This document shows, piece after piece, positions 1 through 32,035 of a stretch of 32,035 nucleotides of DNA. A program made the translations under genes and the position numbers. A model generated the notes under the pieces. It had not been told where the DNA came from. It searched no databases and was given only the letters and a program-made list of their open reading frames with translations. Positions within the stretch are counted from its first letter, which is position 1. Every line of letters starts with the position of its first letter. This DNA comes from a virus, in the IMG/VR virus record IMGVR_UViG_3300007734_000575, positions 1-32,035 of that record; one strand, written 5' to 3'.

Positions 1-1
1 T

Positions 2-100
2 CCTCCTCAGGTAACTAATTGGGTTTGTCCAACTTGTGGCGTAGATGACTACGAAAAGAAGATGGTGACGTTTGAATTGAGGGATTATGGCGACGACTAA
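2..100 (+). CDS. 3' end of an unidentified gene with a CPTC motif
   Basis: An open frame enters from the left edge and stops at 98-100, giving 32 visible residues. It carries one CPTC pair and then an acidic tail ending in YGDD. The single Cys pair suggests half of a zinc knuckle, with the partner pair possibly upstream of the window. It overlaps the next start by 14 bases, as is usual in this densely packed block. No function can be assigned. Confidence 0.5.
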   Translation, partial: PPQVTNWVCPTCGVDDYEKKMVTFELRDYGDD

Positions 101-383
101 CGATGCAATGTTTCGTGAGTTGGCTGTTCTGTATCCGGACACAGGTCAAACTTTGGGTGACTTATTGTATGCATATTGGAAAGATACTGGATTGCAGTAT
201 CGTGGAACTCTAGAGGGTTCGATATATGTTGCTTCTGGTGCTACTGGTGACACACTTGGTGACTTGGCTAACACGTTTTGGGGAGACCACGATTTTTTGA
301 TTTCTAACTTGGAACAAGAACTAGGTGACGATTTGCTCTTAGAGACAGAGGACTACATTTTATTGGAGACAGGTAATGGCTGA
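87..383 (+). CDS. small tail/structural protein with paired TLGDL motifs
   Basis: The product has 98 residues. The ATG is preceded by GAGGG at a good distance. The protein contains two copies of TLGDL (near residues 22 and 56), each followed by an aromatic segment (YAYWKDTG and ANTFWGDH), so it looks like an internal duplication. It ends in an acidic Leu-rich tail (LLLETEDYILLETGNG) of a kind seen at the ends of small phage structural proteins. It overlaps the following fibre gene by 8 bases, so it is probably co-expressed with it and may act in fibre assembly or as a small virion part. The role is inferred from position only. Confidence 0.6.
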   Translation: MATTNDAMFRELAVLYPDTGQTLGDLLYAYWKDTGLQYRGTLEGSIYVASGATGDTLGDLANTFWGDHDFLISNLEQELGDDLLLETEDYILLETGNG

Positions 384-975
384 TAAGAAGATTACGGCGT
401 TGACGGCAACCACGTCAGTTGTGGCTGCCGATGTTATTCCTGTGGTGACGGATACTACGGGTACGCCTACGACCAAGAAGGTTACTGCGTCTAATTTGGC
501 TGCCAGTATTGCTGTTATTGGTTTGAACGCTGGTGTTGGTGTTCGTACCGCTATTCATGGTATTCAACTTCCTGTTGCGCATACTATTGCGTTTGAGGGT
601 GCCACTGATGATGCGTATGACACTATTTTGACGGTTGTGGACCCTACCGCTAACCGAACCATCACGCTTCCAAACGCAACAGGAACTGTTGCTTTAACTA
701 GTGATTTAAGTTCTTATGCAACTTTGGCTAGCCCTACTTTTACTGGTACTCCACTTTCAACTACTGCTGCTGTAGATACTAATACTACCCAAGTTGCTAC
801 TACTGCTTATGTTGTTGGTCAGGCTTATGCCAAGTTGGCTTCGCCAACATTAACTGGTACTCCGTTAGCCCCAACTGCTACGGCAGGAACAAGCACAACA
901 CAGATTGCAACTACAGCATTTGCTGACCCTACTGGGGACCAGTATGTTTTGGCTGCAGCAGTTTTTAATAGTTAG
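376..975 (+). CDS. tail fibre-like protein with phage tail repeats
   Basis: The product has 199 residues. The N-terminus (DKKITALTATTSVVAADVIPVV) is of the type found at the start of many phage fibre proteins. Residues 94-110 (RTITLPNATGTVALTSDL) match the common segment that precedes trimeric shaft repeats. Two tandem repeats follow at about residues 115-145 and 152-182, with the pattern LASPTxTGTPL...TTQxATTA, as in lambda Stf-type fibres. No chaperone or receptor-binding tip domain is visible, so this is a short fibre or a shaft piece with the tip supplied by a neighbouring gene. The ATG overlaps the preceding stop by 8 bases. Role in host recognition is inferred from the family. Confidence 0.75.
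   Translation: MADKKITALTATTSVVAADVIPVVTDTTGTPTTKKVTASNLAASIAVIGLNAGVGVRTAIHGIQLPVAHTIAFEGATDDAYDTILTVVDPTANRTITLPNATGTVALTSDLSSYATLASPTFTGTPLSTTAAVDTNTTQVATTAYVVGQAYAKLASPTLTGTPLAPTATAGTSTTQIATTAFADPTGDQYVLAAAVFNS
718..921 (+). repeat. two tandem fibre repeats
   Basis: Two copies of a roughly 31-residue unit are encoded at about 718-810 and 829-921. Both read A-x-LASPT-x-TGTPL, then a Thr/Ala linker, then TTQ-x-ATTA. The DNA copies have diverged more than the protein copies, which points to an old duplication kept for the fibre shaft fold. Confidence 0.7.
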
Positions 976-1006
976 TCCTTTTAGGTAACGATTCAGGAGA
1001 ACATAT

Positions 1007-1366
1007 ATGGCAACTTTCAGCAAATCAATCCTCAGTGGTTCAACAGACGGTAAGGCAGTTCTTGTCGCCGCTACTGCAACTGCCGGAACACTCGTCCACA
1101 CTGGTCCAACCACAACAACTACATTGCACGAAGTGTGGCTTTACGCCGTAAACACTTCTGCTTCAGATGTGAAGTTGACCATTGAATATGGTGAAGCAAC
1201 TGCACCTAATGGAAACATTGAATATACGGTTAAGGCTGAAAACGGTCTTTACTTGATTGTGCCGGGTCTTTTGTTGAAGGGTAATGCAACTGCTTTGACA
1301 ATCAAAGCATTTGCTGCTACAACAAACGTAATCACAATCCACGGGTACGTAAACGTAATTGCCTAA
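1007..1366 (+). CDS. small beta-rich virion/tail protein
   Basis: The product has 119 residues, with a clear CAGGAGA Shine-Dalgarno and ATG start. It is rich in Thr, Ala and Val with alternating hydrophobic residues, which suggests an all-beta sandwich (segments around HEVWLYAVNTSASDVKLTIEY and GLYLIVPGLLL). There is no signal peptide and no catalytic motif. Lying between a fibre gene and a polyglycine adhesin-like gene, it is plausibly a fibre- or collar-associated virion protein. I cannot name a specific family. Confidence 0.6.
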   Translation: MATFSKSILSGSTDGKAVLVAATATAGTLVHTGPTTTTTLHEVWLYAVNTSASDVKLTIEYGEATAPNGNIEYTVKAENGLYLIVPGLLLKGNATALTIKAFAATTNVITIHGYVNVIA

Positions 1367-1376
1367 GGGGTACTGA

Positions 1377-2180
1377 GTGCCTTCGTTTTTAACTAACACT
1401 GCAGGTGGCAAATCTGTTGCCACTATGAAAGCCCCACGCTCACGGCGTGGTGACACGGCTCAAATTACTGCTTATTGGTCTGGTGGTAGTGGTCCACTTG
1501 CTTTAACAGTTGATGCGTTAATAGTAGCGGGAGGTGGCGGTGGTGGTAGTTATGCTGGTGGCCAAGGTGCTGGAGGTGGAGGTGGTGGTGGAGGAATAAC
1601 AACTGCTTCAACTATTATTCAAGCAGGAATAACTTACACTGTTACAATTGGTGGCGGTGGTGGTGGTGGTTATTTTGGCGCCGGCGGTACTGGTGGGACA
1701 TCTTCTTTTAACTCTTCTTCCGCTACTGGTGGTGGTGGTGGTGGTCATGGTGGTGGAGCGTCTGGTGGTGGAAGTGGTGCTGGTGGCGCTGGCCCCGGCA
1801 ATAATGGTGGCACTGGTGGGTACAGTACATATTCTGGTACTGGAACTTATTATGGTGGCGGTGGTGGTGGGTCAAGTAATCAACAGTCTAGTAGCCCTCC
1901 TGGTGGTTCTGGTGGCGCTGGTGGCGGCGGTGTTGGTGCTACTAACAACGGTGGTGGTGGGTCAGGAACCGCAAACACGGGCGGTGGCGGAGGTGGAGGA
2001 GTATCTGCTTTCGGTGCCACCTCATATTACGGTGGTTCAGGTGGAACTGGAGTTGTAGTTATTCGTTATCTTACCGCCGATGCAAATGGTGTAGTACTAA
2101 CAGGAGGCACAAAAACGACTGTTGGTTCTTATACCATTCATACTTTTTCTTCTACTGGTAGTTTGGTTGTTCCAGCATGA
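1377..2180 (+). CDS. glycine-rich tail protein, adhesin-like
   Basis: The product has 267 residues and a GTG start; an in-frame ATG at 1422-1424 is an alternative. Residues from about 50 to 225 are dominated by polyglycine runs broken by Ser, Thr, Tyr and Ala. The entry VDALIVAGGGGGG and exit GVVVIRYLTAD with a final THTFSSTGSL-type strand fit the glycine-rich domain found in many phage tail proteins. Polyglycine-II helix bundles carry variable host-binding loops in T-even adhesins (gp38), so a receptor-binding or tip role is a reasonable inference. The gene overlaps the next one as ATGA. Shadow frames inside the GGT-rich tract are long but artefactual. Confidence 0.75.
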   Translation: MPSFLTNTAGGKSVATMKAPRSRRGDTAQITAYWSGGSGPLALTVDALIVAGGGGGGSYAGGQGAGGGGGGGGITTASTIIQAGITYTVTIGGGGGGGYFGAGGTGGTSSFNSSSATGGGGGGHGGGASGGGSGAGGAGPGNNGGTGGYSTYSGTGTYYGGGGGGSSNQQSSSPPGGSGGAGGGGVGATNNGGGGSGTANTGGGGGGGVSAFGATSYYGGSGGTGVVVIRYLTADANGVVLTGGTKTTVGSYTIHTFSSTGSLVVPA

Positions 2181-2536
2181 ATTATTTTGCAAAGATTGTT
2201 AATGGTATTGTGGTTGATGTTATTGTTATTGCTAAATCCGATTGCGGCAATTTACAGTTTCCTGAGAGTGAACAAATTGGACAACGATTTATTGCATCAT
2301 GTGGTATAGAAGGAAAATGGTTACAAACATCATTAACAAATCAATATAGAAAACATTTTGCTGTTATTGGTTGTGAATATAATGAAATTAAAGATAAATT
2401 CCTTTTACCTTTTGTTCCTCAACCTTTTCCATCTTGGATATTGGATTCCGATAATGATTGGCAAGCACCAACTCCTAGACCCGAGCAAGATGGTTTTTGG
2501 CAATGGAATGAAATAGAACTTAAATGGGACAGATAA
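2177..2536 (+). CDS. small phage tail-associated protein (marine-phage type)
   Basis: The product has 119 residues and starts inside the previous stop (ATGA). It begins YFAKIVNGIVVDVIVI and ends with Trp/Pro-rich strands (PFPSWILDSDNDWQAPTPRP, then FWQWNE). This order is familiar from small structural proteins found near fibres in marine cyanophages and pelagic phages, where the biochemical role is not established. It is more AT-rich than the upstream fibre genes and groups with the next gene, which suggests the two were acquired together. Confidence 0.65.
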   Translation: MNYFAKIVNGIVVDVIVIAKSDCGNLQFPESEQIGQRFIASCGIEGKWLQTSLTNQYRKHFAVIGCEYNEIKDKFLLPFVPQPFPSWILDSDNDWQAPTPRPEQDGFWQWNEIELKWDR

Positions 2537-3012
2537 CTTTTGGTGCATTTCCCAGGTCAGGTAATCATTTTTTACAAAACATAGTTAAATGTAATTGGAT
2601 AAATCATAGAATAACTGAGTTTGAAACATTAGAAAATGTTATTACTTTGATTAGGAATCCACTTGAATGTATTCCAAGTTGGATAGTAATGGTCGATGAT
2701 TGCCGAACAAATAGAGCAGAAAGTGTTCTTGAATGGTATTGTGCATATTATCAAAAATGTAAAGAATTAAATATTCTTGTCATCCCATTTGAACAACTTA
2801 TTTCTGAACCTTTGTTTTGTATAAATTATGTTTATAAAAAATTAGGTTTTGAATTATTAGAAACCCTTGATTATGATTTGTCTACCAATTTTCATGGTCC
2901 AACAAAAGATAAATCTGATTTTAATAAAATAGTTGAAGAAATGAAAATTGCACCCAATTTTCATTTTGCTATGGATTTATTCAAGGAACTGTGCGTACCC
3001 CTCGTTGGCTGA
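2524..3012 (+). CDS. sulfotransferase-like P-loop protein
   Basis: The product has 162 residues. Residues 7-17 (GAFPRSGNHFL) match the 5'-phosphosulfate loop of PAPS-dependent sulfotransferases (PRSGTxxL). Residues 40-53 (ITLIRNPLECIPSW) match the 3'-phosphate motif RNPxDxxxS. A later segment (ILVIPFEQLISEP) resembles the YExL-SDP region of the family. At 162 residues it is shorter than typical enzymes (about 250-300), so it is a minimal or truncated member; the catalytic His is not certain. It overlaps the upstream gene by 13 bases and is very AT-rich. Placement next to fibre genes suggests modification of a surface glycan or a virion part; this is inference. Confidence 0.65.
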   Translation: MGQITFGAFPRSGNHFLQNIVKCNWINHRITEFETLENVITLIRNPLECIPSWIVMVDDCRTNRAESVLEWYCAYYQKCKELNILVIPFEQLISEPLFCINYVYKKLGFELLETLDYDLSTNFHGPTKDKSDFNKIVEEMKIAPNFHFAMDLFKELCVPLVG

Positions 3013-4526
3013 TATTTGCGCCAGTAGCGATACTCGCATTATTTGCACCATCGGCAAACGCTGAACCAGTAGCAGGACTACAAACCACCTACTACATAAT
3101 TGACTCTGTACCACCTACACGGTCAGAACACATCTATACCGAATGCGGTAGTGAAGTGGAAAACAATATCAACCGTTCCTATGACGGTGAACCATACCTA
3201 GACTGCACAAACGATTTGTTCATGGTTCACATGACAGGTTTCATCGAGATACCCGAACATGACACAATTGAGTTTTGGTTGGCTACAGACGACGGTGGCA
3301 ACATCAACATTGATGGCAACGAGTGGGGCAACTGGGGCGACCAGGGTTGTTCAGCCTACGAGTCTGGACAGATAGACATTAGTGCAGGCAGTCAGCCTTT
3401 AGATTTATGGATGTACGAAAATGGTGGCGGTACTTGCGTTATGTTGGCTTGGAACATTGACGGTCAAGGTTTTCAAATTGTTCCAGATGGGGCTTTTACA
3501 ACTACAGGTATCCCATTGGATACGACTACAACCATTCAGGAGACAACAACAACATGGGCATCTACCACAACATCCACGACAACCACAACATCAACGACGA
3601 CCACTACTACTACTGCACCCTCTACGACTGTGCCTGTAACAAACCCCTCAACTACTACGACACCTCAAACAACTTCCACATACCCACCAGAGCCGACAAT
3701 GCCAGACCCGCCAGTAACGGTTCCTCTGCCACAAACAACTGAACCAGCCACACCAGAGACAGTCCCCCCTCCACCAGAAATTGAACTGCCTGTTGTACTA
3801 GACCCATTTCCTCAGCCTAGCCCCGATGTTGTGCCAGACCCAATCTTGGAAGTTGTGGACACAATCCCTTTGCCACCAGAGATTGAAAGTTTCCCGCCAG
3901 ATACTTTAGAACTGCCCCCTGAAATATACGATACTATTGCTCCACCGCAAACGCTACCGTTTGTCGGTGAACTACCAGGACCACCTGACACAATCGAATT
4001 GCCACCAGAAATTATGTCCGAACCACCTGAGACTTTGCCAATTAAGTTAATTGCAGAACTACCACCCGAACTTGTCCAAGCCTTGGAAGATGCCAGTGAG
4101 GATGTGTCTTTAACCGATGAACAATTTACCAGAGTCGTAGAAGCCATTGCGGACCTAACGCCAACAGAAGCGGTAGCATTAATTACGCAAATTCTTGCTA
4201 CCGCAGTAACACCAGACCAAGCAACAGAACTGGCATCCAATCCAGATGTGCTTGCTGTTGTGACATCAGAACAGGCAGAAGAAATCTTTGCCACTATTGA
4301 TGTAACCGAATTAGATAACACCCAAATAGAAGAACTGATTACAGCAGTTCAATCCGCACCCACCAAGGTGCGTAAGGCATTTGAGAAGACTATAAACGTC
4401 TTTGGTGACGGTTTGGGCAACTATGTACCAATTGGCTCCAATGTACCCGTACACACACGCAGGACGCTTATAGCGGTGGCTGCTGGGGCTGCCACCGTTG
4501 CAGCAGGTCAACGTAAGAGGAAGTAA
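2991..4526 (+). CDS. exported PA14-domain protein with Thr/Pro stalk and anchor-like C-terminus
   Basis: The product has 511 residues and a GTG start overlapping the previous gene by 22 bases. Residues 1-24 form a signal peptide (basic start, hydrophobic core, cleavage after SANA). Residues about 30-170 fit a PA14 beta-barrel: IEFWLATDDGGNINIDGN, then LDLWMYENGGGTCVMLAWN. Residues 176-235 are a Thr-rich linker; 236-360 are Pro-rich with repeated PPE/LPPEI units; 360-470 are predicted helical. The C-terminus has a hydrophobic stretch (492-505) followed by QRKRK, the layout of a membrane-anchored surface protein. PA14 domains commonly bind glycans. It may be displayed on the infected cell (receptor masking or superinfection exclusion) or be a virion adhesin. 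The function is not proven. Confidence 0.75.
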   Translation: MRTPRWLIFAPVAILALFAPSANAEPVAGLQTTYYIIDSVPPTRSEHIYTECGSEVENNINRSYDGEPYLDCTNDLFMVHMTGFIEIPEHDTIEFWLATDDGGNINIDGNEWGNWGDQGCSAYESGQIDISAGSQPLDLWMYENGGGTCVMLAWNIDGQGFQIVPDGAFTTTGIPLDTTTTIQETTTTWASTTTSTTTTTSTTTTTTTAPSTTVPVTNPSTTTTPQTTSTYPPEPTMPDPPVTVPLPQTTEPATPETVPPPPEIELPVVLDPFPQPSPDVVPDPILEVVDTIPLPPEIESFPPDTLELPPEIYDTIAPPQTLPFVGELPGPPDTIELPPEIMSEPPETLPIKLIAELPPELVQALEDASEDVSLTDEQFTRVVEAIADLTPTEAVALITQILATAVTPDQATELASNPDVLAVVTSEQAEEIFATIDVTELDNTQIEELITAVQSAPTKVRKAFEKTINVFGDGLGNYVPIGSNVPVHTRRTLIAVAAGAATVAAGQRKRK

Positions 4527-4543
4527 CAGCCAGCACTATAGAT

Positions 4544-4711
4544 GTGAAGAAATTTCTATCCGAAATCCATGCTCTGACTTGGACTCTAGCCGGCACTGGT
4601 ATGGTGCTGATTACCCTGTCTGGGTCTACACGGATGTTTGGTATAGAAATTACCGCAATAGCAATAGTCATCCATCTTTTGGGTGCAATCTTATGGGAGA
4701 AAAATGAATAA
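4544..4711 (+). CDS. short two-helix membrane protein, possible holin
   Basis: A frame of 55 residues with a GTG start reads MKKFLSEIHALTWTLAGTGM and continues through two hydrophobic helices: about LTWTLAGTGMVLITLSG, and ITAIAIVIHLLGAIL. It ends in WEKNE. The longer frame over the same DNA (4498-4707) is polar and Cys/His/Tyr-rich, so it is the shadow. No strong Shine-Dalgarno sits before the GTG, and the in-frame stop at 4514-4516 limits the start to this stretch. The gene overlaps the next, also membrane-spanning, gene by 8 bases. Two adjacent short membrane proteins suggest a holin pair, which is inference. Confidence 0.6.
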   Translation: MKKFLSEIHALTWTLAGTGMVLITLSGSTRMFGIEITAIAIVIHLLGAILWEKNE

Positions 4712-4976
4712 GGTAAAAGATATCGCAGGAAGAATTGTGGCATTGTTTCTGACTAACGCTTTAGGCGTTGTCACTGGTGCTGCAGTAATTGCTCCTGATT
4801 TGTCAGTGGCTAAAGCAGCATTGATTGCTGGTGCAGTGTCAGTATTCAAAGTTGTTGAGGGTCTTGCCAAGGCAAGCATTGATGGCGTTTTGACTGCAGA
4901 TGAAATTGATGCAGCGTTTGGTGCTACTCCCAAGAAAATTGCAGCCAAAAAGGCTGCAGCAAAGGTTGCAAAATAA
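4704..4976 (+). CDS. small membrane protein, holin candidate
   Basis: The product has 90 residues from the ATG at 4704, chosen because GGGAG lies about five bases upstream; an upstream in-frame start at 4683 lacks this. Two hydrophobic segments are visible (IVALFLTNALGVVTGAAVIA and AALIAGAVSVFKVVEGLA), followed by a Lys/Ala-rich tail (PKKIAAKKAAAKVAK). Two helices plus a basic tail is the usual holin layout. Its neighbour upstream is another membrane peptide. The probable endolysin gene lies far away at 26161, so the lysis genes would be split. No family match is claimed. Confidence 0.65.
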   Translation: MNKVKDIAGRIVALFLTNALGVVTGAAVIAPDLSVAKAALIAGAVSVFKVVEGLAKASIDGVLTADEIDAAFGATPKKIAAKKAAAKVAK

Positions 4977-5107
4977 TGTCTGCTAAAGGTGAAATGTATA
5001 AGTCCAAGAGTGCTATGAAAAAGCATGAGGGCAAAGAAGGTAAAAAAGAAAAGATGATGGAATACGGCAAGCCTAAAATGAAATCAAAGGCTAAGAAGAA
5101 AAAATAA
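4976..5107 (+). CDS. 43-residue Lys-rich peptide
   Basis: This short gene starts with an ATG overlapping the preceding stop (TAATG) and ends directly before the terminase start. The product begins MSAKGEMYKSKSAMKKHEGK, is about 40 percent Lys, and contains MMEYGK, a motif also found at the C-terminus of the basic protein at 11353. It lacks any fold signature and is probably disordered and nucleic-acid or membrane binding. It sits where a small terminase often lies, but is far too short and lacks a helix-turn-helix, so I do not call it one. Confidence 0.6.
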   Translation: MSAKGEMYKSKSAMKKHEGKEGKKEKMMEYGKPKMKSKAKKKK

Positions 5108-6700
5108 ATGGAACTTACCGACCTTCTCAATGAGAAGGAGTGGCGCAAGTGTAGAGGTCCAGAGAATGCAACTACCGATGAACTGGTGGCTGCGTTCTCA
5201 CACTTCTGTGCCAACTACTGGCACATTAGACATCCTGAGCGTGGTCGTATCAAGTTTGAGATGCGTGAAGCACAGGTTGAAACTGTGCGATGTTGGATTG
5301 AAGACCGATATACAATTGTGCTAAAAGCACGTCAGATTGGTTTTTCTACTTTGGCTGCTGCATTTGCTTTTTGGGAAGTGTTCTATTGGTCTGACCGTTT
5401 CACAGTTATGCTTTCACGCACAGAGCGAGAAGCATCTAAGTTGCTACAGAAGACTAAGTATGGCTACAAGATGTTGCCTTCTTGGATGAGGTTGCGTGGA
5501 CCAAACCTTTTGTCCGACAACCAGTTAAAAATGGTGTTTGCTAATGATTCTGCTTTGGAGTCTTTGCCTTCAGGTAATGACCCTGCTCGTGGCGAATCTG
5601 TATATCGAGTGTTCATTGACGAAATGGCATTTTTGCCCAACGCTGATGAAGCATGGGCATCTATTGAACCTATTGCCGACATTGGTGGTCGTGTTGTTTG
5701 TTTGAGTACAGCCAACGGTGAAGGCAATATATTCCATCAATTATGGGTTGGTTCACAAACTGGAACCAATCGTTTTGTTGGTATCTTTTTTCCTTGGTCT
5801 GCTGGAGACCGTGACGAAGCATGGTATGAAGCAAAGAAACGTGACCTACCTGACTGGCAGTTAGCACAGGAGTATCCGGACAATGCGGAAGAAGCGTTTA
5901 TTCGTTCTGGTCGTCCCGTGTTTGACCTTGAAGCAATCCGACAGATTGAACCTGTTGAACCCGACAGGGGTTATCTAAAGAATACTCTTGGTAAAAATGT
6001 TTACACATTTTTGAAAGATGGTGGTGAACTTGCTATTTGGGATTATCCAGACCGACAAGAAATCTATGTTATTGGGGCTGACGTCGCAGAAGGATTAGGT
6101 CATGGTGACTTCAGTTCTGCCCATGTAATTTCGGCAAGCACAGGAATGATGGTTGCTCACTGGCATGGTCATGTTGATGCAGACATTTTTGGTGAAGAAG
6201 TTCTTAAGGCTTTAGGGTTTTATTACAATTATGCCCTTATTGGGGTTGAGTCAAACAACCACGGACTAACTACTCTAAAAGCGTTGCAACGGGTTGGTTA
6301 TAGAAACATTTATCGTCAACGCAAGATGAACCATCGAAACCCTATTGTTTCTGAAACTATGGGTTGGAGAACTACATCTGTTTCTAAGCCTTTGGCTATT
6401 GATGAACTTAATGCTGCCCTTCGAGACTCATCCATGTTGCTTTATGACGCCAAGACAATGGCTGAGTTGCGTACATTTGTGCGTGAAGCCAACGGCAAGA
6501 TGCATGGTTCTCCACATGACGACAGGGTGATGTCTTTAGCAATTACAAATCAGATGCTTAAATATGTTTGGTTGCCTGAGTACCGTTATGATGCTTCACC
6601 TGTTAAAAATACTTTTGGTTGGTGGGAACAACACATTATTCGGGAAAAGAAACAAAAAAGAACACCTATCGGTGCTTTCAATATCAAAAGTAACGAATAA
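5108..6700 (+). CDS. terL: terminase large subunit
   Basis: The product has 530 residues, a normal TerL length. It is the DNA-packaging motor: an N-terminal ATPase plus a C-terminal RNase H-like nuclease acting at the portal. Visible signatures: Walker A-like LKARQIGFS at residues 72-80, Walker B VFIDE at 168-172, the coupling motif LSTANGEGN at 199-207, nuclease Asp324 in IGADVAEG, Glu381 in GVESNNHG, and Asp471/472 in HDDR. It starts immediately after the upstream stop. The deviant Walker A (ARQIGFS rather than GxxxxGKS) is common among phage terminases. No small terminase subunit is recognisable in the window. Confidence 0.95.
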   Translation: MELTDLLNEKEWRKCRGPENATTDELVAAFSHFCANYWHIRHPERGRIKFEMREAQVETVRCWIEDRYTIVLKARQIGFSTLAAAFAFWEVFYWSDRFTVMLSRTEREASKLLQKTKYGYKMLPSWMRLRGPNLLSDNQLKMVFANDSALESLPSGNDPARGESVYRVFIDEMAFLPNADEAWASIEPIADIGGRVVCLSTANGEGNIFHQLWVGSQTGTNRFVGIFFPWSAGDRDEAWYEAKKRDLPDWQLAQEYPDNAEEAFIRSGRPVFDLEAIRQIEPVEPDRGYLKNTLGKNVYTFLKDGGELAIWDYPDRQEIYVIGADVAEGLGHGDFSSAHVISASTGMMVAHWHGHVDADIFGEEVLKALGFYYNYALIGVESNNHGLTTLKALQRVGYRNIYRQRKMNHRNPIVSETMGWRTTSVSKPLAIDELNAALRDSSMLLYDAKTMAELRTFVREANGKMHGSPHDDRVMSLAITNQMLKYVWLPEYRYDASPVKNTFGWWEQHIIREKKQKRTPIGAFNIKSNE

Positions 6701-6711
6701 CTCTATAAGTT

Positions 6712-6939
6712 ATGCAAGAATTCCGATGTTTAGATTGCTTATCCACTTTTATGTCTGACGAACTCCCTAGAAGGGGTTCATATTGCTTTAAATGCCACAT
6801 TAGAGATATTAAATGGGGTTACACATACGGCAAGGAAGACTTCCACGGACCAACGGTCGTGGAACGTCAACGTGAGCAAATGCGTCAGGCAGAATCTGCA
6901 GGCATCAAGGCTGAACCAGTAGGGACACGGTGGGTGTGA
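6712..6939 (+). CDS. small zinc-ribbon protein
   Basis: The product has 75 residues. Cys6/Cys9 (FRCLDC) and Cys25/Cys28 (YCFKCH) form a CxxC-x15-CxxC zinc ribbon, followed by a charged helical tail (ERQREQMRQAESAG). It lies between terminase and a membrane protein, 1 base before the next GTG. Zinc ribbons of this size usually bind nucleic acid or protein partners; a packaging or regulatory role is possible but unsupported. It is one of several short Cys-cluster proteins in this phage. Confidence 0.65.
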   Translation: MQEFRCLDCLSTFMSDELPRRGSYCFKCHIRDIKWGYTYGKEDFHGPTVVERQREQMRQAESAGIKAEPVGTRWV

Positions 6940-6940
6940 C

Positions 6941-7156
6941 GTGGAACCAGTCTGGGTTCCAATCATCGTCGCAATCATCATGGGACCAATTGTTGTCGTC
7001 TTACAACGACTCCGAAAAGAAAACACAGACCAACATGCAGAAGGACGCATTCTATTACGGGTCATTGGTAATAAGGTGGACAAAATTGGCAGCAAAATTG
7101 ATGGGCATATTGGTTGGCATAATGGTATTAAAGACAGTGTTGAGAAAGAGGACTAA
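6941..7156 (+). CDS. single-pass membrane protein with coiled-coil tail
   Basis: The product has 71 residues and a GTG start. It begins with a membrane segment (VPIIVAIIMGPIVVVL), followed by a basic turn (QRLRK) and a heptad-like segment (RVIGNKVDKIGSKIDGHIGWHNG). This architecture resembles the short membrane proteins annotated as DUF2746-like in actinophages, from memory and unverified. An overlapping frame (6930-7163) is polar and treated as a shadow. The stop overlaps the portal start (TAATG). It might be a holin, spanin-like or superinfection protein; I cannot choose. Confidence 0.6.
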   Translation: MEPVWVPIIVAIIMGPIVVVLQRLRKENTDQHAEGRILLRVIGNKVDKIGSKIDGHIGWHNGIKDSVEKED

Positions 7157-9024
7157 TGGCTAGGACAACAAATTCCGAATACATCAAAAACTATAGAGAT
7201 AAAATTGAACAATCTCGTCGTTGGCGAGAGCAAGAAAATTACGATGATTTGTGGACACGCATGATTGACATGTATCGTGGCAAACAATATAAAGTTCAAA
7301 CAGAAGAAGACAGACTTTTAGTTAATATGGCTTTTGCCACTATTAACGTAATTTCGCCAAGCGTCTCAGTTAACCATCCGAAAATTACAGTTAATGCTAA
7401 ACGTTATGAGGATGCTCCAAGAGCAATTGTTACAGAAGAAATTGTTAACTATTGGTGGAAACATTTTGAATGTCAAAAAGAGTTTCGCCGTGCAGTAAAA
7501 GACATGCTCATTGTTGGTCATGGTTGGGTTAAAACTGGTTATCGTTTTGTTGAAAAAGATGTTAACGAGTATGAAAGTTCTGACGAACTTGCATCAGCAG
7601 CACCTGAATCAATCACAGAATCTGATTTGGTTATAACAGAAGATAGACCATTTGTTGAACGCATTTCTCCTTTTGATGTTTTTGTTGACCCAGATGCAAC
7701 AAACATGTCTGATATTAAATGGATTGCTCAAAGGGTAAAACGTCATCTTAAAGAAGTCAAAAAAGATAAGAGATATAATGTTTCTGCAAGAAACGAAGCA
7801 TCTCCATCACATTATTCTAAATGGGGTGTAGATAGCAATAATGGAACTTTGCGTCCAAGGCGTTCAGAAGCAGAAGATGACTCGTATGTAGAAATTTGGG
7901 AATACTACGACATTGACCGTGGAAAAATGTCGGTGTTCTGTAATGGTGGAGACAAGTTCCTTGTTAATCCAATGGATATACCCTTTGCATTTGGTCATCC
8001 ATTTGTTATGTTGCGCAACTATGAAATCCCAGAATACTTTTACACAATGGGTGAATTAGAAGCAATTGAACCATTGCAACTTGAATTGAACCAAACTCGT
8101 ACACAGATGATGAATCATCGTAAACGGTTCTCACGCAAATGGCTGTATAAAGAATCAGCATTTGACGCTGATGGTCGTTCTGCACTTGAATCAGATGAAG
8201 ACAACGTAATGGTTCCAGTTATCTCTGATGAACCAATCAGTGGTGTAGTTGGACCAATGCCAGCAGTTATTAGCCCACCAGAGTTTTATAATCAGTCGGA
8301 ACTTATTTCGCAAGATATTGACCGTGTTTCTGGTTTGTCAGAATATCAGCGTGGTGGTTTGCCAGAGATTCGTCGTACAGCAACCGAAGCAGCAATCTCA
8401 CAAGATGCTGCCAACGCTAGGTCTTCGGATAAGTTGGCTATTATCGAGCGAGCAATCGCAGATTGCGCTCGCCGTCTAGTTATGCTTGCACAGCAATACA
8501 TGACTGGCGAACAGGCTGTGCGTGTTATTGGACAATCACAACAACCGGTATGGCTGAACTTTGACAGAGACTATTTGCAGGGTGAGTTTGACTTTGATGT
8601 TGAGGGTGGTTCAACTGCTCCAGTTAACGAGTCTTTCCGTCGTCAGATGGCTTTACAAGTTGTGGATGCTATGGCTCCTTTTGCTGGTGCTGGAATTGTG
8701 AATATGCCTAAGTTGGCTAATTATGTTTTGCAATATGGTTTTGGTATTCGGGATGCTGCTTCTTTTATTCAGGAACCACCTCCACCACCTCCAATGGCTC
8801 CAGAGCAAGGTAATCCACCACAGGGTCCACCGCCAGAACAGATGCCACCTCAAGGCCCTCCTCCTGGTCAACCAATGCCACAGGGTCTTCCTCCTGAAGC
8901 AATGGCTCAAGGCATGCCACCTACTGGTGGTATGGCGATGCCATCAAATATTCCGCCAGAAATATTGGCTCAACTTTTGGCTAATGGTGCTCCATTGCCA
9001 AATACGCAAACGGGACCTGCTTAA
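7156..9024 (+). CDS. portal protein
   Basis: The product has 622 residues. Portals form the dodecameric channel at the capsid vertex through which terminase packages DNA and to which the adaptor binds. It lies after TerL and before the scaffold and capsid genes, the canonical place. The long helical segment around LISQDIDRVSGLSEYQRG and RRTATEAAISQDAANARSSD, followed by ERAIADCARRLVMLAQQYM, is characteristic of the P22-like portal clip and stem region. The last 90 or so residues are Pro/Gly/Met-rich low complexity (PPPPPPMAPEQGNPPQGPPP), probably a flexible tail. It starts within the preceding stop. Confidence 0.9.
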   Translation: MARTTNSEYIKNYRDKIEQSRRWREQENYDDLWTRMIDMYRGKQYKVQTEEDRLLVNMAFATINVISPSVSVNHPKITVNAKRYEDAPRAIVTEEIVNYWWKHFECQKEFRRAVKDMLIVGHGWVKTGYRFVEKDVNEYESSDELASAAPESITESDLVITEDRPFVERISPFDVFVDPDATNMSDIKWIAQRVKRHLKEVKKDKRYNVSARNEASPSHYSKWGVDSNNGTLRPRRSEAEDDSYVEIWEYYDIDRGKMSVFCNGGDKFLVNPMDIPFAFGHPFVMLRNYEIPEYFYTMGELEAIEPLQLELNQTRTQMMNHRKRFSRKWLYKESAFDADGRSALESDEDNVMVPVISDEPISGVVGPMPAVISPPEFYNQSELISQDIDRVSGLSEYQRGGLPEIRRTATEAAISQDAANARSSDKLAIIERAIADCARRLVMLAQQYMTGEQAVRVIGQSQQPVWLNFDRDYLQGEFDFDVEGGSTAPVNESFRRQMALQVVDAMAPFAGAGIVNMPKLANYVLQYGFGIRDAASFIQEPPPPPPMAPEQGNPPQGPPPEQMPPQGPPPGQPMPQGLPPEAMAQGMPPTGGMAMPSNIPPEILAQLLANGAPLPNTQTGPA

Positions 9025-9073
9025 CAGGTAACGATAAATCCATAACTATAGAGCAACCCCTTGAAAGGACTCC

Positions 9074-9862
9074 ATGAGTGAAGTAGTAAGCAATGAATCA
9101 GTAGAAGAAGTTATCCCTGAGGCAGAAACCGAAGGACAAATAACTGAAGCGATTGAAGAAATTGAAAGTCTTAGTGAGCAGGAAATTGAAATGCTTCCTG
9201 TTGATGAGTTCGGAGAGAAGTATGTTTCCGTTCAGGTCAATGGTGAAGAAATTCAGGTTCCGCTTAAAGAGGCGCTTTCTGGATACCAGCGTCAAGCGGA
9301 CTATACCCGCAAGACACAGGAACTCAGTGAGCAAAAGCGACAGGTTCAGTTTGGTGCCGCTTTGCAAGAAGCCTTGCAAAACGACCCTAATGGAACACTT
9401 AGTTTGCTTTCTCAACATTATGGCACGGTACAACAACCTTCCGAAGAGGAAGAAATGTATATGGAGCCTTATGAGAAACAATACAAATTGTTGGACCAAA
9501 GACTTCAGGCTTTCGAAAAAACGAAAGCATTGGATGATTTGGAAAGAACAGTTTCGTCGCTTCAAACACGATACGGCTCTGACTTTGATGCCAATGAGGT
9601 TGTTTCCCGTGCTTTAGCAATGGGGTCATCTGATTTGGAAGCAGTTTACAAGCAAGTTGCGTTTGACAGAATTTATGAGGATGCTTCGGCTGTTCGTCAA
9701 ATCCGTGAGAAAAAAGCGGAAGAACAAACAAAGACCATCCAAGCAAAACGTCAAGCGTCTGTTGTGAGTGGAAGTGCCAAAGCAGTCAGTGCTGATGTAT
9801 CGGCAAAACCAATTACATCATTGCGAGATGCATTTGAGGCTGCAAAGCGTCAACATGCATAA
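9074..9862 (+). CDS. capsid scaffolding protein
   Basis: The product has 262 residues and lies directly before the major capsid gene. The N-terminus is strongly acidic (EEVIPEAETEGQITEAIEEIE). Then comes VNGEEIQVPLKEALSGYQRQ, leading to ADYTRKTQELSEQ, a signature region of many phage scaffolds. The C-terminal half is coiled-coil and ends in a basic tail (DAFEAAKRQ), as expected for coat-binding. A Shine-Dalgarno AAAGGA precedes the ATG. The 49 bases between portal and scaffold include an AGGTAACGAT element also seen elsewhere. Scaffolds guide procapsid assembly and then leave. Confidence 0.88.
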   Translation: MSEVVSNESVEEVIPEAETEGQITEAIEEIESLSEQEIEMLPVDEFGEKYVSVQVNGEEIQVPLKEALSGYQRQADYTRKTQELSEQKRQVQFGAALQEALQNDPNGTLSLLSQHYGTVQQPSEEEEMYMEPYEKQYKLLDQRLQAFEKTKALDDLERTVSSLQTRYGSDFDANEVVSRALAMGSSDLEAVYKQVAFDRIYEDASAVRQIREKKAEEQTKTIQAKRQASVVSGSAKAVSADVSAKPITSLRDAFEAAKRQHA

Positions 9863-9886
9863 CGCTTAACTTAGGGAGACAACAAT

Positions 9887-10825
9887 ATGGTCGCTGCAAA
9901 CAGCAACTTTGATAATCTATTAACAACAACCCTTGCGAATTACCGCAAGACTCTCACGGACAACGTATTTACTGCACGTCCGTTGACTTACACCCTTATG
10001 GAAAAGGGTCGCATTCGTATGCTTAACGGCGGTACGAAGATTGTTGAGCCACTCATTTACGGATTGAACGACACTGTCGGTTCGTACTCGGGTTATGACT
10101 CAATTGCGCTTACCCCACAAGAAGGCATCTCTGCTGCAGAGTTTGAATGGCGCCAGTACGCTGGCTCGATTTCAATCTCGGGTATTGAAGAGGCAAAGAA
10201 CAACGGAGACCAGGAAATCATCAACTTGTTGGAAGCAAAAATCATGCAGGCTGAAGAGTCCATGCGTGAAGGTTTCAACACGATGTTCTTCGGTGACGGA
10301 ACTGGTAACAGTTCAAAGAACTGGAACGGTCTTGGCAACTTGGTTGAATCCGGCAACACCGTTGGTGGTATTGACTCAAACACTTACACATGGTGGAAGT
10401 CAAAAGAAGAAAATACTGCAACTGCTTTGACTCTTGCACAAATGTCAAGTATGTATAACACTGTTTCGGTTGGTAATGACCACCCAGACACATTGTTGAC
10501 AACTCAACTTTTGTTTGAGAAGTACGAAGCATTGCTCCAACCAAATCTCCGTTACACGGACACCAAGACTGCAGATGCTGGATTCCAGAACCTGTTGTTC
10601 AAGGCTGCTCCAGTAATGTACGACACTGGTTGTGACACTGGCGTGTTCTACTTCCTTAACAGTAAGTACATCACTTTGGTTGGTCACTCGGATAAGTGGT
10701 TCTCACAGACCTCGTTTATCTCGCCAGAAGACACAGATGCACGCTATGCGCTCATTATGTGCTACGGAAACTTGACTGTACGTAATCGTGCAAAGCAAGG
10801 CAAACTGACCGCTAAGACAGCCTAA
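9887..10825 (+). CDS. major capsid protein
   Basis: The product has 312 residues, preceded by a strong GGGAGA Shine-Dalgarno. Position after the scaffold, and content (long helix EIINLLEAKIMQAEESMREG then NTMFFGDGTGNSSKNWNGLG; terminal strand YALIMCYGNLTVRNRAKQG), fit an HK97-fold coat protein. The helix followed by the GDGTG loop is typical of the spine helix entering the P-domain. Nothing suggests a cleaved prohead domain. This and the next gene are bounded downstream by a stem-loop, which would keep their expression high relative to the tail genes. Confidence 0.92.
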   Translation: MVAANSNFDNLLTTTLANYRKTLTDNVFTARPLTYTLMEKGRIRMLNGGTKIVEPLIYGLNDTVGSYSGYDSIALTPQEGISAAEFEWRQYAGSISISGIEEAKNNGDQEIINLLEAKIMQAEESMREGFNTMFFGDGTGNSSKNWNGLGNLVESGNTVGGIDSNTYTWWKSKEENTATALTLAQMSSMYNTVSVGNDHPDTLLTTQLLFEKYEALLQPNLRYTDTKTADAGFQNLLFKAAPVMYDTGCDTGVFYFLNSKYITLVGHSDKWFSQTSFISPEDTDARYALIMCYGNLTVRNRAKQGKLTAKTA

Positions 10826-10855
10826 GTTAACTACTAGAAACCAAGGAGAAATATT

Positions 10856-11278
10856 ATGCCACTATTAGCAAATGATACACAGGGTGCTCTCACACGCAAG
10901 CGTGTAGAGACATGGGCAGCAAAAGTAGAAAAGGTAACTGTTGTTGCCGCTACTGATGCAGCCACTGTTCAATCAGCAACAACTCTTGCTGCAGCAGGTC
11001 AAGTCATTTACACAATGACACCAACAGCAACACGCACATTGACTACGCCAACAGGCGCACAGTTGGGTGCAGCATTCACCGATGAAGCAGTTGGTTCATC
11101 GTTTGAGTTCACTGTTGTCAATGGTGCAGCAGCAACATACGCAGTCACATTGACTGCGGGTGCTTCTGGTGTAACTCTTGGCGGTGTAGCAGGAATGGCT
11201 ACTGTTGCAGCAGCATCATCAGCAACTTTTGTTGGTGTGTTCACTGCAGCAGATACGGTAACAATTTACCGCAAGTAA
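10856..11278 (+). CDS. head decoration/fibre-like protein
   Basis: The product has 140 residues with an AGGAGA Shine-Dalgarno. It is rich in Ala, Thr and Val with few charges in its C-terminal two thirds: GSSFEFTVVNGAAATYAVTL, then ASGVTLGGVAGMATVAAASS, then VTIYR. This pattern is an all-beta capsid decoration or short head-fibre domain seen next to coat genes in many phages. The first 30 residues are more polar and may attach to the capsid. Its place right after the coat gene supports a capsid surface role; the exact family is not identified. Confidence 0.7.
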   Translation: MPLLANDTQGALTRKRVETWAAKVEKVTVVAATDAATVQSATTLAAAGQVIYTMTPTATRTLTTPTGAQLGAAFTDEAVGSSFEFTVVNGAAATYAVTLTAGASGVTLGGVAGMATVAAASSATFVGVFTAADTVTIYRK

Positions 11279-11292
11279 GTAATTTGATTCGG

Positions 11293-11324
11293 TGGTGTGG
11301 GTGGCTTTTCAGTCCCCCACACCA
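11293..11324 (+). terminator. stem-loop after the capsid/decoration genes
   Basis: A perfect 9-bp stem (TGGTGTGGG at 11293-11301 with CCCACACCA at 11316-11324) closes a 14-base loop in the gap between the decoration gene and the next gene. The stem is followed by TCATTTCATTAATG, only weakly T-rich. It may be a leaky intrinsic terminator or a 3' stabilising hairpin that raises capsid mRNA relative to downstream genes. Confidence 0.6.
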
Positions 11325-11352
11325 TCATTTCATTAATGTTTAGGAGAACAAA

Positions 11353-11568
11353 ATGCCATACAACTATCGTCAATTAGATAATCATGCAAAAGCAACAAAG
11401 AAGTCTGGCACCGTTACGGCACCAGGATACATGAAGAACAGTTCAATGGGTGTTAAGCAAGACAAAAATTACAAGGTTCGCCCAACCTCTGGCAAGTCTG
11501 AAAACAATTCACCTAAGCACGAGCGCACAGAGGGAAAATCTGAACGCAGAATGGAATACGGAAAATAA
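11353..11568 (+). CDS. small basic disordered protein ending in MEYGK
   Basis: The product has 71 residues and an AGGAG Shine-Dalgarno. It is Lys/Ser/Asn-rich with no hydrophobic core and ends ERRMEYGK, echoing the KMMEYGK of the peptide at 4976. The gene follows the capsid stem-loop and sits just before another basic protein. Both could be packaged, DNA-associated head proteins, or bind RNA; this is inference only. No family is recognised. Confidence 0.55.
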   Translation: MPYNYRQLDNHAKATKKSGTVTAPGYMKNSSMGVKQDKNYKVRPTSGKSENNSPKHERTEGKSERRMEYGK

Positions 11569-11570
11569 TT

Positions 11571-11912
11571 ATGGCTTATATCCCAACCCCTAAGAAATAT
11601 CCAAAGTCTTCTTCGGCATCACGTCAAACTGGTGGTAAAGCAAAAGAAGGAATGCCAGGTGTTCGTGGAAGTGGCGAAGCCGCTTCTCGTGTTGGTCTTG
11701 GTCGTGCTACACCAGGTAATGGAAAACCAAAAGCAAAAACACCTGACTTCAAAGTTGGTGGTTCGTATCGTTCGGGTCGAACCATTCAAGGTGCAACAGG
11801 CACAAAGGCTCGTGTAAATCGTGGTGGTGCTGCTCGTGAGGGTATGGGCTCAACATCTGCAGGTAAGTTTGCACCAAAGAAGAAAGCACCTGTTAAGGGT
11901 TCAAAGTATTAA
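11571..11912 (+). CDS. basic Gly/Lys-rich disordered protein
   Basis: The product has 113 residues starting two bases after the upstream stop. It is rich in Gly, Lys, Arg, Ser and Pro, with almost no large hydrophobic residues; segments such as GRATPGNGKPKAKTP and FAPKKKAPVKGSKY would be unstructured and nucleic-acid binding. It pairs with the preceding basic protein between the head and connector genes, so a virion DNA-binding or head-interior role is conceivable. The competing frame at 11632 is hydrophobic and lacks a start signal. Confidence 0.55.
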   Translation: MAYIPTPKKYPKSSSASRQTGGKAKEGMPGVRGSGEAASRVGLGRATPGNGKPKAKTPDFKVGGSYRSGRTIQGATGTKARVNRGGAAREGMGSTSAGKFAPKKKAPVKGSKY

Positions 11913-11916
11913 GTAG

Positions 11917-11940
11917 GTAACAATTCAGTCTATTGGTATG
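11917..11940 (+). promoter_or_regulatory. leader motif GTAAC-N8-CTATTGGT abutting a start codon
   Basis: GTAAC, eight bases, then CTATTGGT directly touches the ATG of the next gene. The same words with identical spacing touch the ATG at 16719. There is no purine-rich Shine-Dalgarno at the usual distance in either place. It may be an alternative ribosome entry or promoter element; the function is unknown. Confidence 0.4.
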
Positions 11941-12153
11941 AACCAATCGGCGAAACTTGCTCATACTCTATACGGGGAGCCAACTACTAAGCACTCCCGT
12001 CTTGCCCATGCAGAAGGCGCACGCCTTGCTGCTCCATCAGGTCCATATATCGGACGTAATCGTTGCACAGCCAACGATGATACATGTGAGGGTCCTAAAG
12101 CCCGTGGGACAGATTTCTGTATCGGACATCTAAGAAATAAGGGTCAGGCTTAA
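11938..12153 (+). CDS. small Cys/His cluster protein
   Basis: The product has 71 residues. Its C-terminal half carries Cys43, Cys50, Cys61 and His64 (RCTANDDTCEGPKARGTDFC, then IGH), a likely zinc-binding site of the treble-clef or short finger kind. The N-terminal half is polar with several His residues. It sits between the head genes and the connector, with its stop overlapping the adaptor start (TAATG). The start codon abuts the CTATTGGT leader motif rather than a Shine-Dalgarno. Similar Cys-rich miniproteins occur near the head-tail genes of aquatic and actinobacterial phages; the function is unknown. Confidence 0.6.
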   Translation: MNQSAKLAHTLYGEPTTKHSRLAHAEGARLAAPSGPYIGRNRCTANDDTCEGPKARGTDFCIGHLRNKGQA

Positions 12154-12842
12154 TGGCTATAACACTCACAACATTACGTTCACAGGTTCGTGACATGTCC
12201 GACCTTGATGAAGTGGATTTGAGTGACGCTGTTATTGACCAGTTTGCTCGTGAAGGCTTTCAACGCATTTATGCGTTAGAACGCCGTTGGCCCATTCTCC
12301 AAGAAACATATACATTTAATACAGTCGCTAATCAACGTGAGTACACAATATCTACAATTGGGGATATTCGAGAAATCATTTCTGTGGTAGATACGTCTAC
12401 TCAGGGTGCCAGACTAACCTTGATTGATTACAACGATGCTGAGGGTATTTGGCTTGGCAACTTGGATGTTGCCAGCCGACCATACTTTTATAGTTTTTGG
12501 GACAAAAAAATACAGTTGTGGGCTAAACCAGACATTGTGTATTCGATGACTGTTCGTGCTTTCCGTAATCCTGTTTATACTTGGCTAACGAACATTACAG
12601 AAAGTATTGACCTTGATGAATGGTTTCATGCCATTCTGCCTTACTTTGTGCTTGCTCGTGTATATCAGCGTCAAGAAGACTCTGACCTTGCAAATATGTA
12701 TCTTAAATCTTTTGAAGAGGGTGTTGCTCTTGCTCGTCGTGACTTGATGAAAGCATCAAGTGCACAACCGGTTGTTATGTCTGGTGGAAAACAGTATCCA
12801 ACTATGAAGCGTTGGTTGCAGACTCTTGGTAGGACTTTATAA
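12153..12842 (+). CDS. head-tail adaptor, P22 gp4-like / tubular A-like
   Basis: The product has 229 residues. It begins with a helical region (TLRSQVRDMSDLDEVDLSDA followed by FAREGFQRIYALERRWP), passes through beta strands (YTISTIGDIREIISVV) and ends with a helical domain (DEWFHAILPYFVLARVYQRQ, EDSDLANMYLKSFEEGV). This order fits podoviral adaptor proteins (P22 gp4, T7 gp11 type) that bind beneath the portal. It is immediately followed by the nozzle gene, as in those phages, with TAATG coupling at both ends. It supports a short-tailed virion. Confidence 0.8.
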   Translation: MAITLTTLRSQVRDMSDLDEVDLSDAVIDQFAREGFQRIYALERRWPILQETYTFNTVANQREYTISTIGDIREIISVVDTSTQGARLTLIDYNDAEGIWLGNLDVASRPYFYSFWDKKIQLWAKPDIVYSMTVRAFRNPVYTWLTNITESIDLDEWFHAILPYFVLARVYQRQEDSDLANMYLKSFEEGVALARRDLMKASSAQPVVMSGGKQYPTMKRWLQTLGRTL

Positions 12843-14449
12843 TGGTTCAAGTTCTTATTGAACGTCGTGATGATTTTACTGGTGGTTTAAATCTTCGTGC
12901 TGACCAATTTCAGTTGGCTAACAATGAGTCTCCTGACATGTTGAACATGGAGATTGACCCTCGTGGTGGTTTGTTTACTCGTGGAGCATTTAGAGATATT
13001 AATTCCACTGCTGTGTCTGGTACTTGGGCTCCTAGGCGTTTAACTTGGTTTAAAGGTTCGTCACAGTATTTGATGTTGACTACAGCAACATCTGTTTATA
13101 CTTCTACTGGAACAGATTTTACAAGACTTGATTTTGGGTCGGGTACTCCTGTTGTGTCTGCAAGCACAAATGGTTCATCGTTAGCCCAGTGGGGCGACAC
13201 GATGTATATGACTACTGGTCAGGCTGGTGTTGCTTCTTATAAGTGGAAAGTTGGCGATACTTATGCAACTGCTTTAACTGCTAGTGGTCCTACTTGGCAG
13301 GCTTATGCAAGTCCTGTTGGTGGTTATATGCCTAAAGCCGAACTTGCTATTCAGCATACAAACAAAATGTTTGTTGCATACACAAAAGAAGATGGGACTG
13401 TTTATCCCAATAGACTTCGTTGGTCTCATGAAGGTTTACCTACTGATTGGCTTGCTGCAGATTATATTGATTTCAATGGTGGTGGTAATGGCATAACTGG
13501 TTTGGCTGTTGTTGCTGGACATCTTGTTATTTTTAAACCACAGGCTGTTTATGTTTTGTTTGGTTATGACTCAACTGACCATCAGGTCGTTGAGTTATCT
13601 TCTAGTCTCGGTGCAGACAGTCCATCATATGTTGCACAGTCCGAACAGGGTGTATATTTTTATGTTCATGCTAAAGGATTATTTTATTATAATGGAAATA
13701 CAGTTGTTGACTTATTCCAAAATCTAAAAGCAATGTATCCGCTTGGATACATTAATAGTAGTTATGACGAAAAAGTTACCGTATCCTATGTTGCTCGTCG
13801 TGTTTGGTTGAGTATTCCTTATTCAACTGGTGCTCCAGCAACTGAGGCAACTATTAATCTTATTTATGACCCAAGTATTACTGCTAATGGTTCTTGGACA
13901 AAAGTTTCTTCTGGTGATGGTTATGGTCTTGTTGGTGGAACAGATTTTAAAACTACTGCTGGTATTGCCGTACCATTGATGATTCATCCAACTAAACCCC
14001 GTGTGTTAGAAATTGAAATTTATTCTAGCGAGACAGATTTGATTGCTGGTACTGAAACAAATTTTGATTCTTATTATCGTACTGGTTGGGTTGATGGAAA
14101 CAACTATTCTATGAAAAAAATGTTTCGTAGACCAGATTTGGTTCTTAAACAGGTTGATACTCAACGTACTTTGAATATTAAAGTTTTTCATAATTTTGAA
14201 GAAGCAATTGGTAATGAGCGTAAAAGTATTGACATAATTTTACCACCTTCTGCTAGCGGTGGTTTGTGGGGAACAATGCGTTGGGGAACTGGAACTTGGG
14301 GTGTTGTTGCACAAGGTGCACAAGTTATTCGTGGTTCCAATCTTGGTTTGGCTCGTTCTGTGCAATTATTGTTTACTGGTCCTGCAGGTGGAGAATGGGG
14401 ATTAGACAGTATTGCTTATAAATATAATAATCGAAAGGTTACTGGATAA
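12842..14449 (+). CDS. tail nozzle / stabilisation protein, P22 gp10-like
   Basis: The product has 535 residues, almost entirely beta. It begins DDFTGGLNLRADQFQLANNE and SPDMLNMEIDPRGGLFTRGA, the classic opening of podoviral nozzle proteins. It continues through propeller-like repeats (RLTWFKGSSQYLMLTTATSV; LRWSHEGLPTDWLAADYIDF; AVVAGHLVIFKPQAVYVLFG). Such proteins form the hexameric tip tube below the adaptor and attach fibres. Its start overlaps the adaptor stop by one base and its stop overlaps the next start by one base. Confidence 0.85.
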   Translation: MVQVLIERRDDFTGGLNLRADQFQLANNESPDMLNMEIDPRGGLFTRGAFRDINSTAVSGTWAPRRLTWFKGSSQYLMLTTATSVYTSTGTDFTRLDFGSGTPVVSASTNGSSLAQWGDTMYMTTGQAGVASYKWKVGDTYATALTASGPTWQAYASPVGGYMPKAELAIQHTNKMFVAYTKEDGTVYPNRLRWSHEGLPTDWLAADYIDFNGGGNGITGLAVVAGHLVIFKPQAVYVLFGYDSTDHQVVELSSSLGADSPSYVAQSEQGVYFYVHAKGLFYYNGNTVVDLFQNLKAMYPLGYINSSYDEKVTVSYVARRVWLSIPYSTGAPATEATINLIYDPSITANGSWTKVSSGDGYGLVGGTDFKTTAGIAVPLMIHPTKPRVLEIEIYSSETDLIAGTETNFDSYYRTGWVDGNNYSMKKMFRRPDLVLKQVDTQRTLNIKVFHNFEEAIGNERKSIDIILPPSASGGLWGTMRWGTGTWGVVAQGAQVIRGSNLGLARSVQLLFTGPAGGEWGLDSIAYKYNNRKVTG

Positions 14450-14730
14450 TGGCTATTACTATTCCAAATACATTTGTTGATGCATCTATTGCTCAGGCTT
14501 CTGAAGTTAATGGAAACTTTACGGCTGTAAAAAATTTTGTTGATGCATTACAAGCAGGCACAGGTTTTACTGCTGGTGCTATTCCTGCTGCGGCTTTGGC
14601 AACAAATTCGATTACTGCAATAAAAATTACTGATGGTGTTGTCTCTTATGCAAAACTTGACTCTGCCGATGTTCCCAATGGTCTTGCTGTTACTGACCAA
14701 ATTGTTTTGGGGAGTCAAATATTCTCATGA
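14449..14730 (+). CDS. small fibre/collar-type protein
   Basis: The product has 93 residues. It opens MAITIPNTFVDASIAQASEV followed by NGNFTAVKNFVDALQAG, an N-terminal pattern repeatedly found on phage fibre and collar proteins; the rest is Ala/Thr-rich (AGAIPAAALATNSITAIKI). It lies right after the nozzle gene and overlaps both neighbours by a few bases (TAATG and ATGA). It probably attaches to or extends the tail tip. It is much shorter than a full fibre, so it may form only a base segment. Confidence 0.7.
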   Translation: MAITIPNTFVDASIAQASEVNGNFTAVKNFVDALQAGTGFTAGAIPAAALATNSITAIKITDGVVSYAKLDSADVPNGLAVTDQIVLGSQIFS

Positions 14731-14906
14731 TTGAGCCACTGTCAATTCCTGCTGTAACAACACTTAAGTCTACGGATGCTATTGCTATTCGTCAGATTGT
14801 GTCTGCGTTGATTCAGGCTGTTGATTCGTTGCGTAGGGATGTTGAAGCATTGAAGGTTTCCTCAAAGAGTAAACCTTCTTACGATAAGTATGGAGTGAAA
14901 CGCTAA
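14727..14906 (+). CDS. 59-residue helical peptide
   Basis: A short gene fills the space between the collar protein and the next virion gene. Its ATG overlaps the previous stop (ATGA) and its stop overlaps the next start (TAATG), which is strong contextual support. It reads MIEPLSIPAVTTLKSTDAIA, then a helical segment IRQIVSALIQAVDSLRRDVE with heptad spacing, and ends with a basic tail (KSKPSYDKYGVKR). A small coiled-coil virion component or chaperone is plausible. No family is recognised. Confidence 0.65.
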   Translation: MIEPLSIPAVTTLKSTDAIAIRQIVSALIQAVDSLRRDVEALKVSSKSKPSYDKYGVKR

Positions 14907-15337
14907 TGGCATATAATCCAGCAGCATACGAGGCACGTCGTCGTGGATACATGAATGATTATGCATCTACTGGTGCAATGAATGCGTATACACAGTTCCT
15001 TTCTCAACAACGTGGTCAAAGAGATTTAGCAAACATGTATAAGCAGTATGACAAGGCTGCTCCTCAGGTTGTTGCTGGTTATGGTCGTCGTAATTTAAAC
15101 TCTGCAAATATTAAGAGTGGTGCATTTGGTCAAGGTCTACAAGAGTTTGCTGCCGACCGAGTTGCCAACACTGCTCAAGCAGAGCAAGGGTTGGCTCAAC
15201 AGAACGCTGGTTACGATTTGTCTAATCGGCAATTGGGTGATAGATATCAGCAAAGTTTGACTGATTTGGAAGCAGAGAAAGCACAACAGATTGAGCAGGA
15301 TGCTCAGGAACTAATGAAGGTAAGGGCGGGTTACTAA
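14906..15337 (+). CDS. Gln/Ala-rich helical internal virion protein candidate
   Basis: The product has 143 residues, largely helical and rich in Gln, Ala, Tyr and Arg (YEARRRGYMNDYAS; LANMYKQYDKAAPQVVAGYG; LEAEKAQQIEQDAQELMKVR). It has no membrane segment and no catalytic motif. The gene follows the nozzle/collar block and precedes more Gln-rich proteins and the giant protein. In podoviruses this segment of the genome encodes internal or ejection proteins (P22 gp7/gp20/gp16, T7 gp14-gp16). Assignment rests on position and composition. Confidence 0.6.
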   Translation: MAYNPAAYEARRRGYMNDYASTGAMNAYTQFLSQQRGQRDLANMYKQYDKAAPQVVAGYGRRNLNSANIKSGAFGQGLQEFAADRVANTAQAEQGLAQQNAGYDLSNRQLGDRYQQSLTDLEAEKAQQIEQDAQELMKVRAGY

Positions 15338-15338
15338 T

Positions 15339-15977
15339 ATGGCACAAGGCGGAACTGCAGACCATCCAAATACTAGAAGTACTGGTGTTAAGAGGTCTAC
15401 TATTTATCCAGCAAAAAATCCTGTTGTAGCAACAGTTGCTGGTCCTTCGACTACTGGTATTACCCAGCCACCAGTACAACAGCCAAGTTTTAATATAAAC
15501 CCTAGTGCAAGTGTTGGGCAAAATATTCGTTCTTCAGATGTTTATGGTGCAAAAAATTATTCTACTCCTTGGGCTGATGCTAACGCTTCAGCACAAGCAA
15601 TTGCTGCTGCTGCGTTGGGTCAGCCTTCTGCTTTTCAATCTGGTGTAAGAGGTGTTGGTGGTTCTGGTTCTGGTGCCGCTGCTGGACCAAAGTATGGTGA
15701 TGTGACTGACAGAATGAAAGTTACCGAAAATGCTAGACAATTTGGTATTTCAACTGCAGCAGACAAAGCACAAAACGATATAGTAAATGGCTTAAATCAA
15801 GCACAGTTTGATTTACAGGTAGCGACTACTGCTCAGGGTCGTGCTGACGCTAAAGCAAAATATGATGCTTTAAAAAATTATTATGATTCTGGTCAGTGGA
15901 AATCTGGTTACGACAAGTTAAACACTATGTACAGACAACTACAATACTGGTGTTACTGGTCTTCAAGGTACATATGA
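15339..15977 (+). CDS. 5' part of a frameshifted virion protein gene
   Basis: This frame encodes 212 residues of a Gly/Ala/Asn-rich protein. Its last thirteen residues (QLQYWCYWSSRYI) are unlike the rest. The +1 frame, open from 15922, continues with matching composition (TDNYNTGVTGLQGTYDRSQS) straight into the next open frame at 16012, which has no good start signal. A single +1 shift near 15930 would join them into a product of about 452 residues. No recognised slippery sequence or homopolymer lies there, so a true mutation or a single-base assembly error is likelier than programmed frameshifting. Probable role: internal or ejection protein. Confidence 0.65.
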   Translation: MAQGGTADHPNTRSTGVKRSTIYPAKNPVVATVAGPSTTGITQPPVQQPSFNINPSASVGQNIRSSDVYGAKNYSTPWADANASAQAIAAAALGQPSAFQSGVRGVGGSGSGAAAGPKYGDVTDRMKVTENARQFGISTAADKAQNDIVNGLNQAQFDLQVATTAQGRADAKAKYDALKNYYDSGQWKSGYDKLNTMYRQLQYWCYWSSRYI

Positions 15978-16011
15978 CCGTTCTCAATCAAATCTTAATG
16001 CTGGATATAAT

Positions 16012-16698
16012 TTGGCTCAAGGTTTAACAGACCAGGGTTATGCTACTTTACAAAATTATTTGCAACAGAATCCAAATAATGCTTATGCTGGTCTTCAGCA
16101 ACAGGTTCAGTCTGTTGCAAATCCAATGGAACAGTTTCTAAGTGCTTATGGTGTGAGCGGTCAACCTGTTCAAGCACAAGTTGCTGCAGAGCAGTTGGCT
16201 GGTCAGCAGGGTGCTGGTGCGTTTAATACGTTGGCAGATATTTTAAATCGTAATTCACAGCAGTCTAATTCTTCTCGTATGGCTGAGATGCAGATGGCTC
16301 AAACTATGGCTAATGCTGGTTTGGGTGCTAATCGTGCAAATTATCAGGCACGGAATGCCGAGGCTCAGGCGCAGGCTTTGGCACAGTTGCAACAGCAGTT
16401 GGCTCAGAATCAGTTTGGTGTTCAACAGAATCAGATGCAGGCTGGTGATGCTGCTCTTCAAGCCATTCTTAATGCTACGGGTGACTTCGGTAATGGTGTT
16501 CCAGCAACTGGTGGTATTGGTAACGGTGGCACTGGTAACGGTGGCACTGTTTATAATGACCTGGTAGAACGTAATCCTGGACCCGTTAGTGGCATTGATG
16601 AATCTACACGGGTTCCAGAAGTTACCCCAGATATTCTTGAAGCATTACAAAGAAGTTTGGCTGGAATGAATTTCGGTCAAGGCTTCCTGACTCGATAG
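16012..16698 (+). CDS. 3' part of the frameshifted virion protein gene
   Basis: The frame is open from 15922 to 16698, but its first possible start codon is a TTG at 16012 with no Shine-Dalgarno. It is Gln/Asn/Ala-rich and helical (RMAEMQMAQTMANAGLGANR; AQAQALAQLQQQLAQNQFGV), with a short Gly repeat GNGGTGNGGT. Composition continues that of the upstream frame at 15339, so I treat the two as one protein of about 452 residues broken by one base. Independent expression from TTG cannot be excluded. Its end is followed by a leader motif and then the next gene. Confidence 0.6.
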   Translation: MAQGLTDQGYATLQNYLQQNPNNAYAGLQQQVQSVANPMEQFLSAYGVSGQPVQAQVAAEQLAGQQGAGAFNTLADILNRNSQQSNSSRMAEMQMAQTMANAGLGANRANYQARNAEAQAQALAQLQQQLAQNQFGVQQNQMQAGDAALQAILNATGDFGNGVPATGGIGNGGTGNGGTVYNDLVERNPGPVSGIDESTRVPEVTPDILEALQRSLAGMNFGQGFLTR

Positions 16699-16721
16699 TA
16701 ACGAAAGCGACTATTGGTATG
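16698..16721 (+). promoter_or_regulatory. second copy of the GTAAC-N8-CTATTGGT leader motif
   Basis: GTAAC at 16698-16702 and CTATTGGT at 16711-16718 directly precede the ATG at 16719. Spacing is the same as at 11917-11940, while the eight intervening bases differ (GAAAGCGA versus AATTCAGT). GTAAC overlaps the final TAG stop codon of the upstream gene. Function unknown. Confidence 0.4.
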
Positions 16722-17894
16722 GCTCCGCAACCAATTGACCCACGATATGGCACCCCACAACAAATGGGTTTAAGTTGGGAACAATTCCTTCCTTATATTG
16801 CTATGGCAAACAATAAGAAGGGTTCTATGAACTCTGATATATCTACATTGTTTGACCCACAGTTTGGCATTATGTCTAACTCTTATACAGAACCTTCTCA
16901 AATGTCCGACCAACAAATTGAAGATTTGTATGGTCGTACCACTTCGGCAATTAGACAATCTAGTGACCCACACTTACAGGGTATTTTGTCTGATATACAA
17001 AATGGCAAAAGTGCTTTTGAAATAAAACAGGCTGTAATGAATGGTGTTAACAGTGGTGTAATTAAAAGTGCAGATGGAACTGGAAAAGAATATACAGATT
17101 TGGTTGATGAACTTTTTAAAGAAAGTCAAACAATCAATGAAAAGAAATTTGCCCAAGCAAATCAACAGGATATTTATGAGAAGGCTGGTCTTCCAAATCC
17201 AAATATGGGATTTGACCCACAACAAATGTATCCAAAGTCTTTTAGTCCCATTGATGAAGGTGTGGCGCAATCCAAGCCTGGTACTGATGCTGCGTTGTCT
17301 GCAATTAAAGCAAAATATGATGCTATTACTCAATCACAAATTGTTAACCCTAAATCAGAATCTAAATCTATTGATTTTTTTATAAAAAATCTTGGTACAA
17401 AAACTGGTGGAAAAAAGGTTCGTTCCCAACAGGAAGCAAATCGTCTGAGTGTTCTTGCTCAAAGAATTAAAGATACTGCTGCTGGTAAGTATGTTTATTC
17501 TGAAGTTAATCCTGATGGTTCTGCGAAGGTTTATCAAAAATCAGATTTGCCTAAACTTATTGCACAACTTGAACAAGAAAGCGGATACAACCTTGATATT
17601 GGTGGTTCCCCTACTTTGAAAGATACAGCAAAAGTTAAAAGCAAAGATAAGTATATTCAGGACGCCAATCAACAACTTGAGATGGAACGTGCTGGTGGTG
17701 CTGCCAAACAGTTGAAATCTACTTTTGACCCTGGACATGTTGCTATTAATCCTTTTGATAAAGCGGCAATGGCAGAACATGTTAAACAATTAGTTTCTCA
17801 GAAAATTTCTGAAGGACTTGCACAACGAGGAGAAACACCATTTAATTTGGCGATGCTACAACGGGCTTCTTTGAATAAATCTTCTAAAGGATAA
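16719..17894 (+). CDS. internal virion protein candidate
   Basis: The product has 391 residues, polar and largely helical, rich in Lys, Gln, Asp and Ser, with no signal peptide or membrane helix. Notable segments are SWEQFLPYIAMANNKKGSMN near the start, EANRLSVLAQRIKDTAAGKY in the middle and EHVKQLVSQKISEGLAQRG near the end. It precedes the giant protein by two bases after its stop and is probably co-translated with it. By position it belongs to the DNA-ejection or virion-interior set. It starts at an ATG abutting the CTATTGGT leader motif. No enzymatic motif is seen. Confidence 0.6.
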   Translation: MAPQPIDPRYGTPQQMGLSWEQFLPYIAMANNKKGSMNSDISTLFDPQFGIMSNSYTEPSQMSDQQIEDLYGRTTSAIRQSSDPHLQGILSDIQNGKSAFEIKQAVMNGVNSGVIKSADGTGKEYTDLVDELFKESQTINEKKFAQANQQDIYEKAGLPNPNMGFDPQQMYPKSFSPIDEGVAQSKPGTDAALSAIKAKYDAITQSQIVNPKSESKSIDFFIKNLGTKTGGKKVRSQQEANRLSVLAQRIKDTAAGKYVYSEVNPDGSAKVYQKSDLPKLIAQLEQESGYNLDIGGSPTLKDTAKVKSKDKYIQDANQQLEMERAGGAAKQLKSTFDPGHVAINPFDKAAMAEHVKQLVSQKISEGLAQRGETPFNLAMLQRASLNKSSKG

Positions 17895-17896
17895 TA

Positions 17897-20800
17897 ATGG
17901 CTTCTCAACAAGATTTGTTGGCAAACCTGCAAGCGTTAACCCAGCAGGCACAGGGTGGTATTCCACGCATGGTTGCTCCTACCTCTAGGACCAATGCACC
18001 AGTTTCCACTGCAAGAAAATTTTCTAGTTCCCCCGGTCTGACTGATATGTATGGTGGTCAACAACAGAATGCGGCTGGTGTAAAAACTTCTGTTGGACAA
18101 AATAAGTTGAACGCAACTGCAAGGGTTGCTTCTGCAAGATATCCAGGAATTACGGAACAGGTTGCTTCAGCGAAGGCTGGGCAACAAAAACCTAGTGGTG
18201 CTCTTGGTGTTCTTGCTGGCGTACTGGATAACCCTATTGCCAAAACTGTGCTTGCTCCTTTGGCAGTTATGGATTATGGTCGTCGTGCAATTATTTCTGG
18301 TGTTCGTGAAACCATAGATTTGTTGGATACAGATAAGAATACTAAAGCAAGTATTGGTGATTGGTTTAAACAAACCAAAGACCCCACATATGGTTTTGGT
18401 ACAGCGTTTCCAATGTCTGGAAAACTTGGAAGAGTTGTTGGTTTAGTTGGCGATTTGGCTCTTGACCCTATTAACTGGTTGACTCTTGGTGCTTTTATTC
18501 CAGAAGACCTCGCAATTCAGGGATTGCGAGAAGGGGCACAAGTTGGTGCACGAATTGCTGTAAAAGATTTGGCTGAGGCTAGTGCACATGAGTTGGCTTC
18601 ACTTGGACCTTCACAGTTAATCAACTTGCAGCGTGCCGCTGCAGTTGAAGAAAAAATTGCTTCTGCTGGTGTTAGTGCAAGAACTCTTCTTGGTAAAAGG
18701 TTGGCTAATACTTGGCAAGGTAAAACAAAGTTGGCTGCATTAGTTGACCAACTTGGTGGAAGTGCTGAACTCGTACAGGCTGTTGGTAAGAATGGTCGTC
18801 GTGCCATGAGGGCTGGTATTGACGGTACCGAAGAGGGTATCCGGATGGCAGAAAAACTTGGTTTAGGTAAATCAGGTTTGTATGTTCATGGAACAAAATT
18901 TAGAGTTCCATTTTCTGGTCCTATTGCAGATGTGCTTGAAACTGGTTTGGCTAGAACTAAGGGAACTCTTTTGAGGAGTGCTCCTATTGATTGGTTGGCT
19001 GAACATTTTATTGCTTCTGGAACCAATCAGCAACGAGCGATGCGTGAGTTGCGTCGTGGTTTAACTACAGGCAAGATGATGATTGATGGTGTTGAGAAAC
19101 CTTTGTCTGCTGAGGTTGCTCGTTATGCTGTTCGTTTGCATGGTATGGATTCTATTGCTCGTGGTATTGAAGAAGCGGCTAAAGATACTTATGCAAAACG
19201 TTTGCAAAATATGTTTAATGATTTTCCAGAAATTAAGGAAACAAAAGATACCCTGTATCAGTTTTTAGATTCTGCTCCAGAAAAATGGACTAGACCAATG
19301 ACTGATGTTGAGCAACGTGCTTATGACAAAATAAAGCCTTTGTGGGAACAAATGCACGGAGAAGTTGAACAAGCATTTCAAAAAGTTGACCCAAATTTTA
19401 CTCTTAATCGTTTTGAAAACTATTTGCCTCACATGATGACGGATGATGCAAAAAATTATATTGGCAAGCGCTCTTCTCAGTATGCAGAAGAGATTCGTCA
19501 ATATTTAAAAGTCAACATGACTGACCCTTCTGCTTCTTTCAAGAATCGTGGTTTGGTTAAGGATGCAATGTTTTTTGGTGAAAAACTTACTGCAGATGAT
19601 GTTGCTCAGGGTGTTAGTCGTTTGAATGAAATTGCTAGGTCAAAGGGTTTTGCGGGAAACTTTTTTGAAACAGATATGGAAACCATATTTAAAAAATATG
19701 GTGAACATTATGCATCTTCAATGAGCAACGCAGAGTTTATGCGTCTTGCCAAAGAGGGTGGAATTCTTGCTGAAGCAAAACAAATGGGTAATGTCAGTAA
19801 GGAGTGGTTGGGGCAACAAGCAAAATATGCTGAGTCATTGCGCACTGGTGTTAGTGCTTCGCATAAAGAAATGGCTCTTCGTGCCAAAGAAGCCATTAAA
19901 ACAATTAATGAATACATGGATGCTCTTCGTGGAAACGCAACTGGTAAAAATGCTGGTGGTCTTAAATATGAAGTCAAGGCACTACAAAAAATTCTTAAAA
20001 AAACTGGTACACCTGAAGAAACTTTTGCTGCTTTAACTGCTGCAAAAGAAGCACTCGTTGCCGCCCAAAAAGAAAGTCTTTCTTCTTGGGCTAACTATGT
20101 TAATGCTCTCGACAACGCAAGCGTAATTGTTCAATCAATGCAGGCACAGGTAGATAAAGTTGATAATGCCATCAATGAAGTGTTGAAGGAGATTGACCGT
20201 GTTGGTACTGATTATGCGCAAAACATTTCTAGAATTGGCGCACCTCTTGCGGAGGATGCTAGCCAAATAGATTCTGTTATTGGTAAAGCATTGGTTGATA
20301 ATCCAATGGGCATGGGTGAGCAGATATCTTATGATGATTTGATTAAGTCTTTGGATGCAAAGATGGGTGCTCTTGATGAGCAGTTAAGTTCTCTCACTTC
20401 TTCTTGGGATAGGTCTTTGGCCGTAGAGAATGTTGTGAATGATATTATTGATGGAAAAATTAAATTAGATGACCAATGGCATGTTTCTAGTTCCGACACT
20501 GGTGTTTCGGATTCTTTGCATGAAGCAATCTATGGTGAGATGGATGTAAAAAAACCTAAAGTTCTTGCTCAAATGAATAGAAGAAATATTTCCGCTATTT
20601 GGGATGAAGCAAATCTTACTCCTGAGATGAGAGTTATTAAATCAATCTTTGACCCAGAAGGAAAAATTACTTCTACTCGTTTGGGTCAGATTGGTCTTGA
20701 CGATACATATGTATCAAAAGTTGTTAATGGCAAAAGGGTCTATACGTCTGAAGTAAAGACTCGTGGTATTTATAGTCGTATTGCTTCCGGTACTACGGAA

Positions 20801-23800
20801 GCAAATAACATAACCGAACTGCGTGAGGCTGGTGTTTGGTTGATTGTGCGTGATACTTTGCATGACCCAGAGTATGCAAAATTAATTGCTAATGGTTTAA
20901 AAGACACAAGCACATCATTGGAGAAGGCTACATATAATCGTTATCAAAACTTGCAGGAGTTATTGTTACAGGCTCATGCAATGGGTGATTATAATTTTTC
21001 TACAAAAAGTGCAACTATTACCAATGGCATTGAAAGAACTCAAGCACAGATTTCTGGTCTTGAAGATAACCTGCAAGAAGTTATTGCTAGGTGGGAAACA
21101 GGTGAATCCCTGTTTCCATCTCAGGCAGAATACGATAGGGCCGTTAATGCTACAAGAGTAAAAATAGATAAACTACAGCAATCAATTATTAGACAGACAA
21201 AGGGATTAGATAAGTATCAGCAACTTGCTGTTTCAACTGCGACTACACCTACTGGTTATCGAGACCTTGTTTCTGATTTGGCTTCTGGTGTTCAGGAGTA
21301 CTATTTGCATAGGGAGACCACTCTTCATTTTAATCGTGCGATGCAAACGGCAGATACAATTGATATTGTATTGCCGTTGGAGTTGTGGAATACAACTTTG
21401 GCTGAGGTTGCAAAACCTTTGCTTTCTTCAAAAGTTGCATATAAGAAACAACTCGTAGAAGCACAACAAGTAATATCAGATTTGCAAGAAACTATAAACA
21501 AGACTGGTAACAATATTTCTGATGCAGAAATATTGACAATTCGTGAACGTCTTCTTGCTACGGAACAAACATCTTTGCGAACAAAAACTGTATCTAATGC
21601 AAAAAGACGCAATACACGTTTGCAGGGTTATTCAAATTTTATTTCCACAGAAGAAGCAGGAACATGGGGTCCGCAAAAAGAAAAAATTCTTGGAGAACTA
21701 TTATCTGGAGTTACAAATCAGTCTGAAAGAGATGCAATTCGCAAAAAAGTACTTGAACAAGTAGTTGAAGTTCCTAGTGTTGATGGTGCACAAACTGTAG
21801 TTAAGGGAACAAAAAATAGGGTTCGTGTTATTGAACGTGCCGGCGAGTGGGGACCACAAAAACAAAGACTTTTTGACGCAGAACTATCTCAATCAAATAA
21901 CATTGACAACTCTATTGTGTTTCGTGAAGAACTAGCAAAGATTTTTAGAGCAGAACGCAAAGTTGGTAAAAGTGGAAAAGTATTGGCAGATTCTGCACAC
22001 ACAACAGAAGAACTTGCTTTGTTGCGTAAAAAAGAATTGTTGGATAATCATTTTCCAGAACTTCGTTCTGTTTGGATTAAGTCAAGAACCTCTCAACGTG
22101 ATATCCTTTTCTACAAACACCCTAAAGCATTTGAACTTGAAAACAATGTAATTGCAGCATTGCAGGATTTAGGTCTGCAGTCCGACCTGCAAGCATCTAG
22201 GGGTGCCAGAAGAGGTGCACGTTCTCTTGTTCTTGGTGGAACTGGAGAAGCGATACTCGAGGGTATGTCCGTTGTTGGTCAAAGTGCCGAACAGCAGGCT
22301 GCAACTATTGCTGGAAAATATCGCAGTCGCATTCGTAGTGCTATTAATAAATTGGAAAGAGAAGTTCTCAAAAAAGAAACAGAATTGGCAAATCCAAAAG
22401 GAAATTTAACAACTAATGTTGGCGATGTATTACGTCAAGAAGTAAAAGAAAAAAAGGTTCGCATCACAGAACTTGCTAAACAGTTTGACGAAATAGACAA
22501 AGAGGTTGTCGTAGATAGAAAATTGGCGGCAGAACAATTAAAGAAACTTCAAAGTCAATCTAATATTCGAGCAGCAAAAGGTAGTCTAAAAAAACTTATT
22601 GACAATGGCGACCAATATGGTTATGCAAAATTGATTGGTCAAATTTTAACAGAAGGTACAAGTGATTCTGCTGTTGCTACATCAAGAAGGTCTTTGGCAA
22701 ATTTCTTTTCAGAAATTTTGGGTGGAGATACAAGTTACTATCTTCCAACTCTTGGTAGAAGAGAAAAAAGAACTATTAGTGAAGTGGATTCTTTTTTTGG
22801 TAGGACAACAAGAAAAATTGATAGTCATATAGTTGGTTTGAAGACTCTTGTTAATGACACTAATCTTCCAACAAATAAAATGTTGGAAGGTGTAGCCGGA
22901 GAAGTTGGAACAAGTGGAAGATATATACCTGGTAGTTGGCTTATGCGAATAGAACTTCGTGGTGCAGAAGGTATGGCTTCTGCCCTAGAAGAACATGCAA
23001 ATAGATTATTGACAGCAGTTGAAAATGTTAAAAGAAATCCTGTTGATATTAGACTTGCGGAAAAGCGTTTGGCTACCGCTCAACGTGCAGGAGTTCGTTT
23101 GCAGGCACAGATTGATGCTATGGCTGCAACACCAGACTTTGTGCGTGCACAGACAAGGTTGTCGGAACATCAAGTGATAATGGCTTTGGCTGGTGCTGAT
23201 ACCAAGGTTGCTGAGATGTTGGGTTTTACTAAATTTGAAATTGATTCTTTGTTTGATGAACCTTTGCGTCAAACCGATGTTCTCGGTTTGCGCAGGCAGG
23301 AAAAACAGTTAACATTCGAGCGTAATCGTTTGATGGCACAGCGTGAAAGAGTTGTTAAGTCACGTGGAATGTACGAAGCACGACAGATGCCTGTTGAGGC
23401 AAAATTGGTTGAGGTTGAAAATTCTTTGTTGGATGTTCAAAAGCAACTTATGGAGCATGAGAGTCGTGGTTCTGCTTTAGAGAAGTTGGGTTCTTTAACT
23501 AGGAATCTTGAGGACAGTAATTTACAAAAACAAATTGCTGCAGAGTCTGGTGTTGAAATTAAGTTTGCAACAGATGCACCAGTTGCTACTACTGGAACAT
23601 ACACAAATCCTCCTGCTGGAGAATTTAGACTGGAATCTACTGGTTCCAAAACTAGATATGCTGCTGAACCAAGCAGAAAACTTTCCTATACTCCTTCTGA
23701 GTTTATTAATCTTTTGTCCGACTATGGTGATAATCCGGTTTTGGAAAAAGTTGCAAATTCACGAAAAGCAAAACTTGTTAAAGCATGGAATTCTAGCAAT

Positions 23801-26161
23801 GAAGGTAGATTCTTGGATGAATACAAACAACTTCATAACGAGTTTGATGTATCCAATCATGGTGCTTGGATGTCAGATGGAACAAATGTAACCAAGCGTG
23901 AGCAAGCAATTCGTGCAGAAATTGATTCACTTCGTGAAACAAATAAACAAACACTTCTTGAAGTACCAAAGTTACAAAAACAAATTGTTGACATCATTGA
24001 TAACGAAACTGCATTAACTACACAAAATATTCCAAAGGGAAAAAATGTAGCCCTTGAAAGCAAAGTGCTTGCAGAAGAGGCAAAGGGTGTTGCAGAAGGT
24101 TTAAGATTAAACCCTTCTTCAACTTTGGATGTTCCACGTTATGCCGTACCAGATAAAGCAAAAATTGCTGGAAAGAAAGCCAACATTGTTGGCGAGATGG
24201 ATTCTATTGACCAAATTGTTAATGACCTTCAATTTGATAAAGTTGTTGAGCGTGGATTACAGAAACAAGCATTGGAATATATTGGTCGTCTATCTAGAGA
24301 TGAACAGATTCTTCTAAAAGAAAAAATAGTTGCTAATGCAAGGCTTGCTAAGGCAATGGAAACAAAAGAACTTATGCTTGATGGAAAACTTGCTAAGAAA
24401 GTTTCTTTTGCTTATGCGTTTGAAGTTACAGCAAAACAGGGTGTTGAGAAAGCACAGAAGGCTTTTGATAATGCTGTTCGTCTTAATTCTTGGGGTCCAC
24501 AAAGACTTGTGGACGCCCAACGTGCAGTAGATGATTTGGCTAAGATGGCTAAAGATGGTCGTTATTGGAAGTCCACCATTAGAGAAGGTGGCAACGCTGA
24601 ATGGTTGGCTGATGTAGACCAATTTATTGATGACTCTTCATATCTTATTTCACAGGTTTCTGCTGAAGGTATTCCAAAAGAAATTCGTGCAGTCACAACA
24701 GGATTTATCGAGGCAAGAACAGAGTATCTCACTAAGGCATCTGAACTTACTTCAAAACAGGAAGAGTTCTTATTTAATGAAGGTCTAAAGGGTATGAAGT
24801 TTGCTGGTACATCAAACAAATTTATTCCAATGGAACTACGTGGTAAAGTTCCAGAAGATAAGTTTAGTTTTGTTTCAGAGTTTGATAAAGGTTTTGTTCA
24901 GTTGAGTAAGTTCTTTCCGAGTATTCAAGTTAAAGAAGAGTTGGCTGGAATTATAAGTAATGTTCATAGACTTCAAGACCCTATTGTTGTGCGTGAGTTC
25001 TCGAACTTTATGTCCAAATACACAAAGTTCTTTAAGGCTTACGCCACTTTGAGTCCTGGTTTCCACATTCGCAACGCTATGTCAAATACATTCATGTTGT
25101 TTGCTGGTGGTGGAGATTTGAGCAATCTCAATGAAGGACTAAGGATGAGTAGCAGTTGGCTTGATGCTTCAAAGCGTGGTCTCAATGTTGAGCAGTGGAT
25201 TAAGGAACTTCCAGTTGAAATGCAAACTAAAGCAAAAAATTCTATGAGCGCATTCTTTCAATCTGGTGGTGGTATGACATCAGATTTCTTTGAAACAGGA
25301 AAATCTTTCCGTGGAACTAAATCATCTAAGCAGGTTGGTAGATGGGTTGAAAATCATTCACGCTTTATGATGAGTTGGGATGGTGTAGCACAGGGTCTCG
25401 ATGCTGAAGCAGCGGCAATCAGAACCCGTAGGTTCTTGATTGACTATGCAGATGTTTCTACTGGTGACAGAGTTATGCGTCAGATTGTCCCGTTTTGGAT
25501 GTGGACTTCACGCAACTTGCCAATGCAGATTAGCAACATGTGGATTAACCCGAAGGCTTATTCGGTTTACAATACTGTTAAGAGAAACTTCAATGCAGAC
25601 CAAGAGGGTGATGTTATTCCACAATGGATGCAAGAAATTGGAGCATTCAAATTGCCATTTGGTAAAGATGTATATGCCACACCAGACTTTGGTTTCAACA
25701 GAGTGGGTCAACAAATATCTGAATTCCAAGACCCACAACGTTTATTGGCTAACGTCAACCCTTTGTTGCGTGTTCCAGTTGAGTTGATGGGTGGAAGACA
25801 GTTGTATTCCAACCGTCCTTTCTCTCAGAACCCAACAAAAGTTGAGAATGGTGCAGGCGCAATCCTGCAACCATTCCTACAAGCACTTGGTTATGGTGAG
25901 ACTGGTCCTACTGGTGACAAGTTTGTGAATGATAAAGCGTACTATGCGCTGAGAAACCTTATCCCATTTGCAGGAACAGCGGAACGATTGACACCATCTA
26001 TTGACACATATCAACAACGTGGATATGTGAATCCATTACTTGGTTTCTTGGGTGTACCAGGAAGACAGGTTAAAGAAAAAGAAAAGCAAAATGAGTTAAT
26101 TCGTCGTCAAAAGGCAATTGAAGCATTGGTATCTAAACAGAAAGTATTGGAAGGAAAATAA
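17897..26161 (+). CDS. giant 2754-residue virion (ejection-type) protein
   Basis: One uninterrupted frame covers a quarter of the window; AAAGGA precedes the ATG. Near residues 100-125 lies a hydrophobic segment (ALGVLAGVLDNPIAKTVLAP), and near 180 LVGDLALDPINWLTLGAF. NRFENYLPHMM lies near 508. Residues about 700-2300 are mainly charged and coiled-coil. WGPQ(K/R) motifs sit near 1256, 1317 and 2198. The C-terminal region has LSPGFHIRNAMSNTFMLF near 2384 and DYADVSTGDRVMRQIVPFWM, then WTSRNLP, near 2515-2535; I recall similar motifs in giant proteins of other phages. No RNA polymerase, protease or transglycosylase motif is evident. It is probably ejected with the DNA, like T7 gp16 or N4 gp50, but this is inference. 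Confidence 0.8.
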   Translation: MASQQDLLANLQALTQQAQGGIPRMVAPTSRTNAPVSTARKFSSSPGLTDMYGGQQQNAAGVKTSVGQNKLNATARVASARYPGITEQVASAKAGQQKPSGALGVLAGVLDNPIAKTVLAPLAVMDYGRRAIISGVRETIDLLDTDKNTKASIGDWFKQTKDPTYGFGTAFPMSGKLGRVVGLVGDLALDPINWLTLGAFIPEDLAIQGLREGAQVGARIAVKDLAEASAHELASLGPSQLINLQRAAAVEEKIASAGVSARTLLGKRLANTWQGKTKLAALVDQLGGSAELVQAVGKNGRRAMRAGIDGTEEGIRMAEKLGLGKSGLYVHGTKFRVPFSGPIADVLETGLARTKGTLLRSAPIDWLAEHFIASGTNQQRAMRELRRGLTTGKMMIDGVEKPLSAEVARYAVRLHGMDSIARGIEEAAKDTYAKRLQNMFNDFPEIKETKDTLYQFLDSAPEKWTRPMTDVEQRAYDKIKPLWEQMHGEVEQAFQKVDPNFTLNRFENYLPHMMTDDAKNYIGKRSSQYAEEIRQYLKVNMTDPSASFKNRGLVKDAMFFGEKLTADDVAQGVSRLNEIARSKGFAGNFFETDMETIFKKYGEHYASSMSNAEFMRLAKEGGILAEAKQMGNVSKEWLGQQAKYAESLRTGVSASHKEMALRAKEAIKTINEYMDALRGNATGKNAGGLKYEVKALQKILKKTGTPEETFAALTAAKEALVAAQKESLSSWANYVNALDNASVIVQSMQAQVDKVDNAINEVLKEIDRVGTDYAQNISRIGAPLAEDASQIDSVIGKALVDNPMGMGEQISYDDLIKSLDAKMGALDEQLSSLTSSWDRSLAVENVVNDIIDGKIKLDDQWHVSSSDTGVSDSLHEAIYGEMDVKKPKVLAQMNRRNISAIWDEANLTPEMRVIKSIFDPEGKITSTRLGQIGLDDTYVSKVVNGKRVYTSEVKTRGIYSRIASGTTEANNITELREAGVWLIVRDTLHDPEYAKLIANGLKDTSTSLEKATYNRYQNLQELLLQAHAMGDYNFSTKSATITNGIERTQAQISGLEDNLQEVIARWETGESLFPSQAEYDRAVNATRVKIDKLQQSIIRQTKGLDKYQQLAVSTATTPTGYRDLVSDLASGVQEYYLHRETTLHFNRAMQTADTIDIVLPLELWNTTLAEVAKPLLSSKVAYKKQLVEAQQVISDLQETINKTGNNISDAEILTIRERLLATEQTSLRTKTVSNAKRRNTRLQGYSNFISTEEAGTWGPQKEKILGELLSGVTNQSERDAIRKKVLEQVVEVPSVDGAQTVVKGTKNRVRVIERAGEWGPQKQRLFDAELSQSNNIDNSIVFREELAKIFRAERKVGKSGKVLADSAHTTEELALLRKKELLDNHFPELRSVWIKSRTSQRDILFYKHPKAFELENNVIAALQDLGLQSDLQASRGARRGARSLVLGGTGEAILEGMSVVGQSAEQQAATIAGKYRSRIRSAINKLEREVLKKETELANPKGNLTTNVGDVLRQEVKEKKVRITELAKQFDEIDKEVVVDRKLAAEQLKKLQSQSNIRAAKGSLKKLIDNGDQYGYAKLIGQILTEGTSDSAVATSRRSLANFFSEILGGDTSYYLPTLGRREKRTISEVDSFFGRTTRKIDSHIVGLKTLVNDTNLPTNKMLEGVAGEVGTSGRYIPGSWLMRIELRGAEGMASALEEHANRLLTAVENVKRNPVDIRLAEKRLATAQRAGVRLQAQIDAMAATPDFVRAQTRLSEHQVIMALAGADTKVAEMLGFTKFEIDSLFDEPLRQTDVLGLRRQEKQLTFERNRLMAQRERVVKSRGMYEARQMPVEAKLVEVENSLLDVQKQLMEHESRGSALEKLGSLTRNLEDSNLQKQIAAESGVEIKFATDAPVATTGTYTNPPAGEFRLESTGSKTRYAAEPSRKLSYTPSEFINLLSDYGDNPVLEKVANSRKAKLVKAWNSSNEGRFLDEYKQLHNEFDVSNHGAWMSDGTNVTKREQAIRAEIDSLRETNKQTLLEVPKLQKQIVDIIDNETALTTQNIPKGKNVALESKVLAEEAKGVAEGLRLNPSSTLDVPRYAVPDKAKIAGKKANIVGEMDSIDQIVNDLQFDKVVERGLQKQALEYIGRLSRDEQILLKEKIVANARLAKAMETKELMLDGKLAKKVSFAYAFEVTAKQGVEKAQKAFDNAVRLNSWGPQRLVDAQRAVDDLAKMAKDGRYWKSTIREGGNAEWLADVDQFIDDSSYLISQVSAEGIPKEIRAVTTGFIEARTEYLTKASELTSKQEEFLFNEGLKGMKFAGTSNKFIPMELRGKVPEDKFSFVSEFDKGFVQLSKFFPSIQVKEELAGIISNVHRLQDPIVVREFSNFMSKYTKFFKAYATLSPGFHIRNAMSNTFMLFAGGGDLSNLNEGLRMSSSWLDASKRGLNVEQWIKELPVEMQTKAKNSMSAFFQSGGGMTSDFFETGKSFRGTKSSKQVGRWVENHSRFMMSWDGVAQGLDAEAAAIRTRRFLIDYADVSTGDRVMRQIVPFWMWTSRNLPMQISNMWINPKAYSVYNTVKRNFNADQEGDVIPQWMQEIGAFKLPFGKDVYATPDFGFNRVGQQISEFQDPQRLLANVNPLLRVPVELMGGRQLYSNRPFSQNPTKVENGAGAILQPFLQALGYGETGPTGDKFVNDKAYYALRNLIPFAGTAERLTPSIDTYQQRGYVNPLLGFLGVPGRQVKEKEKQNELIRRQKAIEALVSKQKVLEGK

Positions 26162-26685
26162 TGAGTAAGCGACCATATACAGGAAACAAAGATGGCGAAG
26201 CCAAAGGTCTCCGTCCGGGTATGAAAGTGTTCATTGATGAGACAATCAAGTTGTCTAATGGTGCACTCTGGAATAACGGTGACTTTGGTGTTCGCCCGAT
26301 GAGGGGCAAGGAGTCAATGAGTGTTCACGGAACTGGGCGTGCAGTTGACCTATCGTTCAGGCACATGCCGCCCAAGAAGGGTGTTAAGAACGGGAGGCTC
26401 GAGGCTTTGCGTGTACTAAAAATTATTGTTGCTAACGCAGATGCTCTAGGCGTTGAAGCAATTTTTGATTACATCGTCAAGCCTCATGGTCGTGCTTGGA
26501 TGTGTGACCGTAATGCTTGGTTAAATTATAAAAAGGAAACTATTCATGGGGGTGGTTCGGGGGACTGGCTACATTTTGAGGTATCTCCGGAGATGGCTGA
26601 TTCCGTTGAGAAAATGCGGAAAGCATTTGCTCAACTTGTAATTCCTTCACCTGAGCCTCAGGAAGAAGAACAGAAGCCTGCTTAA
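26161..26685 (+). CDS. M15-type peptidase, probable endolysin
   Basis: The product has 174 residues and its ATG overlaps the stop of the giant gene (TAATG). Residues 54-63 (SVHGTGRAVD) contain the HxxGxAxD zinc-binding motif, with His56 and Asp63; residues 135-140 (DWLHFE) provide the third zinc ligand His138. This is the layout of VanY/M15 D-Ala-D-Ala or L-Ala-D-Glu peptidases that cut peptidoglycan cross-bridges. No signal peptide or cell-wall binding domain is seen; the tail is acidic and Pro-rich. It could be the lysis endolysin, needing a holin, or a virion-associated enzyme. It is the last rightward gene. Confidence 0.85.
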   Translation: MSKRPYTGNKDGEAKGLRPGMKVFIDETIKLSNGALWNNGDFGVRPMRGKESMSVHGTGRAVDLSFRHMPPKKGVKNGRLEALRVLKIIVANADALGVEAIFDYIVKPHGRAWMCDRNAWLNYKKETIHGGGSGDWLHFEVSPEMADSVEKMRKAFAQLVIPSPEPQEEEQKPA

Positions 26686-26944
26686 GAACTGTTTGTGAAA
26701 TCACCATCCCGTTGGGGATGTGTGTTGGCATACCAACCGTTTTCATATTTTCTATTTCGTCAGGGAAGTACGATGTCACTAGTGTGACATGTCCTTCTAA
26801 ACAATCTTTCCACAACCAGCCCACAGTTACAACTGTGCGTGGGAATGGTTTGTAGTCTTTAATTTCTGTCCAGCCGTTTTCGCCATCAAAAGCATCTGTC
26901 CAATGGACTGACACTAAATCCCATTTGCACTTGATTGGTTTCAT
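26540..26944 (-). CDS. conserved-looking small protein, function unknown
   Basis: The product has 134 residues, beginning MKPIKCKWDLVSVHWTDAFD and continuing GENGWTEIKDYKPFPRTVVT and VGWLWKDCLEGHVTLVTSYF. It is Trp-rich and beta-rich and looks like a compact fold of about 85 residues ending near GMVISQTVL. The rest (about 46 residues, Pro/Gln/Ser-rich) is read from DNA that is antisense to the lysin gene, giving a 146-base tail-to-tail overlap. It is the last gene of the leftward operon; its ATG overlaps the previous stop (ATGA). I recall similar proteins from aquatic phages but no function. Confidence 0.65.
   Translation of the reverse strand: MKPIKCKWDLVSVHWTDAFDGENGWTEIKDYKPFPRTVVTVGWLWKDCLEGHVTLVTSYFPDEIENMKTVGMPTHIPNGMVISQTVLKQASVLLPEAQVKELQVEQMLSAFSQRNQPSPEIPQNVASPPNHPHE
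26705..26720. other. short hairpin at the convergence point
   Basis: CATCCC (26705-26710) and GGGATG (26715-26720) form a 6-bp stem around GTTG, 20 bases after the end of the rightward block. There is no T-tract and it lies inside the leftward gene ending at 26540, so a terminator role is doubtful. It is the only compact hairpin I noticed at the junction of the two transcription units. Confidence 0.25.
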
Positions 26945-27225
26945 ACTTCCTCCTCGTAAGGGTTGATTCCTTCTTCAAATAGATGTTGCTCGATTGTTTC
27001 TATAAGTCCAGACATGAATGAACTTATTTTTACCCATGCAAATGGGTCTCCAGATAGTGAATGTTGCCATGTTTGACATATTTCTATTGCAGATTGATTG
27101 CTTGCGCTGAGAACAACGGTGACTCCGTTGTTCATAAAGTCTTTTATCTTTTCACCTTTTGCGTTCATTGCTTTTGCTTGCGCTTCAGGAATAATGTCGT
27201 ATATCCAGGCTGATTCGTCAGACAT
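26941..27225 (-). CDS. small acidic protein of unknown function
   Basis: I choose the ATG at 27225, giving 94 residues that begin MSDESAWIYDIIPEAQAKAM. The longer frame to 27366 adds a region antisense in character (Leu/Arg-rich) and would cover the whole upstream small gene. A purine-rich tract (GGAAAAAAAGAA) sits before this ATG. The product is mixed alpha/beta (DFMNNGVTVVLSASNQSAIE), with an acidic end (FEEGINPYEEEV). It overlaps neighbours by 8 and 4 bases. No motif is recognised. Confidence 0.6.
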   Translation of the reverse strand: MSDESAWIYDIIPEAQAKAMNAKGEKIKDFMNNGVTVVLSASNQSAIEICQTWQHSLSGDPFAWVKISSFMSGLIETIEQHLFEEGINPYEEEV

Positions 27226-27394
27226 TTCTTTTTTTCCTTTTCTTATTAGCAACATATATGAACCCGTAGGGCATACCGTTTTCCGATATTCCCTGACCCA
27301 CAGTAACGTCGCCGTAATGCGCTGCAAGAATCCGAGCAACCGTATGCGGGCTAACCTCAACATCAAAACCCACTGTTATCTGTCTCGTCGTCAA
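27218..27394 (-). CDS. short basic-tailed protein
   Basis: This is a frame of about 58 residues between the sigma-like gene and the next gene. The start is uncertain: TTG at 27394 has AGAGAGG at good spacing, TTG at 27400 is too close to it, and GTG at 27373 has a weaker site. The core reads ITVGFDVEVSPHTVARILAA, then HYGDVTVGQGISENGMPYGF, and ends NKKRKKRNV. The helix SPHTVARILAAHYG is amphipathic, and the basic tail suggests nucleic-acid binding. It overlaps the next gene by 8 bases. No family is recognised. Confidence 0.45.
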   Translation of the reverse strand: MTTRQITVGFDVEVSPHTVARILAAHYGDVTVGQGISENGMPYGFIYVANKKRKKRNV

Positions 27395-27746
27395 AGCCAA
27401 GCCTCTCTCTAATTATTGGATGTTTGATAAGAATTGATTGTAGTCGTTCGTATGCAGAGTTTCGCAATCTCCAGGCATGAGTTTTTGTAACGCCAAGACG
27501 CTCACCAAGTTCTTGTAGGGAAATCATTTCAGAGTTAAGTGCATCAATAATGAAACGGTCTTGTTCGTTGAGTTGCTCTATACAAGAAGCGATGGCTTCT
27601 CGGAGCGGTTGTAGTTCTTGAACTGATTCAATAGTTGCTTCACCAATTCCAGCCATCATTAAGGCTTCCATCGGCGTTTCAGGTCGCCTACCTCCACGCA
27701 ATGTACTTGCGTGGTAGGGGTTAAGGGAGACTTCTTTATTCTTCAA
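27363..27746 (-). CDS. sigma-70 region 4-like DNA-binding protein
   Basis: The product has 127 residues. Residues about 48-108 read PLREAIASCIEQLNEQDRFI, then LNSEMISLQELGERLGVTKT and HAWRLRNSAYERLQSIL. This is a sigma-70 region 4 type helix-turn-helix, with a turn at GERLGVTKTHAW and the xxAxERLxxxL ending. There is no region 2, so it is not a complete sigma factor; it may be an anti-sigma or co-activator, or a transcription switch for the late block. It overlaps the upstream gene by 11 bases in the leftward operon. Confidence 0.7.
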   Translation of the reverse strand: MKNKEVSLNPYHASTLRGGRRPETPMEALMMAGIGEATIESVQELQPLREAIASCIEQLNEQDRFIIDALNSEMISLQELGERLGVTKTHAWRLRNSAYERLQSILIKHPIIRERLGFDDETDNSGF

Positions 27747-28164
27747 GACTTATTACTAAACAATTTTCAATTGGTATTTCAAAAAATGCTTCCCCATCTG
27801 TGTATATCGTATTTTTTGTAATTAACTTTTTAAATTCTTTTCCATCAACTATCAAGATGTGAGTTCGCTCGTGATTGAACATCACGAAGCGAACATGTTT
27901 TGTTGTGTCAAGAAACTTATATTTGCGTGATGCGAAATGAACGGATTTGTATGGGAACTCTGGTCCTTTCCAGTTGTGTTTTATTTCCACTTCTATACCA
28001 GTGTTTTCCCCCATCCAGTTGCTCAACAGGTCAATTCCGTATTGGTCTGGATTTATTTCTGCTTCAATATCTTTTGAGTGAAGCCAGTCGAGCAAACTTT
28101 CTTTTACAGAGTCGTCTGCGTTGTAAAGGTTTCTGTCAAATACTTTAGATATTGGTTTCATCAT
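27736..28164 (-). CDS. PD-(D/E)XK-like nuclease domain protein
   Basis: The product has 142 residues, with two adjacent ATG codons possible as start. The segment INPDQYGIDLLSNWM followed by GIEVEIKHNWKG presents Asp45 and Glu60-x-Lys62, the D...ExK arrangement of restriction-endonuclease-like folds, with strand-helix surroundings of the right kind (RKYKFLDTTKHVRFVMFNHE; THILIVDG). The size suits a single-domain nuclease. It overlaps the zinc-ribbon gene upstream by 20 bases. Roles could include recombination, host DNA degradation or DNA end processing. Catalysis is inferred from motif spacing only. Confidence 0.6.
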   Translation of the reverse strand: MMKPISKVFDRNLYNADDSVKESLLDWLHSKDIEAEINPDQYGIDLLSNWMGENTGIEVEIKHNWKGPEFPYKSVHFASRKYKFLDTTKHVRFVMFNHERTHILIVDGKEFKKLITKNTIYTDGEAFFEIPIENCLVISLEE

Positions 28165-28330
28165 CAGCCTTTAGTACTTCTATGTTTGAACCGGACATTT
28201 TTAACAATCTACCATCTTTGCCTATTGCGACCCACGACGTTGCGTCTGGGTCACAGCGACAACCTTGCAATTGATTTGGGTTATGCACAACTGTTGTGGC
28301 ACATTGTCTACATCTGATTGAGTACATCAT
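28145..28330 (-). CDS. small zinc-ribbon protein
   Basis: The product has 61 residues. It has Cys7-x2-Cys10 and Cys24-x-Cys26 (IRCRQC and GCRCD), probably a zinc ribbon with a compressed second knuckle. The remainder is beta (SWVAIGKDGRLLKMSGSNIE). Its ATG overlaps the stop of the RusA-like gene (ATGATG). It sits between a resolvase and a nuclease-like gene, so a DNA-binding helper is plausible but unproven. Confidence 0.6.
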   Translation of the reverse strand: MMYSIRCRQCATTVVHNPNQLQGCRCDPDATSWVAIGKDGRLLKMSGSNIEVLKADDETNI

Positions 28331-28689
28331 GCTTTCTCCAAATATAAGCAGACAATTTGTTTGTCATCTGTGTATGCCACACCGTTGAGTGCGTCAAGCA
28401 CAGACTTGGCATAGTTGTCTATGTCTCCTGTGAGTTTAGTTTTTGGTCCTTCAACTAATGGATTGTTTGTTACTGGTTCAATCATGAGTTCGGTTCCCTC
28501 TGTGGTGAAGCGCAACTTCACCGACAGAAGACCGACCTCAAATAGTGGACCTTTATATAAGTCTGCTATTGACTTCTCATAATCCATTGTTGCTTTGGGT
28601 GTGTAGGCACGACCTGTTCTTGTCATTCGTGGTCGTGCTTTTGCTTTGGGTCGTACAGCAAAGTTTTGGTGGTACTGATACTTCTTCAT
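28327..28689 (-). CDS. RusA-like Holliday-junction resolvase
   Basis: The product has 120 residues, the usual RusA size. It has the basic N-terminal segment PKAKARPRMTRTGRAYTPKA and the signature GDIDNYAKSVLDALNGVAYT followed by DDKQI, giving acidic residues Asp89, Asp91, Asp99 and Asp108/109 for Mg2+-dependent cleavage of four-way junctions. It would resolve branched replication intermediates before packaging. It overlaps the primase gene by four bases and lies in the leftward replication operon. Confidence 0.88.
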   Translation of the reverse strand: MKKYQYHQNFAVRPKAKARPRMTRTGRAYTPKATMDYEKSIADLYKGPLFEVGLLSVKLRFTTEGTELMIEPVTNNPLVEGPKTKLTGDIDNYAKSVLDALNGVAYTDDKQIVCLYLEKA

Positions 28690-29585
28690 GGTCTGAATGC
28701 TCCTGTTGTGTCTTCGCCGTAAATGTCTTCAACTATCTTCACTAACTGCTCAACGCAATCTGACCTGAGGTGGAACTTGCCCCAACGCTTGTCAGCGTCG
28801 TGGAGCACAATGTATGCCATGTTCATTGGTGTTCCGTACTCATGCATCTTGTGAACCATCTTACACAGAGTGTTTGACCTATCTCGTGATTCGAATGGTC
28901 CGTTCCTCCAAATGTTTTTGACAAACGCATTCACATGAGTGAGTGCTTCTTGGACTGACGCTGATGTTTGTAGTTGGTCAAGCACAGCACGAGTCCTTGG
29001 ACGATGCCTTTCTGCAAGGGGTCGCAAAAGATTTATGTTCACCCTTGTGTCGTATGCCGAGTCAATGAACTGTTTGAGTGTCATCGGTTCATCTTCTCTG
29101 TCAAACAACATGTATCTGTTCTCTGGCATGCTGTCAATCCCACCCGGATATGGCAAACGAACATAGTTACCTAGTCCGTTTGCTTCTTCCTGTTTGGGGT
29201 TCACCTCTTTTGGTGGTAGTCCAATCACCTCATGTGCCGACAAGAATGCTCGGCGCATGATTGGTGCTGGAATCCAATCGTTGGCAAATACCCACACATG
29301 GAATCCTCTAGCAGTTTTCTCCACATATGAGGGAACAGATTTAACTCTGAGTGCTGTTTGTAGGTTTCGTGCAGCGTCAAGGTCATCCACATCAATGTCG
29401 GAACATCCCCAACGAACGGATGAACCGTCTGTTAGGGGATAGATGCCGATGAGTTCTTCGCCATATAAATGTTTGGCGAATGTTTCGTATGATACGGGTG
29501 ATTTCTTTGAGCCACCTTCCCATGTTCCGTGTGCATCAGTTCTGCCACCGAACAGCAACATGAATTTTTCTATTGGGTCATTCAT
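28686..29585 (-). CDS. archaeo-eukaryotic-type primase (AEP)
   Basis: The product has 299 residues. The catalytic motifs of AEP primases appear in order: Asp63/Asp65 in CSDIDVDD (hDhD), His96 in ARGFHVWVF (the sxH motif), and GNYVRLPYPGG at 139-149, as seen in primases of phages, plasmids and TOTE-type systems. The C-terminal third is helical (SVQEALTHVNAFVKNIW; YGTPMNMAYIVLHDADKRWG) and may be a PriCT-like or helicase-binding domain. It starts inside the helicase gene's end (8-base overlap), which suggests they act as a pair: primer synthesis and unwinding. No polymerase domain is fused. Confidence 0.85.
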   Translation of the reverse strand: MNDPIEKFMLLFGGRTDAHGTWEGGSKKSPVSYETFAKHLYGEELIGIYPLTDGSSVRWGCSDIDVDDLDAARNLQTALRVKSVPSYVEKTARGFHVWVFANDWIPAPIMRRAFLSAHEVIGLPPKEVNPKQEEANGLGNYVRLPYPGGIDSMPENRYMLFDREDEPMTLKQFIDSAYDTRVNINLLRPLAERHRPRTRAVLDQLQTSASVQEALTHVNAFVKNIWRNGPFESRDRSNTLCKMVHKMHEYGTPMNMAYIVLHDADKRWGKFHLRSDCVEQLVKIVEDIYGEDTTGAFRP

Positions 29586-30600
29586 GGAGCAGTCCTAACT
29601 GGTGGTACTGCTGTGGTAGCGCAGAGTCCAAGTCTGTTAGACGACCTGTGTGTGCGTCCAATTCAAAGTGGATGTCATCTACAAGTTGTCCAGCAGGTCG
29701 CTTGTTCTTCAGCAAGTTGATGGTCACGGTGTATTCGTGAACCTTTGCTTCGTAACGCAACTCATCGAGTCTGTCTTGTGCACGCTCTGAATGTGAACGG
29801 TCAAGTTTCTCTGTGAGTTCCTGTATCTCTGCAGCAATCTGATATTTTTTGCGCCTTACACCAATGATTGATGTCGCTTGTTGTTCTCCACCGAACGCAC
29901 CTGATGACATGGTGAGTTTCGCACCGTCAGCACCTGCGTGTCTAGATGTTTGGTGCAGAACCAACATTGGGATGTTGTGTCTGCGTCCGAACCCTTTAAG
30001 GAAGGTTGCTTTGTCGGGTACTGTCTCTCCTGCTTCTACCAAATCTAGGTAGTCAACAACTACCAAGTCAGGTACTTGACCCCACACATCACAGAGTTCA
30101 TTGTAACCCCGTTCCATGTCTGATGAAGTTAGTGGCTGGTCAAACACAGCGAGGTTTGGAAAGTCCTCTTCTGCTGTTTGTCGGAGTAGGTTGATGGCTT
30201 CTTTGTCATCACGGGCTACTCGTGCTTCCAGTTCTCGTGCATCAATGTTGTGATGCATACAGGTGAGTTTGGTTAGGACGAGTTGTCTTGGCTCGTCTGG
30301 AATGAACATAGCGATGTGTTTGTCACGGTTGTTGCGAAGTGCATGAAGTAGTAAGAGCGTCTTACCACCGTGAGCGAAGCCCAACATCATGCAGATTTCT
30401 CCTGCCGCAATTCCACGCATCTCTGCGTCAATTTTATCTATGCCTAAATGCACTCTCTCATGTGGTGTCTGTGCCCATCTTACGAATGAGTCAACAGAGT
30501 CACCTAACGGAGAATACAGTCGGTACTCGGATGGTGGAGCGACTTGTGGTCGCCCCACCGATTCCCAGCCCGCAGCAATTTGCTCTGCGGTCATCTTCAT
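29578..30600 (-). CDS. DnaB/RecA-fold replicative helicase
   Basis: The product has 340 residues. Walker A is GFAHGGKTLLLL (Lys80-Thr81), and Walker B is DLVVVDYLDL (Asp183). Later motifs MLVLHQTSRHAGADG (sensor-like) and FGGEQQATSIIGVRRKKYQ followed by TINLLKNKRPAG match the end of DnaB-like F4 helicases. The N-terminal DnaB primase-binding domain is missing, so this is a minimal hexameric helicase; contact with the AEP primase may use another surface. The segment LTEKLDRSHSERAQDRLDEL is an unusual coiled-coil insertion between motifs. It is tightly coupled with neighbouring genes. Confidence 0.88.
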   Translation of the reverse strand: MKMTAEQIAAGWESVGRPQVAPPSEYRLYSPLGDSVDSFVRWAQTPHERVHLGIDKIDAEMRGIAAGEICMMLGFAHGGKTLLLLHALRNNRDKHIAMFIPDEPRQLVLTKLTCMHHNIDARELEARVARDDKEAINLLRQTAEEDFPNLAVFDQPLTSSDMERGYNELCDVWGQVPDLVVVDYLDLVEAGETVPDKATFLKGFGRRHNIPMLVLHQTSRHAGADGAKLTMSSGAFGGEQQATSIIGVRRKKYQIAAEIQELTEKLDRSHSERAQDRLDELRYEAKVHEYTVTINLLKNKRPAGQLVDDIHFELDAHTGRLTDLDSALPQQYHQLGLLHE

Positions 30601-31061
30601 TATTTGGCTCGTGGTGGCCAGTAAGCCTTCTCAGCCTCTACGGCTTTGAAGTGTGGACGTTTCGCATTCGCTTCTAAACCGTCACGGTTGTCATACACCT
30701 TGACTACACCATCACGCTTGCACGCTTTGATAAGCCAATCTGGAATCTCTCCGTGTTGCTTGCCTACGATTTGAATTGAACCAGTAGAACCACTTGACTT
30801 AGGTTGCGCTGACGATGTTTCCACTTCGGTTGAACCCGAGAATGAATCCTTAATCATCTGAACAACGTTATTGTTTTGTGCTACTGCTGTTGCTGTTGCT
30901 TGCTTGCTCTCCCCATAAATTGCTTCAATGAGGATGTCGTTGACAGTGGAAAACAAAACTGCGAACTCACCGAGTCGTGAGTCAACATCTTTTGTCTTAT
31001 CGGTCATGTCTGACGCAATCTTTGCGCAGACCTGTGTGATAATTGCTCTGTCTTTGTCCAT
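30600..31061 (-). CDS. replication-operon protein with conserved-looking C-terminal domain
   Basis: The product has 153 residues. A helical N-terminus (IITQVCAKIASDMTDKTK; LGEFAVLFSTVNDILIEAIY) is joined by a Ser/Thr/Gly-rich linker (residues about 75-95) to a compact C-terminal part, IPDWLIKACKRDGVVKVYDN, then KRPHFKAVEAEKAYWPPRAK. The basic-aromatic end and position between a nuclease and a helicase suggest ssDNA binding or helicase loading, but no OB-fold or acidic SSB tail is visible. The start overlaps the previous stop (TAATG). Confidence 0.6.
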   Translation of the reverse strand: MDKDRAIITQVCAKIASDMTDKTKDVDSRLGEFAVLFSTVNDILIEAIYGESKQATATAVAQNNNVVQMIKDSFSGSTEVETSSAQPKSSGSTGSIQIVGKQHGEIPDWLIKACKRDGVVKVYDNRDGLEANAKRPHFKAVEAEKAYWPPRAK

Positions 31062-31930
31062 TAGTTTGCCTCCTCGGCATTGTTGTCACCCACACTGATG
31101 TGTGAGCCCTTGCACAACGACCACACCGAACACCATCTTGGTGAACATAGAAAGTGTTGGTCGTTGACTAGCCATCTTTCCGATGGCAAGTTATTTGATA
31201 CGGTCAACAAAGTGTTGACCAAAGATGTTGCTTGCTGAACTATCCATGTGCCATGTCCCTCTGTTCTTGTGACACCGACAACTTGACCGGTGGAAGAACC
31301 GTTACGAATCATCACACCAAAGTTGAAATTAACATCAAAGTTGGTGAGACCCATCTTAACAGCAGACAGTGCATACACAGATGACTGAATGTTTTGTGAT
31401 TGTTTTTCTGCTTCATAATATTTTCGTGCAGCAGTTTTCCAATCCCAAATACTTTCGGGATGAAAGTAATCCATTGTTCCCTCAAACCAAAGTTCGTATT
31501 GGAATGCAGAGTTCTCTACATCAGCAACTTTGGTTGCGAACTTGAACTCTGTTTGACCACCAGCAGGCACATGAGGGTAGATGTCTCTCACCCATGCGTG
31601 AGCCATTGAGTCAATGTGCTTGTTCCAGTTCTTCGGGTCTGTGTTGGTGACGTTGATGTATTTGCCAGCCTCGTTCATTTCTTTTTCTGTCCAACGGAAC
31701 GACTCAACAGAATGGTCTCCAATATATTGTGGGTCTAGTTCGCCGTTAAGTACGGCTTCAATACCAACATGCACAGCAGTTCCCATCATTGCTGAATCGT
31801 TTTCACGACGCAGTTCAGGATGCAAACTACCGAGCCTTGCTCTCTCAGGACACATCAACGCATCACCTAGCCAAGACTGTCTGACATAGATACGGTTGAC
31901 GGATGTACCATTATCATTTTCTATTCTCAT
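31061..31930 (-). CDS. Cas4/RecB-like Fe-S exonuclease
   Basis: I choose the ATG at 31930 (289 residues), with AGAG about seven bases upstream; a TTG further out at 31975 would run through the GC hairpin. PD-(D/E)XK motifs: His54 in GTAVHVGIEAVL, Asp154 in EGTMDYF, Asp163-x-Lys165 in WDWKTA, and QxxxY at 182-186. Cys27 (LMCPERARL) with Cys262, Cys267 and Cys273 (LCSPRWCSVWSLC) fits the four-Cys iron-sulfur cluster of Cas4 and AddB nucleases. Such enzymes resect DNA ends. It is the first gene of the leftward operon, so it is probably for recombination-dependent replication; no CRISPR array is present. Confidence 0.82.
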   Translation of the reverse strand: MRIENDNGTSVNRIYVRQSWLGDALMCPERARLGSLHPELRRENDSAMMGTAVHVGIEAVLNGELDPQYIGDHSVESFRWTEKEMNEAGKYINVTNTDPKNWNKHIDSMAHAWVRDIYPHVPAGGQTEFKFATKVADVENSAFQYELWFEGTMDYFHPESIWDWKTAARKYYEAEKQSQNIQSSVYALSAVKMGLTNFDVNFNFGVMIRNGSSTGQVVGVTRTEGHGTWIVQQATSLVNTLLTVSNNLPSERWLVNDQHFLCSPRWCSVWSLCKGSHISVGDNNAEEAN

Positions 31931-31962
31931 TGTTATCTCTTTTCTATTTGTGAATGTGTGAG

Positions 31963-31986
31963 CACCACGCCCCAAAGGGGCGGGTG
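31963..31986 (-). promoter_or_regulatory. strong GC hairpin in the leader of the leftward operon
   Basis: CACC-A-CGCCCC pairs with GGGGCG-GGTG around a three-base AAA loop: ten G-C-rich base pairs with one bulged A (31967). It lies 33 bases before the nuclease start. It is not followed by a T-tract on either strand, so it is more likely an mRNA leader structure, operator or attenuator than a terminator. Confidence 0.5.
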
Positions 31987-32002
31987 TGAACCAGTACTTG
32001 TA

Positions 32003-32019
32003 CCCCCCCTTTCCCCCCC
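32003..32019 (-). promoter_or_regulatory. G7-A3-G7 tract, potential G-quadruplex, beside a TACAAT box
   Basis: The leftward strand reads G7-AAA-G7, enough for four runs of three G, so it could fold into a single-molecule quadruplex. A TACAAT sequence lies just upstream on that strand (32020-32025) and could be a -10 element, but any -35 would be at or beyond the window edge. The whole stretch 31931-32035 is non-coding apart from this tract and the hairpin. Confidence 0.4.
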
Positions 32020-32035
32020 ATTGTAGCTGAGAGGT

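Follow-up and report, generated by a model that had tools for sequence, protein, structure and literature searches.

The window analysed here, the whole stretch of DNA under study, is a 32,035-base IMG/VR record that is classed as linear and may be a fragment; four relatives (L003, L005, L007 and L021) lie on contigs of 39.4–39.8 kb. Its virion genes run from terminase, portal, scaffold and capsid through an adaptor and a likely tail nozzle to a giant gene (Table 1), which is followed by a 174-codon gene and, 3' of that, by a block of leftward genes, among them RusA, primase and a DnaB-like helicase. The giant reading frame has 2754 codons, begins with ATG and is open throughout, as judged from the ORF listing and translation. 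The five remaining frames over the same positions contain 82–307 stops apiece and no open run longer than 130 codons. Relatives of the product are full length, one (L002) with 86% identity over the alignment and 17 further aligned proteins with 24–44% identity, and the giant gene described in an earlier note on this DNA is thereby confirmed. The same note had placed it between internal-protein candidates and the lysin gene. Virion genes do lie upstream, but the 174-residue product taken for a lysin had no Pfam or PHROG match. Ahead of the terminase gene, a gene of 511 codons (2991–4526) touched PA14 at E 3e-4, below the curated cut-off.

Relatives of the 391-codon gene directly upstream were found at 53 loci including the window (some of these being one contig counted twice), about 50 bases or less from the giant gene. 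The two ORFs preceding it, which are among the upstream internal-protein candidates, turned out to be two parts of one gene in relatives. The ORF at 15339 (212 codons) matched residues 11–177 of a 367-residue ORF in L002 at 44%, and the ORF at 16012 (228 codons) matched residues 207–366 of the same ORF at 75%. The parts are 34 bases apart, most relatives have about 370–470 codons here, and the division may reflect a frameshift, a fault of assembly or a genuine split. The giant gene of relatives is preceded by two conserved genes, of about 270–470 codons, at the place that corresponds to genes 14–15 in T7 and 7–20 in P22. Compared with T7 gp14, gp15 and gp16, P22 gp7, gp20 and gp16 and N4 gp51, both upstream families gave scores equal or close to those of 10 shuffles apiece. 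In phages Jasmine, Shocker and DS1 the giant gene has genes of about 240 and 420–440 codons ahead of it and a lysis gene after it; these upstream genes did not match the two upstream profiles, and the likeness is one of order and size only.

Table 1. Genes of the virion module and features of the giant protein in the window.
Feature	Position	Strand	Basis
Terminase	5108–6700		
Portal, P22/SU10 type	7156–9024	+	PF16510 and PF23899 above cut-off
Scaffold and capsid genes			Between portal and adaptor in gene order
SU10-type adaptor	12153–12842	+	PF24175, E 2.2e-16
Likely tail nozzle	12842–14449	+	Position; phrog_3287 virion structural protein, E 1.6e-14
Gene single in relatives, first part; probable third ejection protein	15339–15977	+	L002 match
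Second part of the gene starting at 15339	16012–16698	+	TTG start as listed; L002 match
391-codon gene; probable second ejection protein	16719–17894	+	Family adjoining the giant gene
Giant gene; likely gp16-type ejection protein	17897–26161	+	ORF and translation, family, no cysteine
N-block, residues 92–638	18170–19810	+	Profile in 69 of 70 distinct full-length relatives; model of residues 70–680
GDLALDPINW, residues 185–194	18449–18478	+	Pairs with the GAGVDPLSY stretch of T7 gp16; half-block test
Counterpart of T7 gp16 511–837, residues 371–633	19007–19795	+	Structural alignment; sequence profile agrees in register
YLPH, residues 509–512	19421–19432	+	Pairs with YVPH of T7 gp16; half-block test
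Variable linker, residues 639–2314	19811–24838	+	Length variation in relatives; composition
C-block, residues 2315–2753	24839–26155	+	Model; C-terminal region of JC1 gp69; BFVD neighbours
LSPGFHIRN, residues 2385–2393	25049–25075	+	Conserved columns
PFWMWTSRNLP, residues 2532–2542	25490–25522	+	Conserved columns
174-codon gene	26161–26685	+	Family in 49 loci including the window

Several properties of the giant protein had been read from its sequence in the earlier note. The hydrophobic N-terminal segment is present, with a Kyte-Doolittle maximum of 1.34 over 19 residues at 102–120; about 1.6 is customarily demanded of a membrane helix, and we therefore regard the segment as mild. The long regions described as charged coiled coil are indeed charged and poor in proline, while coiled coil as such is backed only indirectly, by this composition and by weak profile matches of the alignment to solved helical bundles and coils (E 0.0009–0.08). 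The coil and helical-bundle matches, and one to MCM4_WHD at E 0.024, were ascribed to composition. Both motifs singled out in the C-terminal block, LSPGFHIRN and PFWMWTSRNLP, sit in conserved columns. Searches of the protein against Pfam, PHROG and PDB sequences returned nothing usable. No enzyme family was matched in Pfam at E up to 1, which agrees with the earlier statement that polymerase and muralytic motifs are absent, and among 19 family members no enzyme family was found in a credible position (E up to 0.1).

A first scan of viral contigs yielded 22 loci with relatives of the giant gene, and the window protein was aligned with those from 18 of them (alignment A1). Conservation along A1 was bimodal, being high at about 101–200 and 500–640 and then at 2350–2750, and low in between. 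In the phage collection the only direct match was MW202803, a protein of 1312 residues annotated as 'chromosome segregation' in a circular 42-kb genome labelled Podoviridae. A shorter relative (L023) matched Microbacterium phage Shocker (E 2e-3), Shocker gp37 matched Arthrobacter phage Jasmine and its relatives as well as Cellulosimicrobium phage DS1, and a distant Cohnella member matched Paenibacillus phages API480 and SV21. With a profile from the 19 window-family members alone, the N-block matched Shocker and Jasmine (E about 1e-7) and the C-block matched Shocker (3e-8) and DS1 (4e-5); among 3433 ORFs the giant ORFs were the sole matches of this profile.

Searching viral contigs with the C-block alignment gave 178 relatives, the best 80 of which were retained, several of them on contigs already met in the first scan; eight genome contigs, mostly MAGs of mixed phyla, also carried relatives. 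At E below 1e-10 the C-block was present in 117 ORFs among 8521 searched. Nineteen of the 117 gave no N-block match: one was API480 gp16, and the remaining 18 were truncated at the 5' end. Of the 70 distinct proteins that are full length (866–3069 residues), 69 had both end blocks, as judged with an N profile that was rebuilt over four rounds on the same ORF set and whose sensitivity is therefore not independent. The linker between the blocks varied from −7 residues (ends overlapping) to 2046 across the family and measures 1677 in the window protein, where its charged, proline-poor sequence is probably helical. Stretches of T7, N4, P22, Akoni and Burro gave no match to the N and C profiles at E up to 1. 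The member of 866 residues, with both blocks, is encoded on a 115-kb Cohnella nanjingensis contig (L117:8660–11257), perhaps in a prophage. For API480 gp16 (L125:12564–17459) the C-block scored 87.1 by hhalign, an N-block could not be recognised, and the chain continues for 288 residues beyond the C-block match.

The N-block was modelled from a 57-row alignment (pLDDT 75, pTM 0.57) and the model was compared with the PDB. T7 gp16 occupied the top two rows among 323 chains aligned, 9jyy_I with Z 7.4 over 214 residues (rmsd 7.7 Å, 12% identity) and 7eyb_I with Z 7.2; the following row stood at 5.5. Helical models can attain Z 7.4 by chance, and we therefore compared the N-block with T7 gp16 by sequence. 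The earlier note had proposed HHpred-type comparisons with T7 gp16, N4 gp50 and large polyvalent protein domains, and in the first of these the N-block rose above all controls: hhalign against 31 T7 gp16 sequences scored 61.2 (E 4.3e-6, prob 87), compared with at most 27.5 in 20 column shuffles and 21.8 for the reversed profile. The aligned part, residues 450–523 with gp16 603–679, lies within the structural range. The half of the N-block with GDLALDPINW scored 37.7 against gp16 and the half with YLPH scored 39.3, while shuffles (n = 40 for each) reached no more than 21.1 and 22.3, respectively. The two motifs are spaced by 319 residues in the window protein and by 327 in T7. At the YLPH site, 46 of the 56 aligned N-blocks with a residue there carry P and 30 of the 56 carry H; the YVPH site of gp16 has P in 18 of 18 and H in 8 of 18, so that the H of YxPH is not fixed. 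The computed evidence of model and profile thus makes the N-block distantly homologous to the central part of T7 gp16.

This relation does not extend to the whole of gp16. The N-terminal lytic transglycosylase domain of gp16 had no Pfam match in the window protein (E up to 1), and for this reason we do not file the protein as a member of the T7 gp16 family; we take it as a distant gp16 relative that would work like gp16. The lytic transglycosylase domain of ejection proteins is phage-specific and is missing in P22-like phages (PMC8954989). When the C-block was compared with T7 gp16 by hhalign the score was at control level, and no counterpart of the gp16 C-terminal region was seen. A look-alike of PFWMWTSRNLP occurs at about residues 1102–1118 of T7 gp16 (L122:8596–12549), at a similar distance from the C-terminus; profiles give no support to this pairing. 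A search of PDB sequences with the N-block profile missed T7 gp16, and AcrA and CpxP, which appeared in it at E 0.008–0.02, were rejected.

The C-block model (464 residues, 66 rows; pLDDT 87, pTM 0.77) had 29 matches in BFVD with E up to 0.001. Among the 50 BFVD matches listed, 17 were named large polyvalent proteins or LPD38 and many were nameless; Shocker stood at rank 7 and the single entry named LPD38 at rank 37 (E 4e-3). No PDB chain reached Z 5 among 908 chains aligned. By hhalign, the C-block scored 38.9 (E 6.4e-4, prob 28) against the C-terminal 815 residues of gp69 of Burkholderia phage JC1 (15 rows); controls reached at most 24.3 in 20 shuffles, 24.8 with the reversed profile and at most 22.9 in 60 further shuffles. 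The confident part comprises 55 columns at JC1 4095–4149, immediately ahead of the limits of LPD38, which the table of PMC9144972 gives as 4195–4401. A low-confidence extension of the alignment spans the whole C-block and pairs NPAFILRN with SPGFHIRN. Against full JC1 gp69 as a single sequence the C-block scored 33.0 (E 0.009), and the N-block found nothing in JC1 gp69. These profile comparisons indicate that the C-block is related to the LPD38-bearing C-terminal region of JC1 gp69. The step to LPD38 itself is weakened by the score of the reversed control and because the confident part precedes that domain. The proposed comparison with large polyvalent domains was thus divided in its outcome: there was a profile relation to the JC1 region, but Pfam LPD38 (PF18857) had no match in the window protein with E of 1 or less. 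A search with the LPD38 family's own record gave no match anywhere, controls included.

Particle morphology has been reported for two cultured phages of this group. Jasmine is described from electron microscopy as a podovirus with a head of 59.8 nm and a tail of 10.3 nm (PMC5513430), and API480 as a podovirus with a head of 58 nm and a tail of 12 x 8 nm (PMC6937236). In the API480 protein table, gp16 stands at the top of 47 proteins listed, with 71 unique peptides and 60.75% coverage, from an unpurified preparation that contained many non-structural proteins too, and long proteins yield more peptides; gp14 and gp15 are listed with 18 and 19 unique peptides. The table gives 128 kDa for gp16 and the sequence record a CDS of 1631 residues, the gene model having seemingly changed. 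For CsCl-purified virions of JC1, gp69 is reported with 51 unique peptides and a score second to that of the capsid protein.

The window protein contains no cysteine. Across the family 67 of 70 distinct members have none, with six cysteines altogether. Not one cysteine occurs in the 25,625 residues of ten giants (those of the window, MW202803, Shocker, Jasmine, DS1, API480 and MW202795, together with the unrelated or partly related ones of Akoni, Burro and JC1). By comparison, 65 other CDS of the same phages, hand-picked from annotation tables as a part of all CDS and mostly over 390 residues, carry 208 cysteines in 37,624 residues (5.53 per 1000); 12 of them have none, the longest of 700 residues. 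An alternative background of 9.5 per 1000 includes spurious ORFs and was set aside for that reason. Zero cysteine is no rarity in short virion genes, as in 14 of the 28 other listed window genes, each of 535 codons or fewer. Six of seven known ejection proteins are free of cysteine (N4 vRNAP, T7 gp15 and gp16, and P22 gp7, gp20 and gp16), and T7 gp14 has one. The family of the 391-codon gene has one cysteine in 10,825 residues (30 sequences) and the other upstream family two in 10,899. Absence of cysteine from N4-type vRNAP has been published (PMC3915230, PMC4837373), and it has been argued that disulfides would impede its passage through the tail (PMC3915230); a limited literature search found no general statement on cysteine lack in ejection proteins. 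The giants of Akoni (L026:17984–31447), Burro (L030:9189–22664), JC1 (L174:7124–20671) and N4 (L123:4524–15026), of 3500–4515 residues, have no cysteine, and those of Akoni, Burro and N4 show no detectable homology to the window protein. The lack of cysteine fits an unfolded passage but does not prove one.

We conclude that the window protein is likely to be an ejection (internal virion, pilot) protein, the largest one of a podovirus whose portal is of P22/SU10 type and whose adaptor is of SU10 type. The relation of the N-block to T7 gp16 and of the C-block to a JC1 virion protein, the podovirus particles of Jasmine and API480, and the API480 peptides uphold the earlier proposal of an ejection protein in a podovirus-like phage. 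That proposal also held that one protein may replace several ejection proteins; this finds no support, given the two conserved, nearly cysteine-free families that precede the giant gene in relatives. Copies of the giant protein and of the two upstream proteins would be packaged in the head, close to the portal. After adsorption the giant protein may travel in unfolded form down a tail about 10 nm long, a route that the lack of cysteine would suit. At the cytoplasmic membrane it would then fold again and make up the inner end of a complex for DNA entry, in the way proposed for T7 gp16. The C-block would have a part in packaging or in contact with membrane and DNA, and what the long linker contributes would be reach or a scaffold rather than enzymes. 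By analogy the protein may have a role as a DNA conduit. Because the named hosts are Gram-positive, such a conduit would not necessarily have an outer membrane to cross; this refers to the named cultured phages, and the host of the window's own phage may differ.

The protein could also be packaged and injected as a polyvalent effector, with cargo for host take-over or anti-defence in the linker as its point and the ends as packaging or injection signals. We consider this unlikely. The JC1 polyvalent protein to which the C-block is related has a DarB-like annotation, and the polyvalent and LPD38 names among the BFVD matches listed point the same way, but the Pfam searches of the window protein and of the 19 members turned up no credibly placed enzyme family, and in some full-length members the linker has about 50 residues or less, so that cargo is not needed. 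A tail fibre, an adhesin or a non-virion protein whose gene just happens to lie in the virion module might have been detected in unpurified API480 particles along with the non-structural proteins; the homology to T7 gp16, the relation to a protein from CsCl-purified JC1 virions, and the rank of the API480 member as the protein with most unique peptides, make this very improbable.

Length, helical character and late position would also suit a protein that serves a long tail as its tape measure, and one of 19 members touches Tape_meas_lam_C (E 0.082). None of the window genes matched a tape measure well, the best being the gene at 2991–4526 with phrog_8125 (E 0.014). The short tails reported for Jasmine and API480 (10–12 nm), the P22/SU10-type portal and adaptor in the window and the wide range of family lengths argue against a tape measure, which we regard as extremely unlikely. 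There is little probability, too, that the protein is of the same kind as the giants (over 4,400 residues) of Microbacterium cluster EK phages and Burro, reported as 13-kb genes of unknown role (PMC7302621, PMC8281081), with a band of about 250 kDa described for Burro virions (PMC7302621). Like the window gene, these occupy about a quarter of the genome in podoviral actinophages, and Akoni gp31 and Burro gp27 are free of cysteine. However, neither was matched by the C or N profiles, hhalign scores stayed at reversed-sequence level, and their giant gene precedes the portal gene rather than following the nozzle gene. Homology to an N4-type virion RNA polymerase found no support: in the comparison that had been proposed, N4 gp50 scored 21.9 and 21.3 against the two blocks, below the 25.5 and 25.0 of the reversed controls, and had no profile match. 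Single sequences of N4 gp51, P22 gp7, gp20 and gp16, T7 gp15, Akoni gp31 and Burro gp27 scored at or near one reversed control each against the blocks.

An ejection protein of this type links T7 gp16 with proteins annotated as 'hypothetical' in Arthrobacter, Microbacterium and Cellulosimicrobium phages; through the C-block the link extends to a Paenibacillus phage, and none of the linked phages is phi29-sized. It also ties the unexplained region around LPD38 to genome delivery. More tentatively, it is quite possible that podoviruses of Gram-positive hosts use a three-protein, cysteine-poor apparatus of gp16 type, whose largest member would combine a T7 gp16 core and an LPD38-type region with a helical linker of variable length. 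If this is true, LPD38 would act in virion proteins generally as a module for packaging or ejection, and ejected proteins, even those of unrelated families, could be recognised among very long late proteins by their lack of cysteine. How DNA passes a thick cell wall with a 10-nm tail becomes testable in cultured phages such as Jasmine.

Among known systems, N4 vRNAP (gp50) resembles the window protein in being giant, ejected and free of cysteine, but has no homology to either block, and the giants of cluster EK phages and Burro likewise share general features with it while differing in sequence and gene order. JC1 gp69, from a Bcep22-like phage, has 4515 residues, the related C-terminal region and no cysteine, and is a virion protein preceded by smaller virion proteins; it differs in that no N-block was detected and in its reported LT-like, methylase/helicase-like and LPD3 annotations, which are unmatched in the window protein. 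T7 gp16 shares the homologous middle, the collinear DP and YxPH motifs and the lack of cysteine, and its gene, too, is the largest among the internal-protein genes. The window protein departs from it in the missing transglycosylase match, the long linker and a C-terminus unrelated by profile, and its family includes members in phages of Gram-positive hosts. Jasmine gp28, Shocker gp37 and the giant protein of DS1 (annotated as hypothetical) belong to the same family by both blocks; they are shorter than the window protein (1743–1803 residues) and occupy the same place, ahead of an endolysin or endopeptidase gene.

Follow-up and report, generated by a model that had tools for sequence, protein, structure and literature searches.

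How does a small virus copy its genome when a nuclease, a helicase, a primase and a resolvase are encoded side by side with no DNA polymerase in view? The window analysed here is the whole 32-kb IMG/VR record IMGVR_UViG_3300007734_000575 (positions 1 to 32,035), in which the initial annotation had described a translationally coupled cassette of a Cas4/AddB-like Fe-S nuclease, a DnaB-like helicase, an AEP primase and a RusA resolvase. Family matches and coordinates placed all four genes where they had been proposed (Table 1). The coupling was likewise upheld, with successive genes overlapping by 1, 1, 8 and 4 nt in the window and being mostly joined by short overlaps in relatives. The gene list was incomplete, however, because it left out a fifth conserved gene, encoding p153, and the order of the block thus reads PD-(D/E)XK nuclease, p153, DnaB-type helicase, AEP primase and RusA. 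These five proteins were found in identical order in all 73 of the 73 related viral loci uninterrupted by a contig end, including the circular MW202803.1, and a locus set anchored on the helicase gave the same synteny result as the main set. Because the order recurs in every untruncated related locus, the arrangement is not due to chance, and the block represents conserved DNA-replication and recombination genes of a family of small actinobacterial viruses, probably from freshwater.

Table 1. Features of the replication-recombination block and its downstream genes (window coordinates).
Feature	Position	Strand	Basis
Replication-recombination block	31930-28327	minus	Five overlapping genes
Cas4/AddB-like PD-(D/E)XK nuclease, 289 aa	31061..31930	minus	PF12705, phrog_69, invariant residues
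Cys27 codon, first Fe-S ligand candidate	31850..31852	minus	Residue conservation
Cys262-x4-Cys267-x5-Cys273 cluster, Fe-S ligand candidates	31112..31147	minus	Residue conservation
p153, conserved 153-aa protein	30600..31061	minus	In all untruncated relatives, invariant residues, structure model
DnaB-type (superfamily 4) hexameric helicase core, 340 aa	29578..30600	minus	PF03796, phrog_19, PDB profile match
Predicted coiled-coil insertion of helicase, residues 253-288	29737..29844	minus	Coiled coil predicted from sequence only
AEP primase, 299 aa	28686..29585	minus	PF22548, NF040561, 7nqf/7nqd, fold match
RusA-family Holliday junction resolvase, 120 aa	28327..28689	minus	PF05866 E 1.3e-16, phrog_140
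61-aa ORF directly downstream of RusA, 4-nt overlap	28145..28330	minus	No family match
Small sigma-70 region-4-like regulator, 127 aa	27363..27746	minus	PF04545 E 3.5e-4, TIGR02937 E 2.4e-7

The nuclease gene (ATG at 31930, stop ending at 31061) encodes a protein that matched PF12705 over the cut-off (E 2e-5) and phrog_69 (exonuclease). Its RecB-type motif set (H, D, DxK, QxxxY) is complete, and the corresponding residues H54, D154, D163-W-K165 and Q182-x3-Y186 were invariant among 38 non-redundant relatives. The same 38 relatives had all kept C27, C262, C267 and C273, which flank the nuclease core. With these four cysteines and the catalytic motifs, the nuclease carries the proposed Cas4/AddB-type Fe-S signature and is predicted to bind a cluster. 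The last three cysteines of Cas4 and AddB are spaced C-x2-C-x5-C, and those of the phage protein C-x4-C-x5-C. No Cas family was found in the operon of the window or in a Pfam scan of one complete relative, and an identity as CRISPR-associated Cas4 was rejected given the lack of cas1/cas2 partners in both. A Cas4-like protein without CRISPR had been considered noteworthy in itself, but phage pfam12705 proteins of this kind outside CRISPR loci, in mycobacteriophages and others, were reported earlier (PMC5704561). They resemble the nuclease described here in their PF12705 match, four cysteines and absence of CRISPR neighbours, while its spacing of the cysteines and its constant association with p153, helicase and AEP set it apart.

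The primase assignment was confirmed by both sequence and fold. The protein matched PF22548 AEP-TOTE (E 1.4e-16) and carries motif I (D63-I-D65), motif II (G94-F-H96) and a conserved E127-V-N-P-K131-Q, with D63, D65 and H96 of the DxD and xxH motifs invariant in relatives. The Prim-Pol domain spans approximately residues 1-197 and is followed in the model by a helical, PriCT-like C-terminal domain (200-290), where 3 of 46 relatives matched PriCT_1 weakly (E 0.0037 at best). Closest to the AEP domain was the Marinitoga CRISPR-associated Prim-Pol (7nqf/7nqd, profile E 2.7e-21); the model aligned to MsCAPP with Z 22.8 over 185 residues at 23% identity, and to LigD-type and Prim-PolC structures with Z about 10. 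The Prim-Pol domain fold and motifs are therefore common to the phage AEP and Marinitoga CAPP (PDB 7nqd, 7nqf, 7p9j), whereas the phage protein lacks the TPR domain, has a short helical C-terminal domain and has no Cas1/Cas2 neighbours. An identity as CAPP type A1 was rejected, since the match to NF040561 (E 4.6e-18, AEP domain only) scored 65 bits where the cut-off is 200 and cas1/cas2 were absent from the Pfam scan of the complete relative. That both nuclease and AEP have relatives in CRISPR adaptation, with PADLOC matching the AEP to CRISPR-associated PrimPol, raises the idea that the Cas4-like and the CAPP-like protein work as a pair in counter-defence or in a process akin to CRISPR adaptation instead of belonging to a replication unit, and a Campylobacter phage Cas4-like protein does affect host spacer acquisition (PMC5704561). 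However, with the AEP always lying between a replicative helicase and RusA, the NF040561 score far from its cut-off and Cas1 and Cas2 missing from the complete relative, such a pair is scarcely credible.

The helicase matched PF03796 DnaB_C (E 2.1e-11), phrog_19 (E 8e-24) and, in a PDB profile search, the C-terminal region of Geobacillus DnaB, and it shows a Walker A motif (G74-x4-GKT81), a Walker B motif (VVVDY184) and a C-terminal KNKRP. The initial annotation was correct that the N-terminal domain of DnaB is missing: DnaB_C was the sole match in Pfam and PDB profiles, and only about 50 residues precede it. Full-length DnaB identity was rejected on the same absence of a DnaB_N match together with 33.6 bits against TIGR00665 (cut-off 385). 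The insertion of the helicase, which the initial annotation had put forward as a possible contact for the primase, kept the same length in 31 of 32 sequences, but its variability was double that of the RecA core (mean entropy 0.99 versus 0.49). Further along the block, RusA residues G88-D89-x-D91-N92 and D108-D109 were near-invariant. The sigma-70 region-4-like gene shares the transcription direction of the block and was kept in 17 of the 18 other genomes compared.

The least understood part of the block is p153, which is kept between the nuclease and helicase genes in all untruncated relatives with W109, C114, D124, N125, R126, R135, P136 and W148 invariant. Its structure model (pLDDT 75, pTM 0.36) predicted an N-terminal helical region (1-75), a disordered linker and a small C-terminal alpha/beta domain (97-153). 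Searches against Pfam, PHROGs, NCBIfam and PDB sequences gave no convincing relative beyond uncharacterised phage proteins, and comparison with PDB folds gave no convincing match, which at pLDDT 75 is not evidence for a new fold. Speculatively, p153 may be a helicase loader or adaptor replacing the missing N-terminal domain, a guess from its position, or else an origin- or ssDNA-binding factor.

The virus family looks lytic, has short genomes (about 38-42 kb) and most likely infects freshwater Actinobacteria. WhiB, an actinophage marker (PMC6802176), was present in 19 of 29 records, and two isolated 'Ca. Nanopelagicales' phages have matching size, G+C, whiB and sigma-70 gene (PMC10202952). A pattern scan of bacterial genomes returned no relative of the helicase and thus pointed to neither a prophage nor a host. 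Podoviridae sp. ct52p938 (MW202803.1, Manatee Spring, circular, 42 kb) possesses all five genes in identical order (identities to the window: helicase 43%, AEP 37%, nuclease 28%, terminase 52%) and, as here, no annotated polymerase; unlike the window, it carries additional genes between those of the block (HD-domain, zinc-ribbon) and has no WhiB match. Searches seeded from MW202803.1 gave no further relatives in IMG/VR. A related AEP near a helicase was also found in Pelagibacter phage HTVC027P, phage 023Pt_psg01 and phage DSL-LC04 (profile E 1e-13 to 1e-24). Their helicases are annotated as other types and, in contrast to the family of the window, these phages encode a DNA polymerase A close by, at a distance of a few genes.

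Because the window is the whole record, the absence of a polymerase could be judged only from relatives. There, DNA_pol_B and DNA_pol3_alpha were missing from 29 records and DNA_pol_A from 28. PolB_2 gave no match in 28-29 records in a search lacking a working positive control, and the Pfam scan of one complete relative contained no PolA, PolB or PolIII-alpha. Seven of the 29 records close end to end with 123-127 bp repeats, which we take as circular closure, probably by assembly overlap, rather than as proven biological terminal repeats. With no polymerase of families A, B or C in these relatives, adjoining the operon or elsewhere, both the proposed lack of a phage polymerase and the proposed use of the host enzyme are well supported: since complete relatives encode no known-family polymerase, the virus most likely borrows that of its host. 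It is possible that an unrecognisable polymerase is hidden among the many unknown genes. CAPP Prim-Pols are also DNA polymerases in vitro, priming and extending with dNTPs (PMC8211822), and their phage relative might act beyond priming. With no other polymerase in the genomes, the AEP could even be the replicase itself, responsible for both priming and genome copying, a role suggested for the Prim-Pols of archaeal plasmids and for deep-sea phage NrS-1. We consider this very unlikely, however, as proof-reading is absent from AEPs, whose role in vivo is believed to be mainly that of a primase (PMC5862659), a genome of 40 kb would be long for an enzyme of this type, and conservation in the same relatives is lower for the AEP (about 45-50%) than for the helicase (about 70%).

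The initial annotation had further proposed recombination-primed replication. In a T4-late or lambda-red-like mode of this kind, the nuclease would resect ends, 3' strands would invade and host polymerase would extend the D-loops, leaving helicase and AEP to the lagging strand only. An exonuclease-type nuclease does share the operon with RusA, host RecA or an unknown gene could still serve, and the Pfam scan of the complete relative revealed a P22/SU10-type portal and adaptor, parts of a packaging machinery that needs concatemers. However, RecT and SSB families were absent from 29 records, and no annealase, Sak or RecA-like recombinase appeared in that Pfam scan. Moreover, because the phage keeps its own helicase and primase, there is no evident need for recombination to initiate replication. 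The proposal was not borne out and appears unlikely; primase-primed replication by host Pol III would fit better.

Quite probably, then, the block is a replication-recombination operon of a phage family of freshwater Actinobacteria, with its own helicase and AEP-made primers and with extension by host Pol III. Judging from family membership, the DnaB-type helicase would unwind phage DNA, while the fold and conserved motifs of the AEP suggest that it lays primers on single strands. The host Pol III replisome would extend these primers, because the phage encodes no polymerase of known families in complete relatives. The Fe-S nuclease and RusA may process ends and junctions, recombination yielding concatemers for headful packaging of the P22/SU10 type. 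No origin, iterons, tandem repeats, clear skew switch or initiator were identified. By analogy, this would resemble RSF1010, in which RepA helicase, RepB' AEP primase and RepC initiator cooperate with host Pol III (PMC4538821). RepB' (3h20) was among the structural matches of the phage AEP, although by sequence the two primases fall into different families, neither iterons nor a RepC-like initiator were recognised, and the phage adds a nuclease and RusA. The strategy of borrowing the host polymerase is therefore already known; the set of parts is uncommon. We are doubtful that the block constitutes a new replisome type, with a CAPP-like Prim-Pol in place of DnaG, p153 substituting for the absent helicase N-terminal domain as both loader and primase-helicase adaptor, host Pol III taken over, and Fe-S nuclease and RusA driving replication-linked recombination.

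Taken together, these results describe a replication module that is fixed across a widespread, likely freshwater actinophage family whose replication is essentially unstudied. They also supply a clean phage relative of the CRISPR-associated Prim-Pols, fitting the suggestion that these derive from viral replicative Prim-Pols (PMC8211822). Finally, p153 is singled out as a testable missing piece that may let a DnaB helicase without its N-terminal domain and an archaeal-type primase serve bacterial Pol III.

The window is the full IMG/VR record of 32,035 bp, itself from a fragmentary phage genome, and five genes overlap one another within it. The initial annotation called these genes and their coordinates correctly; its cassette stands for the genes that it named but left out p153, the 153-aa protein gene between the nuclease and the helicase, although the presence of p153 is as conserved as that of the others.

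Genes of the replication cassette in the window
Gene	Coordinates	Strand
PD-(D/E)XK nuclease	31930-31061	minus
p153	31061-30600	minus
DnaB-type helicase	30600-29578	minus
AEP (archaeo-eukaryotic) primase	29585-28686	minus
RusA	28689-28327	minus

An AEP-seeded scan of IMG/VR identified relatives encoded in 143 stretches, the best 80 of which were retained. With the circular GenBank genome MW202803.1 counted, the identical five-gene order, mostly with short overlaps, appeared in 73 of 73 loci not cut by a contig end, confirming the cassette in content and order, while a contig end truncates every one of the eight exceptions. A second locus set, anchored on a divergent helicase, agreed in arrangement, and the five cassette proteins were present together with a virion-protein core in all 18 other genomes compared. 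MW202803.1 shares the five genes at 28-43% identity (the p153 match being lower and partial), but additional genes are interspersed among them. It also carries two tRNA genes (Met, Trp; L082:22219-22366), with none found in the window or other related genomes scanned.

The statement that no polymerase is in view holds for the known families A, B and III-alpha: DNA_pol_A gave no match in 28 related records, and DNA_pol_B and DNA_pol3_alpha none in 29 (all 32 to 51 kb), while positive controls matched. Seven of these records close end to end via exact repeats of 123 bp (G002, G007, G008, G015) or 127 bp (G012, G017, G025), so that polymerase absence in them does not come from truncation; the repeats are less likely to be biological terminal repeats than overlaps left by assembling a circular map. 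A Pfam scan of the 40 genes of one closed relative returned virion, lysis, amidoligase and regulatory families; polymerase, SSB, annealase, integrase and Cas proteins were all absent from it; a PHROG scan showed no polymerase among the strongest families. Lambdoid phages such as P22 have helicase-plus-primase systems and borrow Pol III from the host. RSF1010 borrows it as well, with RepA helicase, the AEP RepB' and RepC (PMC4538821), so the lack of a polymerase is not strange; it is notable because distant AEP relatives in other phages have DNA polymerase A close by, whereas none was found in the cassette's family.

Profile and fold concur in pointing to a relationship between the AEP and the Prim-Pol domain of CRISPR-associated Prim-Pol (CAPP; PDB 7nqd/7nqf/7p9j), with a profile E of 2.7e-21, a Foldseek E of 2.4e-13 and a structural Z of 22.8 (rmsd 2.6, 185 residues). 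NCBIfam NF040561 names it likewise with a score below cut-off, and PADLOC gave a PrimPol match. The motif I residues D63-I-D65 and the motif II residue H96 do not vary, and the C-terminal 100 residues form a helical, weakly PriCT-like domain. The CAPP authors had already pointed to phage homologues unconnected with CRISPR and suggested that CAPP came from viruses (PMC8211822). The helicase, with intact Walker motifs, matches the DnaB C-terminal domain only, and the ~50 preceding residues are too few for a DnaB N-terminal domain, indicating that it lacks one. Its residues 253-288 constitute a constant-length insertion of coiled-coil-like sequence with roughly double the variability of the RecA core; the initial annotation took it as a possible contact site for the primase.

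In the p153 model, built from 36 sequences, the N-terminus is a helical hairpin predicted with confidence; a disordered linker joins it to a small C-terminal alpha/beta domain, in which W109, C114, D124-N-R126 and W148 are invariant. A search for a known fold or family found none; two BFVD proteins share p153 at 43-45% identity, one being an uncharacterised uncultured phage protein. Judged only by position, p153 could be a loader, adaptor or ssDNA-binding protein.

The nuclease matches PF12705 above cut-off. Across 38 non-redundant sequences, catalytic H54, D154, D163-W-K165 and Q182/Y186 are invariant, as are Cys27, Cys262, Cys267 and Cys273, the cysteine loss that would have spoken against the initial annotation being seen in none; the protein probably binds Fe-S. 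Cas4-like pfam12705 phage proteins without CRISPR were reported previously (PMC5704561).

Of 29 related records, 19 have WhiB, which is treated as an actinophage marker (PMC6802176). In the complete related genome L005 a WhiB-like gene lies at L005:6105-6356, and the window's record stops short of the corresponding region. Two isolated 'Ca. Nanopelagicales' phages agree with the cassette's family in size, G+C, whiB and a sigma-70-like gene, a likeness by described traits only (PMC10202952). Upstream of the cassette, an amidoligase (PF12224) adjoins a class-II glutamine amidotransferase-like gene (L005:3086-4183 and L005:4248-5264); of 18 other genomes compared, 16 keep this pair, which may modify cell wall or peptides. 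A quarter of the window (17897-26161) encodes a single 2,754-aa protein without Pfam or PHROG match, with homologues in every genome compared; it may be a protein inside the virion or one that is injected. The 511-aa protein at 2991-4526 looks like a surface protein: it begins with a signal-like sequence, matches PA14 weakly, contains a long stretch rich in Thr and Pro, and has a C-terminal hydrophobic segment ending in RKRK. Near tail-region genes, a 162-aa protein (2524-3012) has a weak sulfotransferase match and a P-loop-like start, FPRSGNHFLQN. A small protein at 27363-27746, kept in nearly all relatives, has only a sigma-70 region-4-like domain and may be a late activator or part of a phage sigma factor.

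What is directly established for the cassette is which genes it holds and in what order, how they are conserved, their catalytic signatures and the lack of known polymerases. On this basis the helicase would unwind DNA, the AEP would lay primers and host Pol III would do the copying, while the nuclease and RusA may act in recombination, resolve junctions and handle concatemers for P22/SU10-like packaging; the Pfam scan of one complete relative gave P22/SU10-like portal and adaptor matches. Replication initiation primed by recombination, which the initial annotation proposed together with host polymerase use, is possible, but the hallmark annealase (RecT) or SSB was not found in 29 related records; that part was not borne out, while the host-polymerase part is well supported. 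We conclude that the cassette is a variant of known host-polymerase-dependent phage replication modules, whose interest centres on p153 and on a CAPP-like primase being paired with a DnaB that lacks the N-terminal domain.
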